Positions 1-64,000 of a DNA stretch of 64,000 bases are shown here, one piece after another (position 1 is the stretch's first letter; the number at the start of each line of letters is the position of its first letter). The position numbers and the translations under genes are program-made. The notes beneath the pieces are model-generated. The model was not told the DNA's origin, ran no database searches, and saw nothing but the letters and a program-made list of their open reading frames with translations. The stretch is from Closterium sp. NIES-65 (lineage: Eukaryota > Streptophyta > Zygnematophyceae > Desmidiales > Closteriaceae). The stretch lies in NCBI GenBank assembly GCA_948144175.1, contig CANXME010002317.1, forward strand, positions 1,116,001 to 1,180,000. Direction: 5' to 3'.

Positions 1-1690
1 AGGAAGACACAAGGAACAGCGCGGGAGGAGAGCTTGTGTGCGGACGTATTGCGAACAAAAGCTCGAGAGCCCCAGACCCGAAAATGCGACGCATCGCCAA
101 CCTCTCCCGTCCAACGCAGTGTCGGAGAAGTCTCCGGCAGGGAGACACGGGGCCAAAGGTTGAGCTGATGCGCAGCGTATCGGACCGCAAACGGCCACAG
201 AAAGTGGGGGGCAGCCGCATGGATCAAGGAGGTACGAGCGACCTCTATGACCAAACCAATGCGGCGCTCAGCAACCCCATTCTGCTGTGGGGAGGCCGGA
301 AGCGTGAACGTCTGGCGGATGCTGTTCTCCGCACAGTAGGCTGCCAAGAGGTCGGAGGAGAACTCACCACCTCTGTCAGAGTGAAGACGCAGGACAGGAA
401 AGTCCGAGTGGAACCGCTCACTGAGCTGGAGACGAGTAGCACGGATCCAAGGGATCAAAACATCAGGGACCTCACCCTTGGTGCGCAAGGGGAAGACCGT
501 GGTGTAGCGTGAGTAGTCGTCAACAACGATAAGGAAGTACCTCTCCTGACCCTGTCCACGGACGCGGGCTGGGCCCCACACGTCCAGGTGGAGAGTCTGT
601 AGTGGAGCCTCTGTGGAAGGGAACGAGGAGGAGTGAGGAGCAACGCGCTGCCGCCCCTCAACACAGGGAAGGCAGGGAGGAGCAGGCGACGGTGGGAGTG
701 GATGGAGAACCCTGGGAAGACCAGAGACAAGGCACCATTTGTGCATGGCACGAAGGCGTTGCAGTGACGGTTGACCAAGGCGGTGGTGCCAGAGGAGAGT
801 CTCGTGTGCCAGGGAGCTACACGAGCAGGGGGCAGACAGCTGACCTGACGCAGACGCAGACGCAGCTACTTGAGGGGACTCAGTGGTCAGTGTGTACAGG
901 TCCGACACCGCCTGCCGAGTGAAGGTAGCCAGGTGGCAGCCCGTCCGAGCGCACGTGCAGTGTGTCACGCGCTCGTAGGCAGGGGTAAACTGGTGGACAC
1001 CCTCGTCCTGGAGCGCACTACCCGCCACCAAGTTCGTAGAGTACGAGGGGAGGTAGAGACCTGACAGTGTGCCCGATGGAACCGCAGGACAAGGGAGGAC
1101 AGTGGAGGAGGTCGCAACGACCGCACCCCCAGAGGGGTTAGCGAGGGAGACTGCAACTGGCCAAGCAAGCTGCTCAAGGGCAGTGCGGACACGAAAGAAA
1201 CAGCGAGAAGCACCTGAGTCCAGAGTGAAGGTGTGCAGTGCCTCAGTAGACCCAGTTTCAGGGGGCGCAGACTCACGAGCACCTAGAGCAGCAGCCTCAC
1301 CAGCACCTGGGGCAGCAGACACGTAAGTACCTAGAGCCGCAGCCTCATCAGCAACTAGGGCACCAGACACACTAGCACCTAGAGTGGTAGCTCCACTGGG
1401 TCGAATGCCTCGGTCGGGCGGAACACATAGGTACTGATCACCCTCTCCCCTAGTAAACAAGACATACATGGTAGTGAGAATAGCATCAAAGTCAAGAGCA
1501 TAGATATCAATGTTCTTCCTCATCAGATCGGCCCAGCGGGGCAGCTCAGTGGCACCAGGGAACTGAGTGCGCCAGACGTCGTCAAGGCGGGAGAAGCAGC
1601 GCTGCGTGGGGTGCACCCTCCCACACGTCTGACCAGTGCGGTCACCTGTGCGGATAACGTACGTGCAGCTTAGTCCACCCCACCCCCCCC
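1..1690 (-). CDS. Element A Pol, partial: protease and integrase
   Basis: One reading frame is open from about 1690 to the window edge. It encodes the Gag C-terminal Cys/His motif (1596-1667), an alanine/glycine-rich spacer, the aspartic protease with the DSGA active-site signature (about 1210-1230), the pre-integrase zinc region and the integrase core. The core keeps the three acidic positions: an LDVWGP block, an SDRGGEF block and the Glu of NGVAERRIG near 280. The second zinc histidine of the HHRLGH motif reads Gln (HHRLGQ), which may weaken the zinc site. Reverse transcriptase must lie outside the window. The true start is upstream in the gag frame, which is separated by a G-tract frameshift, so the coordinate 1690 is approximate. 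Confidence 0.75.
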
Positions 1691-2745
1691 CACCCCCCCC
1701 CGTGCTGAGGTTGCTACTGGTTCTGGCCACTACCGGCGCCTCCACGACCACCACCTCCGCCGTTGCCACCCCGTCCACCACCGCCCCTGCCGCCTCCGCG
1801 TTCACCGCCGCCACCACCTCCGTCCCCGCTCCTGCCACCTCCCCCGCCGCTGCGGCCACCACCCCCACCGCTGCCACTAGTCCCTCCAGCCCCGCCACCA
1901 CCCCCACCGACGCCACCGCCCCCACCACCGCCTCCCCCGCCGTCACCTCCGCCTCCCTTGCCCCATTTGCCTTTGCCGCTGCGGCGCCAGCTCGGAGCGG
2001 ACGCAGTCCCGAACTTCTCAGCACCAAGGAGGTCGACAGCAGCAGCAGAGGCTACAGAGGGGAGAAGGGGGGGAGGGGAACACCCCTCAAAGAAAGGGGT
2101 GCGGGGGTCGCCACGAGAGGCACCTACAGCGACTATGCTAGCCTCAGTTGCAAGTAGTTCCTTTTCGAGGAGGGCAATGGTGAGCTCTGTGGGGCAGCGA
2201 GCTAGGAAGTGGTCCCTGACTGCACGCAGAGTGCCAGGGAGGCGGGTGACTAGATGGTAGAGAGTGAGCCAGAGTGGGGGGGGGTTCTTTGCAAGAAACT
2301 TATCGGGCATAGCGGCACGGAAGCGGGCCTCACTAGTGCGGAGGTGCGTGATGAGGTCAGCGACTGTGGAGAAAGAGGACAGGTTGGGGAACATGTAGGG
2401 GAGTGAGAGACGGTCTAGTGCGGCAGAGGCAGGTGAGGAGTAGCGGGCAACGACACCAGTGTAGAGTGCCTGTGCAGTCTTGTGCTGGCCAAAGTGCTCG
2501 CGCTCATCTATCGGCAAGGAGTTGCGAATAGCAAAGCGAGCGTGGGCATCACAAGTCTGCCACTGTGAGCGGGTAGTGCTGTCAGCAGTAGCAGAAGGGG
2601 CAGTAGCATCGCCTAAGGCGTGATCGTACAGTGAGATGTCTTCCTTGGCAGTGAGCTGTAGGAATAGGTGCAAGTCATTGAGCCAGGTGTCAAACTTCAC
2701 TGGGCGGCCCTTAGCATCGAAAGCTAGCATAGGAGGGCTAGCCAT
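1691..2745 (-). pseudogene. Element A Gag, broken at its glycine tract
   Basis: ATG at 2745 opens a 343-residue Gag: an N-terminal capsid-like domain (about residues 1-210, with the conserved blocks VVARYSSPA and VADLITHLRTS), an FEGCSP block near 220, then more than 80 residues that are almost all glycine. The frame ends at a TAG (1714-1716) in a Gln-rich context where sister copies read Gln. Beyond it a run of G bases (minus strand) shifts the frame relative to protease. Sister element L shows that Gag and protease are normally in one frame, so this copy needs both a stop readthrough and a frameshift and is judged inactive. Confidence 0.75.
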
Positions 2746-3478
2746 AGTGACAGTAGGAGGAGCAGCAGTAGTAGTAGCAGAAACAGCAGTAGTGACAGTA
2801 GCAGTGACAGAATCAGGGGCGTGGCTCGGTAGGAGGTGCGGCTCGGTAGGGCGGCGCGGCTCGGTAGGGCGACGCGACTCGGGCCGGATGACGCGGTTCG
2901 GTGGGGCGGCTCGGCTCAGCTAGGGAGCGGCTACTCGAGGTGGGGTAAGCGAGCTCAGGTGTGCGCGAATCGTGCACAAGTGTGCGGGAAGCGAAACTCG
3001 GGTGTGCGGTAAGCAAACTCAGGTGTGCGGGTAGGGGGGGGCCGCAGGGTGACGCATGGGTCGACGGGGAGGGGCGCACGCGTCCCCGGGGTGGCGAGCT
3101 AGCTAGGGCGGGGCCTGGTCGCACGGGGCACGCAAGGGCGGGCTGGTGGGGCGGGGCCGGGTCGCACTAGGTACGCGAGGGCGGTCTAGCTGGGCGGGGC
3201 CGTTACGCGAGGGCACGCAAGGGCACGCGGGTGGGTGTGGGCCGGTCGCACGGGGCACGTAAGGGCGCGCGCTAAGGGGCGGGGCCGGTCCGTAAGAGGC
3301 TCGCAAGGGCGCGCGGGGCTAGGCGGGGCCGATCGCGAGAGGCACGCTAGGGCGCGCGAAAGTGAGAGAGAGGAGGGCGCTCGAGGGCGCGACTAGGCGA
3401 GGCGCGCTAGGGCGTGACTAGGCAAAAACGGTGGGCCCATCGTTCGGTCCTAGGTAACGACCTAGGCTCGTAATACCA
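2746..3478 (-). other. Element A untranslated leader, GC-rich direct repeats
   Basis: Between the primer site and the Gag start lies about 730 bases of GC-rich sequence made of degenerate short direct repeats (units around GGGCGGGGCCGGTCGCACG at 3120-3360, and a GGTAGGGCGGCGCGGCTC-like unit near 2830-2880). It has no plausible coding content. Long repetitive leaders of this kind recur, with different repeat units, in elements D, I, J, K, L and M. Confidence 0.6.
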
Positions 3479-3604
3479 TGTGAGAAACTAAGAGTGAACG
3501 AGAATGCAGGACTAGAAGGAGAATGAGGGTACAAGTATGTCAAACCTAGAGTTGTGTACCCCCTAGGAGCTAACCCACAATAGCCTACACATACAATGTT
3601 TGAC
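3479..3604 (-). repeat. 5' LTR of element A (126 bp)
   Basis: Read on the minus strand it starts TGTCAAACATTG and ends TCTCACA, followed directly by a primer-binding-like site TGGTATTACGAGCC. It contains the GGCTAT-GTGGG box and the GGGTACA / TGTACCC inverted repeat shared with the other short copia LTRs in the window. Confidence 0.8.
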
Positions 3605-5770
3605 ATCTCCCCAAGAATGAGCCTCCGATCTACATCACACTCTACTTTATAGTCACTCGCCTCCCAGACTCTCTCAGTGTAGTCTGGGACACCCTCCTAG
3701 CCCTTCGCCCCACAGACCTCACTATCCACCTCCTCTCAAAGCACCTCCTAGCAGCCAAGATGAACATTGTCGCTGTAGGTGCTGCTCGTGGCACTCCCCG
3801 CACGCCCTTCTTTGAGGGGTGCTCCGCCTCCCCCCTTGCCCCCTCTGTCGCCTCTGCTGCCGCTATCGACTTCCTTAGTGCTGAGGGAGTCGGTGGTGCC
3901 TCTGCTCCTAGTGGGAGACGCCGCAGCGGCAGGGGCACGGGAGGCAAGGGTGGTGGGGGTGGCGGCGATGGAGGCGGTAGTGGTGGAGGCGGTGGAGGCG
4001 GTGGAGGGGGCGGTGGTGGCGGTGGGGGTGGTGGCGGGAGTGGGGGAGCAGGCGGTGGGGGCGGTGGCAGCGGCGGGGGTGGTGGTGGCGGCGGTCGTGG
4101 TGACACTGGACGCAGTGGGGGCAGTGGTGGTGGTGACAGGAGTGGTGGTGGCAGCAGCAGCGGTGGGCGGACTGGAGGTGGTCAGCGGCGGCAACAACAG
4201 CAGCGCCAGCGTGAGGGTGACTGTTACTTGTGCATGCTGCCTGACCCAGGTATAGAGTCTGCTGCTCTAGGTGCTGGTGAGTCTGCTCTCTCTGGTACTG
4301 CGCCTGCTCAGGCCTTGCAAATTTTCATGCTTGACTCTGGTGCTACTCGCTGTTTCTTTCGCGACAGCACCACACTCACACCCCTAGCTAGACCCGTTGC
4401 GGTCTCCCTGGCCGACCCTTCGGGGGGCCCGGTGCTTGCACATTCCACCACTGTTCTCTCGTGTCCGGCCGTTCTGTCCGGCTCACTGTCAGGTCTCCAC
4501 CTCCCCTCATTCTCGACGAACCTGGTGAGCAACACTGGCCTTCAGGATGAGTGGGTTGATACCTTCGCCCCTGGAGGTCAGCGTGCGGCGATATGCACGT
4601 GTGCACGGACTGGCAGTCACCTGGCCACGTTCACCCGTGCGCCAGGATCCAGTCTTTACACACTTACCACTGAGGCTCCCCAGGTAGCTGCGTCGGGCCA
4701 GGTAGCTGCGTCGCGTCAGGCTTCAGCCCCTTGTGCGTGTCGCCACCTCTCCCACCAGAATCTCTTGTGGCACCACCGCCTTGGTCACCCCTCCTTGCCA
4801 CGCCTTCATGGCATGCACACCCGCATCCTTGTCTTTGGTCTCCCCAGGACGCTGTCCTCTCTCCCGTGCTCCCCTGCCCCTCCCTGCATTCCTTGCGTCG
4901 AGGGGCGGCAGCGCGCTGCCCCTCATTCCTCCTCATTTCCTCCGACAGAGGCTCCCCTGCAGACTCTTCACATGGACGTGTGGGGCCCCGCCCGCGTCCG
5001 TGGTCAGGGAGGCGAGCGGTACTTCCTGCTGGTTGTTGACGACTACTCGCGTTACACCACGATCTTCCCTTGCGTCGCAAGGATCACGTTCCTGCTGTCT
5101 TGATCCCTTGGATCCGCGCATTCCGTCTCTAGCTCAGCGAGCGGTTTCGCTCGGACTTCCTTGTCCTGCGTCTGCACTCTGACAGAGGTGGTGAGTTCTC
5201 CTCCGACCTCGTGCGGGCCTTCTGTCAGGGGGAGAGCATTACCCAGTCGTTCACGCTTCCGGCCTCTCCATAGCAGAATGGGGTTGCCGAGCGCCGCATT
5301 GGCTTAGTCATGGAGGTGGCTCGTACCTCCATGATCCATGCGGCTGCTCCCCATTTTCTGTGGCCGTTTGTGGTCCGGTACGCTGCGCATCAGCTCAACC
5401 TCTGGCCCCGGGTCTCCTTGCCGGATACCTCGCCGACACTGCGTTGGACGGGGGAGGTTGGTGATGCGTCGCGCTTCCGGGTCTGGGGCTCTGGTGCCTT
5501 TGTCCGCGATACCACCGCGGACAAGTTCTCCTCTCGCGCCATTCCCTGCGTTTTCCTTGGCTTTGTCCCTGACGCGCCTAGCTGACAGTTTTACCACCCC
5601 ACCTCGCGCCGTGTCTTCCCCTCTCAGGACGTCACTTTCGACGAGTCGGTTCCTTTCTACCGTCTCTTCCCCTACCGCACTGCGCCTCTCCCCCCCCCTT
5701 TGCCGCTCTTCCTTGCTCCAGGTCCCCCTCCGGTAGACTCCCTCCCCCCTCAGGGTCCTGTCCTTCAGGT
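3605..5770 (+). pseudogene. Element B Gag-protease-integrase remnant
   Basis: Translation from 3605 gives the second half of the Gag capsid domain, then the FEGCS block and a long glycine tract (about 3950-4110). A protease with DSGAT (about 4330) follows, then a pre-integrase zinc region (CxxC near 4890) and integrase to about 5760. The frame is open from 3613 to 5103, then broken by a one-base deletion near 5078. After that TAG replaces CAG at 5130-5132 and 5271-5273, and TGA replaces TGG at 5583-5585. Unlike other copies it lacks the Cys/His motif between the glycine tract and protease: the glycine tract is followed almost directly by the CYLCMLPDPGI block, so a deletion near 4210 is likely. 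Confidence 0.8.
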
Positions 5771-6325
5771 GTCTCTCAGGTAGACCCTCCTCCCGTCGCT
5801 GAGCCTGTCGAGGTCACTGGTGACTCAGGTGCTGCTGGGGGTGGTCCTGCTCGAGGTGCTACGTCTGGGGGTGCTGTGCCTGGGGTTGTGGAGCGTGAGG
5901 GTGCTGAGCCTGGGGGTGCTGAGTTGGAGGGCGCGGAGCCTAGAGGTGCTGAGCCTGGGGTTGAGGAGCCTGGGGGTGCTGAGTCTGGGAGTGCGGAGCC
6001 TGAGGTTGCAGAGCCTAGGAGCGCGGAGCCTGGGGGTTCTGTGCTGGTCCGTACTGAGCCGAGGAGTGCCGAGTCTGAGAGTGCGGCGCCTATGGGTACC
6101 ACACCTGGGGGTGCTGATCCTCGGGGCACTGTGTCTCCTTCACACGCGCCTCTCTCACCGCAGCAGCTCCGTGAGTGGTACGCTACCCGCACCCGCTCTC
6201 GGCTTAGTACTAATGGTCCTAGAGGCGGAGCAGCTGGAGCTGGAGGTGCTCGTGCTTTCGACACTACACACCCTGGAGGTGCTCGTACTGGAGGTACTCG
6301 AGTTGCCGGGGTCGGTGGTGCTGGA
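5771..6325 (+). repeat. Element B integrase-RT linker, Gly/Ala/Glu repeats, first part
   Basis: Degenerate pentapeptide-like repeats (G-A-E-P-G) fill 5870-6110, followed by a short block (SPQQLREWYATR, about 6140-6190) that is conserved in this position in D, M and N, and then Gly/Ala/Thr repeats. This is the spacer between integrase and reverse transcriptase. It ends abruptly at the CTGGA target duplication (6321-6325) of the solo LTR. Confidence 0.65.
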
Positions 6326-7454
6326 TGTCAACGGGAGTTGTGTGTTGGCCCCGTCCTCGCTTGGGCGGAGCCGACTTCGTGGTCGGGTGTGAGGGGAGCA
6401 GCCGAATTACAGCAATGGGCGAGCTGATTGACGAGGAGTTCGACCTACACGGGAACCACTACACGGGTCGACTTCAGTATGAAGTCGACTTCATGGAGGT
6501 CGACCTGGGGAGGACGTCATCTTGATGATGTCAACTTGGGCAGCCGACTTCGGTGGTCGGCTGACGAACTGCTGGTTGACCGGGTGGTTGGTCGACCAGG
6601 CCTGCTGGTCGACCTGCTGGTAGTCGACCTGACCTGGTGGTCAACGAAGGAGGGGCCGACGTCGACCTCGACTCAGGACGCTGAGCAGTTGGGCGTCGAG
6701 TAACTGGGCGTCAACTTGGTGACGCCGACTTCGTGTAGCCGACTTGGGTGGTCGGCTGACAACTGCGCTGGTCGACGCGGAGCTGGTCGACCAGAGGTGT
6801 GGTCGACCTAGTGAGGTCGACTTTGGGTGGTCGTCGACTTGGGAGGTCGACGAGCACATACAAGAGTAGCTGGTTGATATGGTTGCCCGGTCGACCGGGA
6901 TACCTGGGTGATGAGGTTTTGCGAAGGAGTGCGACGGTCGCCCAGGCGAAGTTGGCGAGTCCGACCTCGGTGGTGGTATCCCGAGGTCGACGTGGCGGAT
7001 CAGGTGGAGCCGTCAGCACGAGGATGACTTGGTGCGTGCGCTGTTCAGGTGACGAGGCTTAGCCCGCCAATCATCTACGAGCACCTGCGAAGTAGGTGCG
7101 CTGCTGTTCTGCGGGAGCAACGCTGGCACGCCATCAACCTGCAGCGTTGGCACGCCGTCGACTTTGCACTGCTGGAGCGCGGTCGACCAAGTCATGCTGG
7201 AACGCGGTCGACCATGCTGTGCTGGCAGTCGACCGACCTGAATGCTAGCTCTGATGTAGTCTTGCCATGCCAACTAATTTGGACCATTTTTTTTGTTGTC
7301 AACTTTCTCTATAGAAACTCTTGCCAATTCTCCCTGTGAACTAGCAAGCTGTGTGTACACTAGGAAAACGACTAAGGACCAACAAACGCATAGATCACAC
7401 GAGCACCCGTGCCTAGCCCGTAGTCTAGCTCCCGTTGTAGTAGTTCTCTCCGCA
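6326..7454. mobile_element. Solo LTR, 1129 bp, rich in GTCGAC palindromes
   Basis: The segment starts TGTCAACGGG, ends CTCTCCGCA, and is flanked on both sides by the direct repeat CTGGA (6321-6325 and 7455-7459). Removing it and one CTGGA restores the Gly/Ala linker frame of element B (GGAGDLGAGGA). TG...CA ends with a 5-bp duplication are the hallmark of an LTR left by recombination. Inside, 6467-7230 holds 19 copies of the palindrome GTCGAC by my count, many as GGTCGACC. No related internal region is present in the window, so the parent family and orientation are unknown. Confidence 0.65.
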
Positions 7455-8160
7455 CTGGAGACCTTGGAGCTGGAGGTGCCGGTTCTAGAGGTGCTGCTGC
7501 TGGACGTGCTGGAGCTGGAGACCCTAGAGCTGGAGGTGCCGGTTTTGGGGGTGCTACTGCTGGAGGTGCTGGAGCTGGAGACCCTGGAGCTGGAGGTGCC
7601 GTATCTAGGGGTGCTGCTGCTGGAGGTACTGGAGGTGGAGATCCTGGAGCTTAAGTTGCCGGTCCTGGGGGTGCTGCTGCTGGAGGTGCTGGAGCTCGAG
7701 ACCCTTGAGCTAGAGGTGCCGGTTCTGTGGGTGCTGCTGCTGGAGGTAGTGGAGCTGGAGACCCTGGAGCTGGAGGTACCGGTCTTGGGGGTGCTGCTGC
7801 TGGAGGTGTTGGAGTTGGAGACCCTGGAGCTGGAGGTACCGGTTCTAGGGGTGCTGCTACTGGAGGTGCTGGTGCTGGGGGTACCGCACCGACGCGACAG
7901 TTCTTCTCTCCTCCGACGCCGTCGAGTTTGCCGCCGCCTGACACGCTACTTCGTCAGGTCCTCAGCCTTCCGTCTTCTACTGGCCTACCGTTACTGCCCA
8001 GCTCCCCGCTGCCCGCTCCTACCCCCTACAGTGAGCAGCCAGCCTCGCTTACAGAGCGTCGTGAGCCCGAGTCTCGCCCTGCCTCACCTGTTCGCACTGC
8101 TCGCACTAGTCGTCAGCGTCCTCCTCCTAAGGACCCTCTTGAAATTCTGGTCCTAAGGAT
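7455..8160 (+). repeat. Element B linker, second part: seven 60-bp tandem repeats
   Basis: From about 7441 to 7880 the sequence repeats with a period of exactly 60 bp, coding for a 20-residue unit close to GAGDPGAGGTGSRGAAAGGA. It then passes into the conserved proline/serine-rich segment (PPDTLLRQVLSLPSSTGLP, TERREPESRPASPVR) that precedes reverse transcriptase in sister elements. The element is cut off near 8150 before any reverse transcriptase sequence. Confidence 0.7.
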
Positions 8161-8182
8161 CTAATAGCTCTGATACCATATT

Positions 8183-8298
8183 GAAAGTAGGAGAGGAATG
8201 TGGGGCTAGGTCAACAAGGTGAGTACAAGCAAAGTGTCGAGAAACCTTTTGTACCCCCATAAGGCTAAACCTACTATAGCCTAGATAAAAGGTTAACA
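8183..8298 (-). repeat. Copia LTR relic with primer site
   Basis: On the minus strand it starts TGTTAACC, carries the GGCTATAGTAGG box and a GGTACAA / TTGTACTC inverted repeat, and ends near CTTTCA. It is followed after about three bases by a textbook initiator-Met primer site TGGTATCAGAGC (8167-8178). No matching internal region survives; element B linker sequence follows within 40 bases. Confidence 0.6.
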
Positions 8299-8412
8299 TA
8301 TGATTTAATAGAAACAGCTCCAAAGCCCAGGCTGAAGCAGTATCCCTGAGTAGACCTGTGAGTCTCGGCGTTGTCAGCGTAAGAAGAGACACAGTGTCCA
8401 GTAAGTACGCCA
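8299..8412 (-). pseudogene. RNase H scrap of a copia element
   Basis: About 35 residues on the minus strand read as the RNase H catalytic block (TGHCVSSYADNAETHRSTQGY), closest to the equivalent block of element F at 28.3 kb and unlike that of D and M. It is a short orphan fragment. Confidence 0.6.
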
Positions 8413-8937
8413 CTGATGCCTTAGGGTAATTATTTGAGGAGCTTAGATTTTCCTGATATGTCAGGGTTTACGTTTAAGGCACACTGTCGCCCCAGGGCTA
8501 CCGTTTTTCTTAGCGAGTTTTACCCTGAAGCGAATACCACATCCCCCCCCCCCCCCCCCCCCCAAACCTCTCCCCCCACCCACCCCTCCCCTCCCAACCC
8601 GCCCCCGCACTTCTCTCGCCTTGATAAAGAAATATGTAGGAAATTATGTTACTTAAATACTCACTTTGAGTTGGCCCGGTCAGTAGATTGGTGGAAGGAT
8701 GAGGACCCGGGTTCATATCCTTTTTTGTTCAGATTTGAAGTAGAAACACTTCATCGGGGTTCTGAAAATTGTTACACTATGGCCTAAGGGTAATTTTTTT
8801 GAAACTATGGAAAACGATGATGGAAAAAAACAATCCCGAGGGGTCACATTGATAATCAGGGATTTGCAAAGGTGCACGATTGATAATAAGGGTTTCTTAG
8901 AACAAAACATTAGCCCTAGTGCAGGTTGCTTGAGTTA
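8413..8937. other. Unassigned spacer with a 21-base C tract
   Basis: No gene or recognisable element. It contains an uninterrupted run of 21 C (8543-8563) followed by further C-rich sequence to about 8605, then AT-richer unique-looking DNA. The open frame at 8434-8787 shows no family features. Confidence 0.5.
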
Positions 8938-9065
8938 TGTTAAATTTAGAACGTAAGGATGACCAAGATGAGGACAGTACAGGATTGTATGGCTAACACC
9001 GATTCGGGTTGTACCTCGTAAAGAGTACCCCACTATAGCCAAGCAAGTAAATTTATATTTTGACA
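8938..9065 (-). repeat. 3' LTR of element C (128 bp)
   Basis: On the minus strand it runs from TGTCAAAATAT to AATTTAACA, contains the GGCTATAGTGGGGTA box, and is preceded by the polypurine tract CTATGGGGGTG (9066-9078). Confidence 0.75.
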
Positions 9066-9379
9066 CACCCCCATAGACTAAGTGGCAGACAATCATATGG
9101 TCACAAGACCAGACAAGAGAAGCAAACAAAGCAAGGCTCAGGGTGGATCTCAAGGGCACCACACACTCCGAGCACAAGCAAGCGGCCACAATGCCAATTC
9201 ACATGCAGAGTTATATTAGCAAGGCAACACACTGATCACAACCTAACAAAGGTAAACATGCAGGTATGAGTATATGTAGCAGTGTACAACAAGTGCAAGA
9301 CAAGATCAAGAGACAAGCGGGTGAGGCAGAGTGGGCAGAAGCCCAAGAGCAGTGAAAAAACGCCGATAATCACCAGACC

Positions 9380-12210
9380 CAAGGGCCTTGGTGAAGACAT
9401 CAGCAGTGTTGGGCCAAGAGGCCACGTAAGAAAGGTGAAGCTGACAACGCTTCTGCAGCTCTTGAGCAAGGAAGTAGCGGTGCTTCGTTCTGTGCTTTAG
9501 TCTCTGCTCGTGTCACAAGGCAATCATGGCCTTGTTGTCGACGTTCATAACTAGAGGAGAACGAGGACACTCCCCCAAGTCTGTCAGCATGTAGGTCAGC
9601 TAGCGTAGCTCCTGTGCATCCATAGCACCAGCGTAGACCTCAGCCTCATAGCAAGAACCAAGCATAGAAGACGGACGAGTGGACCTCCACGAGACAGAAC
9701 CAGAGCCGAGACTGAAGGTGTAACCCTATGAGTCGCCTAGTCATCGGCCCAAGAAGCGTCTGAATGACCTGTGAATACCACTTGGACCCGTCCTCCAAGC
9801 ACAAGCCCCATGTCCGATGTGCTGCACAAATAACGCAGTACCCTCTTAGGAGCTTCCCATTGCACCTTTCGGTGTCTACAGGGAGCCACGTAGCTCACCC
9901 GAAGGTGGAGTTGAGAGCGAGTGGCCTGTAGGCGGAGAAGTGGGCTGTGGCAAGGACCATGTGAAGTCGAAGCGCTGAAGGACCTAGTGCACCATGTGTG
10001 ACTGAGTCAGGGTGATGGTGCGCCGTGCTCTGTCCCGGGTGATCTACAAGCCAAGATAGCTCCCCAGCTCACCCAGGTCAGTGCACGTGTGTCTCTCCTG
10101 CAGCTCCGCCTTCCCTAGGGACAGTGCCTCAGTTTCAATAGGAGCAAAAACCAAGTCGTCGACGTAGACGAGAACGTAGAACGGCGAAACAGAAGTGTCG
10201 GTGCGTAGAAATAGCGACGGGTCAGCAGAGGAAGGAACAAACCCAAGAGCCGCAAGTGTCGTCCTCATTGTGTCGTGCCACTCGCAGGGCGCCTGGCAGA
10301 GACCGTAGACTGGCCGCCGGAGGATCCACTGGGTACTCTCGGGATACGACCCAGTGAAGCCAGGTGGGCGGTGCAACCAGATTTCCTTGTAAAGACTGCC
10401 TTGTAAGAAAGCCGTGGGGAAGTCGAAGGAGTGCAGCTCGTAGCCACGCTGTACTACAACGTCCAGCAACACCCAAAGAGTAGTCATCTTCGGAGTGGGG
10501 GAGAAGGTTTGGAAGAAGTCGATCCCTTGACGTTGAGTGAAGCCTCGAGCAACGTAACGCGCCTTGAAGGCAGGCGGAGAACCCGACGGCTGCTTCGCTT
10601 TGAAAATCTACATGCCATCGGCTATGTTCGCCCTAAGAGGAGGAACCTTGTCGATGTAGGTGCCTGTGGACTTCCAAGAAGCCATCTCTACGTCCATGGC
10701 TGTCTGCCACTGAGAGGAGTACTCACCCGCAATCGCCTCAGCGTAAGAGCGTGGGGTAGGGATGTCAAGTGGATCCGGGTCTCCCTCAGGGTGAAACGAG
10801 GTAAAGCAGTTGCAAGACACTCAAGCGGAAACTGCCTGTCCTCAATGACGTCAATGCTAAGGGCAGACTCACCCCCCACCGACGGAGGACTGACAGACTT
10901 AGACCCAGTAACAAGATTCGCGACGTAGTCGAGACGACGCCTTGCAGCAAAGTCGACGAGCTCAGTGACTAGGGAAAACGCAGCAGTAGACTCAAAGGAA
11001 GGGTTAGTGACAACAGTGGCGAGGAGACGAGTGACTGTAGGATTGGCAGCATGAGCAAGGTCGGACTTAGGGTCAGGAACGTTAGGAGGAGAAGAAGCCG
11101 GAGGAGACAACAGGGCAACACGCTATGGAACAGAGGAAGGACGAAGTGCCATAACGTGAGTGCCTGGGACAGCCAGAGCACGAGGATGGGCAACACGACG
11201 AGCACGAATAGGTGTGCAAGCACGCGTCTCAGGCTCACGACGCTCACTCAGGGACTCAGTCACCTCAGTGTGAGGGGCACGAACAGGCAGTGGGGTAGGA
11301 GCAGGCAGTGGGGAGCCAGGCAGTAGCTGTGGCTGAGACTGGACTGTCGGTGGGAGCAGTAACAGAGGAGTAGTATTAGCGACAGGAAAGTCAGTAGCAG
11401 CTGGCGGGAGACCGAGAAGGTGGCGAAGTGCACCAGTAGCTCTAGTACCTCTAGCACCAGCAGCACCTCCAGGACCTCCAGCACTTGAAATAGCAGGACC
11501 TCCAGCACCAATAACTCCAGGACCTCCAGCACGAGCAGCACCTCCAGCACCAGCAGCTCCACCACCTCTAGCACCACGTAGCAACACCTCCAGCACCAGC
11601 AGCTCCAGCACCTCCAGCAGCTCCAGCACCTCCAGCACCTCCAGCACCTCCAGCACCAACATCACCTCCAGCACCAGCAGCACCTCCAGCACCAGCAGCA
11701 CCTCCAGCACCAGCAACACCTCCAGCACCAGTAGCTCCGGTACCTCTAGCACCAGCAGCTCCAGGACTGCCAAAACTTGAAGCTCCGGGCCTTAGAGCAG
11801 CCTCACCGAACGACCCCCTCGCGAAGCTCCTGCGGCGAGAGCGTCTCGAGTCAACTAGGACTCGCACCACCCCCAGAGTCAGCACCTTCAGTCTCAGCAC
11901 CCCGAGAACCCTCACTTCATGTCTCAGCACCCTCAAAACCCTCAACCCCTGTCGTAGCACCCCCGGGACCAGCACCTCCAGAGTCCTCACCCCCAGTGTC
12001 ACCACCAACGGCAACACCAGAGTCCACAGCAACAGGCTGCGGAGGCGGCGAAGACGGCCGAGGTGGAAAACCAGGAGGGGTCTCTAAGCGTGGAGAGCGG
12101 CGAATGGCCACCGTGTTGTCAGCGGCAGGTTCACCCCCCTCAGCTGGACCAGAGGTGTCGAAGGAGATCTCCAAAGGCTCAACAAAGAGGGGTGGATCCA
12201 CCTGAGACAC
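9380..12210 (-). pseudogene. Element C RT-RNase H with linker, broken
   Basis: Reading downward from 12210: the end of the integrase-RT linker, Gly/Ala-rich repeats (about 11440-11770, many GAGGAAGAGG-type units), the conserved pre-RT segment, then reverse transcriptase (10820-10044). The RT holds the catalytic YVDDLVFA block near 10160, followed by RNase H to about 9380. Stops interrupt it: TAG at 10608-10610 (Trp in sisters), TAG at 10044-10046 (Gln in sisters) and TAG at 9600-9602 (Trp in sisters), with frameshifts in the linker. The copy is inactive. Confidence 0.75.
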
Positions 12211-12284
12211 ACCAAAGGGAGTTGGACCCTATGTGGTTTCAATGGCGGGATTAGCACTAAGTTATGGCAATTTTACAGTGAAAG

Positions 12285-12679
12285 CCGCCTACAAACATTT
12301 CGGAGGTGTAGAGTTTCTTTGGGTTTGTGAAATACGTCCGTCGATTTGTACCAAAAATGGCGAGGATGACCAAGCCATTAACTGACCTTCTGCACAAGAA
12401 TGTTTCTTTCAAATGGGGGGAAACGGAATAGTCGTCCTTCGACGAGCTCAAAAACATTTTGGGTTTACCCCCGGTTCTTCGGCTCGATGACTCATTTCGA
12501 CCGTTCAAGTCGTATCAGACGCCAACGATTACGCCATCGGCACCGTCCTTCTACAGGATTACGGCAAAGGGTTGCAAAGCATTCTGTACGAAACACGCAA
12601 GTCGCAGCCACCCAAGCGCAACCACCTGGTTCACAACAAAGAGATGTTGGCCATCGTCCACACATTTTGTACCTGTCGC
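12285..12679 (+). pseudogene. Ty3/gypsy RT-RNase H fragment
   Basis: About 130 residues on the plus strand resemble the segment joining gypsy reverse transcriptase to RNase H: a YVRRFVPKMARMTKPLTDLL block, an FDELK block, a damaged RNase H start (LDDSFRPFK...YAIGTVLLQDY) and KEMLAIVHTF at the end. A stop near 12430 and a frameshift near 12515 break it. It ends exactly at the LTR of element D, so D was inserted into it. It differs from the gypsy element E and is an older, separate family. Confidence 0.75.
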
Positions 12680-12812
12680 TGAGAAGAATAGAACGAGAAT
12701 GAGATGACTATGAACGAAGTGAGTACAAATAGGAAACCCTAACTGGGCTGTACCTCCTATGGGATACCCCACTATAGCCTACACAAATAAGTAAGCTATA
12801 ATGTTTTGACAC
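12680..12812 (-). repeat. 3' LTR of element D (133 bp)
   Basis: On the minus strand it starts TGTCAAAACATT and ends GTTCTATTCTTCTCA. It has the GGCTATAGTGGGGTA box and TTAGGGTTT (telo-box-like), and is preceded by the polypurine tract CCTATGGGGGTG (12813-12824). The expected 5' LTR is missing at the other end of D (27325). Confidence 0.8.
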
Positions 12813-13019
12813 ACCCCCATAGGCAAAGTGGGGGAGAACAAGGGGTCACAAGACCAGTCAGGCAAAGCAAAGCAAAGCTCAGGGTGGATCACAAAGTCAC
12901 CACACATTCCGAGCACAAGTTCAAAGGCCAAAAGGCCAGTTCACATGCAAGATCACATATAGAGATATACAAGAGGCAAGCAAGCAAGAGCAAGAGTATA
13001 TATAGGTGAAGGTACAAGC

Positions 13020-16000
13020 AAGTTCAAGAAGTGAGCAAGTGAGGCAAGACAGGCACAAGACCCAGCTGCGTGCAAAAGCGATGATGATCACAAGGCACAA
13101 GTGCCTTGGTGAAGACATCAGCAGTGTTGGCCTCAGAGGCCACGTACGCAAGTCGCAACTGTCCACGCTGCTGTAGCTCACGAGCAAGGAAGTAGCGGAG
13201 AGCGATGTGCTTTGTCCTGTGCTCCAGTCGCTGCTCTCAACACAAGGCCAGCATGGCCTTGTTGTCTACGTACAGAACTGGAGGAGAACGAGGCGGCTCT
13301 CCATGGTCGGTCAGCAAGTAGGTGAGCCAGCGAAGCTCCTAGGCAGCCATAGCCCCGGCGTAGATCTCAGCCTTACAACAGGAGCCGAGAACAGAAGACG
13401 AGCGAGTAGCCCGCCACGAAACAGAGCCGGAACCAAGGCTGAAGGTGTAACCCTGTGACGACCGCTGCGTAGCCTGGTCGTCAGCCCAAGAAGCGTCCGC
13501 GTGCCCAGTGAGGACCACTGGACTCCGCCCTCCAAGCATTAGCCCCATGCCCGACGTACTGCACAAGTAGCGCAACACCCTCTTCGCTGCAGCCATGTGC
13601 TCTGGTCGGTGTCTCCCAGGAGCAACATAGCGTGCGAGAATGCTAAGAGGGTATGCAAGGTCAGGTCGAGTGCAGGTCATCAGGTACATGAGGCAGCCAA
13701 CAAGCTCTGGATACGAGCCACTCGACTCTACGGACTCATCCGAAGGCAGAGCTGAGAGCGAGTGGCGAGTAGGCAGAGGAGTGGCCTGAGGCGAGGAGTA
13801 CGTGAAGCGGAAGCGCTGAAGGACCTGCTGCACCATGTGTGACTGAGTCAGGGTAATGGTGCGGCGTGCTCTGTCCCGGGTGATCTGCAAGCCAAGGTAG
13901 CTGCGCAGTTCACCCAGGTCTGTGCACGTGTGTCTCTTCTGCAGCTCCGACTTCACGTAAGCGAGTCCAGCAGTGTCAGCAGTGGCAAAGACCAAGTCGT
14001 CGACGTACACGAGGATGTAGAATGGCGGCAAAGAGGTGTCGGTGCGCAGAAACAGCGACGGGTCTGCAGTGGAAGGAGCAAACTCAAGTGCCGCCAGCGT
14101 AGTCCTCAGTGTGTCGAGCCACTTACGCGGCGCCTTGCGGAGACCGTAGACTGGACGCCGGAGACTCCACTGGGTACCAAGAGGGAAAGACCCAGTGAAG
14201 CCAGGTGGGCGACGCAGCCTGATCTCCTCGTGCAGGCTGCCCTGCAAGAAAGCAGTGCTGAAGTCGAGAGAGTGCAGCTCGTAGTCACGGTGAGCAGCAA
14301 CGTGCAGCAGTACCCGAAGAGTGGTCATCTTCGGGGTGGGGGAGAAGGTATGAAAGTAGTCAACTCCCTGCCGCTGACTGAAGCCACGAGCCACGTAACG
14401 CGCCTTGAAGACAGGCGGAGAACCCGGCGGCCGCTTCACCCTGAAGATCCACATGCCACTGACGATGTTAGCCCTAGGAGGGGGAAAAGCGTCAACGTAG
14501 GTGCCTGTGGACTTCCAGGAAGCCATCTCTGCATCCATAGCTGCCTGCCACTGAGAGGAGTAGGGACCCTCTATCGCCTCCGCGTAAGAGCGCGGAGTCG
14601 GGATGTCTAGTGCATCCGGGTCTCCCTCAGGGGTGAGCAGTACAGACGCGAGATGAGGTGAAGCGGCGGCCAGACACTGGAACTCCTCCTGCCTGTCCTC
14701 AAGGACGTCCGTGCCAAGGGCACACTCACCCCCAACGGACGGAGGACAGGCAGACTCAGAATCAACGATAAGACTAGCAGCGTAGTCTAGACGACAGCGT
14801 GCAGCAAAGTTGACGAGCTCAGTAACAAGGGCAGACGCAGCAGAAGACTCGAAGGAAGGGTCAGTAACGGCAGTAGCAAGGAGACGCGTGACAGTAGGAC
14901 TGGCAGCACGAAGAGAGTCCGACTCCGGGTCGGCAAGAGCAGGAAGAGAAGAAGCAGGAGGAGAAGGCAAAGGGGCACGCAGAGGAGCAGTAGACGGACG
15001 CAGAGACATCCGGTGCGTGCCAGGGACAGGAGGAGGACGCTGACGCAAACCGCGACCACTAGTGCGCGCAGCACGAACAGGCGACGCAGGACGAGACGCA
15101 GGCTCACGACGCTCAGCAAGACCTCCAGTCGGACCAGCGTAGGGAGAAGGAGCAGGCAAAGGGGAGGCAGGCTGTAGCTGTGACTGTACAGGCTGTGGAC
15201 CCTCTAAGGGAGTAGGAGGAGGACCAGGAGAAGGTGTAAGACCAAGAACCTGCTGCAGGAGTGGAACGAAGTACGGTCGGGGCCGCCTGGCCACGCCAGA
15301 AACAGCAGGGACAGCACCAGTACCCCCAGCACGAGTACCCGCTCCAGCAGCACCTCCTGCAGCACCTCCAGTAGCTCCAGAACCCCCAACAGCACCTCCA
15401 GCAGCCCCAGAACCTCCAGCAGCACCAGGAGCACTGCCAGTCGGACCGCCAGCGGTAGTCTCAGCGCCAACACGCTCAGCAGCACCAGCTCTAGTAGAAC
15501 CCTAAGGCCCAGCAGCTCCAGTACTCCCAGTATGAGCACCTCCGGGACGCGAGGCAGCAGCACCCTCAGCAGCCGAAGAACCTCCAGCGCGAGCAGCACG
15601 CCTCCAGCGCCGGGCAAACCACTCACGTAGCTCCTGCGGGGAGAGCGGCTCTCGGCGAGACAAAGCACCCGGAGAACCTCCAGGCAAAGAACCTCCAGTC
15701 TCAGCACCCCCAGGCTCAACACCCCCAGGCTCAGCACCCCCAGGCTCAGCACCCCTAGGCTCAGCACCCCCAGGCTCAGCACCCCCAGGCGCAGCACCAC
15801 CAGTCTCAGCACCCCCAGGCTCAGCACCCCCAGGCTCAGCACCCCCAAGCTCCGCACCCCCAGGCTCAGCACCCCTAGCAGGACCAGAGTCACCAGTGAC
15901 CTCGACAGGCTCGACCGCGTCTACCTGGGACACACCTGAAGGGGGGAGGGGGTCTACCGGGGGGGGACCTGGTACCAAGAAGAGCGGGGGTGGGGGGAGG

Positions 16001-16299
16001 GACGGAGTGCGGTAGGGGAAGAGGTGGTAGTAGGGTACCGACTCGTCGAACGTGACGTCCTGAGAGGACAGAACACGGCGAGAGGTGGGGTGGTAGAACT
16101 GCCACCCAGGGGCGTCGGGGGGGAACCCCAGGAAGACGCAGGGAGCAGCGTGAGGGGACAGCTTGTCCGCAGACAAGTCGCGAACAAACGCCCGAGATCC
16201 CCAGATCCGGAACGCCGACGCATCGCCAACCTTCCCCGTCCACAGCAGGGCTGGGGAGGTCTCCGGCCTGGAGACCCTGGGGTGGAGGTTGATCTGATG
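13020..16299 (-). pseudogene. Element D Pol, C-terminal two thirds: integrase end, linker, RT, RNase H
   Basis: Minus strand from 16299: the C-terminal part of integrase (HQINLHPRVS onward), a PFYRLFPYRT-like block (PYYHLFPYRT here), a GAEPG repeat linker (about 15690-15880), an Ala/Gly-rich stretch, reverse transcriptase (about 14620-13900, YVDDLVFA near 14000) and RNase H (13550-13300 and on). The frame is continuous apart from TAG at 15502-15504, TAG at 13339-13341 where sisters have CAG (Gln), and TGA near 13238 where sisters have CGA (Arg). The upstream half continues at 24262 on the far side of element E. Confidence 0.85.
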
Positions 16300-16519
16300 T
16301 GTCGGAAATTCCCTCACCTCTCCTCCCCTCGCCATGTTCCCCTCTTACTCCTCCTCCAGTGCTCTTCACTCTTGTCCGGCCAACCCCCCCCTTGTCTCTT
16401 ACTCCACCTCCTCTGCCTGTGACCCCTGCTTGCTTCCATCTTAGCTCCTGTTTCTTCTTGCTTGTTGCTGCATCTTCTTACTTCTGTGCTCGGTCCTTCT
16501 GATGTGCAGTTACACCTTG
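16300..16519 (-). repeat. Element E LTR subsegment S, outer copy (220 bp)
   Basis: A 220-bp copy of the segment found again at 17100-17319, with one difference that I can see (TCCGG versus TTCGG). It forms the left terminus of the insertion: next to the GATG duplication the minus strand ends CCGACA. On the minus strand it follows the full LTR after the trinucleotide AGG. Confidence 0.8.
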
Positions 16520-17319
16520 AAAAGCTAACCGTGCTTACTCACATCTACGCAATAAACCTACTTACATCTTCATCAGCAATCACCTACGTTTGTTATGGCC
16601 TGTCAAATCCTTCACGCGATTCTTGCTGCAATCACATGAGTAAAACAGAACATACAAACAATGCAGAGAACTATGCCTTACCCCCTTTTATCCTAGCCTG
16701 CGTCCTCCCCCCTCCCTTACTGCTACTCCAAAGAAACCCTTCGAAGGGATGACTTCCGCCGTAGTGAAAGAACAATTTCCCCCTCCTCTCTCCACCACCA
16801 CTTAGCCGCCCATTGCTTGACCTCCAGCTTGTGCCTGCAAATCTAGCTGGCTCGGGCATTCGTCCTGCAAGAAAGCAAACATGCATACAGCACACGAAAC
16901 AAAAGAGCTCCCTCCAGCTGTCCCCGCACCATCTCCCCATGCGTCTATTGGCTGACTTGGCAGCCCAATATCGCCCATCCATCACACCAGCCTCAATCCG
17001 AGTCCCCGATACCTCTTCACTCGACAACCTGTACAAATATTCAGTATATACACATTCTCCGTACTCGTAACCTTATCTGCCTACTGATATTGCGACAGCT
17101 GTCGGAAATTCCCTCACCTCTCCTCCCCTCGCCATGTTCCCCTCTTACTCCTCCTCCAGTGCTCTTCACTCTTGTTCGGCCAACCCCCCCCTTGTCTCTT
17201 ACTCCACCTCCTCTGCCTGTGACCCCTGCTTGCTTCCATCTTAGCTCCTGTTTCTTCTTGCTTGTTGCTGCATCTTCTTACTTCTGTGCTCGGTCCTTCT
17301 GATGTGCAGTTACACCTTG
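16520..17319 (-). repeat. Element E full 3' LTR (S-gc-L order)
   Basis: On the minus strand the LTR starts TGTAACTGCAC (17315) directly after the purine-rich tract GGGAGGGGGC (17320-17329). It passes segment S (17319-17100), the palindrome CGACAGCTGTCG (17093-17104) and segment L (17097-16520), and ends GCTTTTCA. Placement between a polypurine tract and the outer end makes S-gc-L the likely reverse-transcription-defined LTR. Confidence 0.65.
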
Positions 17320-20300
17320 CCCCCTCCCGTGACACTGCGCCGCCCTCGCCCTGGTTACGGGACCTTGATACCCTGCTGCCACTCCGCCGGCCCTGGCCAC
17401 ATTAGTAACATGATCCACCGCGCGCACTGCAGCCTCACTCTCTAGCACCAGCACTCCTGACTCTCTCACCTCCCTAACCGTCCACTGCTGATGTGATAGC
17501 CCCACGTCCAGCCCATCCTTCTTAGGACGTCTGATATACACCTCTTGGCCTTGTTGCAGTGCTTGTGGTGCTCCGCTGGCCCTCTGCTCCTACCGCTGGC
17601 GGTAGCGGTGAATGTCCCTCAGCTGAGCCACATGTAAACTCTCCAGCGCCGCCGGCAACAGCCGCCGCAGGTACTCCCCTCGCACCGCCGCCAAAGCTGC
17701 CCACTTCTCTGCGGTGCCTGCTGTAACCATGTCTGTCAGCATCCGCGGTGCTCCCACGGGTAGGACCGCTTCCCTGCCAAAAAGGAGATGGTATGGTGAT
17801 AAATCCTTTAGGGCGGCCTGCTTGCTAAACCTGTAGCCCGCCATGATCCAGTGGAGGTGCCTGTCCCAGTCACGCTTCCTCGTCTCCCCATAGGCCCGAA
17901 GTCCTCGCTTCAGAGTCTGGATGAGCCTCTCAGTCAGGCCGTCGCTCTGCGGATGATACCTGGACGTGGTGCGATGCGGAATCAGGCACGACGCCAACAG
18001 CTCTTCGAACTCTCCTTGGAACTCGGTGCCTTGGTCCGTCAGTACTTCCCCACATGCCCCGAAGCGTGTCAGCACTTGTTCTTCAAAGGCATCCGCCACA
18101 GCCTCCGCCGTCTTATGGCTCACAGCCCGCACCTCGACCCACTTGCTCACGTGCTCAATCATCACAACCACATATCGGCGTCCTCGCTTGGTGAGAGGCA
18201 GTTCTCCTGCAAGATCTAAGGACCACCGATAGCCCAGCCCCACGATCGGCAGAGGCTGTAGCTCCGCCTTGCTCCTCTCGAATGCCGCCCGGTTTCGAAT
18301 GCACGCCGGATACTTGGCGACCCAGTCCTTGATCTCTTTCCTCATCCCTGCCCACCACCATCCCGTCTGCAGCAGCTGCTGCGTGCGGAGCGGGCCAAAA
18401 TGCCCCAGCTTGTTATGCACTTCCTGTATCACTCCCTCCCGCTCCTTCGGCTCAGGCACCCTCTTCCAGCCGTCTTGCGTCCTGATCTGCACCTGATCCT
18501 GGTACCAGCGGTAGTGTTGCCCCCTGCTCCTGGCCCTGGCTGACACCTGCGCTCCCTCTGAGGTCGCCCCCTTCAGCCATGCAAGTATTTTCGGGTCTTC
18601 CCAGATGTCTGCTGCTCCTGCTTGCTGTTCTTGGCGCAACGGCGTCACTGGATCTGCCACTAGTACCGCCAAGGCCACTTCTGGCGCCGCCGCCGGCGGG
18701 TTCCTGGATAAGCCGTCCACATGCTGCATAGTCTTCCCTGGACGGTGCCGGATGGTAAACTGATACTCTTGCAGCTTCATGGCCCACCTGGCATTCCGTC
18801 CCGTGAGACTCTGGTTCTGCATTAGCCATAGCAGCGGCTGGTGATCTGTCACTAGCGTGAAAGGTCTGCCTTGCAGATACACTCGGAAGTGTCCCACAGC
18901 CCATACCGCCGCCAGCCCCTTGCCCTCGTATGATGAGTAGTTTGCCTCAGCTGGGTTACAGGAACGACTGGCAAAAGCCACCACCTTCTCCTCCCCGCCC
19001 TCCTGCTGGCTGAGAATGGCTCCCATGCCCGTACTACTCCAGTCCGTGTACAGCACGAATGGTAAGTCCGCCCTTGGCAGCTGCAGCATCGCGCCATTCT
19101 TGACAGCTCCCATCAAGTCCTTCAGCGCCTCCTTCTGCTGCTCACCCCATTGCCACTTCGTATCGTCCTTGAGTAGCTTGTTCAAAGGTGCCGCCCTCCT
19201 GCTGAAGTTCTCCACAAACTTGCGATAGTAGCTTAGGAACCCCAGCAGGGCCCTTAGCGAGCTCTTATCCTTGGGCTGCGTCACATGGTCCAGGATAGCC
19301 ACCTTTGCTTGCTGTATCGCCAGTCTGCCCCCTGTTACTTCAAATCCCAAGTAGGTCACCGTCGTGTGTCCGAAGCGGCACTTCTTTGGGTGGCAGGTGA
19401 GTCCCGCCTCCTTGATCCTCCGTAGTGCCTCAGCCAGTCGCTGCACATGTTCTTCTGGGGTAGCGCTGAACACTATGACATCGTCAATGTAGCACAGGGC
19501 CCCAATCATTCCCCGTAGGACCGCATCCATCACTTTCTGAAACAGCAGTGAAGCGTTCTTCAGCCCGAAGGGCATCCTGTTCCACTCGTACGCCCCGTCA
19601 GGGCCGTGGAAGGCAGTCTTGGCTTTGTCAGTCTCCGCGATAGGGATCTGATTGAACCCTTGCCTCATGTCCAGCGTCGAGAACAGCCATGCCTCCGCCA
19701 GTTGGTCGAACAGCTCATCCACCATGGGTGTCGAATATCTCTCTGGGACTGTCACCTTGTTTAGGTCTCGATAGTCACCGCACATCCGGCGTGCTAACAC
19801 CGTCCCCGTGAGATCCATCCTTGCCGCTACCACCGTTGCTGCTGCATACTTCGACTCGGAGCGACGTATGAGCCCTGCCTCCAGCAATTCCAGGCACTTT
19901 TCCTTGCATATTTCCAAGTCCTGCGGGCTCATCCGGCGCCTCTTCTGGTAGACTGGCACCGTCGTGGTTAGCTCGAGTGTCATAACTGCACAGTTGCAGC
20001 ATCCCAATTCCTTGAGCGAATAGGCGAACGTCTCTCGATGTGACGCCAGTAGCTCTTCCACTGATTGCCGGTGCTCCCCTTGCAGCCCGGGACCCAAGTC
20101 CCAGGTGCTCTGGTCTCCTTCCACTCTCACTGCCTCTTCCGCCACTCTTTCGGAGGTCCCTTCTCCTTCTGGGGTCTGCGGAACTTCTTCATTTGTTGCT
20201 GCTTCCCGCGCCATGTAGGCTCGCCCTACAGGTGGCCAGTCCGGTGGGTCGTAGTAGTCGTAGAATTCGTCTCCCATGTCGAAGTCTGAGTCATGGAATT

Positions 20301-20790
20301 CCTCAGGCGTGTCCCCTCTTCCCAACCCGGATTCTTCTTCCATTTCTTCATCCGCCTCAACCTCCTCCTCCTCCTCCTCGCTCTCTTGAGGGTCGGCATA
20401 CCTTCTTGGTATGGCTTCCCGGTCATCTCTCCAGCTGGCCCTCCTGTGCTCCTCCGGGACCCCCCTCCACCATTGGTTTTCTTCCTTCTCTTCCAGTCCT
20501 TCTAGCATCGTCCATGCTTCCGTCTCCTTGTTTGCCGCCAGCAACGTCTGGGGCCTGATAGCAGTCGCCTTGCCGATACGCCTCTCCAGCCACTTCCTTT
20601 CGAGATGGTTGGCCATGGTCATGAACAACCATTGCAGCGCGTTCAAATCCATGACCCGGCCCAGAGCCTCCTTCCTCTCCTTCTCGGTCATTTGTTCACA
20701 AGCTGTTGCGCCTGCCAGGAATCCCATGGCCAGCTCCCTCTCTTGAGCCGTAGGCTCTTCCCATACTCCACGTGCCTGATCGTATACCAT
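17278..20790 (-). CDS. Element E Pol: methyltransferase C-terminus, RT, RNase H, integrase
   Basis: ATG at 20790 opens 1066 residues to a TAG at 17590-17592. The same frame then continues about 100 more residues to 17278, reading a VYIRRPKKDGLD-type integrase C-terminus, so the TAG is probably an acquired stop. Residues 1-60 are not RT: they match the last methyltransferase motifs (EEPTAQERELAMGF and an ALGR...LQWLF block, like motifs IX-X of DNMT3). An acidic linker follows (about 136-180), then reverse transcriptase (about 280-500, FSTLDMRQGFNQ and YIDDVIVF at 434-441), RNase H (about 560-690, YTDWSSTGMGAIL), the zinc region (NKLGHFG...) and integrase core (WSLDLAG, LTDQGTEF, QSDGLTERLIQ) to about 1000. 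No chromodomain is evident. Confidence 0.9.
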
Positions 20791-23653
20791 GCCCGGATCT
20801 TCCCCCTTTTCTGAAGCCCCTTGCTTTCTCGTACGACACCAGCGTCGGCCATGCCTCTCTTGGTTCCCCCACTTTGTTACAGGGGTATAGCGTGGGGTGA
20901 TCTGCTTCCTTCACCGGCACAGCCATCCTGCCTGGTTCCAGTATGTCATCCACTCGCCGCGCCCTTGGCCGCTCCATCCGTGATAGCTGGTACCTCAGAG
21001 CCGCTTCTGGCACTACGTTTTGCCAGTACCTCCTTGGCCGATGTGACCTGCTCCCATTTTGCGCCGCATCCCATGCCACCCCTGCCCCCAGCTCCTCTGT
21101 AATTTCGGCGTTGGCTGCTTGTATCGCCGGGTGAGGGTTGTCGGCTAGGTCCACGTTCTCAATGATGTAGGCCACCTCCCCTTGCCGCTTCTTGATCATT
21201 TTTAGCACCCGCACCAGATCTCTGAACTGCGTGCTCCTCTCATCTCCCATGCCTCTACCCTTTCCTGCACGCGATAGCCCCTGGCAACTCCATCCCGCGA
21301 TTACCAGATCGATCCGTCCCCATTGCGCCAGCATACTATCGTCGATCTCCTCCGCCCCGCGGCACAACCATTCAGCCCCCCGTTCCGCCGCATCTTCCAT
21401 CAGCTGTTCAGGATATCTAGCCTTCAGCAGCTTCACGTGGTGCCAGGCCATCAGGTTTGCGTTGCCGTCGTTGTCGACGTATAGGTACTTGGCCACCGAG
21501 TGGCCTGACTTCAGCACCGCTGCTAGCCCTGTGGCTATTCCCCCGTACAGTTCTAGGATCACCAGCGGCTTCTGCAGCGCTCTCAGGTTTAGCACCGGCT
21601 CTCGGAGATTATCGCTGGCCCCCCAGATCTCCTCATACTGCTTCCTGGCTACCTCCATTTGTCCCATCTCCTTCCATGTCCGGATGCTCAGCTCTTCTTC
21701 CAGCGGCTTCTCTGTGGCCTGGTAGGCCTCTCTCGGTTCCCTCCTGATGAATTGCACCGGTAGCTCCGCCAGCTCACCATCGTTCTCCCAGTATGTAGCA
21801 CGGTACTTCAGCCGTTCTTCCCACATGCAGATGGTAGTACCAATGGTGAATAGGTACTCCACCCCCAGCAGCAAGTCATAATCTTCCGATGTCGAGATCC
21901 CACAATGCATCCGCACGATACACTCCTCCTGGTGCCCCGGCCGTATCACAATCTCCACCGTACTCCGTGTTTTCGGCATCCACTTAGCTGTACCTCCCTC
22001 AGCTGTCATCAGCAGGTAGCCCTCCGATATGACTCGGTCCTCTCGATCCAACCCCAGCAGCCTTGCCATGGGCGCCCCGATCAGCACGTTGTGAGCTCCA
22101 GTGTCCACGATCGCCTGCTTGACTTTGACGCCTCCAATGCTCATCACTCCTGGTTCCACCACTAGCACAGATGGCTGACATGCCATCCTCTCCAGAGGAT
22201 GACGTCGCGCAGCCCCAGCAGCCCTTTCCTCGTTGGTGTCTCTCCTTGGCCCTCGCTCCCGTACTGGGGTTTCTTGTGGGAAATATCGACACCGTGCTCG
22301 TAGTCCCATTTCATCCCTCTCTCTCACTGGTCGGGCCATCAGTGCGAAACTGGCCTCGCTTCCCTCGTCTTTCTCCTCATCGGTTCGCGCTAGCATAGCA
22401 TTTCCCTTCGGCTCTGATCCAGACATCTCTTCCAGCTGCCTTTGTAGTCGGGCAATCTGCGCTTTGACCTCTTCGGGATCTCTTCGCGACCTCCCTTCCC
22501 TTCGGGTTGCATAGCAGTCCTTCCCTTGGTGCCCCTTTCTACCGCAACGGTCACAGGTAGGCGCCTCAGGGCAGTCCCTCCTCAGATGCTCCTCGCTCCC
22601 ACAGGTGGAGCACGCCGGGGGGTTACGACATTCTCGCCGCAGGTGTCCCAGCTGGCCGCAGTTATGGCAGCGTCGCTCTTCTCCCGGCCCACGTGGTGGC
22701 TTCTCCCGTTCCGCTGGTGTGGCTGCCCAGGCTGGCCTCCTTCTCTCACTCCCCCTTTCAGCCGTTGTTTCAATCTCGCATAGCCTTCGCCCCACCTCCA
22801 CCCGTTTCACCACTTCATACACCTCTTTCAGCGTAGCTCGCGCTCCCATTTTGAAGACCCGAACCGCTACATCTCGTCGCAGCTCGTAGTGCAATCCATT
22901 TAGGAACTTGCTGACCAACCGACTCGAGTCGTGGCAGCTCATGTCTTCCGCTAGTTCCACCAGCCGACCGTAGTAGGCCAATAGCGATTCTCCTATGCGA
23001 CGACGGAATTCTCTGAATTCCGCCACCCTTTCTGGCGTCTGCGTCGGGAATTGATCTTCCAGCAGCGCCAAAAAACGAGTGGTCGGATCTCTCTCTCCTG
23101 GTGCTGCCCGCGCGGTCCATTCCAGCAGTTCCCTCCGACTGAGCCGATAGAAGGTCTCCGCTTCGCCTGTAAGAGTGTTCGCGAGACCTCTGAAGAATTC
23201 CTCCGGGTCCAGCCGATCTCTTTCCCATCGAGCTCTCAGGTTATCCAGCTGCATCACGTAGTTCTTAACCGTTGGACCTCGCCGCATATCACCAGAGAAG
23301 CGTTCTGGGACTTCGATCTTTGGCAGGAGTGTGTACTTCCACCGCTGCGCAAAGGCGTCTTCTTGCCATGACGCGCTCCGCTGGTAAGAGCCAGTCGGTC
23401 GTCCTTCCTCTGCATCTCGCATCGGTCGTCCTTCCGATCGCGCATCCTTCTTCACTGCTTCCGCGGATCCCCGCTCTCCGCCTTCAGGCCGATTCACTCC
23501 TTCCGCTTCCCGCCTTGGCGAGCCATCGTCTCGAGCTTCGTTAGCCCTCGTGTCGGTGCCCTCGTTCATCATGCCCGACTGTTTCTTCACCGTAGCCTCC
23601 GCGCTCTCGCTTTCCGTTTCTTCGAAGTATTCCGTCCCGCCCCTTGTGCGCAT
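20696..23653 (-). CDS. Element E Gag-protease-DNMT3-like cytosine methyltransferase
   Basis: ATG at 23653 opens 985 residues. A retrotransposon Gag domain spans about 115-290. Three CCHC zinc knuckles sit at 329-342, 348-361 and 367-380. A retropepsin-like protease has VDTGA at 516-520. Residues about 697-950 form a cytosine-5 methyltransferase: motif I LELYGGIATGL (700-710), motif IV AGWSCQGLSRAG with the catalytic Cys at 790, motif VI ENV (832-834) and motif VIII SHRPRRYWQN (870-879). The IATGL and HRxRYxWxN wording is characteristic of DNMT3/DRM-type enzymes. The usual Pro before the catalytic Cys is Ser here. The last about 35 residues are out of frame: the methyltransferase end lies in the overlapping Pol frame, +1 relative to this one. 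Expected role: methylate the element's own cDNA or its target chromatin in the nucleus. Confidence 0.9.
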   Translation of the reverse strand: MRTRGGTEYFEETESESAEATVKKQSGMMNEGTDTRANEARDDGSPRREAEGVNRPEGGERGSAEAVKKDARSEGRPMRDAEEGRPTGSYQRSASWQEDAFAQRWKYTLLPKIEVPERFSGDMRRGPTVKNYVMQLDNLRARWERDRLDPEEFFRGLANTLTGEAETFYRLSRRELLEWTARAAPGERDPTTRFLALLEDQFPTQTPERVAEFREFRRRIGESLLAYYGRLVELAEDMSCHDSSRLVSKFLNGLHYELRRDVAVRVFKMGARATLKEVYEVVKRVEVGRRLCEIETTAERGSERRRPAWAATPAEREKPPRGPGEERRCHNCGQLGHLRRECRNPPACSTCGSEEHLRRDCPEAPTCDRCGRKGHQGKDCYATRREGRSRRDPEEVKAQIARLQRQLEEMSGSEPKGNAMLARTDEEKDEGSEASFALMARPVRERDEMGLRARCRYFPQETPVRERGPRRDTNEERAAGAARRHPLERMACQPSVLVVEPGVMSIGGVKVKQAIVDTGAHNVLIGAPMARLLGLDREDRVISEGYLLMTAEGGTAKWMPKTRSTVEIVIRPGHQEECIVRMHCGISTSEDYDLLLGVEYLFTIGTTICMWEERLKYRATYWENDGELAELPVQFIRREPREAYQATEKPLEEELSIRTWKEMGQMEVARKQYEEIWGASDNLREPVLNLRALQKPLVILELYGGIATGLAAVLKSGHSVAKYLYVDNDGNANLMAWHHVKLLKARYPEQLMEDAAERGAEWLCRGAEEIDDSMLAQWGRIDLVIAGWSCQGLSRAGKGRGMGDERSTQFRDLVRVLKMIKKRQGEVAYIIENVDLADNPHPAIQAANAEITEELGAGVAWDAAQNGSRSHRPRRYWQNVVPEAALRYQLSRMERPRARRVDDILEPGRMAVPVKEADHPTLYPCNKVGEPREAWPTLVSYEKARGFRKGGRSGHGIRSGTWSMGRAYGSREGAGHGIPGRRNSL

Positions 23654-23682
23654 ACTATCACCACCGATGATTGTTTGTATGT

Positions 23683-24261
23683 GAAAAGCTAACCGTGCTT
23701 ACTCACATCTACGCAATAAACCTACTTACATCTTCATCAGCAATCACCTACGTTTGTTATGGCCTGTCAAATCCTTCACGCGATTCTTGCTGCAATCACA
23801 TGAGTAAAACAGAACATACAAACAATGCAGAGAACTATGCCGTACCCCCTTATATCCTAGCCTGCGTCCTCCCCCCTCCCTTACTGCTACTCCAAAGAAA
23901 CCCTTCGAAGGGATGACTTCCGCCGTAGTGAAAGAACAATTTCCCCCTCCTCTCTCCACCACCACTTAGCCGCCCACAGCTTGACCTCCAGCTCGTGCCT
24001 GCAAATCCAGCTGGCTCGGGCATTCATCCTGCAAGAAAGCAAACATGCATACAGCACACGAAAATAAAGAGCTCCCTCCAGCTGTCCCCGCACCATCTCC
24101 CCATGCGTCTATTGGCTGACTTGGCAGCCCAATATCGCCCATCCATCACACCAGCCTCGGTCCCAGTCCCCGATACCTCTTCACTCGACAACCTGTACAA
24201 ATATACAGTATATACACATTCTCCGTACTCGTAACCTTATCTGCCTCCTGATATTGCGACA
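23683..24261 (-). repeat. Element E LTR subsegment L, outer copy (about 579 bp)
   Basis: On the minus strand it starts TGTCGCAATATC at the right terminus, next to the GATG duplication, and ends GCTTTTCA just before the Gag leader (CATACAAACAATC). It matches 16520-17097 almost throughout but lacks segment S in front of it. No standard TGG primer site immediately follows, although TGGTGATAG occurs about 18 bases further in. Confidence 0.75.
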
Positions 24262-25891
24262 GATGCGCCGCATACCTGACTGCAAACGGCCACAGAAAAT
24301 GGGGGGCAGCCGCATGCATCATAGACGTACGAGCGACGTCCATGACCATGCCAATGCGGCGCTCTGCAATCCCATTTTGCTGCGGTGAGTCCGGAAGCGT
24401 GAAGGTCTGACGGATGCCTCGCGCACGACAGTAGGCACGCAGAAGGCCAGAGGAGAACTCTCCGCCCCTGTCCGAGTGCAGACGCAACACAGGAAAGTCC
24501 GAGCCAAAGCTCTGCCTGAGCTCGAGACGAGCTGCGCGGATCAAGTCGATCAGCACCTCAGTGACATCACCCTTGCTGCGCAAGGGGAAGAATGTGGTGT
24601 AACGCGAGTAGTCGTCAACCACCAACAGGAAGTAGCGCTCGTGACCGAGTCCACGGACGCGGGCAGGGCCCCACACGTCCATGTGAAGCGTCTGCAATGG
24701 AGCCTCTGTCGGAGGAAACTGGGAGGAGTGAGGGGCAGCACGCTGGCGCCCCTCGACACAGGGGACACAGGCAGGGCCAGGGCCCTGAGGAAGGGGAGGG
24801 AGGGACCGGGGAAGACCAGACACAAGAAGACGGGAGGCCATGCCTCTGAGCCGAAGCAGAGAGGGGTGACCCAGGCGGTGGTGCCAGAGGAGAGTCTCGT
24901 GAGACAGGCGACGACACGAACAGGGGGCAGACTCAGGACCAGACCTGGACGCTGCAGCAAACACCTGACCTGACGAGGGGACCCTACCAGACTCAGTAAC
25001 TGGAGGAGAAGCAGTGGTCAGTGTGTACAGGCTCGACCCTGGCTGACGTGTAAACGTAGCCAGGTGACGACCCGTGCTAGCCTCTGAGCAGTGCGTCACT
25101 CGCTGACGAGCAGGGGTGAACTGGTGGACTCCCGCATCCTGTAGGTCAGCACCACTCACCAAGTTCGTAGAGAACGAGGGGAGGTAGAGACCAGACAGGG
25201 TGCCAGAGGGAGCCGCCGGACACGGGAGGACTGTGGAGAAGCGAGACAGAACAGGACCCCCAGAGGGGTCAGCCAGGGACACCGCAACCGGCCAACTAAG
25301 CGGCGTGAGTGTGGTGCGGTCCCGAAAGAAGAAGCGAGACGCTACGGAGTCAAGGGTGAAGGTGTGGGAGGCCGAAGCCGACGCAGTACCTGAGAGCGCA
25401 GACTCACTAGTACCTGAGAGAGTAGCCTCACCAGTACCTGAGAGCACAAACGCACTAGCACCTAGAGCAGAAGCCTCGCTGGCACCTAGAGCAGTAGTAC
25501 CAATGCCCGGGTCGGGCGGGAAACACCGGTTACAGTCACCCTCATCACTAATGGTCACAGCATACATAGCAGCAAGGAGAGCATCAAAGTCAAGATCAAA
25601 GATAACTACACCAGCCCTAGACAGCTCTCCCCAGCGGGGGATCTCTGCGGCCTCCGGGAACTGCTGGCGCCAAGCGTCCGTCAGGCGGCCAAAGCAGCGC
25701 TGGGCGGTGTGGGTACCCCCACACTGCTCTCCAGCGCGGTCGCCAGTGCGAAGAACGTAGATGCAGGGACCAAAACCCCCACCACGCTGACGCTGCGTGT
25801 ACCACTCATGGAGCTGCTGAGGGGTAGGGACGTCGCGAGAACGCTGCTGCTGCTGCTGGCGCTGACCACCCCCAGTGCTGCTCCGCTGCAA
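24262..25891 (-). CDS. Element D: Gag C-terminus, protease and integrase N-terminal part
   Basis: The minus-strand frame runs from 25891 into the element E insertion. It reads the Gag Cys/His motif (C-x13-C-x3-H-x4-C at 25694-25765), an EIPRWGELSRAG block, a protease in which the usual DSGAS reads DSVAS (about 25345, Gly to Val, probably inactivating), the pre-integrase zinc region (LLWHHRLGHPS and CVPCVEG) and integrase. The integrase keeps its catalytic blocks (HMDVWGP, SDRGGEF, NGIAERRIG). At 24262 the frame enters E and ends in its LTR, giving a spurious chimeric tail. Gag N-terminus is in a different frame because of G-tract length change. Confidence 0.85.
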
Positions 25892-27072
25892 AGTGCCACC
25901 CCGACCACCTCCACCACCGCCACCCCCGCCTCCGCCTCCACCGCCCCCGCCTCCGCCTCCATCGCCGCCGCCTCCGCCACCTCCGCTCCCACCACCACCG
26001 CCGCCGCTACCCCCGCCTCCACTGCCGCCACTAGCACCCCCACCCCCGCCACCACCTCCACCGCCACCCCCACTCCCTCCGCCGCCTCCACCGCCCCCGC
26101 CTCCGCCTCCATCGCCGCCGCCTCCGCCACCTCCGCTCCCACCACCACCGCCGCCGCTACCCCCGCCTCCACTGCCGCCACTAGCACCCCCACCCCCGCC
26201 ACCACCTCCACCGCCACCCCCACTCCCTCCGCCGCCTCCACCTCCACCTCCACCGCCCCTGCTGGCTCCACCCGCTCCCTTGCCCCCCTTGCCCTTGCCA
26301 GAGCAACGTCTCCCGCTAGGGGCAGACGCCGCACCGACCGACTCGAGACCAACGAGGTCGGCCGCAGCAGCAGAGGCGACAGAGGGCAGGAGAGGGGAAG
26401 GAGAACACCCCTCAAAGATGGGGGCGCGGGGGTCACCTCGAGAGGCTCCTACAGCGACTATGCTCTTCTCCGCCGCTAGGAGGGCCTTCTCGAGGCTGTC
26501 GACTGTGAGGGTGGTGGGACAGACCGCGAGGAAGTGGTCCCGGACTACACGAAGGGAGTCAGGGAGGCGAGTGACTAAAAATTAGAGAGTGATGTACATG
26601 GGGGGGGGGGGTTCTTGGCGCAGAAGTCAGCAGGAAGCGCAGCGCGGTAGCGAGTGTCACTAGTGCGGAGGTGCGTAATGAGATCAGCGACAGTGGGAAA
26701 GGCGGCAAGGTCAGGGAAGAGGAAGGGGAGCATGAGGCGGCTCAGTGCAGCAGTGGCAGGGGAGGAGTAGCGCGCAACTACAGCGTCGTACAAGGTCTGG
26801 GCACTCTTGTACTGGCTAAAGTGCGCGCGCTCAGCGGTAGGCAGGTGGCGACGCACAGCAAGACGTGCAGCAGCATCGCGTGTGGCCCACTGTGAGCGAA
26901 CAGTGGCGTCAGCATCAGCATCAGGGGCAGGGACGGCGCCAGAGGTGAGGTTAAAGAGGGAAAGACCGTTTGCCCTATCGCACTGTAGGAATAGCTGCAG
27001 GTCGTCGACCCAGACCTCAAAGTCAATGGCACGACCCTCAGCGTCATAAGCTAGGACACTAGGGGTAGCCAT
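25892..27072 (-). pseudogene. Element D Gag with expanded glycine tract
   Basis: ATG at 27072 (MATPSVLAY) starts a capsid-like Gag with the blocks VVARYSSPATAALSRL and VADLITHLRTSDTRYRAAL. The frame breaks at the poly-C (plus: G) run near 26605, where sister L reads NPPPPMYITLYY. The following part, read in another frame, carries the FEGCSP block and then roughly 170 residues of nearly pure glycine (about 25920-26270). That tract contains a 150-bp tandem duplication (unit about 25941-26090, repeated at 26091-26240). Confidence 0.8.
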
Positions 27073-27325
27073 GGCTGCAGCCAGCGATCTCACTAGACAG
27101 GACGGGTCGGGGAGCACAGCAGCACAGCAAACACGGCAGCTCGGCCGGCCCAGCAGCTACAGCAGCACCTCGGCACCAGCGGCTCGGCTCCTTGGGCGGC
27201 TCGGGTGGCTCGGGCGGCTCGGGCGGCTGGGGCGGCTCGGGCGGCTCGGGCGGCTCGGGCGGCTTGGGCGGCTCGGGCAGCTCGGGGGCTCGGGCCGTCA
27301 GCGGCACAGGCGGCTCCTGCGGATC
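27073..27325 (-). other. Element D leader remnant with GGCGGCTCG repeats; 5' LTR lost
   Basis: A GC-rich leader with about ten near-identical units of GGCGGCTCGG (27190-27285), like the leaders of L and M. It ends at about 27325 where sequence typical of a copia 3' untranslated region (element F) starts. Both D's 5' LTR and F's 3' LTR are absent, so a deletion joined the two elements here. Confidence 0.6.
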
Positions 27326-28404
27326 TCAAGACAAGAAGCAAAGCAAGCTCATGGTGGATCTCAAGGACACCACACAAATTCTGAGCATAAGCAAGCGGCC
27401 ACAAGGCCAGTTCAAGAGAGTACACAATATATAACGGCAATTGCAAACAGAACAAGCACCACTACAGCAAGCGCGTGCCTACCTCAACAAGCCCTAGCTG
27501 CAAGGAAAACTTGTGGTGGTCACTAGGCGCCAAGGCCTTGGTAAAGACGTCAGCAGTGTTGGCCTCTGAGGCCACAGGGTCCAAGCGTGTCTGGCCGCGT
27601 CGCTGTAGCTCTCGCAGGAGAAAGTACCTCACATCAATATGCTTCACTTTGCTTTCCAGTCAAGGCTCTCGACACAAGAGGATCATGGCCTTATTGTCAG
27701 CGTACAAGGTCAGCGCAGAGCGAGTGTGGGAGTACGACGGCTTATGCTGGCTTTGCTAGCTTGCCTAGACTTTATTATGCTATATCTAGCTTGAGTTTTA
27801 TTTATCATGCATAGATATGCTTGATTTCCTAGGTTAGGTGCATTCCTATATTTTATTTTAGTTATAGCACCGAACCAGGTTACGTGTACCGAACTCAAGC
27901 CTATTCGGTTTCCACCGAATTGCTTTCTATTGAGTTCGAGAAGGTTCTGTTCGGGACGCTTCGCGACCCTCAGAACATTCGCGTAACACCGGGGTAACTA
28001 GCCTTGTGTCGAGACTATATATAGCCTCGTGTTGTACCCAGGTGAATCATTCAATTCAATTCAAACTCTCTTTCCTGAGCTCGATCCTAGATCCTAACAG
28101 CGAGGCCGGCCAATAAGGTCGGTGAGCAAGAAGGTCAATCAGCGAAGCTCCTGTGCCGCCATGGCACCAGCGTAGATCTCCGCTTCTGCACTGGACGAAG
28201 CCACAAACGATGACCGTGTGGACCTCCACTATACGGCACCAGCACCCAGACTGAAATAGTAACCCTGAGTCGAACGCTGGGTCTCTGCGTCGTCAGCGTA
28301 GGAAGAGTCGTAGTGACCGGTCAACTCAACTCGTTGTGTCCCTCCAAGCACAAGCCCCATACCTGATGTAGTCGCCAGGTACTTCGCCACCCTCATAGCA
28401 GAAG
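27326..28404 (-). pseudogene. Element F: RNase H and 3' end of a copia element, split by a solo LTR
   Basis: On the minus strand, 28404-28230 reads the RNase H catalytic block (MRVAKYLATTSGMGLVL, TGHYDSSYADDAETQRSTQGY). After the solo LTR at 27725-28099 it resumes with the RNase H C-terminus (MKHIDVRYFLLRELQRRG, ANTADVFTKALAPSDHHKF) to a stop near 27462. The 27326-27461 stretch is its 3' untranslated part without an LTR. Upstream RT is missing. Confidence 0.75.
27725..28099 (+). mobile_element. Solo LTR, 375 bp, with TATA box
   Basis: It starts TGTGGGAGTACGACGG, ends ATCCTAACA, and is flanked by a perfect 5-bp duplication GCGAG (27720-27724 and 28100-28104). A TATATATA box lies at 28016-28023. 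It is AT-richer than its surroundings. A related copy lies in the opposite orientation at 37898-38236. No internal sequence of this family is in the window. The plus orientation is set by the TATA box lying in the second half, upstream of the putative transcript start. Confidence 0.85.
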
Positions 28405-29740
28405 CAAAAGGGGCACAAGGCGAGTTCAAGAGTTCACAGAAGTATATATAAAGCGTGCAAACAAAGCAATCAGAGAACTCAAGACTACGTAAGGCGGGAA
28501 CTTGTGTCAACGGGACCTAAATGCACACAAGACCTCTAGTGGTCACAAGGCGAAAGTGCCTTGGTGAAGATGTCTACAGCGTTGGCCTCGGACTCCACAA
28601 AGGCGAAGCGAGCATGTCCACGCCTCTGCAACTCTCGCAAAAGAAAGTACATGACGTTGATGTGCTTCACTCTGCTCTCCAGTCGCGGCTCTCGACAGAG
28701 CCGGGAGGGGGAACAGCGTCAACGTAGGTGCCTGTGGATCGCCAAGACGCCAACTCTGAGTCCATGGCCGCTTTCCACTGAGAGGCCCAATCCCCTGACA
28801 TTGCCTCACGGTACGTGCGAGGAGTCGGTATGTCAAGGGCGTCGGGGTCTCCCTCTGGGGAAAGCAGCATGGCATAGAGAGAGGGGGAAGAGGCTGCCAG
28901 GAACTCCAGCTCAAACTGCGCGAGACACACTTGACGGAACAGGACCAGGGGGGGGAGGGGTGGGGGTACCGGACGAGCGGTAGCAGGGGGAAGAGAGGGT
29001 GCGAGGAGGGGGGGAGGGGGAACCGGGAGACCTCGACAGGGGCACCGAGTGTAGTAGGACACTGACTCGACGAACCGGACGTCACGGGAGTCTAGGAACT
29101 GGTGGAGAGGCGGGTGGTAAAAGGACCAGTCGGCTGAGGCTATTGGGAAACCAAGGAAGACATAGAGGACGGCGCGAGCCGAGAGCTTGTCCGCAGAGGT
29201 GTCGCGGACAAGCCCAAGGCAGCCCCAAACACGAAAGGCTGACCCAACACCAAGGGACCCGGTCCAAAGATTGGTCGGAGAAGCCTCTGGCCGCGAGACG
29301 CACGGCTGGAGGTTCAGCTGGTGAGCGGCGTAGCGAACCGCGTAGGGCCGCAGAAAATGAGGCGCTCGGGCATGAATCATGGACGTGCGGGCGATGTCCA
29401 TGACCAAGCCAATGCGGCGCTCAGCAACCCCATTCTGCTGTGGGGACTCCGGCAGCGTCCAGGACTATACGATGCCCTATTTGCCGCAGAATCCGCCAAG
29501 AATGCCTGAGCAAAACTCACCCCCACGGTCAGAGTGGAGACAGGAGACACAACGGCCACGAGTGCCCTCAGTGGCTAGAAGCCACTGGATCAGCGTAGAT
29601 GTCCCCTCGGACTACTTCGCGAGAGGAAACACCGTGGTGTACCTGGAGAAGTTGTCGACGACCACCAGAAAGTAGCGCTCCCTCTCATGTCCCTGCGTAG
29701 GTGCAGGGCCCCAAACATTCAGGTGGAGTGTGTGGAAGAG
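28405..29740 (-). pseudogene. Element G: internally deleted copia (integrase, linker, RT start, RNase H end)
   Basis: From 29740 downward: integrase from the HLNVWGP block through SDRGGE-like sequence and NGVAERRIG to about 29050, a short proline-rich linker without the Gly/Ala repeats, and the first part of reverse transcriptase to the VDAVPPPG block at about 28695. A direct jump then leads into the RNase H C-terminus (RLESRVKHINVMYFLLRELQRRG) and 3' untranslated sequence to 28405. The RT catalytic core and most of RNase H are deleted. Both LTRs are missing. Confidence 0.75.
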
Positions 29741-32700
29741 CCGTGGCCAACTGAATATTGCAGCCCCACCCTTGAGGTTGCCATGCAGTACCTCACCAGC
29801 CTCTCTGCTGCATCAAGGTGCTCTTGAAGGGGCCTAGACACCACACGAGCCAGCTGCGAAACCGCAAACGAAATATTGGGGCGAGTGTTGACCGAAGCAT
29901 ACATCAAGCTCCCCACCATTGACTGGAACCGACGCTGCAACTCGGGCTCCAACACCTCACCCTCCTCTTCATCAAAGTGTAGCTGAAACCCTGAGGGTAG
30001 AGGAGTCTTCACACTCCTCCCTTCCTCCAGCCCATACCTCTCCCCCATGGCTGCAAGGTACTTGTGTTGGTGAAGCCTCAACCATCCCTTCACCTCGTCC
30101 CGCTCCACTTGAAGACCAAGGTAATACCCTACTGGTCCAAGGGCCTTGCATTTAAAGGTCCCCTTCAGCTTCCCTTGCACCTCCTTGATCCTCTCTAGTG
30201 ATGGAGAGAAGAGGAGAATGTCATCGACGTAGACAAGAAGAAACACCTTCTCCTCCTTCCCCTCGGTCATGAAGAGACTCTCGTCGCACCCGCTGACTTT
30301 GAAGCCAAGAGCCTCCAAAGCCTCCACCAGCCTTGCATACCAGCACCTTGGAGCTTGTTTGAGGCCATAGAGGGCCTTGTTGAGCCTGCAAACACGTCCG
30401 CTCCCATCGTCATACCCCTCTGGCTGCTTCATGTAGATCTCCTTATCTACCACGCCGTAGAGGAAAGCCGTCTTCACATCCATTTGCTCCACCTTCCAAC
30501 CACAAACGGCAGCTGCTGCCAGCAACACCCGAAGCGTAGGAGCCTTGGCAACAGGAGCAAACACCTCCTTAAAGTCAACCCCCTCCCTCTGCTGGAAACC
30601 CTTGATCACAAGTCCTGTTTTGCGCCTCTCCAACTTCCCCTCCGCATCGGTCTTCACACGTAATATCCACGTGCAATCCAATGCCTTTCTTCCAGGGGGC
30701 AGATCAGTGAGGGTCCATGTTCCATTCTCCATGAGGCTCTGAAACTCATCCTCCCTTGAAGCCAACCAAGCCTCTCGATCATCTCCAGCAAGTGCTTCCT
30801 TCATTGAAGCCGGTTCATGAGGTAAGTTGACACCGAAGCAACAAATCTGCTCCATCTCTCCCTCGGCTCCCTTCTCATCATCTTCCTCCTCCTGGACCAG
30901 CAATGCCTTGGGACCCCCAAGCCTTTCATACTTGAGGAAATCCCTTGGGTGAGCAGCTCTCTTGGGCCTCTCCTTGGCTGCACCCTCCTTAGCTCCACCG
31001 CGGACAGTACCACGCTTCCCTTGGGTTGTCCGCCTTGATGGAAGTGAAGGGGATGATGTTGGCTGCTGCACCTCCTCCCCGGCATCACCTCTCTCAGCTA
31101 CAGGGGCCTCCTCTTGCTGCAAAACTCCATCCACATCTGTTGCCTCCCCTTCAGCACCTCCCAAGTCATGTGACACCTCCGTTACCTCTGAAGATGAAGA
31201 CAACTCGATGGGAATGAGGAGTGGGTCATTCGTTCCCACCTCTATTCCGAGCGGAATGGTGACCTTGCTCCTCCCTCGCTCCAACCACTCCTTGAACATG
31301 AGCCCCTCCATGAACTTGGCATCTCTGGTGGTGAAGATGGTGTTGGCTTTTGGGTCCCACATGAGCCACCCTTTGCTCCCTTGTGCAAGTCCCAAATGAA
31401 CAGCCCACACCGCCGCCGCTTGAAGCTTGTCACGCTTCTCCTTAGGGACGTGCACGAGTCCCATGCACCCGAAGACTCGAAGCATATCCACCAGGGGCTT
31501 CTTGCCTCTCCACTTCTCCATAGGGACCCAATGCTGCCCTCCCACATGAGTCAATACTCGGTTCTTGATGACGGTGGCATGGCGAATAGCGAGGGGCCAG
31601 AATCGTAAGGGTAGACCCGAGTCTACCAACATCGTTCTCCCACCCTCCATGATGGTCCGGTTCGCTCTCTCTGCCACGCCATTGGATTGAGGAGTGTAGG
31701 CCGTGGTGAGCTGCTGTTTGATGCCGTGCCGCTTCAGCCAGCTCCGGAACTCCGCTCCCAAGAACTCCCCACCACGGTCGCTACGAATCGCCTTCACCCG
31801 CTTGCCGCTCTCTCGCTCCACCAAGGGCAGCCACTCTTCAATGATGATCCTTGCAGCATCACTTTTCTTTGCAAGTGGAAAGGACCAGGTGAGCCTTGTG
31901 TTATCATCCACCATGGTCATGGAATACAGGGCCCCACCATCTCCCTTCACCTTCATGGGTCCCACGAGATCCACATGCACGAGCTCCACTGGGTCACTCG
32001 ACTTCCCCTCCACCGAATGGAAGGGAAACCGTGAAAACTTGCTGGTCAAGCAAGTCTCACAAGATCCCACCTCCTTGGGCTCCCCCTTTATCATCAGCCC
32101 CTTGACTCTTTCCTCCTTGAACAGCTGCTGCAACTGAGGTAGCGCCACGTGGCCAAAGCGACGGTGTGCGGTGAGCCAATCCGTCTCACCCGTGCTAGGA
32201 GTTACACTTGGTAACTCAGCCCTTCCATGCCCAAGGAGCCCACCATCACTATCATCACCACCTCCTCCATTGTCCACGTGGTTAACACGCCCTCCTCTCA
32301 CACCTCCAGCAGCCAAGCGCGCAGCCGCCTCCTTCCATGGCAGCACCGGTATCTCCCACATGGACCGGTGCATGTCCTTGCCGCCTCGGAGATCCCACAA
32401 CACGCGCCCATCCAGAGTTGCCTTGAAAACCTTTGTGCCCAACATCTCCATCTTCATCCCTGCCTCACTTAGGGCCTTGGTAGAGAGGAGGTTGGCACAC
32501 AATCCAGGAACAAGGAGAACACGCTTCAGCCCCACAAGCCTCCCATCCGCACCCATGAACATGGCTCTCCCCTCGCCACGCACGGGTACAACTTGGCCGG
32601 TGGCTGAAACGACAATGGCTGCCTTTGATGGCCTAACTTCATCCAGTAGATCCTCTCGGTTGGTCATGGTCATGAAGGCTCCCGTGTCGATGACCCAATG

Positions 32701-33807
32701 GGAGGAGTGGCGAAGAGCAACCTTGCTGGCCGGCACAACCATGTCCTCGGAGCACGCCTCTCCTACATGGTAGAACATGCCGCCGTATCCGCCAGCACCT
32801 CCATCGCCCTCCTCACTGCCCACGCTTTCTCCCATAGCTCCATGAACACCCTTGGAGCCCTCAATTGATGGCTGACCAGGCCTCCAGCCGTCAGGTAGCT
32901 TGCGGCACTTGAACCATGGGTGCCCTTCCACATGGCAATACCAACACTTGCCGCCACACCGCTTGCCTCCCTTGTTGCCACGCTTCCCTCCCAAATGCTG
33001 CTCCCCTCCAGAGCCTTCCTTGGCCTTGCCTTTCTTGCTGCCACGCCCTTTGAAGCCCTTCATGCCGTAGGCTGAACCTCCACCTTCACCGGCAGCGGCG
33101 GTCAGCTCCTTCCTCCGAAACTCCTCTTGAAGTACTTGCGCGCGAATCCACTCAAGGGACCACAAGTCCTTCATGCCATTAAGGTTGACCACCAAGGGCC
33201 CCCACGACTCCGGCAGCAGGGAGAGAGCCTTGTAGCACTTGATTTTTTCAGGGTAGTCCACACCAGCAGCAGAGAGCTTCACATAGAGGTCCCTGAGTTG
33301 ATCGAACGCTCCTTGTACGGCATCACCCTCGTTGATCTTCACCGTATGGAGTTGTCGCTCGAGCACCACTACCATAGCTTCGCTGCTGGGGGCATGGACA
33401 TCCTTCAATATCTTCCATGCCTTAGGACCACACTCAACTTCCTTGATGAGATGTTTGATGTGGTGCAGCTGGTTGGATGAGAGGCATTGGGAGAGAAGGA
33501 AGAATCCATCCTTGGACCGGCGATCCCATTCTTTGGTCGCTCCTTCGCTCGCAGGCCTCTTCAATTCTCCATCCATCACTTCAAGCAGCCCATAATGGTT
33601 GAAGAGGAGCTCCATCCTGAAGCTCCATGATGCCCAATCCTCCCCAGAGAACTTCTCCAGGTTGAATGCCTTCACATCATCCTTAGCTGATGTTGAAACG
33701 GAAGCCATTGGTGCAGATCCGCCAGCAACGCCTCTTCCCGCTACCCCAGCGCCTCTCACGCCACCACTGCCACTGGGACCAGCTGGAGCAGAACCTTCAG
33801 CCTCCAT
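29719..33807 (-). CDS. Element H Gag-Pol polyprotein (copia), RNase H truncated
   Basis: ATG at 33807 lies 22 bases after the primer site; the open frame itself extends slightly further upstream. It encodes about 1360 residues in one frame: Gag with an LEKFSGEDWASWSFRME start, one standard zinc knuckle (CWYCHVEGHPWFKC), protease (VIDTGAF), pre-integrase zinc region (HRRFGH, CETC), integrase (HVDLVGP, SDRGGEF, NGVAERANR) and reverse transcriptase (MDVKTAFLYG, LVYVDDILLF, KALYGLKQAPR). It ends in the connection region at VGLQYS; the last about 10 residues come from element G. RNase H and the 3' LTR are gone, so it cannot move by itself. This is a different family from the glycine-tract copias, with AT/GC balance and codon use closer to ordinary genes. 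Confidence 0.9.
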   Translation of the reverse strand: MEAEGSAPAGPSGSGGVRGAGVAGRGVAGGSAPMASVSTSAKDDVKAFNLEKFSGEDWASWSFRMELLFNHYGLLEVMDGELKRPASEGATKEWDRRSKDGFFLLSQCLSSNQLHHIKHLIKEVECGPKAWKILKDVHAPSSEAMVVVLERQLHTVKINEGDAVQGAFDQLRDLYVKLSAAGVDYPEKIKCYKALSLLPESWGPLVVNLNGMKDLWSLEWIRAQVLQEEFRRKELTAAAGEGGGSAYGMKGFKGRGSKKGKAKEGSGGEQHLGGKRGNKGGKRCGGKCWYCHVEGHPWFKCRKLPDGWRPGQPSIEGSKGVHGAMGESVGSEEGDGGAGGYGGMFYHVGEACSEDMVVPASKVALRHSSHWVIDTGAFMTMTNREDLLDEVRPSKAAIVVSATGQVVPVRGEGRAMFMGADGRLVGLKRVLLVPGLCANLLSTKALSEAGMKMEMLGTKVFKATLDGRVLWDLRGGKDMHRSMWEIPVLPWKEAAARLAAGGVRGGRVNHVDNGGGGDDSDGGLLGHGRAELPSVTPSTGETDWLTAHRRFGHVALPQLQQLFKEERVKGLMIKGEPKEVGSCETCLTSKFSRFPFHSVEGKSSDPVELVHVDLVGPMKVKGDGGALYSMTMVDDNTRLTWSFPLAKKSDAARIIIEEWLPLVERESGKRVKAIRSDRGGEFLGAEFRSWLKRHGIKQQLTTAYTPQSNGVAERANRTIMEGGRTMLVDSGLPLRFWPLAIRHATVIKNRVLTHVGGQHWVPMEKWRGKKPLVDMLRVFGCMGLVHVPKEKRDKLQAAAVWAVHLGLAQGSKGWLMWDPKANTIFTTRDAKFMEGLMFKEWLERGRSKVTIPLGIEVGTNDPLLIPIELSSSSEVTEVSHDLGGAEGEATDVDGVLQQEEAPVAERGDAGEEVQQPTSSPSLPSRRTTQGKRGTVRGGAKEGAAKERPKRAAHPRDFLKYERLGGPKALLVQEEEDDEKGAEGEMEQICCFGVNLPHEPASMKEALAGDDREAWLASREDEFQSLMENGTWTLTDLPPGRKALDCTWILRVKTDAEGKLERRKTGLVIKGFQQREGVDFKEVFAPVAKAPTLRVLLAAAAVCGWKVEQMDVKTAFLYGVVDKEIYMKQPEGYDDGSGRVCRLNKALYGLKQAPRCWYARLVEALEALGFKVSGCDESLFMTEGKEEKVFLLVYVDDILLFSPSLERIKEVQGKLKGTFKCKALGPVGYYLGLQVERDEVKGWLRLHQHKYLAAMGERYGLEEGRSVKTPLPSGFQLHFDEEEGEVLEPELQRRFQSMVGSLMYASVNTRPNISFAVSQLARVVSRPLQEHLDAAERLVRYCMATSRVGLQYSVGHGSSTHST

Positions 33808-33830
33808 ATTTACCCAAGAACAGAGTAGAA

Positions 33831-33844
33831 CAGCTCTGATACCA
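33831..33844 (-). other. Primer-binding site of element H
   Basis: On the minus strand TGGTATCAGAGCTG begins two bases after the LTR end (AACA). This is the standard site complementary to the 3' end of initiator tRNA-Met used by many copia elements. Confidence 0.8.
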
Positions 33845-33846
33845 CT

Positions 33847-34670
33847 TGTTATAGTCTGCATTCCACTTAGAGGTCGCAGATGCCCATGAAACCCCCTAAG
33901 CAGAATCTGACGTCTTCAAACTGCCTCTGTTCAAAACGCCGTCACGATCAGCTCCGAAAACATACGAGACTGAAACTTCGACAGAGGTTAGCCCTAGGTG
34001 TCTGCTTTCCAACGGTATATTTGTTGGTATTATCAGAGGTGTGTGCACTACGCAGTGAATGAAAACGTAAGCTCGGCTGAAAAAAACGTTTAGTCTCATT
34101 GATGCAAGGAAGAGGTGAGTACAACATTGCCTAGGGGACTCATAAGGAGTTGGGTCATCCTGGGAACTCAGAGAAGGTTGAGTCTTAGGGGAGAAAGGCT
34201 AGAGAAGAATGGGAAACCTCCTAGCTAGGTCAGCAAAGCCAACCACACTTGGATGTTCAAAGCTGTACTCAAGGCTACCAATAGTGAGTCAAGCCAACAT
34301 GAGTCAGCTTGTCTTCCCACTTGCATCCTCTTGCAAGCTGCTTCCAGGAAGACCACACTTCTCAAAAGGAGGGTTGTAGAGTCCCACTAGACCAACTGTA
34401 CTTCTTGTCTCATTCTCTGTCCCTGCACCATTGGCATGACAACAATGAAAGGGTGGCAAGGGAAATGCTGCCAACAGTGCACCATAACCACGGAACAGTG
34501 AATTTCGGCAGCTGTCACGCAATGCTCAGATGTTGGATCGTTCTGAAACTTGGTGACCACCTGCACAGCGCGGCAAAGGACTGCCAGATTGAATTTCAGA
34601 CCAATCAAATCTCGGTAGACGAGTCAGCAGCCGAAATGGTGAACTCGGGTGTTACCAAAAAGGAGTAACA
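33847..34670 (-). repeat. 5' LTR of element H (824 bp)
   Basis: On the minus strand it runs from TGTTACTCCTTTTTGG to GACTATAACA, bounded inside by the primer site. It is much longer than the 120-150 bp LTRs of the other copias. No partner copy exists in the window, so the outer boundary rests on the TG start alone. Confidence 0.6.
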
Positions 34671-34880
34671 CACACTTCCGGGATGCCATAAGTCTTGAAA
34701 CATAAAATGTTGTCATGCCTTGGTAACTGCTTCAAAAACTCTGAAACTTTAAGGGTTGGAATCACAAATGTTAAACAGCCTCCCCACAAAATTCCAGAAG
34801 CTGAGCAGGCTTGTAGGCCGAATGGGAGTGCGATGACCGTGCCACTGTAATGTGTTGGCACAACACCACATACAGATATA

Positions 34881-35580
34881 TAGCAAATATGAGATGCAAG
34901 AGTACAAGGCAAGCAGGACAAAGCATCTCTACGTAAGCAAGTGAGGACGAGCAGGCACAAGGCCAAGCTGGGTGCAGAAACGCTGGTGGTCACAAGGCGG
35001 CAACGCCTTGGTGAAGATATCTACAGTGTTGGCCTCCGAGACCACACGTCGTACAAGTGCAAGTGTGTCTCCTCTGCATTTCCTCCTTCATGGAGGCCAG
35101 CGCGCGTCGGTCGGGAGTGGCGAAGACCAGGTCGTCAACGTAGACCAGGAAAAAGGACGGGGTCAAGCCACGGCGGACGAACAGTGACGGGTCGGCAGAC
35201 GACGGAAAGAAGACAAGCGCTGCAAGGGTCGAGCGAAATATGTCGTGCCACTCACGTGTGGAGCCTGGCAGACCGTAGATTGGTCGACGAAGCTGCCACT
35301 GGGTCCCGGGTGAGAAAGAGCCAGTGAAGCCAGGCGGGCAACGCAGCCAGATCTGCTCGTGCAGGCTCCCGTGAAGGAACACAGTCGAAAAGTCCAAGGA
35401 GTGCAACTCGTAGTCGCGCTGGGCTGCAATATGTAGCAACACCCAAAGAGTAGTCATCTTCGGGGTGGGAGCAAAGTTCTGGAAGAAGTCTACCCCCTCT
35501 ACTGTCTGAAGCCTCTCGCCACATAGCGCGCCTTGAACACTGGTGGTGATCCAGGCGGGCGCTTCACCTTGTAGAGCCAT
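34881..35580 (-). pseudogene. Element I: truncated RT fused to RNase H C-terminus
   Basis: Minus strand: reverse transcriptase from the KVEGVDFFQNFAPTPKMTTL block to YVDDLVFA (about 35130) and RHTCT (about 35058). The sequence then jumps to the end of RNase H (VGGQHCRYLHQGVAAL frame, about 35040-34985) and 3' untranslated sequence. No 3' LTR is found. The same type of internal deletion occurs in element G. Confidence 0.75.
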
Positions 35581-36790
35581 CAGCCACTGACGACGTTTGT
35601 CCCAGGTGGTGGGACTACGTCGATGTAGGTACGTGTGGACCTATAAGATGCCATCTCTGCCTCCTCGGCTGCAATCCAGTACGAAGCCCAAGGTCCCGAG
35701 ACCGCCTCGGCGTGATTGCGAAGGATCGGGATGTCAAGGGCGTCTGGATCCCCCTTGGGGGCAAGCAGCATGGTGCAGAGATGGGGAACAACGGTCGCCA
35801 GGAAACCAAGCTCGAATTGCATGTTCTCAAGGAACTCTATGGGAAAAACAGGAGCACCCCCAGAGGACGGGGCACGAGCAGGGCCACTCACCAAGTGAGC
35901 AGTGTAGTCAAGGCGGTGGGAAGAGGCAAAGCCAGTGACAGTGGTAACAAGTGCCGAGACAGACGACAGAGGTGCAGTCGGGTGAGTGGCCAACGCGGAC
36001 AAAACACGTGAGACAACAAGACGGGAGGCACGTAGGTAGTCGGACAATGGGTCGTGAAACAAAGTGAAGGATGACTCTGAAGGCTGTGGGAGGACAGGAG
36101 AAGGTGGAACACGTGAGCGGACAACAAGGTGAAACAGGCCATCCGCACGGTAACGGGACTGGCGGGGCTCTGGAGACACAGCACGACTTAGGGGAGAACG
36201 ACGGGTCCACTAGGACAAGGAAAGGGACTGGACGGGGGGAACACGAGGGGATGGTAGGGGCCCACGAACCAAGCGTGCATGTGCTGGGTCGGGCAGGTCG
36301 CGTAGTCGCTGCTGCTCCACCTCCTCTGGCATCTGCTGCGACGGTACCTGCCCCTGCTGCTGCTCTTGTGGCTCCTCCTCTGCCCTCTCCTGCTGCACCT
36401 GCAACTACACTTGCTGCTGCGGCTATGACTCCTACTCTACCCTCTCCTGCTGTGACTGCAACTGCACCGGCTACTCCGGCCGGGACTCCTCTGCCCCCTC
36501 CTACTGTGGCTGCAACTGCACCTGCTGCGGCTGAGACTCCTGCTCTTCCCTCTCCTGCAGCGGCCGTGGCTCCTCCGCTACTCTCTCCTGCTCTGGCTGC
36601 TACTGCACTTGCTGCTGCAGCCGGGACTCCTGCTCTACCCTCTCCTACTGCGGCTGTGACTCCTCTGCTATGCTCTCCTTCTGTGGCTGCAATTGTACCT
36701 GCTTCTGCTGTCGTGCCCTCTGAAACCTCTCCCGCTCCTCCCTCTCCAAACGTTCTAGACGCTGTACATGGGTCAGAAAATATATAGTGC
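35581..36790 (-). pseudogene. Element I integrase-RT linker with Ala/Gly repeats
   Basis: Contains the conserved pre-RT segment (PKGDPDALDIPI, 35740) and, at about 36300-36740, degenerate repeats of around 60 bp whose minus-strand reading is rich in GVTAAAGEGRAGVP-type units. The repeat sequence differs from the GAEPG and GAGGA repeats of other elements although it occupies the same position. Confidence 0.65.
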
Positions 36791-39300
36791 GCAGTGTAGG
36801 GGTTGCAGTGCCAGTGTCTCTCGCGCCTGCACCCCCAGAACTCGAACCTCCGGCAACGACACCCCAGGGTCTCCAGTACCTTCCGCAAGAACACCCCCAG
36901 GCTCCGCAACTACCAGCCGCAGAGACGAACGAGGAGAGAACTGTGGGACAGACAGGAAGCCAGGGGGTGAGGCGGGGCTAGGCCGCCGAGTCAAGCTAGC
37001 CGTGTCCTCCACAGGAGTGGTTTCCACTCTCACACCCCCTGCACCTCCAGAGCCGGCACCACTAGGTCCAATAACCCCATGACCCCCACCTCTGCAGCCG
37101 CACCCCCAGACACGACAGGGACCGGACGCTGCGGGGAAGAGGACTGCGGGGTGATGTGCGACACACCTGACGGGGCAGGACGCGAAGGGGGGGGGGGCTA
37201 CCGAGGCGACAAGGGGGGGCTCAAGGGTGAGGAACAGCGGGGGGGAAAAAGCCTCAGAACCTCTATGGCGGTGAGTCCTGTAGTAACTGACAAACTCGTC
37301 GAAGGTGACGTTCTGAGAGGCGAAGAACTGGTGGGTGACTAGGTCGTAGAATTATCAGCCAGAGGCGTCGAGTCGGAACCCATGAAAGGCACAGGCACAG
37401 GTGCACGCAGACAACTTGTTCGCGCCAGGGGCGCAAACGTGAGCAAGACAACTCTAGACGCGGTAGCCAGTTGCTACATCCGAAGAACCCGTCCAAAGGG
37501 AGACCGGCGTCACCCGTGGACATGCGTCACTAGGCCTCATGTTCACCTGGTGCGCGGCGTAGCGGACTGCCTGAGGCCACAAGAATTGGGGGGCACCGGC
37601 ATGGCACATGGAGGTCCGGGCAACCTCCATGACCAGGTCGATGCGTCGCTCAGCTACCCCGTTTTGCTTTGACGAGTCTGGTAGCGTGTAAGACTGGATG
37701 ATCCCCTGACCCTGACAGAACGTCTCTAGGCGAGTCGAAAAGAACTCACAACCGCGGTACAAGTGCAGACGGAGCCCACAAAGGCCCTGGGCGCCACCCC
37801 CCGCTAGTAGCCACGGCACGAGGACGGTGGGCACGTCGGCCTTCCGTCGCAAGGGGAAAACCGTGGTGTACCGGGAGTAGTCATCCACCACAATCAGTGT
37901 GAGGATCTAGGATCAAGCTCAGAAAAGAGAGTTTGAATTGAATGAATCACCTGGGTACAACACGATGCCATATATAGGCTCGATACAAGGCCCAGTAACA
38001 AGGTGTTATGCGAAGGCGTCCCGAACAGAGCCTTCCCGAATTAGGTAGAAGGCGATTCGGTGTCAACTGAAAAGCTAGAATTCGGTGCACGCAACCTAGC
38101 TCGGTGCTATAACTATAATAAAATATAGGAAAGCACCTAGCCTAGGAAATCAAGCAATTCATGCATGCATAAGATAAACCTAAGCTAGAAATAGCATTAT
38201 AAAGTAAAGGCTGGCATAAGCCGTCGTACTCTCACAATCAGGAAGTAGCGCTCGTGACGTGGGCCAAGGACCAGAGAAGGGCCCTAGACGTCCAAGTGCA
38301 AGGTCTGGAAGGGAGCCGTAGTGGGGGGGAACGAGGAGGAGTGAGGGGCAGCGCGCTGCCGACCCTCGATGCAAGGAGTGCACGGCTGCGCAGGCGAGTG
38401 AGGAAGCGGGGCAAGCGACTCTGGGAGACCTGAGACCAGATGGTAACATACCATCCTACTGAGACGTGGGAACAACGGGTGACCTAGACGGTGGTGCAAG
38501 AGGACCGACGGGTGGGTGAGTGACCGACAGTCGCACGACACAGCAGCTACCTGACCGGACCTGACGTGACCTGATCCAGTATGGCGGGACCCAGTGTGTA
38601 GTGAGTAAAGACCAGAGCCCGACTCCCTGGGGAAAGTAGCTAGAGGGGCCCCAGTTACACTGTCTGTGCAGGAGGCAATAGGCCCCTCTAAAGGAAAAGT
38701 GGTGACTACTCTGAGGTCGTGGAGGTGGCTAACACCCACCAAGTTCCTGGAGAACGAGGGGGTGTAGTAACCTGTAAGGACCCTAGAGGGAGCTGCCGGA
38801 CACGGGAGAGTGGTGGTGCTGTGGGCAACCACCGCTCCCACTGAGGGGTCAGCCAAGGCGATAGTGACCGGGGTGTGTAGTGGCGTGAGGTCGGTGTGGT
38901 CATGAAAGAAACAACTATATGCCCAAGAGTTGAGCGTGAACGAAAGGGACGCAACCTCGGTGGTCGGACCTGTGCAAGCTACTATAGCTGGTATAGCACT
39001 AGCAACCTCTACAGCACCTAAGCTAGACAAGCAAGAGTAATAGCCATAATGACCAACAATAGAGTCATCCGCATACGTGACAAAAACAGATCGTACAACA
39101 TCATCTAACTCAGAGGCAGACATGCGATACAACTGCGTGCCAACAGTGCGGACCAGTGCAGTCCAGTCTGGGGCAGAGCGGTTGTGGCCAAACTGGGCGC
39201 GGTAGCGGTCAGTTAGCTGCGCAAAGCACTGACCCGCAGGGTGGAGGCGGCCTCATATGCCGTCTCTGCGCGGCCCAGTCTGCACCCAGTACTGGCAGGG
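36791..39300 (-). pseudogene. Element I protease and integrase, degenerate, split by a solo LTR
   Basis: From 39300 down: the end of Gag, a protease-like segment in which DSGAS reads NSWAY (about 38930, both key residues lost), the pre-integrase zinc region (LLHHRLGHP, CTPCIEG), and a stop after LHLDV (38284). The integrase core is interrupted by the solo LTR at 37898-38236, and its SDRGGEF block has decayed to LYRGCEF (about 37760). The C-terminal integrase reads on to about 36950. Loss of catalytic residues shows long inactivity. Confidence 0.8.
37898..38236 (-). mobile_element. Solo LTR, 339 bp, same family as 27725-28099
   Basis: On the minus strand it starts TGTGAGAGTACGACGG and ends ATCCTCACA, flanked by a perfect duplication ATCAG (37893-37897 and 38237-38241). 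It aligns with the reverse of the 375-bp solo LTR through most of its length, including the TATATA region, with a few short deletions. Confidence 0.85.
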
Positions 39301-40488
39301 GGGGTGCTGTACCGGGCCACGCGACGTCCAGCTGGGTGGGGCGCTGCTGCTGACAGAGCTCCCTGGTCTAGGTGGCCTCCGCTGCTGCTGCTGGGTCTGC
39401 TGGCGCTGGCCCTGGAACTGCTGCTGCCGCTGCTGCTGTGGCTGCTGCTGCTGCTGGGGCTGCTGCTGTTGGGGCGCCCCACTACCTCCTTCTCCACTGC
39501 CTCCACCTCCACCTCCACTACCACTCCCACCCCCTCCGCTGCCGCCACCACCACTCCCGCCGCCCCCCCCACCACTGCCCCCTCCACCACCTCCACCACC
39601 GCCCCCTCCACCACCTCCACGGCTGCCCCCTCCGCCACCCCCACCACTGCCACCACCTCCTCCCTTCTTACCGCTCTTCTTGCCCCCTTTGTTGCCAAAG
39701 GCAACAGCTGCGACCTCAGATGCAGTGGCAACAGAGGCCGCGTTGACAGAAGAGGCAAGGAACGAAGGGGCACACCCCTCGAAGATGGGGGGGAGGACAG
39801 TACTAGAGGCAGCAGCAAGGGAGCGGGCAAGGTCCTTAACAGTAGTGAGCCTCTCTTCAAAGAGGGCAATAGTGAGGGACATGGGGTTTTTAGTAAGGAA
39901 GTGGTCAGAGGCAGTGGCAAAGTGGCCAGGGAGGCGGGTGGAAAGGAGGCACAGTGTCATCCACATCGCGGGGGGGTTGGTGGCAAGCAGGTCGGGGTCA
40001 GGGGCAGCAAAGCGAAGCTGAGAATCAAGCGAGCGCAAGTGCAGAATGAGGTCAGCAATACGCGAAAACGAGGGAAGGCCAGGGAAAAGGAAGGGCAGCA
40101 CAAGACAGCCAAGGGACGCAGTGGTCAGGGTGGAGGACCGTTTGACTACTGCGTCGAAAAGACCCTTGGTCGTCACATCCTGTTCGAAGTGATGCTGCTC
40201 AGACAGTGGAAGGAGGTCGGTGATGGCGAGCAGCGTAGCGTCATCCCGCGGCGCCCAGCGACTAGCCGCCAACTGCGTCTTCTCAAAACGAGCCTCATCC
40301 ACCTCCGACGGAGATGCACCTAGGGGTTCGGGATCGTTCGGGACAACGAGCTTGCCAGTGGCGTGCTCCAACAGGCGCACGTCGTTCTCGATCCTAGACC
40401 CTAGGTACAGCTTAAGCTTGCGAAGCCATCCTGGAAAATCAATCGGGCAGCCCTCCGGATCAAACGTGAGAACTTGCAAGGTAGACAT
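39226..40488 (-). pseudogene. Element I Gag
   Basis: ATG at 40488 (MSTLQVLTFDPEG) opens 411 residues to TGA at 39253-39255. The capsid-like domain is a distant relative of those in A, D, L and M (WAPRDDATLLAI, LVLPFLFPGLPSFSRIADLILHLRS). It is followed by an FEGCAPSF block, a glycine/serine tract (about 39480-39680) and a Gln-rich stretch. The terminating TGA stands exactly where the second Cys of the C-x13-C-x3-H-x4-C motif is expected; the motif's His and last Cys follow in frame to 39226. The gene is thus inactivated by one codon change in the zinc motif. Confidence 0.8.
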
Positions 40489-41346
40489 AGTCGTAGGAAC
40501 AACTAGCGCATACGGGTACTAACCGGTGCGTCCTAAAACGGTTGAGTGCGGTTCTTTGTGGTTGGATGCGGTTGAATGCGGTTGAGTGTGGCTGAATGCG
40601 GTTGATTGCGGTTGAGTGTGATTGAATGCGGTTGAGTGCGGTTACAGGGTGCAGGTGAGCGCACCTGGCGGTGGTTTTGGCTTTCCAGGTGGGGCTGCGG
40701 GTGGGGCAACAGGTGGGGTGGCGGGTACCAGGTGGGGCGGCAGTTTTACGTCATTGGGAGGGTGATAAGTGCTGGGGTGGCAGTTTCAGGGCGTGAGGAG
40801 GGTGTTCACGGTTGGGATGGGGGTAAGGTGGCCGACGACATGGAAGTTTGCGTTCTTGGGAAGGCGGGTTCCAGGGCGTGAGGATGGTGCTAACGCATGG
40901 GATGGCGGGTAAGGTGGCGGGCGACACGTGACGCGACTTCTAAATGGTGAAGGTGCGACATGTCAGCACGTGTGGTGGCGGGTTCCAGGTGAGGCCGCGA
41001 TGTCAGCACGAAAAATCGACGGGTGAGGCGACGGGCACAGGTAGCGGGTTCCTCCTCTACTCGCGAACAGCCGCGATGTACGTGCGGGCGACTACGCGTG
41101 CGTCTAGGGCGGCGCACGTAGGTCTGACGCGCGCTAGCGGGCTGGCGAGCAAATCGCGCGGGGCAGTAACGGGTGACGCACGGGGCAGAAACGGGTGACG
41201 CGAGGGGCAAACCGGGTGACGCGACGGGCTGAAAAACGGGTGACGCACGGGCTACGGGGCTACCGCGGCGCTTTGGGCCTTAGGGCGCTACGGACTAGGT
41301 CGGGTCATGGGGCGGTGGGCCCATCGGATCGCTTAGCTCTATACCA
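40489..41346 (-). other. Element I leader with short tandem repeats
   Basis: Two repeat blocks are clear: units close to GCGGTTGAAT or GCGGTTGAGT at 40536-40648, and CGGGTGACGC-type units at 41160-41250. The middle part is GC-rich without a convincing coding frame. The primer-like site TGGTATAGAGC lies next to the LTR (about 41336-41346, minus strand). Confidence 0.6.
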
Positions 41347-41494
41347 TGTTAAGAACTAACGAGCGTAAGAATTGACTAAGGAATTGAACGAACAAGCAAG
41401 ATATGTGAAACCCTAGCAAGAGTTCTAGCACAAGTGTAACAAAATGTACAACACCTAGACTAACATAAATAAACTATATAAATATAGTTTGACA
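41347..41494 (-). repeat. 5' LTR of element I (148 bp)
   Basis: On the minus strand it starts TGTCAAACTATA and ends TTCTTAACA, followed directly by TGGTATAGAGC. Its outer end abuts the gag gene of element J at 41494/41495, so I is inserted in J. Confidence 0.8.
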
Positions 41495-42310
41495 CCACCC
41501 TTGCCCTGTTTCCTTCCAGTCAGCGGCAGAGACGTCATCAGTGCCCTCAGAAACCGACATAGCAGCAGAAGCGCAGGTAGCAGTGAAAGTGGGAAGCTGG
41601 GGGGCGGCACACCCCGCAAAAAGACGAGGGGGCACTGCGTCAGTGGTGGAGGCAACGGAGAGGAGGTTATTCTTGATCTTCCCGAGAGATCGATAGTAAG
41701 CTCAGTGGGGTGCTTCTAGAGAAGCACGTCGCGGGCAATAACGAGGCTGTCAGGGAGGCGTGTGACTAACCAGTGCACAGTGAGCCAAATGGGTGGGGGG
41801 GCAACAAGAAGAGGCATTGGTGCAGGCCACACGGAAACCAGCGTCAAGCGAACGCAGGTGGGTCACGAGGTCGGACACAGTCACAAACGAGCCAAGGTCG
41901 GGGAACACGAACGGCATGAGGAGGCGACTGAGGGAGGTAGAGGAAGGGGTGGTATAGCGCGCAACAACAGCATCCCAAATCCCCTGCGCAGTCTCCACCT
42001 GGGCAAAGTGGACGGCCTTAGTCGGTGGAAGGAGCTCCGTTAGTGCAAGAGCAGCGGCAGCGTCGCGAGAGTCCCACACGTCTCTCGCCAAGACACAACG
42101 GTCGTAGTCCGCCTGCTCCGCACGAGTCGGCTCCGGGTCGGTCGAGAGGGGGTCGGGGGACAGGGGCGCCTTGAGGGCACCCGACGCGTGGGCTCACAAG
42201 GTGGCGCCGTCCTGACGCTGATTGGTGAGGTCGCGCGTGGTCTGGCGCTGCCAGGTACTGAACTCGATCGGGTGTCCCTCCGCATCGAAACGAAGGCGGC
42301 AAGACTCCAT
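41495..42310 (-). pseudogene. Element J Gag, truncated by element I
   Basis: ATG at 42310 (MESCRLRFDAEGHPIEF) begins a Gag of a third subfamily. An in-frame TGA occurs near 42195. The frame then reads ARDVWDSRDAAAALALTELL, VVARYTTPSSTSLSRLLMPFVF and VSDLVTHLRSLDAGFR, the typical capsid blocks. A G-tract frameshift near 41800 and the insertion of I at 41494 remove the rest. Confidence 0.75.
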
Positions 42311-43001
42311 ACTGGAGGCTAGGCTAGAGGCGGCTGGAGCACGGAGGAGTCGGAGCTAGGAACAAGGAGGGAAATGGAGGAGCGCCAGGTGTGGCGAGGC
42401 AAAAGACCGGTGGAGCTAGTGGCTAGGATCACGGAGTGACCTAGGCTAGGCGTCAAACGGCAAGGAACTCCAGATATGGGCGCTAGAGGCGATGAGCTAG
42501 TGGTTATACGGCTCTAACCTAGGCCATTGGCGAGAGAAGTGGATGCTAGCCGCTGAACTAGAGACCATTGGCAGTAAGAATGGTTGGGGCTCAGCGAACA
42601 GGGTGGTGGTGGGGAAAGGGACGAGTGCCAAGTGTGGGTGGGCGTCGGTAGGGCCCAATCTAAGGCAAGGGCGTGGGCTAAGGCGTGGGCGCGAGCTCGG
42701 CCTGTGTTGGGCACGGAGGGCGGGGCTAAGCACGGAGGGCGCGGACGGGGCAAAGGGCGGAGCTAAGCACGGAGGGCGCATGGCGCGGGGTAAGGCGCGA
42801 GCTAAGCCACGAGCTCGGGCGCGGGCTAGGCGCGGTCTAAAGCGCCAGGCGTGGGCTAAGGAGAGGGCGCGCGGCTCAGGCCTGGGATGGAGGGTGTGAG
42901 AGGCGCGGAGGCGTGCTAGGTGGGCAGAGGCTCCGCAACGAGCTACAGCAGGGCGCACGGGGCCCGCGACGAGCTAAAGCAGGGCGCACGGGGCTCTCAA
43001 A
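42311..43001 (-). other. Element J leader, GC-rich, interrupted by element K
   Basis: GC-rich degenerate direct repeats (GCGCGAGCTAAGGC-like units, 42660-42990). The leader is cut at about 43001 by element K and resumes at 48560-48731 with the same kind of sequence; the words GGGGCCCGCGACGAG occur on both sides (42955 region and 48560). Confidence 0.6.
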
Positions 43002-43124
43002 TGTCATATCTGCTATAGTTTGTTTAGGCTGTAGTGGGGTAGTTACTATGGGGTACAGTAAGTTTAGGGTTTCCTACTTGTACCCAACTCTTTCCTAGTT
43101 CAATCACTCTTGTTCATTCTAACA
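43002..43124 (+). repeat. 5' LTR of element K (123 bp)
   Basis: It runs from TGTCATATCTGC to CATTCTAACA and is followed by the primer-like site TGGTATCACGAGCC. It contains GGCTGTAGTGGGGTA, the GGGTACA / TGTACCC inverted repeat and GTTTAGGGTTT, whose reverse is a perfect telo-box. It differs from the 3' LTR at three positions. Confidence 0.85.
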
Positions 43125-44500
43125 TGGTATCACGAGCCTAGGTTGCCACCTAGGACCGCTTACTACTACGGGCCCAATATTCAGCTAGAAGCGCCCTCGT
43201 GCGCCCTACCTTATGTGCACCCTCGTGCGCCTTTCTCTGCTCGTGCGCCCTCGTGCGCCTTTTTCTGCTAGTGCGCCCTCGCGCGCCCCGCCCTTCGTTC
43301 TGCCCGCGCGGCGTCCTGCAGCCCTCGCGCTGCCTCCTGCTGCCCTAGGCCAGTGCGCCGCCCCTGCAAGCTAGTAAGGCCCTCGAGCCGCCCCTGCAGG
43401 TCCGTCAGGCCCCCGAGCCGCCTCTGCAGACCCGTCAGGCCCCCGAGCCGCCTCTGCAGGCCCGTCAGGCCTGAGAGCCGCCCCTGCAGGCCCGTCAGGT
43501 CGGCACGCTGCCCCTGTAGGACCACGCCGCCCTCGAGCAGCCTCTGCCTGACCACGCGCCACCCCTGCAGGCCCTCGCTGCCCGCACGCAGCCTCTGCAG
43601 GCCCGTCAGGCCAGCGCGCGACCCCGTCAAGTCACTGTCGCGGCCCCACCTTGTCGCTGACGTGGCCCCACCCTGCCGCGGTCGCGGCCCCGCCCTGCCG
43701 CCGACACGGACAGGCCCCGCCCTGCCGTGACGCGGCCCCGCCAGCCCTGCAGCTGACGCGGCTGTGCCCTACTGCGGACGCGGCCGCGCCCTTCTGCTGA
43801 CGCGACCGCGCCCTGCTACTGACGCAGCCGCGCCCAGCTGCTCGCCGCGTCGACCTGCCCGCGGCGTCGCCCCTGCCCGCCGCGTCGCCCCTGCCCGCGG
43901 CGTCGCCCCTGCCCGCCGCGTCGCCCTGCCCTACCCCGTGCCTGGCCCCTGGAGCAGCCGCCCTTGGAGCAGCCGCCCCTGCAGCAGCCGCCCCTGGCCC
44001 CTGGAGCAGCCGCCCCTGGCCCCTGGAGTAGCCGCACTTGCAGCCGCCCCTAGCCCTTAGAGCCGCCGCCCCTAGCCACTGGAGCAGCCGCCACTGCGGG
44101 AGCCGCCCCTGGCCCCTGGAGTAGCCGCCTCTGGAGCAGCCGCCCCTGGAGCAGCCGCCTCTGGAGCAGCCGCCCCTGGCCCTTGGAGCAGCCGCCCCTG
44201 CAGCAGCGACCGTCGCGGCCCTGTCCCTGCCCTGCACCAGCTGCCGTCGCGGCCCAGTCCCGCCCTGCAGCAACTGCGGCGGAGCTCCCTGCCGCGGTCG
44301 CGGCCCCGCCCTGCCGCTGTAGCGGCCCCGCAGTCGCCTCCGTCGTGCACCTGCCCTTCCCACCACTAGTGAGCACTGCCCTGCACGTGCTGCTACTGCT
44401 GTTACTACTTCTACTACTGCTACTGCTGCTCCTGCTGCTACTGCTTCTACTGCTGCTCCTGGCGTGGCCAGATGCAGCTCCAGGGCCGTCCGCGTGTGTC
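43125..44500 (+). other. Element K leader with two tandem-repeat blocks
   Basis: About 1.4 kb of C-rich repeats: units near GCCGCCTCTGCAGGCCCGTCAG at 43350-43620, and units near GGAGCAGCCGCCCCTGGCCC at 43940-44200, plus CTACTGCTG-type triplets at 44385-44460. Open frames on both strands here are composition artefacts. Confidence 0.6.
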
Positions 44501-44576
44501 CCTCATGCCTTAGCAGCTTCGTGAGTGGTACGCTAGTTGGGGTTGTCGGGGTGGCAGTAGTGGGAGTCGTCCTGGA

Positions 44577-46620
44577 GTGGGTAGTTTGGGAGTTTCTTGT
44601 AGTGGCCCGGTGCAGCAGCAGCGTCGTCTGCGCGAGACTCGTTCGCCCCAGCAGCTTCGTGAGTGGTACGCTCAGAGTAGAGGGTCGCTGGGTACTGCTC
44701 GCAGCCCGTATGTTATTAGCACAGGTGTCCGGACTGGTCAGCCTTGTGGAACGCCTGGTCACACAGAGTCTCGCTGCTTCGCCCGTCTGAGCGACGCTTG
44801 GCGTACAAAGTTTGGCGATGACACTGAGCTCCCCGACTAGGTGGAGCTGCTTAGGCACAGGGTAGATATCTTTGCTCTAGACTATGATGCTATTCTCACT
44901 GCACTGTATGCATTGTCTACTAGTGCCGAGGGAGCCTGTCACCTGTGTGTGCTGCCTGACCTCGGTATCCAATCTGCCGCTTCAGGTGCCGGTGAGGCTG
45001 CTGCTCTAGGTGCTTGTGCGTATAATGCTCCAGGTGCTGGTGAGGCTGTTGCTCTAGGCGCTCGTGAGTCTGCTACTTCAGGTGCTTGTGAGTCTGCGCC
45101 TTCAGGTACAACGTCTAGTGAGGCACTCCACACCTTCACACTGGACTCAGGTGCTTCCCGCTGTTTCTTTCGCGACCGCACTGCCCTAGAGCAGCTCCCT
45201 AGACTGGTTGCTGTCTCCCTGGCTGACCCCTCCGGGGGTCCGGTCCTTGCAACCTCCACCACTGCCCTCCCTTGTCCTGCTGTCCCGTCCGGCACACTGT
45301 CGGGCCTTTACCTCCCCTCATTCTCCACGAACTTGGTGGCAGGTTCTGCGCTCCAGGACGCGGGTGTTCACCAGTTCACCCCTGCCTACGAGCGTGTGAC
45401 ACACTGCACGTGTGCCCAGACGGGTCGTCACCTGGCTACCTTCAATCGGCAGCCAGGGTCGGACTTGTACACACTGACCACTGAGTCCCCTCAGGTAGCG
45501 GCGCCTACGTCTGCGTCAGGTCAGTTGTCCGCCCCCTGCTCGTGTCGCACCCTGTCGCACCAGACCGTCCTCTGGCGCCACTGCCTTGGTCACCCCTCAG
45601 TGCAGCGCCTTTGTGGCATGCACTCCTGGTACCTTGTCTCTGGTCTTCCCAGGGTTCTCCCTCCCCTCCCACCCTCGCCTGTTCCTCCCTGTCTTCCCTG
45701 TGTCGAGGGGCGGCAGCACGCCACTCCTCACTCCTCCTCGTTCCCTCCCACAAGGGCTCCCCTGCAGACTCTCCACCTGGACGTGTGGGGCCCAGCCCGC
45801 GTCCGTGGACAAGGCCACGAGCGGCACTTCCTGCTGGTCGTCGACGACTGCACGCGCTACACCACGGTCTTCCCCTTGCACACCAAGGGTGAGGTCCTTG
45901 ATGTTTTGATCCCTTGGATCCACGCGGCTCGTCTCCAGCTCCGCGAGCGGTTCCAGTCGGACTTTCCCGTCCTGCGTCTGCACTCTGACAGGGGTGGTGA
46001 GTTTTCCTCCGACCTCTTGGCAGCCTACTGTGCGGAGCACAGCATCCGCAAGACGTTCACACTTCCGGCCTCTCCACAGCAGAATGGGGTTGCTGAGCGC
46101 CGCATTGGCTTAGTCATGGAGGTCGCTCGTACCTCCATGATCCATGCGGCTGCCCCCCATTTCCTGTGGCCGTTTGCAGTGCAGTACGCCGCGCATCAGC
46201 TCAACCTGTGGCCCTGTGTCTCTGCTCCGGAGACCTCGCCCACACTGCGTTGGACGGGGGAGGTTGGCGATGCGTCGGTGTTCCGGGTCTGGGGATGTCG
46301 AGCCTTTGTCCGAGATACGTCCACGGACAAGCTCTCCTCCCGTGCCGTTCCCTGTGTCTTCCTTGGCTTTGTCCCTGGCACGCGTGGCTGGCAGTTTTAC
46401 CAGCCCACCTCGCGCCGTGTCCTGCCCTCTCATGACGTCACGTTTGACGAGTCGGTCCCCTTTTACCGTCTCTTCCCCTACCGCACTGCCCCGCCCCCCC
46501 CTCCGCCGCTCTTCCTCACGCCAGGAGCTGCTTCGGTAGACCCTCTACCTCCCCAGGGTCCTGCTCCCTCATATGTTTCCCAGGTAGACCCAGTCGAGCT
46601 TGTCGAGGTAGCTGTCAACG
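44577..46620 (+). pseudogene. Element K Gag end, protease and integrase
   Basis: A single plus frame reads the QQLREWYAQ block and a variant Gag zinc motif in which the first Cys is Ser and the rest is C-x4-H-x4-C. A TAG follows at 44838-44840 where sisters have Trp (PRW), then protease (LDSGASRCFFRD, about 45140), pre-integrase zinc region (CLPCVEG) and a complete integrase (LDVWGP, SDRGGEF, NGVAERRIG). The frame shifts near 46620 at the start of the linker. Apart from the TAG, protease and integrase look intact, so they might be usable only by readthrough. Confidence 0.85.
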
Positions 46621-47450
46621 CTGCAGCCTTTGGAGCGGCGCTCCTAGCACTGGGGTGCCGCCCGCTAGAGGCCCTGGTGCTGCTGGAGGTACTGGAGCCT
46701 CTAGTCCTGAAGGTGCTCGTACAGGCGGTACTGGAGCTGCTGGGACTGGGGGTTCTGCTGGAGCTGGACCTGGAGCTGCTGGAGCTGGTGCTACTGGAGG
46801 TGCTGCCGGTGCTGGAGCTGCTGGAGGTGCTGCTAGTGCTGGAGCTGGAGCTGGAGGTGCTGGAGGTGCTGGGGCTGCCGGTGGAGCTGAGGCCACTGGG
46901 CCTACTTGAGTTGGTGTAGCTGCTGACCCAGGGGTTGGTGCTGCAGGGGCTGGAGCTGGAGGTGCTGACGCTCGTCCTCCTGCAGGTGCTGGAGCCGACG
47001 GTGCGGTTGGAGCTGGTACTACTGGGGGTCCTGGAGTTGGCACTACTGGAGCTGCTGGTAGTGCTCCGGGAGTTGGAGCTCCTGCTAGGGGTTCTGGTGC
47101 TGTCTCTGCTGGTTCTGCAGGCGCTTCACGACCGCGACCGTACTTCGTTCCGCTCCTTCAGCAGGTTCTTGGTCAGCCTCCTCCTCTTTGTCCTGCTCCC
47201 TCCTTAGAGTGTCCTCCGCCTGTCCAGTCGCAGGCACAGTTGCAGCCTGCCTCGCCACTTCCTAGTCCTTCTCCCTACACTGGTCCGACAGGAGGTCTTA
47301 CGGAGCGTTGTGAGCCTGAGTCTCGTCCTGTGTCGCCTGAGGCTCGTTCTGTGTCACCTGTTCGTCCTGCTCGCACTCGTCGTCGTGTCCCGCGTCAGCG
47401 TCCTCCTACTGTCCCAGGCACTCACCAGATGACGCTTCATCTTTCCACTG
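46621..47450 (+). pseudogene. Element K integrase-RT linker, Gly/Ala repeats
   Basis: In the correct frame (46655 onward) this is a Gly/Ala-rich spacer (GAGGAGAAGGA units) with one TGA near 46910, followed by the conserved segment RPRPYFVPLLQQVLG and a Pro/Arg-rich stretch (ERCEPESRPVSPEA). The Leu/Glu/Val-rich reading of the same DNA in the neighbouring frame is a shadow. Confidence 0.7.
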
Positions 47451-48193
47451 CTCCCCTGGCTACAGGTCACTCGCTCTCAGCTCCACCTTCGGACGAGTCG
47501 AGTGGTCCTTACCTAGAGCTAGTTGGCTGTCTCATGTACCTGATGACTTGCACTCGTCGTGGCCTTGCGTACCCTCTTGGCCTTCTGGCTCGCTACGTGG
47601 CTCCTGGTCGGCACCAAAAGGTGCACATGGATGCTGCTAAGAGGGTAATGTGCTGCTTGTGCAGTATATCAGGCATGGGACTCATGCTTGGAGGGAGGAG
47701 CTCAGTTGTCCTCACTGGGCACTCAGACGCTTCTTGGGTTGACGACCAGGCTACTCAGCGGTCGTCACAGGGTTACACTTTCAGCCTTGGCTCTGGTTCA
47801 GTTTCTTGGCGTTCTACACGCTCGTCTTCAGTTCTCAGCTCCAGTTGTGAGGCTGAGATCTACGCCACAGCCATGGCTGCACAGGAGTTATGCTGGCTCA
47901 CCTACCTACTGACGGACTTGGGAGAGCGGCCTCGTTCTCCTCCAGTGCTGTACGTCGACAACAAGGCTACCATTGCCTTGTGTGAGGAGCACAGACTGGA
48001 GCACAGAACGAAGCACATCACTCTGCGTTACTTCCTGGCTTGAGAGTTGCAGCAGTGTGGTCAGCTTCTTCTGCGTTACGTGGCCACCCGGGCCAACACT
48101 GCTGATACATTCACCAAGGCACTTCAGTCTGGTGATCATCAGCGCTTCTGCACTATGCTAGGGCTTGTTCCCACTTTTCCTCACTTGCTGTAG
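47451..48193 (+). pseudogene. Element K RNase H with reverse transcriptase deleted
   Basis: After the STAPL block (about 47455) the frame jumps directly to ATGHSLSAPPSDES (about 47460), which in M lies some 1.2 kb further on, so the RT catalytic core is removed in frame. RNase H follows: GCLMYLMTCTR, TGHSDASWVDDQATQRSSQGY, SSSCEAEIYA, VLYVDNKATIALC. A TGA at 48041-48043 replaces an Arg codon of the FLARELQ block. The rest continues in frame to TAG at 48191-48193. Confidence 0.85.
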
Positions 48194-48436
48194 GCTTTGC
48201 TTGTACTGTGATAAATGTACATATATATATATACCTGCATGCTTGCTTTGCTAGGTAGAGATCACTGTGATGTTTGTGCTGCATATATGCCTCTGCATGT
48301 GAACTGGCCTTTTGGCCCTCTTCTTGTGCTCAGTGTGTGTGGAGACGTTGTGATCCACCCTGAGCTTGCTTTGCCTTTCTTGATTGGTCTTGTGACCCCT
48401 TGCTCTCCCCCACTTTGCCTATGGGGGTGTGCCAAA

Positions 48437-48559
48437 TGTCATATCTGCTGCAGTTTGTTTAGGCTGTAGTGGGGTAGTTACTATGGGGTACAGTAAGTTT
48501 AGGGTTTCCTACTTGTACCCAACTCTTTCCTAGTTCAATCACTCTTGTTCATTCTGACA
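48437..48559 (+). repeat. 3' LTR of element K (123 bp)
   Basis: It runs from TGTCATATCTGC to CATTCTGACA and is preceded by the polypurine tract CCTATGGGGGTGTG (about 48418-48431). Three differences from the 5' LTR imply a moderately recent insertion. Confidence 0.85.
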
Positions 48560-48731
48560 GGGGCCCGCGACGAGTTAAGGGCGGAAGCACGAGACGGAGG
48601 GCAAGTTTCGCAGGGCGAGGAGGGCGCGTTTCAGAGGGCGCGGAGGGCACGACGAAAGGCTAGAGCGTGCAGCGCGCTAGAGTGCGAGCTAGGCTAGTCT
48701 AGGCTAGGATACTATACCTGCTCTGATGCCA

Positions 48732-48835
48732 TCTTAGAAATAAAGTGCAACGGAATGTCGAGAGTGGGAAGGCAAGGCAGTACAAACATGACAACTTAAT
48801 TGAGTTGTATCCACTAAGCAGCACCTCACTACAGA

Positions 48836-48869
<34 letters not shown>

Positions 48870-48877
48870 ATTTGACA
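48732..48877 (-). repeat. 5' LTR of element J with a 31-base A tract
   Basis: On the minus strand it starts TGTCAAATG, immediately enters a run of 31 T (A at 48838-48868 on plus), continues AGTCTGTAGTGAGG and ends TATTTCTAAGA, next to TGGCATCAGAGC (48721-48731), a one-base variant of the initiator-Met primer site. The A tract is probably slippage or an inserted homopolymer. Confidence 0.65.
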
Positions 48878-49520
48878 TCTCGCGTCAAGTGTTTGGCCTG
48901 TGGCATGACCGACTATCCAGTCGTGGATGATTGAATCATCATGTGAACCTGACGATGACAGGACGACACGTGCAAGCGACGCCGTGAATCATTGTATTTC
49001 TCCTAGGGCTGACGTTTCATATTAGGCCTCCCTGATTCCGAGGAAAAAAATTCCCCTCTACTATGAGTGCACATTTTTCTGAATTACGCTACCTTGATTG
49101 CTCAGGGTTGAGAAGTATATAACTTCGATTGTTCAGGGTCGAAAATTGAATATCAGGGTATTAACGCGCCCTTTGTTACCGGGGAAAAATATCGCTCTGT
49201 GTAAAGTCTGCGCTCTGTGTTTTGCGCACACTTTGAGCGCGCTAATTTCCACCCGTTTAATTCTACAAAATAGTATCTATCCACACGTTTTAGTGTGGGG
49301 AAGAGACGAGCGATTTTGGTCCAAACATTCCGACTCGATACCACAGATGTGCCAAGTTTTTTATTCGCCGAGTACCTGAATGTCGCCAACATCGCCGTGC
49401 GAAACGCTAAAAAAGTTCTGGTAACTTCATACACACGCAATTACGTCAGTAGAACAACTTACTCGCAATTTGTGTACACGCGTATCAGACATGCTGATCT
49501 CCGCCGCTCACGCACTTGTA
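48878..49520. other. Unassigned AT-richer spacer
   Basis: About 640 bases without similarity to any element recognised here. Two overlapping open frames of under 100 codons (49098-49379 plus, 49153-49440 minus) show no motifs. It could be the pre-insertion target DNA of J or a decayed element. Confidence 0.45.
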
Positions 49521-49984
49521 TGTTAGAGTTCTAGGTGGGAATGATGAGACTATCGAGAGTGTTTGATACAAGGGAAAACCCTAAGGGGTTGTACCCTACA
49601 TTGGCTACCCCACTTCAGCCTAAATAATCAAGTATAACATATATAGTTTGTGTTACGAGTGCAATTGAGTGATCGAGCGAGAATTGCACTATCGAAGCAA
49701 GAGTAGAATGAGCGAAGGCATGAGCGAAGAATATATAGCAAAATTACAGTGGTAACGGTAATGGACTGTGGTTGTCGCGCGACGGGCGTGGGACTGAGGT
49801 TTGGGGAAATGTCGAAGCGGAGGTCCGAAGCGCGGGTTACCCGCCGAGCCGTGAGGTCGGGGTGTGACGTGCGAAGGTGGCGGGAGGTTTGTCAATACGA
49901 GCGTTGCGAGTGGTAACGCTGCTGACTGTGGTGCTACAGTGGTGTACACGCTAAGTAAGGAAAAGGAATTTTCCTAAAAAATTG
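49521..49984 (-). repeat. Copia 3' LTR relic with a 330-bp insert (end of element L or of a fused element)
   Basis: On the minus strand TGTCAA follows the polypurine tract CCTATGGGGGTG (49985-49997). LTR-like sequence then resumes at about 49650 (AAACTATATATG, TTAGGCTGAAGTGGGGTAGCC, AGGGTACAACCCCTTAGGGTTTT) and ends CTCTAACA at 49521. The 49651-49979 piece between them has no LTR similarity and seems inserted. The LTR is only loosely similar to the 5' LTR of L (62526-62657). Confidence 0.5.
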
Positions 49985-50219
49985 ACACACCCCCATAGGA
50001 AAAGTGGGGGAGAACAAGGGGTCACAAGACCAGTCAAGAAAAGCAATGCAAGCTCAGGGTGGATCACAACGTCACCATATACTCTGAGCACAAGCAAAAG
50101 GGCCACAAGGCCAGTTCACATGCAGAGGTATATATGCAACAACAACAGTACAGTGATCACTACCTAGCAAGAGTAAACATGCAGGCATATATATATATAT
50201 ATCACAGTAGAACCAGAGT

Positions 50220-51861
50220 CTACAGAAAGTGAGGAAACGTAGGCACCAGGCCTAGTGCAATGCAGAAGCGTTGATGATCACTAGCAGGAAGGGCCTTGGT
50301 GAACAGATCAGCCGTGTTGGCTAGGGTGGGCACGTGAGCGACACGAAGCTGACCACGCTGCTGCAACTCTCGAGCAAGGAAGTAACGCAGAGCGATGCGC
50401 TTCGTTCTGTGCTCCAGTCTGTGGTCCTCACACAAGGCAATAGCAGCCTTGTTGTCAACGTACAGAACTAGAGGAGAACGAGGCCTCTCTCCCAATTCTG
50501 TCAGCAGGTAGGTGAGCCAGCGTAGCTCCTGTGCAGCCATGGCTGTGGCGTAGATCTCACCCTCACAACTGTAGCTGAGAACAGAAGACGAGCGTGTAGA
50601 CCGCCACAAAACAGAACCAGAGCCAATGCTGAAGGTGTAACCCTCTGACGACCGTTGCGTAGCTAGGTTGTCGACCCAAGAAGCGTTTGAGTACCCAGTG
50701 AGGACAACTGGGCTCCGCCCTCAAAGCACGAGCCCCATGCCCGATGTACTGCACAAGTAGCGCAGTACCCTCTTAGCGGCATCCATGTGCACCTTTCGGT
50801 GCCTACCAGGAGCCACGTAGCGAGCCAGAAGGCCAAGAGGGTACGCAACGAAAGGTCGAGTGCAGGTCATCAGGTACATGAGGCAGCCCAGTAGCTCTGG
50901 GTACGGACCACTTGGCTCTACGGACTCGTCCGAAGGTGGAGCTGAGAGCGAGTGGCCTATAGCCAGAGGAGTGTGCTGTGGTGAGGACCAGGTGAGGACG
51001 ACGCTCTGAAGGACCTGCTGCACCATGTGTGACTGAGTCCGTGTGATGGTGCGCCGTGCTCTGTCCCGGGTGATTTGCGGGCCAAGGTAGCTACGCAGCT
51101 CACCCAGGTCTGTGCACGTGTGTCTCTTCTACAGCTCCGACTTCACAAGGACGAGAGCCTCAGTGTCAGCAGTGGCAAAGACCAAGTCGTCGACGTACAC
51201 GAGGATGAAGAACGGCGGCAACGAAGTATCAGTGCGCAGAAACAGCGACGGGTCAGCAGTGGAAGGTGCAAAATCCGCAAGTGTAGTCCTCAGTGTGGCG
51301 TGCCACTCACGAGGCACCTAACGAAGACCGTAGACCGGCCGGCGGAGGTTCCACTGGGTACCAGGAGGAAACGACTCAATGAAGCCAGGTGGGCGGTGCA
51401 GCCAGATCTCCTCGTGCAGACTGCCCTGTAAAAACTCATTGCTAAAGTCCAGAGAGTGAAACTCGTAGTCACGCTGAGCGGCGACGTGCAGCAGTACCCG
51501 AACAGTGGTCATCTTCGGGGTAGGGGAGAAGGTCTGAAAGTAGTCAACTCCCTGTCGCTGACTGAAGCCTCGAGCAACGTAACGCACCTTGAAGATAGGC
51601 AGAGAACCCAGCGGCCGCGTCACTCTGAAAATCCACATGCCATCGACAATATTCGCCCCAGGTGGGGGAACCTTGTCAACGTAAGTGCTTGTGGACTTCC
51701 AGGAAGCCATTTCTACGTCCATTGCTGTCTGCCACTAAGAAGAGTAGGGACCCTCAACTGCCTCTGCGTAAGAGCGCGGGGTCGGGATGTCTGGTGCATC
51801 CGGGTCTCCCTCAGGGGCAAGCAGCATGGACACGAGATGAGGTAAGGTAGCAGCAAAACAC
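50220..51861 (-). pseudogene. Element L (or fused partner) RT-RNase H
   Basis: On the minus strand: pre-RT segment (MLLAPEGD-type, 51825), RT (about 51720-51100, YVDDLVFA near 51190) and RNase H to TAG at 50220. TAG replaces CAG (Gln) at 51735-51737 (SSQWQ), 51318-51320 (GLRQ) and 51129-51131 (SELQK). RNase H from 51026 down is otherwise continuous (GCLMYLMTCTRP, VLYVDNKAAIALC, FTKALPASDHQRF). The junction at 51861 fuses integrase (MDVA) to the pre-RT segment, so the integrase C-terminus and linker are deleted. Confidence 0.8.
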
Positions 51862-52092
51862 TACTAGCGACGTCCATGACCATGCCAATGCGGCGCTCCG
51901 CAATCCCATTTTGCTGTGGAGAGTCCGGAAGCGTGAAGGTCTGGCGGATGCCTCGTGCACGACAGTAGGCTCGCAGGAGGCCATAGGAGAACTCTCCGCC
52001 TCTGTCAAAGTGCAGACGCAGAACAGGAAAGTCCGAGCCGAAGCTCCGCCTGAGCTGGAGACGAGCTGCGCGGATCCAGTCGATCAACACCT
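51862..52092 (-). pseudogene. Element L integrase, part after the M insertion
   Basis: Minus-strand reading LIDWIRAARLQLRRSFGSDF through SDRGGEF-like (FDRGGEF, Ser-Asp altered to Phe-Asp) and NGIAERRIGMVMDVA. It continues directly the frame that stops at 59357: joining the two sides at one CACCT gives the sequence VTEVLIDWIR. Confidence 0.85.
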
Positions 52093-52225
52093 TGTCAGAG
52101 TATTATAGCTGATGCATGTTTGTAGGCTATAGTGGGGTGGCACATATGGGGTACAGGGTTTCTAGGGTTGTATTTGTACCCAATCTTTCCTTAGTCATTC
52201 TCATTCCTGTTTTCCTTGCTTCACA
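52093..52225 (+). repeat. 5' LTR of element M (133 bp)
   Basis: TGTCAGAGTATT to CTTGCTTCACA. It holds the box TAGGCTATAGTGGGGT (52123-52138), the inverted repeat GGGTACA (52149-52155) / TGTACCC (52175-52181) and AGGGTTTCTAGGGTT in the loop. It differs from the 3' LTR at two sites (GCATG/GCATA; CCTTAG/CCTTTG). Confidence 0.95.
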
Positions 52226-52243
52226 TGGTATAGAGCGGGTTCT
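52226..52243 (+). other. Primer-binding-like site of element M
   Basis: TGGTATAGAGC starts immediately after the LTR. It resembles the initiator tRNA-Met site TGGTATCAGAGC with one base missing. The related elements here vary at the same place (TGGTATTACGAGC, TGGTATCACGAGC, TGGTATCG). Confidence 0.6.
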
Positions 52244-53138
52244 GCCTTAGGACCGTTTTTTTTAGGGCCCACCGAAGCGCGCCCCGAGGCGCGCCCCTTT
52301 TTTAGCGACCCCTCGGGTCGCCTTTTCCCTCGTGGCCCCGCCGCCTGCTTGACGCGGCCCCGCCGCCTCCCCTGACGCGGCCCCGCCGCCTCCCCTGACG
52401 CGGCCCCGCCTCTACTGCCGCGGCCCCGCCGCCGCCTCTGACGGCCCCGCCGCTGCACCCTATGGCCCGCCGCTGCTCCTGCCGGCCCGCCGCTGCACCT
52501 GCCGGCCCGCCGCTGCACCCAGCGGCCTGCCGCCTCTGCCGGCCCGCCGCCTCTCCTGACGGCCCCGCCGCTGCTCCTGCCGGCCCGCCGCTGCTCCTGC
52601 CGGCCCGCCGCTGCACCTGCCGGCCCGCCGCTGCACCCAGCGGCCCGTCGCTTCACCTGACGGCCCCGCCGCTGCACCTGCCGGCCCGCCGCTGCACCCT
52701 ACGGCCCGCCGCTGCACCTGCCGGCCCGCCGCTGCACCTGCCGGCTCGCCACTGCACCGGTCGACCCGCCGCTGCACCTGACGGCCCCGCCCCTGCATCT
52801 CCCGGCCGAGCCGCCCCAGCAGCCGAACCGCCCGGGAGCCGAGCTGCCCAACGCCGAGCCGCCCGGGACCCGAGCCGCCCTGCTGCCGAGCCGCCCGGGA
52901 GCCGAGCCGCCCTGCACCCGAGCCGCCCTGCCGCCGAGCCGCCCGGGAGCCGAGCCGCCCTGTGCCCGAGCCGCCCAGCCGCCGAGCCGCCCGGGAGCCG
53001 AGCCGCTGTGCACCCGAGCCGCCCGGTCGCTGAGCCGCCTTTCTGCATAGCTGCACGACCTGCCCTGCCTGGTGAGCACAGTCCCACTGACACTGCGAGC
53101 TCTTTCCCTACTGCTTGCACTGCGTCACTGACGTTGCC
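52244..53138 (+). other. Element M leader with about 21-bp GC-rich tandem repeats
   Basis: From about 52430 to 52790 the sequence is a tandem array of units near CTGCCGGCCCGCCGCTGCAC, passing into GAGCCGCCCGGGAGCC-type units (52800-53040). Open frames run through it on both strands because stops are rare in this composition; none matches the Gag frame. The leader of L has related GGCGGCTCGG repeats. Confidence 0.7.
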
Positions 53139-56100
53139 ATGGCTACCCCTAGTGTCCTAGCTTTTGACGCTGAGGGTCGCGCCATTGATTTTGAGGTCTG
53201 GTTAGACGACCTGCAGCTGTTCTTACAGTGCGACAGGGCTGACGACCTTTCTCTCTTTGACCTCACCTCTGGCGCCTCTCCTGCTCCTGCTGCTGATGCT
53301 GATCCCACTGTCCGCTCTAAGTGGGCCACCCGCGATGCTGCTGCACGTCTTGCTGTGCGTCGCCACCTCCCTACCTCTGAGCGTGCGCACTTTAGTCAGT
53401 ACAAGAGTGCTCACACCTTGTACGACGCTGTAGTTGCGCGCTACTCCTCCCCTGCCACTGCTGCACTGAGCCGTCTCATGCTTCCCTACCTCTTTCCTGA
53501 CCTCTCTGCCTTTCCCACTGTCGCTGACCTCATTACGCACCTCCGCACTAGTGACACTCGCTACCGCGCCGCCCTTCCTGCTGAGTTCTGCGCTAAGAAC
53601 CCCCCCCCCATGTACATCGCTCTCTACTACGTAGTCGCGCGCCTCCCTGACTCCCTTCGCGTCGTCAGGGACCACTTTCTCGCAGTCTGTCCCACCACCC
53701 TCACCGTCGACCTCCTCGAGAAGGCCCTCCTCGCAGCGGAGAAGAGCATAGTCGCTGTAGGTGCTTCTCGTGGTGACCCTCGCACCCCCATCTTTGAGGG
53801 GTGCTCTCCTTCCCCCTTGCTACCCTCTGTTGCCTCTGCTGCTGCTGCCGACCTGCTTGGTCTTGAGTCGGTCGGCGCGGCGTCTGCCCCTAGTGGGAGA
53901 CGTCGCTCCAGCAAGGGCAAGGGGGGCAAGGGCGCGGGTGGAGCTGGAGGGAGCGGTGGCGGTGGCGGCGGTGGCGGCGGAGGGAGTGGGGGTGGCGGCG
54001 GGACTAGTGGCGGGAGTGGTGGTGGTGGTGGCAGCAGTGGCGGAGACGGTGGTGGTGGTGCCAGCGGTGGTGGTGGAGGCAGCGGCGGTGGTGGAGGCGG
54101 CGGAGGTGGAGGCGGTGGAGGCGGCAGCGGAGGAGGCGGTGGTGGTGGAGGAGGTGGAGCTGGTCGAGGTGGTACCCAGCAGCGTAGCGGCGGTGGTGGT
54201 GGCCAGCGCTCGCAGCGGCAGCAGCAGCAGCGCTCGCGGGACATCCCTCCGCCTCAGCAGCTTCGTGAGTGGTACGCTGGGCGTCAGAGGGGTGGGGGTA
54301 CTGGTCCCTGCACCTACGTTCTTCGTTCTGGCGACCGCGCGGGTGAGCAGTGTGGGGGTGCCCACGCCACCCAGCGCTGCTTTGGCCGCCTGACGGACGC
54401 TTGGCGTTAGAAGTTCCCTGGGGCTAGTGAGATCCCTCGCTGGGATGAGCTTCTCAGGGCTGGTGTAGCGATCTTTGATCTTGATTTTGATGCTATCCTT
54501 GCTGCTATGTATGTTGTGGATTATAGTGAGGAGAATGAGGGTTACCGTTGTTTCCAGCCCGACCCGGGCATTGGTACTGCTGCGCTAGGTGCTTGTGAGG
54601 CTGCTGCTCTAGGTGCCAGTGCGTCTGTGCTCTCAGGTACTGGTGAGACTGCGCTCTCAGGTACTGCGTCGTCCTCGTCCTCCCTCACTTTCACACTTGA
54701 CTCCGGAGCTTCTCGCTCCTTCTTTCGAGACCGCACTACCCTTACGCCGCTCGGCCGGCCGGTTGCGGTCTCCCTTGCTGACCCCTCTGGGGGTCCTGTC
54801 CTGTCTCACTTCTCCACTGTCCTCCCGTGTCCGGCTGCCCCTTCGGGCACCCTGTCGGGTCTGTACCTTCCCTCGTTCTCTACGAACTTGGTGAGTGGAG
54901 CGGACCTGCAGGATGTGGGGGTTCACCAGTTCACTCCTGCGAGTCAGCGGGTGACCCACTGCACGGAGGCACGCACAGGCCGACACCTGGCCACGTTCTC
55001 GCGTCGGCCGGGGTCGAGTCTCTACACCCTGACCGTTGAGTCTCCTCCTGTCCCTGTGTCTGGTCAGGTGGCTGCGTCGGGTCAGGTGCTTGCTGCTGCG
55101 TCCCGGTCAGGTCCTGAGTCTGCCCCCTGTTCTTGTCGCCTCCTGTCTCACGAGACTCTCCTGTGGCACCACCGTCTTGGCCACCCCTCCTTGCCCCGTC
55201 TTCGGAGCATGGCTTCCCGTGTCCTTGTCTCTGGTCTTCCCCAGTCTCTCCCTCCTCTCCCCTCCGGGCCAGGACCTTCCTGTGTCCCCTGTGTCGAGGG
55301 TCGCCTCCGGGCTACTCCTCACTCCTCCCACTTCCCCCCGACAGAGGCTCCCCTGCAGACGCTTCACATGGATGTGTGGGGCCCAGCCCCCGTCCGTGGG
55401 CAGGGTTACGAGCGCTACTTCCTGTTGGTGGTTGACGACTACTCGCGTTACACCACAGTCCTCCCCTTGCGCAGCAAGGGTGCGGTCACTGAGGTGCTGA
55501 TCGACTGGATCCGCGAGGCTCGTCTCCAGCTCAGGAAGAGCTTCAGCTCGGACTTTCCTGTTCTACGTCTGCACTCTGACAGAGGCGGAGAGTTCTCTTC
55601 TCGCCTTCTGCGGGACTACTGTCGTGCACGGGGGATCCGCCAGACCTTCACGCTTCCGGACTCACCACGGCAAAATGGGATTGCTGAGCGCCGCATTGGC
55701 ATGGTCATGGATGTCGCTCGTACGTCCATGATGCATGCGGCTGCCCCCCATTTTCTGTGGCCGTTTGCGGTGAGGTACGCGGCGCATCAGCTCAACCTTC
55801 ACCCCCGGGTCTCTCGGCCTGCGATGTCCCCAGCCTTGCTGTGGACGGGGAAGGTTGGCGATGCGTCTGTGTTCCGTGTCTGGGGATCTCAGGCGTTTGT
55901 CCGCGACTTGTCTGCGGACAAGCTGTCCCCTCGTGCTGCTCCCTGTGTCTTCCTTGGCTTCCCCACTGACGCCCCAGGGTGGCAGTTTTACCACCCCTCC
56001 TCTCGTCGTGTTCTGTCCTCCCAGGACGTCACGTTCGACGAGTCAGTCCCCTTCTACCGTCTCTTCCCCTACCGCACTCCTTCCCTCCCCCCTCCCCCGG

Positions 56101-59012
56101 ACTTCCTTGTGCCGGTTCCCCCCCCGGTAGACCCCCTCCCCCCTCAGGTTCCTGCCCCCTCAGGTGTGTCCCAGGTAGACGCCGTTGACCCGGTCGAGGT
56201 TACTGGTGACTCTGGTGCTGCTGCGGGTGCTGAGCCTGGGGGTGCTGACTCTGGGGGTGCTGTGCGTGGGGGTGCTGAGCCTGGGGGTGCTACTGCGGAG
56301 GGTGCGGAGCCTGGGGGTGCTGAGCCGGGGGGTGCTGTGCCTGGAGGTGCTGGGTCTGGGGGTGCTGGGTCGGGAGCTGCTGAGCCTAGGGGTGCTGAGC
56401 TGGGAGCTGCTGAGCCTGGGGGTGCTGCGTCTGGAGCTGCTGAGCCTGGGGTTTCTCCTGCTGCTGCGTCTCGCCGGGAGCCCCTCTCTCCACAGGAGCT
56501 GCGCGAGTGGTTCGCTCGCCGCTGGAGGCGTGCTGCTGAGTCTGGAGGTGCTGCTGGAGCTGGAGCTGGAGCTTCTTCGACCGTCGGGGGTGCGGGTGCT
56601 GCCGGTCCCGGAGCTGCTGGACCTGCGGGTCCTCCTGGAGCTGGAGCTGCTGAGGGCGTTGGTGCTGAGCCTACTGCTGTTGGTCCTGCCGCTGGAGGTG
56701 TGGGTGGCACTGGTGCTGTCGCTGAGGGTGCTGGTGCTGTCCCTGCTGCGTCTGGAGCTGCCGCGCGGCCTCGGCCGTACTTCGTTCCGCTCCTGCAGCA
56801 GGTTCTTGGTCTTTCGCCTCCAGTAGAGGGTCCACCGCCTGTCCAGTCGCAGTCCCTGCTGGAGCCTTCCACTCCACTGCCTGCTCCCTCTCCTTACACT
56901 GGTCCTACTGGAGGTCTTGCTGAGCGTCGTGAGCCTACGTCTCGTCCCGCATCACCTGTTCGTGCTGCTCGCGCTAGTGGTCGCAGTTCGCGTCAGCGTC
57001 CTCCTCCTGTCCCTGGCACGCACCGGATGTCTTTGCGTCCGTCCACTGCTCCTCTGCGTGCCCCTTTGCCTTCTCCTCCTGAGTCCTCTCTTCCTGCGCT
57101 TGCCGACCCTGAGTCGGACTCTCTTCGTGCTGCCAGTCCTACTGTCACGCGTCTGCTTGCTACTGTCGTCACTGACCCCTCTTTTGAGTCCACTGCTGCG
57201 TCTGCTCTAGTCGCTGAGCTCGTCGACTTCGCTGCTCGCTGTCGTCTTGACTACGCTGCTAGTCTTGTTGCTGAGTCTGCGTCTGTCTGTCCTCCGTCCG
57301 TCGGGGGTGAGTGTGCTCTTGGCACGGACGTCCTAGAGGACAGGCAGGAGGAGTTACAGTGTCTAGCGGCTGCTTCACCTCATCTCGCGTCTGTACTGCT
57401 TGCCCTTGAGGGAGACCCGGATGCACTAGACATCCCGACTCCGCGTTCTTACGTGGAGGCCGTAGAGGGTCCCTACTCCTCTCAGTGGCAGGCAGCTATG
57501 GATGCAGAGATGGCTTCCTGGAAGTCCACAGGCACCTACGTTGACGCGGTTCCCCCTCCTGGGGCGAACATCGTCAGTGGCATGTGGATCTTCAGGGTGA
57601 AGCGGCCGCCGGGCTCTCCACCTGTCTTCAAGGCACGGTACGTTGCTCGTGGCTTCAGTCAGCGGCAGGGAGTTGACTACTTTCAGACCTTCTCTCCCAC
57701 CCCGAAGATGACTACTCTTCGGGTGCTGCTGCACATAGCCGCTCAGCGCGACTACGAGCTTCACTCTCTCGACTTCAGCACTGCGTTCTTGCAGGGTAGC
57801 CTGCACGAGGAGATCTGGCTTGGCCGTCCACCTGGCTTCACTGGGACTTTCCCTCCTGGCATCCAGTGGCGCCTCCGACGGCCAGTCTACGGTCTCCGCC
57901 AGGCACCGCGTGAGTGGCACGACACACTGAGGACTACGCTTGCTGCTCTTGGGTTTGCTCCTTCTACTGCTGACCCGTCGCTGTTTCTTCGCACCAACAC
58001 TTCCCTGCCGCCGTTCTACATCCTCGTGTACGTCGACGACTTGGTCTTTGCCACAGCGGACACTGCTGGACTCGCCTACGTGAAGTCCGAGCTGCTGAAG
58101 AGACACACGTGTACAGACCTGGGTGAACTGCGCAGCTACCTTGGCTTGCAGATCACTCGGGACAGAGCACGCCGCACCATTACCTTGACTCAGTCACACA
58201 TGGTGCAGCAGGTCCTTCAGCGCTTCGGCTTTACGTACTCCTCGCCTCAGGCCACTCCTCTGCCTACTCGCCACTCACTCTCAGCTCTGCCTTCGGATGA
58301 GTCCGTAGAGTCGAGTGGTCCGTATGCAGAGCTTGTTGGCTGCCTCATGTACCTGATGACCTGCACTCGACCTGACCTTGCATACCCTCTGAGCATTCTT
58401 GCACGCTATGTTGCTCCTGGGAGACACAGACCGGAGCACATGGCTGCAGCGAAGAGGGTATTGCGTTACCTGTGCAGTACGTCGGGCATGGGGCTAGTGC
58501 TTGGAGGGCGGAGTCCAGTGGTCCTTACCGGCCACGCGGACGCTTCTTGGGCTGACGACCAGGCTACGCAGCGGTCGTCACAGGGTTACACCTTCAGCCT
58601 TGGTTCCGGCTCTGTCTCGTGGCGGTCTACTCACTCGTCTTCGGTTCTCGGCTCCAGTTGTGAGGCTGAGATCTACGCCGGGGCCATGGCTGCACAGGAG
58701 CTTCGCTGGCTCACCTACCTGCTGACTGACCTTGGAGAGCCGCCTCGTTCTCCTCCAGTGCTGTACGTAGACAACAAGGCCATGCTGGCCTTGTGTCGAG
58801 AGCAGCGCTTGGAGCACAGAACGAAGCACATTGCTCTCCGCTACTTCCTTGCTCGTGAGCTGCAGCAGCGTGGTCAGTTGCGACTTGCGTACGTGGCCTC
58901 TGAGGCCAACACTGCTGATGTGTTCACCAAGGCACTCGCGCCTTGTGACCATCAGCGCTTTTGCACCCAGCTGGGTCTTGTACCTGTCTTGCCTCACTTG
59001 CTCTCCTCTTGA
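53139..59012 (+). CDS. Element M Gag-Pol polyprotein with one in-frame TAG
   Basis: ATG at 53139 (MATPSVLAFDAEG) starts a single frame of about 1957 codons to TGA at 59012, interrupted only by TAG at 54408-54410 where sister copies have Gln. Gag: capsid-like domain (53139-53750), FEGCSP block, glycine tract of about 85 residues (53930-54160) and zinc-like motif C-x13-C-x3-H-x4-C (54309-54380). Pol numbered from 54507: protease DSGAS at residues 65-69, pre-integrase zinc region (HHRLGHPS, CVPCVEG) about 220-270, integrase about 285-450 (HMDVWGP, SDRGGEF, NGIAERRIG), Gly/Ala/Glu repeat linker about 570-780, reverse transcriptase about 1040-1260 (YVDDLVFA) and RNase H about 1330-1480 (HADASWADD, CEAEIYAGAMAAQE). 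If TAG is not read through, protease and all enzymes are lost, as in a Gag-only product. Confidence 0.92.
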
Positions 59013-59211
59013 CTTCACTTGTACTGTGACATATATATATACCTGCTCTTGCTTGTCTAGTTTTATATATATGTCTGTACTCCTGCATGTGAACTGGCCT
59101 CTGGCCCTGCTCTTGTGCTCGGACTGTGTGGTGACTTTGTGATCCACCCTGAGCTTGCTTTGCTTTGCTTTGCTTGACTGGTCTTGTGACCCCTTGTTCT
59201 CCCCCACTTAG

Positions 59212-59223
59212 CCTATGGGGGTG
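59212..59223 (+). other. Polypurine tract of element M
   Basis: CCTATGGGGGTG lies immediately before the 3' LTR; the same word precedes the 3' LTRs of C, D, K and L, so it is the conserved second-strand primer of this copia lineage. Confidence 0.75.
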
Positions 59224-59356
59224 TGTCAGAGTATTATAGCTGATGCATATTTGTAGGCTATAGTGGGGTGGCACATATGGGGTACAGGGTTTCTAGGGTT
59301 GTATTTGTACCCAATCTTTCCTTTGTCATTCTCATTCCTGTTTTCCTTGCTTCACA
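59224..59356 (+). repeat. 3' LTR of element M (133 bp)
   Basis: Same ends as the 5' LTR, two substitutions in 133 bases, followed by the target duplication CACCT. Confidence 0.95.
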
Positions 59357-61671
59357 CACCTCAGTGACATCACCCTTGCTGCGCAAGGGGAAGACTGTGG
59401 TGTAATGCGAGAAGTCGTCAACCACCAGCAGGAAGTAGCGCTCGTGATCCTGCCCACGAACGCGGGCTTGGCCCCACACGTCCATGTGAAGCGTCTGCAG
59501 CGGGGCCTCTGTCGGAGGAAACTGGGAGGAGTGAGGGGCTGCACGCTTGCGCCCCTCGACGCAGGGGACGTAGGCAGGGGCAGGCCCCGGGGGAAGGGGA
59601 GGGAGGGACCAGGGAAGACCAGAGACAAGGACACGGGACGCCATGCCTCGGAGAAGAGGCAGGGAAGGGTGACCAAGGCGGTGGTGCCAAATGAGAGTCT
59701 CGTGAGACAGGAGACGACACGAGCAGGGGGCTGACTCAGGACCAGACCAGGACGCTGCAGCAAACACCTGACCCGACGCAGCTACCCGACCAGACGCAGT
59801 AACCGGAGGAGACTCAATGGTCAGTGTGTACAGGTTCGACCCCGGCTGACGTCTAAACGTGGCCAAGTGTTGGCCCGACCGAGCCTCAGTGCAGTGTGTC
59901 AGCCGCTGGCTCGCAGGAGTGAACTGGTGAACTCCCCCATCCTGTAGGTCAGCACCACTCACCAAGTTCGTAGAGAACGAGGGGAGGTAAAGACCAGACA
60001 GGGTGCCAGAGGGAGCCGCCAGACACGGAAGGACAGTGGAGAAGTGAGCAAGGACAGGACCCCCAGAGGGGTCTGCCAGAGAGAGTGCAACTGGCCGACT
60101 AAGCGGCGTGAGTGTGGTGCGGTCTCGAAAGAAGGAGCGAGAAGCCCCCGAGTCAAGGGTGAAGGTGAGGGAGGCCGAAGCCGACGCAGTACCTGAGAGG
60201 GCAGACTCACCAGCACCTGAGGAAGCAGATGCACTAGCACATAGAGCAGCAGCCTTGCTAGCACCAAGAGCAGCACTCTCACCAGTACCTAGAGCAGCAG
60301 TCTCAATGCCCGGGTCGGGCAGAAAACACCGGTAGCAATCACCCTCATCACTAATAGTCACAACATACATGGCAGCAAGAATAGCATCAAAGTCAAGGTC
60401 AAAGATAGCTACTCCCGCCCTAGACAGCTCGCCCCAGCGAGGGATCTTAGTGGCCTCAGGGAACTGGTGACGCCAAGCGTCCGTCAGGCGGCCAAAGCAG
60501 CGCTGGGTGGGGTGCGCAATTCTGCACTGCTCACCCGCGCAGTCGCCGGTACGCAGGGCGTAGGTGCACGGACCAGTACCCCCACCCCGCTGGCGTGCAG
60601 CGTACCACTCACGGAGCTGCTGAGGGGGGGGGATGTCACGAGTGCGCTGCTGGTGCTGCTCCTGGCGCTGGCCACCACTGGAGCCGACCCTCTGCGCAGC
60701 GCCACCCCGACTAGCTCCACCTGCTCCGCCTCCGCCTCCTCCTCCGTCGCCACCTCCGCCACCTCCGCTCCCACCACCACCGCCGCCTCCGCCTCTACTG
60801 CCGCCACTGACACCTCCACCCCTGCCACCACTTCTACCACCACCCCGACCCCCTCCGCCGGCTCCACCGCCACCTCCACCGCCCCCGCCAGATCCTCTAG
60901 CGCCCTTGCCCCCCTTGCCCTTGCCTGTGTGGCGTTTCCCCGAAGGGGCAGACGCAGCGCCGACCGACTCAAAACCAACGAGGCCGGCCACAGCAGCAGA
61001 AGCAACAGAGGGCAAGAGGGGGGAGGGAGAACACCCCTCAAAGACGGGGGCGCGGGGGTCACCACGAGAGGCTCCTACAGCGACTATGCTCTTCTGTGCT
61101 GCCAGGAGGGCCTTCTCGAGGAGGTCAACGGAGAGAGTGGTGGGGCAAACAGAGAGAAAGTGGTCCCTGACTACGCGGAGGGAGTCAGGGAGACGGGCGA
61201 CTATGTAGTAAAGGGTGATGTACATGGGGGGGGGGGGGTTCTTGGCGCAGAACTCAGCAGAAAGCGCAGCGCGGTAGCGAGTGTCAATAGTGCGGAGGTG
61301 CGTAATGAGGTCAGTGACTGTGGGAAAGGCAGCAAGGTCAGGAAAGAGGTACGGTAGCATGAGGTGGCTTAGTGCAGCAGTGGCAGGGGAGGAGTAGCAT
61401 GCAACTACAGCGTCGTACAAGGTCTGAGCACTCTTGTACTGGCTAAAGTGCGCACGCTCAGAGGTAGGCAGGTGGCGACGCATAGCAAGACGTGCATCAG
61501 CATCGCGTGTGGCCCACTGTGAGCAAACAGAGGGGCACCAGAGTTGAGGTCAAAGAGGGAGAGACCGTCTGCCCTATTGCACTGTAAGAAAAGCTGCAGG
61601 TCATCTATCCGGACGTATAAGTCAATGGCCCGACCCTCAGCGTCAAAGGCGAGGACACTAGGGGTAGCCAT
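59357..61671 (-). pseudogene. Element L Gag-protease-integrase, first part
   Basis: ATG at 61671 (MATPSVLAFDAEGRAID) starts Gag. A deletion with frameshift near 61535 separates the first about 45 residues from the rest. From 61483 one frame of more than 700 residues runs through capsid blocks, NPPPPMYITLYY, the FEGCSP block, a glycine tract, the zinc motif (60497-60568), protease (LDSGASRSFFRD, about 60150), the zinc region (LIWHHRLGHPS, YVPCVEG) and integrase to the M insertion at 59357. This copy shows that Gag and protease are normally in the same frame with no stop between them. Confidence 0.88.
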
Positions 61672-62525
61672 GACAGCAGTAGACTAGCAGCGCGAACACT
61701 AGGGTAAGGGCAGTGCAGTGACAGAGGCGCTGCTCTTATCGGACAGGGCGGCTCTGGCGGCTCGGCGGTGCGGGCGGCTCGGCTGCAGGGCGACTCGGAG
61801 GCTTGGCTGATGGGCGGCTCGGCGGCTCGGCTGCTGGGCGGCTTGGCGGCTCGGTGGCTCAGCTGCTCGGCTGCTGGGCGGCTCGGCGGCTCGGCTCCTG
61901 GGCGGCTCGGCGGCTCGGCTGCTCGGCTGCTGGGCGGCTCGGCGGCTCGGTTGCTGGGCGGCTCGGCGGCGCGGCGGCTCGGCTGCTGGGCGGCTCGGCG
62001 GCGGCGGGTCCAAACTCAGGGACGACGGTGGGGCCGGGAGGAGGCCGTAGAAGGCGGCTCGAGGGGCCAGGTGGAGCGGCGGCGAGGCCAGGTGGAGCGG
62101 CGGCGGGGCCGGGTGAGGCGGCGTCGGGGCCGGGAAGGGTGGCGCCGGGGCCGCAGGAGTAGGCGCCGGGGCTGTTAGTGGAGGGCGGCGACGGGGCCGC
62201 TGAAGGAGGCGGCAGAGCCGCTGAAAGGGCGGCGAAGGAGCCGCTGAAGGAGGCGGCGGAGCCGCTGAAAGGGCGGCGACGGGGCCGCTGTAAGAGGCGG
62301 CGACGGGCCGTAAGGGGAGGGCGGCGACGGGACCGCTGAAGGAGGCGGCGAAGCCGCTGAAAGTGCGGCGACGAGGCCGCAGGTTAAAGGGCGGCGACGG
62401 GCCATAGGGGGAGGGCAGCGACGGGCCGCCGAGGGCGGTACGACGGGGCCGTGAAAGGGGCGGCGCGACGGGGCCGTGAAAGGGGCGGCGCGACGGGGCC
62501 GCAAAGGGGCGGTGCGACGATACCA
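61672..62525 (-). other. Element L leader, two GC-rich repeat blocks
   Basis: GGCGGCTCGGCTGCT-type units at 61750-62005, then GGCGGCGACGGGGCCGCTGAA-type units (about 21-45 bp period) at 62160-62510. It is non-coding by context, and ends at the primer-like site TGGTATCG next to the LTR. Confidence 0.65.
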
Positions 62526-62657
62526 TGAGGAAATGAGAACGAGAATGAAATGAACTATGAAACAGTTGGGTACAAGTACTAACCCTAATTGGGTTGTACC
62601 CCTTATGGGCTACCCCACTATAGCCTACACAAATGCATAAGCTATAATGTTCTGACA
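62526..62657 (-). repeat. 5' LTR of element L (132 bp)
   Basis: On the minus strand it starts TGTCAGAACATT and ends CATTTCCTCA. It contains GGCTATAGTGGGGTA, GGGTACA / TGTACCC and TTAGGGTTAG. Its outer end abuts pre-RT linker sequence of element N at 62657/62658. Confidence 0.8.
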
Positions 62658-64000
62658 AGAACTCCTCCTGCCTGTCCTCAAGGACGTCCGTGCCAAGAGC
62701 ACACTCACCCTCGATGGACAGAGGACAGACAGACTCCGACTCAGCAACAAGACTAGCAGCGAAGTCGAGGCGACAGGCAGCAGCAAAGTCAACAAGCTCA
62801 GACTCTAAGGCAGACGCAGCAGCAGTCTCAAACGACGGGCCAGTGACAACAGTGGCTAGGAGACGAGTGACACTAGGGTGAGGATCACGAACCAGGTCAG
62901 AATCAGGGTCCGAAATGCCAGGCAGAGAAGACGCAGGAGGAGACTGTAGGGGAACACACTATGGAACAGACGAAGGACGAAGTGCCATATGGTGCATGCC
63001 AGGGACAGGAGGCGGACGCTCACGAGGAACAAGACTACCAGTGCGACGCGCGCAAACAGGCGAGGCAGGACGAGACGCAGGCTCACGACGCTCTGTAAGC
63101 GAGTCTGTCTGCTCAGGGTAAGGAGAAGGAGCAGGCAGTGGTGCGCCGGGCTGTAACGGGAGGCCAGTAGAAGTTGGGAGGCTAAGAACCTGGCAAAGCA
63201 CGGAGTCAGGTGGTGGCAGAGACGACGGTGATGGCAGAGCGAAAAAACAGTCGCGACGGTGCAGTGCCACCAGTACCAGTAGCTCTAGCGCCTCCAGCAG
63301 CTCCAGAACCTCCAGCTCCAGCGCCTCCAGCAGCAGCACCTCCAGCTCCAGCGCCTCCAGCAGCTCCAGAACCTCCAGCTCCAGCGCCTCCAACAGCAGC
63401 ACCTCCAGCTCCAGCGCCTCCAGCAGCTCCAGAACCTCCAGCTCTAGCGCCCCCAGCAGTAGCACCTCCAGCTCCAGCGCCTCCAGCAGCTCCAGAACCT
63501 CTAGCTCCAGCGCCTCCTGCAGCAGCACCTCCAGTACCGGCACCTCCAGCCTCAAGGTCCCCCAACCCCAGGGTCGACAGGACCAACGCTAGGGCCTCCA
63601 GTAGCAGCACCCCCAGAACCGGCACCTCCAGCTCCAGGGTCGACAGTACCAGCTCCAGGGCCGCCAACCCCAGTACCTCCAGCTGCAGCACCCCCAGAAC
63701 CGGCACCTCCAGCTCCAGGGTCTCCAACGCCAGGGTCGACAGCACCAGCTACACGGCCTCCAGCCCCAGTACCTCCAGCAGCAGCACCCCCAGAACCGGC
63801 ACCTCCAGCTCCAGGAGCAGTAACAGTCTCGGCAGCTCCAGTACCTCCAGTACGAGCACCTCCAGGACCTGAGACACCAGCACTCCCAGCGCCTCCACGA
63901 CAAGCAGCTCCAGCAGCAGGACTCCTCAGGCGGGAACGCGACGCAAGCCACTCTTTTGAAATGAGACCCAGAGGAACGCCAGCACACTCAGCACCCCCAG
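62658..64000 (-). pseudogene. Element N: copia linker and pre-RT segment, truncated both sides
   Basis: From 64000 downward: QxxREWLASR-type block (about 63960), Gly/Ala/Val linker containing a 63-bp tandem repeat (21-residue unit GAGGAAAGGAGAGGSGAAGGA, about 63280-63530), then the conserved pre-RT segment (PPDSVLCQVLSLPTSTGLP, ERREPASRPASPV) and the LVDFAA...ECALGTDVLEDRQEE stretch. This ends at the LTR of L (62658). The RT is not present on the far side of L, so it has been lost. Confidence 0.7.

Follow-up and report, generated by a model that had tools for sequence, protein, structure and literature searches.

Cytosine methylation is a means by which hosts silence transposons, and elements that carry a methylating enzyme themselves invert that logic. 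This raises the question whether a methyltransferase found inside a retrotransposon polyprotein at one algal locus is an accident of a single copy or a lasting part of a mobile family, and what it might do there. The 64,000-nucleotide stretch of Closterium sp. NIES-65 DNA analysed here (the window) contains, on the minus strand at 24261-16300, an element with a Ty3/Gypsy-type Pol, in the order Gag, three CCHC knuckles, DTGA protease, DNMT3-like C5-methyltransferase (DNMT), reverse transcriptase (RT), RNase H and DDE integrase (Table 1). We consider it reasonably probable that a Closterium retrotransposon family took in a DNMT3-like methyltransferase between protease and RT, kept it, and in intact copies would use it to methylate its own cDNA or the integration site. 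The sequence itself shows which domains are present and how they follow one another, as well as the split repeats, the 4-bp duplication, the relatives and the co-divergence of DNMT and RT.

A methyltransferase domain split by a frame change

A sequence-only reading of the locus had proposed a Gypsy retrotransposon with a DNMT3-like methyltransferase in its polyprotein, preceded by Gag, three CCHC knuckles and a DTGA protease, and Pfam, profile and pattern searches confirm this. The knuckles start at ORF1 residues 329, 348 and 367. The gag-asp_proteas match in ORF1 scores 23.2 bits, under the cut-off of 28.2, and lies above it in the relatives P0005 (35.2) and P0006 (34). ORF2 has Pfam matches to RVT_1, RNase H, Integrase_H2C2 and rve. 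DNA_methylase (PF00145) matches ORF1 with an E-value of 2.1e-6 (27.8 bits vs. a curated cut-off of 22), and the motifs that had been assigned to residues 697-950 are recovered as patterns at 700 (LELYGGIATGL, motif I), 786 (AGWSCQG, motif IV, which makes residue 790 the catalytic Cys), 832 (ENVD, motif VI) and 871 (HRPRRYWQN, motif VIII). The final motifs, placed by the same reading at the start of the next frame, are indeed there, with ERELAMGF at 17 and LGRVMDLNALQWLF at 43 of ORF2. A nine-relative profile matches ORF1 690-951 (profile 4-266) and continues in ORF2 1-65 (profile 269-333), and since these matches are consecutive we regard them as a single domain split by a frame change.

The earlier assignment to the DNMT3/DRM family holds for its first half: the domain profile is closer to DNMT3 than to other C5 methyltransferases, whereas a DRM origin is excluded by the unpermuted motif order (I, IV, VI and VIII in ORF1, the last motifs in ORF2). 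DNMT3A and DNMT3B are the top profile and fold matches and have the same unpermuted order, but their identity to the modelled relative P0055 is only ~24%, their motif IV reads Pro-Cys-Asn vs. Ser-Cys-Gln in the window, and ORF1 has no Pfam match to ADD or PWWP up to E 1. The Pro-Cys of motif IV is common to C5 methyltransferases at large, and because the window has Ser-Cys-Gln instead we use the label "DNMT3-like".

Table 1 Features of the element in the window (positions in the window; aa, amino acids).
Feature	Position	Strand	Basis
Target-site duplication CATC, 5' side of element	24262..24265	-	sequence
Repeat A1, 580 bp, starts TGTCG	23682..24261	-	sequence comparison
ORF1: Gag, CCHC x3, protease, larger DNMT part; 985 aa	20696..23653	-	ORF list, Pfam
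Three CCHC zinc knuckles, ORF1 329-380	22514..22669	-	Pfam zf-CCHC (three stretches), pattern
Aspartic protease, ORF1 505-600, DTGA at 517	21854..22141	-	Pfam below curated cut-off, pattern
First part of the DNMT3-like domain (ORF1 690-951) with motifs I, IV (Cys 790), VI and VIII	20801..21586	-	Pfam, profile, pattern
DNMT last part, ORF2 1-65, ERELAMGF and LGRVMDLNALQWLF	20596..20790	-	profile 269-333, E 1.5e-25
ORF2: DNMT end, RT, RNase H, integrase	17590..20790	-	ORF list, Pfam
Reverse transcriptase core, ORF2 336-485	19336..19785	-	PF00078 E 5.5e-32
RNase H, ORF2 575-676	18763..19068	-	PF17917 E 2.3e-34
Integrase H2C2 and rve core, ORF2 781-947	17950..18450	-	Pfam
Integrase tail past in-frame stop, 103 codons open	17281..17589	-	60% identity over 86 to P0023 end
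Repeat B1, 220 bp, terminates CGACA	17100..17319	-	sequence comparison
Repeat A2, 580 bp	16518..17097	-	sequence comparison
Repeat B2, 220 bp, 3' end of element	16300..16519	-	sequence comparison
Target-site duplication CATC, 3' side of element	16296..16299	-	sequence

Split repeats and a nested insertion

The order RT, RNase H, DDE (rve) integrase and the short target-site duplication are those of Ty3/Gypsy elements, but two equal LTRs around an internal region are not found. Instead, the terminal repeats are split in an A-ORFs-B-A-B layout, with A1 at the 5' end, A2 and B2 at the 3' end and B1 before A2, which rules out conventional LTRs and makes the element Gypsy by its Pol domains, not by its repeats. 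Ty3 has ordinary LTRs. It shares the order and sequence of RT, RNase H and integrase with the window element (PDB 7q5b, E 3.3e-84) and differs in having no DNMT. A1 and A2 differ at 14 of 580 positions, three of which look by eye like transitions at CpG, and B2 differs from B1 at one. B1 and A2 are joined by GC (CGACA-GC-TGTCG), and the junction CGACAGCTGTC is present also in L004, a contig from another organism. A TATA-like TATAAG lies in A1 at 23854-23849. A DIRS or other tyrosine-recombinase element is ruled out, as the rve integrase is present and Pfam finds no PF00589 up to E 1 in the window ORFs.

The insertion site is a copia element. Protein matches assign the host to Closterium: one copia ORF shares 94% identity over 211 aa with a protein from Closterium NIES-54. 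CATC flanks both ends, a 4-bp duplication of the kind made by a DDE integrase, and, read by eye, the copia frame RYAAH|QINL runs on across the empty site. The integrase tail is interrupted by a stop at 17590. Judged from its sequence, the element most likely belongs to a Closterium retrotransposon family and is damaged in this copy, the lesions most likely being the frame change inside the DNMT and this stop. Neither a complete DNMT nor a complete integrase is to be expected from the window copy itself. The sequence-only reading had mentioned none of the following: the split repeats, the target duplication, the stop and the identity of the host.

The split-repeat layout has been published for KnitGypsy-Dnmt3 of Klebsormidium nitens (de Mendoza 2018, PMC5890265), so that this kind of element is already known. 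According to the available part of that paper, KnitGypsy-Dnmt3 likewise has Gypsy domains together with DIRS-like repeats, and its Pol polyprotein includes a methyltransferase of Dnmt3 type that is not rearranged; it differs in coming from another algal class than the Closterium element (Zygnematophyceae), and the likeness is one of description, no Klebsormidium sequence being among the matches listed (120 of 215 in one search). SymbioDIRS-Dnmt3, as described there, also has a Dnmt3 in a retrotransposon polyprotein and A-coding-B-A-B repeats, and exists in two domain orders, but it is a dinoflagellate element with a tyrosine recombinase rather than a DDE integrase. DNMT-bearing retrotransposons of charophytes and dinoflagellates were known, as the sequence-only reading had stated: the available part of PMC12344493 assigns DNMT3 members of streptophytes and dinoflagellates to LTR Copia and DIRS retrotransposons, and that of PMC6338049 reports that green algae and charophytes are among the groups in which retrotransposons carrying adenine or cytosine methylases have been found, and that land plants such as tracheophytes are not. 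Together with the accessible portion of PMC6453930, these reports limit the novelty to the Closterium branch and a few named features. The Closterium element is a new branch of DNMT-carrying retrotransposons with a changed residue beside the catalytic site. The literature searched yielded neither this branch nor the Glu or Ser for Pro in motif IV of the Closterium rows, nor relatives with the DNMT at a second polyprotein place plus a PHD finger, nor a UAG in readthrough-like context between DNMT and RT as in the relative L004. Within the Closterium literature, the available text of PMC10407611 has no mention of methyl, DNMT, gypsy or retrotransposon, that of PMC11096116 none of DNMT, DNA methyl or retrotransposon, and in that of PMC13419823 Closterium is confined to the reference list.

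Relatives in Closterium and beyond

The DNMT profile is matched by 55 Closterium protein records (90%-identity clusters), and the matching records stem from several strains. In one relative search all 22 matches are named as Closterium; in a second, 18 of 28 are so labelled and 10 carry no label. So many relatives rule out a single-copy accident, the outcome that had been named as fatal to the proposal. P0023 has Gag, CCHC, DNMT, RT, RNase H and integrase in one ORF, the DTGA part of the protease being absent from the gene model, and P0005, also with a single ORF, runs from CCHC through protease and DNMT into the beginning of RT. Identities between the window and P0023 are 72% for Gag, 56% for protease (81 residues only), 64% for DNMT, 68% for RT, 82% for RNase H and 72% for integrase, with 42 and 37% in the linkers. 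Identity in the DNMT is correlated with identity in RT (r 0.83, reached by 0 of 5000 permutations; 17 of 19 rows, P0005 and P0041 being left out for their short RT), and among Closterium rows the DNMT diverges faster (mean identity 0.56 vs. 0.73 for RT).

Other layouts exist. Some relatives carry the DNMT at a second place in the polyprotein, and in L004 it ends ORF1 (Gag-PR-DNMT) and is followed by a UAG in readthrough-like context and then by RT, so that the DNMT would be at Gag level. Identities from Closterium to group ii are 0.40 for DNMT and 0.54 for RT, and to group iii 0.39 and 0.38. Group iii forms a clade in the RT tree (4 rows, 98/99) and also in the first of two DNMT trees (9 rows, 97/87, three of them without a known layout), and is absent as a clade from the second DNMT tree, in which a clade of 42 rows is recovered; for the RNase H-integrase layout, these sequences are ambiguous as to a later shift of the DNMT than of its RT. 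When viral sequences (IMG/VR) were scanned with the DNMT alignment, 3 loci out of 24 matching stretches were obtained, at 25-39% identity, and the RT-integrase alignment gave 0 of 47, and a prokaryote genome scan gave 1 of 167 (L004). A wider scenario, which we put forward as doubtful, is that the green-algal retrotransposon DNMTs are one old mobile lineage, taken up once and inherited with the element, in which the DNMT shifted once between two polyprotein places, reached a liverwort chromosome, and had its catalytic loop retuned (Pro to Glu, several independent times) for a substrate unused by cellular DNMT3, e.g. an RNA:DNA hybrid or single-stranded cDNA in the particle.

What the enzyme might do for the element

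The most likely role of the enzyme would be to methylate, inside the particle, the cDNA of the element itself. Intact copies would have the DNMT translated as part of the Gag-Pol precursor, freed by the element's protease and packaged next to RT, where it could methylate the new cDNA, or else the integration site, and the methylated copy would integrate already resembling the host's methylated DNA. The CpG observed/expected ratio of the element (0.76) is no lower than that of the window (0.70), and therefore gives no CpG-decay trace of self-methylation.

The DNMT could instead be a passenger or catalytically dead domain that the polyprotein retains for structural reasons or to bind nucleic acid, which we consider unlikely. 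The Pro to Ser change before the catalytic Cys, spotted by the sequence-only reading, is not peculiar to the window: this Pro is Glu or Ser in all 36 Closterium rows covering motif IV, and its loss could alter or abolish activity. Among the relatives, P0005 is an example of the Glu type and P0046 of the Pro type. Moreover, the Asn of ENV is His in P0010, P0011 and P0019. As far as the available part of de Mendoza 2018 (PMC5890265) goes, the KnitGypsy domain showed no activity in yeast, a test its authors call inconclusive, and elements without a DNMT retrotranspose in the same genomes. We count these points against our preferred explanation, along with the missing Pro, the lack of a CpG-decay trace and the faster divergence of the DNMT among Closterium rows. 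On the other hand, there is little or no variation in the catalytic Cys, the Gln, the ENV Glu, RxRxxW and the columns of motif I, the divergence of the DNMT tracks that of RT, and the predicted model of P0055 has a DNMT3-like fold (pLDDT 88). The missing proline makes a specific, testable catalytic oddity, and a further algal genus, together with the relatives of other layout, provides natural variants for probing the use of the enzyme to the element.

Somewhat less likely still is an enzyme that works in trans on host chromatin or the insertion site rather than on cDNA. PHD fingers are chromatin-reading modules, and one is present behind the integrase in P0033, P0035, P0038, P0040 and L004; however, Pfam finds none in ten Closterium proteins or the window ORFs, and the methyltransferase shares its polyprotein with RT. 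Programmed frameshifting inside the DNMT, joining ORF1 to ORF2 with most product a truncated methyltransferase, is very improbable: the domain is indeed broken internally and well preserved to either side of the break, but profile positions 250-285 are crossed in one match by 32 of the 39 Closterium rows extending past position 280 and by all 23 non-Closterium rows (gene models possibly being spliced across breaks), and the stop at 17590 is a second lesion in this copy, so that we reject it on the one-match reading of most relatives. Chance capture or chimeric assembly in one copy is barely credible, for although an insertion nested in copia might mislead an assembler, the records are many, from several Closterium strains, and the repeat-bearing element shares its junction with another organism's contig.

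Reading frames of the element and the cut methyltransferase

A DNMT-bearing retrotransposon in the window is well supported. The ORF and motifs described in the sequence-only reading lie where it had placed them, as judged by ORF reading and pattern positions, and its proposal that the final methyltransferase motifs begin the next frame, before RT, is borne out by ORF2, which opens with them. The suggested Pfam check agrees, PF00145 scoring over its curated cut-off in ORF1.

Coding and repeat features of the window
Feature	Position	Strand	Basis
ORF1: Gag, three CCHC knuckles, DTGA protease, most of the C5-methyltransferase	20696-23653	minus	ORF reading, pattern positions, Pfam
ORF2: last methyltransferase motifs, then RT, RNase H, integrase	17590-20790	minus	Pfam
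15-base repeat array (PGGAE repeats), inside the copia ORF adjoining the element	15643-15923		
Copia-type domain ORF	3760-5103		
Copia-type domain ORF	13339-15294		
Copia-type domain ORF	29719-33861		
Copia-type domain ORF	44841-46919		
Copia-type domain ORF	54507-59012		

A methyltransferase profile built from nine relatives matches over its positions 4-266 in ORF1 and 269-333 in ORF2, so that a frame change divides what is a single domain. Positions 250-285 are read through in one match in 32 of the 39 Closterium rows reaching beyond position 280 and in all 23 other rows, these rows being annotated proteins, in which a spliced gene model can bridge a break. A 1928-residue protein of Closterium NIES-53, P0023, carries Gag, CCHC, DNMT, RT, RNase H and integrase together but lacks the DTGA segment of the protease, and P0005 (NIES-54) runs from CCHC through protease and DNMT into the beginning of RT. 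The window copy also has an in-frame stop at 17590, followed by 103 open codons with 60% identity to the end of P0023 over 86 residues. Given an uncut domain in most relatives and this matching open tail, the window copy has most likely been broken twice, although the frame change within the DNMT could be an assembly error.

Split repeats and the insertion site

On the element strand the order is A1, the ORFs, B1, GC, A2 and B2, where A1 and A2 differ at 14 of 580 bases and B1 and B2 at 1 of 220; differences this few make a very old insertion improbable. The element ends in TGTCG and CGACA and is flanked on both sides by CATC, and with the element removed the copia frame reads RYAAH-QINL (by eye, a further copia ORF in the window has RYAAHQLNL). 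The split repeats, the flanking CATC and the restored frame together indicate an element with DIRS-like repeats inserted with a 4-bp duplication, as expected of a DDE integrase. DIRS-like repeats joined with Gypsy-like domains are likewise described for KnitGypsy-Dnmt3 of Klebsormidium (de Mendoza et al. 2018, PMC5890265).

The window has a high density of copia elements. One of its copia ORFs, roughly 5.5 kb from the element, has 94% identity over 211 residues to a Closterium NIES-54 protein. Four Closterium gene models (P0013, P0020, P0021 and P0047) join the DNMT element to copia-type Pfam domains in one protein and are perhaps further nested insertions into copia.

Relatives, layouts and the L004 contig

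All 22 matches of the first protein search carry the name Closterium, as do 18 of the 28 in the second. The third gave 215 matches; among the 120 listed is P0054 of the liverwort Calypogeia fissa (38%; contig of 25 Mb), followed by a gap and then by more distant enzymes from E 1e-15. P0054 is a 329-residue retrotransposon-type DNMT with 73% identity to the related protein P0046, and is possibly a DNMT-bearing element, or its remnant, in a land plant.

Rows entered the trees if they covered 270 or more profile positions, as 40 of 81 did; the window was added to them, and DNMT3A (PDB 6w89) and ten sequences taken as prokaryotic served as outside rows. All retrotransposon DNMTs group together against these (99/99, 41 rows), and again in a second tree to which the L004 contig was added and from which three outside rows were dropped (100/100, 42 rows). 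Of the phylogeny suggested as a check in the sequence-only reading, these trees cover the comparison with DNMT3A; their rows include no plant DRM, Klebsormidium or dinoflagellate sequences. Closterium DNMTs form one clade (100/100, 18 rows), in which the window DNMT is sister to its nearest relative, P0001 (81% identity; 100/99). An RT-RNase H tree with only two outside rows recovers the same three groups.

So far as the individual proteins extend, those of Closterium and group ii have the DNMT between protease and RT. P0035 and P0038 instead carry it between RNase H and integrase, an order with which P0033, P0037, P0040 and P0041 are consistent as far as their sequences go; the switch is one change on the tree (24 hand-labelled rows). 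A PHD finger follows the integrase in P0033, P0035, P0038, P0040 and L004, and none was reported in ten Closterium proteins scanned. P0033, P0035 and P0040 have an extra C-terminal tail beyond this finger, in which neither Pfam (E up to 0.01) nor NCBIfam (E up to 1) named anything; that of P0040 includes a VEPCHGQGG...ASPHF-like stretch and by eye resembles a Rossmann methyltransferase.

L004 (CADCWO010000201.1) is a 9285-base retrotransposon contig with ends identical over 127 bases and both ORFs open. ORF1, read round the overlap, has 1346 residues, with protease and DNMT by Pfam and Gag and CCHC by eye. At 3489-3497, UAG CAA UCA follows Gag-PR-DNMT and precedes RT-RNase H-integrase-PHD in the same frame; this context fits CARYYA, the readthrough rule of plant viruses, and is readthrough-like. 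The window's B1-GC-A2 junction, CGACAGCTGTC, recurs in the non-coding part of L004 (noticed by eye first; 0 in 200 shuffles), which suggests the same split repeats; within the window, where the junction is defined by the repeats, it is less telling (chance mean 0.19). A public collection has the contig in a cyanobacterial genome bin; the source of L004 may, at a guess, be a desert-crust alga such as Klebsormidium.

Constraint, motif IV and a possible role in the particle

Between the window and P0023 the DNMT has 64% identity, against 56% for the protease (81 residues), 68% for RT, 72% each for Gag and integrase, 82% for RNase H, and 42% and 37% for the linkers. By this comparison the DNMT is conserved like the other element domains, unlike the linkers. 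DNMT and RT identities are correlated (r 0.83 in 17 of 19 rows, P0005 and P0041 being left out for short RT; r 0.88 in 12 Closterium rows; 0 of 5000 permutations in each case), and among Closterium rows the DNMT diverges faster than RT (0.56 versus 0.73). CpG decay was looked for in the element and none was seen.

The sequence-only reading had singled out a Pro to Ser change before the catalytic Cys of motif IV. The Ser type does occur, in 3 of the 36 Closterium rows covering the site (19 of 55 lack coverage), but it is not isolated, since the other 33 have Glu and none has Pro. Other retrotransposon rows have Pro in 17 and Glu in 9 of 26, and the 80 more distant matches listed have Pro in 79, with one unmatched by the pattern; these counts supersede a pattern-only tally over 81 rows (Glu 38, Pro 15, Ser 2, 26 unmatched). 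The window's change is thus one step of a wider replacement of Pro, with at least four Pro/non-Pro changes needed on the tree (52 labelled rows, outside rows taken as Pro). The catalytic Cys, the Gln and the Glu of ENV are kept; in P0010, P0011 and P0019, however, His replaces the Asn of ENV.

DNMT-bearing retrotransposons were already a known kind (de Mendoza et al. 2018, PMC5890265), as the sequence-only reading also says. The literature searched, mostly at the level of listings, showed no mention of the branch in Closterium, of the second, PHD-bearing layout, of the liverwort match or of the replacement in motif IV. Architecture, kinship and insertion of the element are established at the level of sequence. 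In intact copies the DNMT would be co-translated with Gag-Pol, freed by the protease and packed alongside RT, and may methylate the cDNA before or at integration. In PMC5890265, cDNA methylation is proposed for the dinoflagellate SymbioDIRS, whose domains gave CG methylation in yeast; the KnitGypsy domain gave none there, a result its authors call inconclusive. L004 ORF1 would put the enzyme at the Gag rather than the Pol level, which fits a role in the particle.
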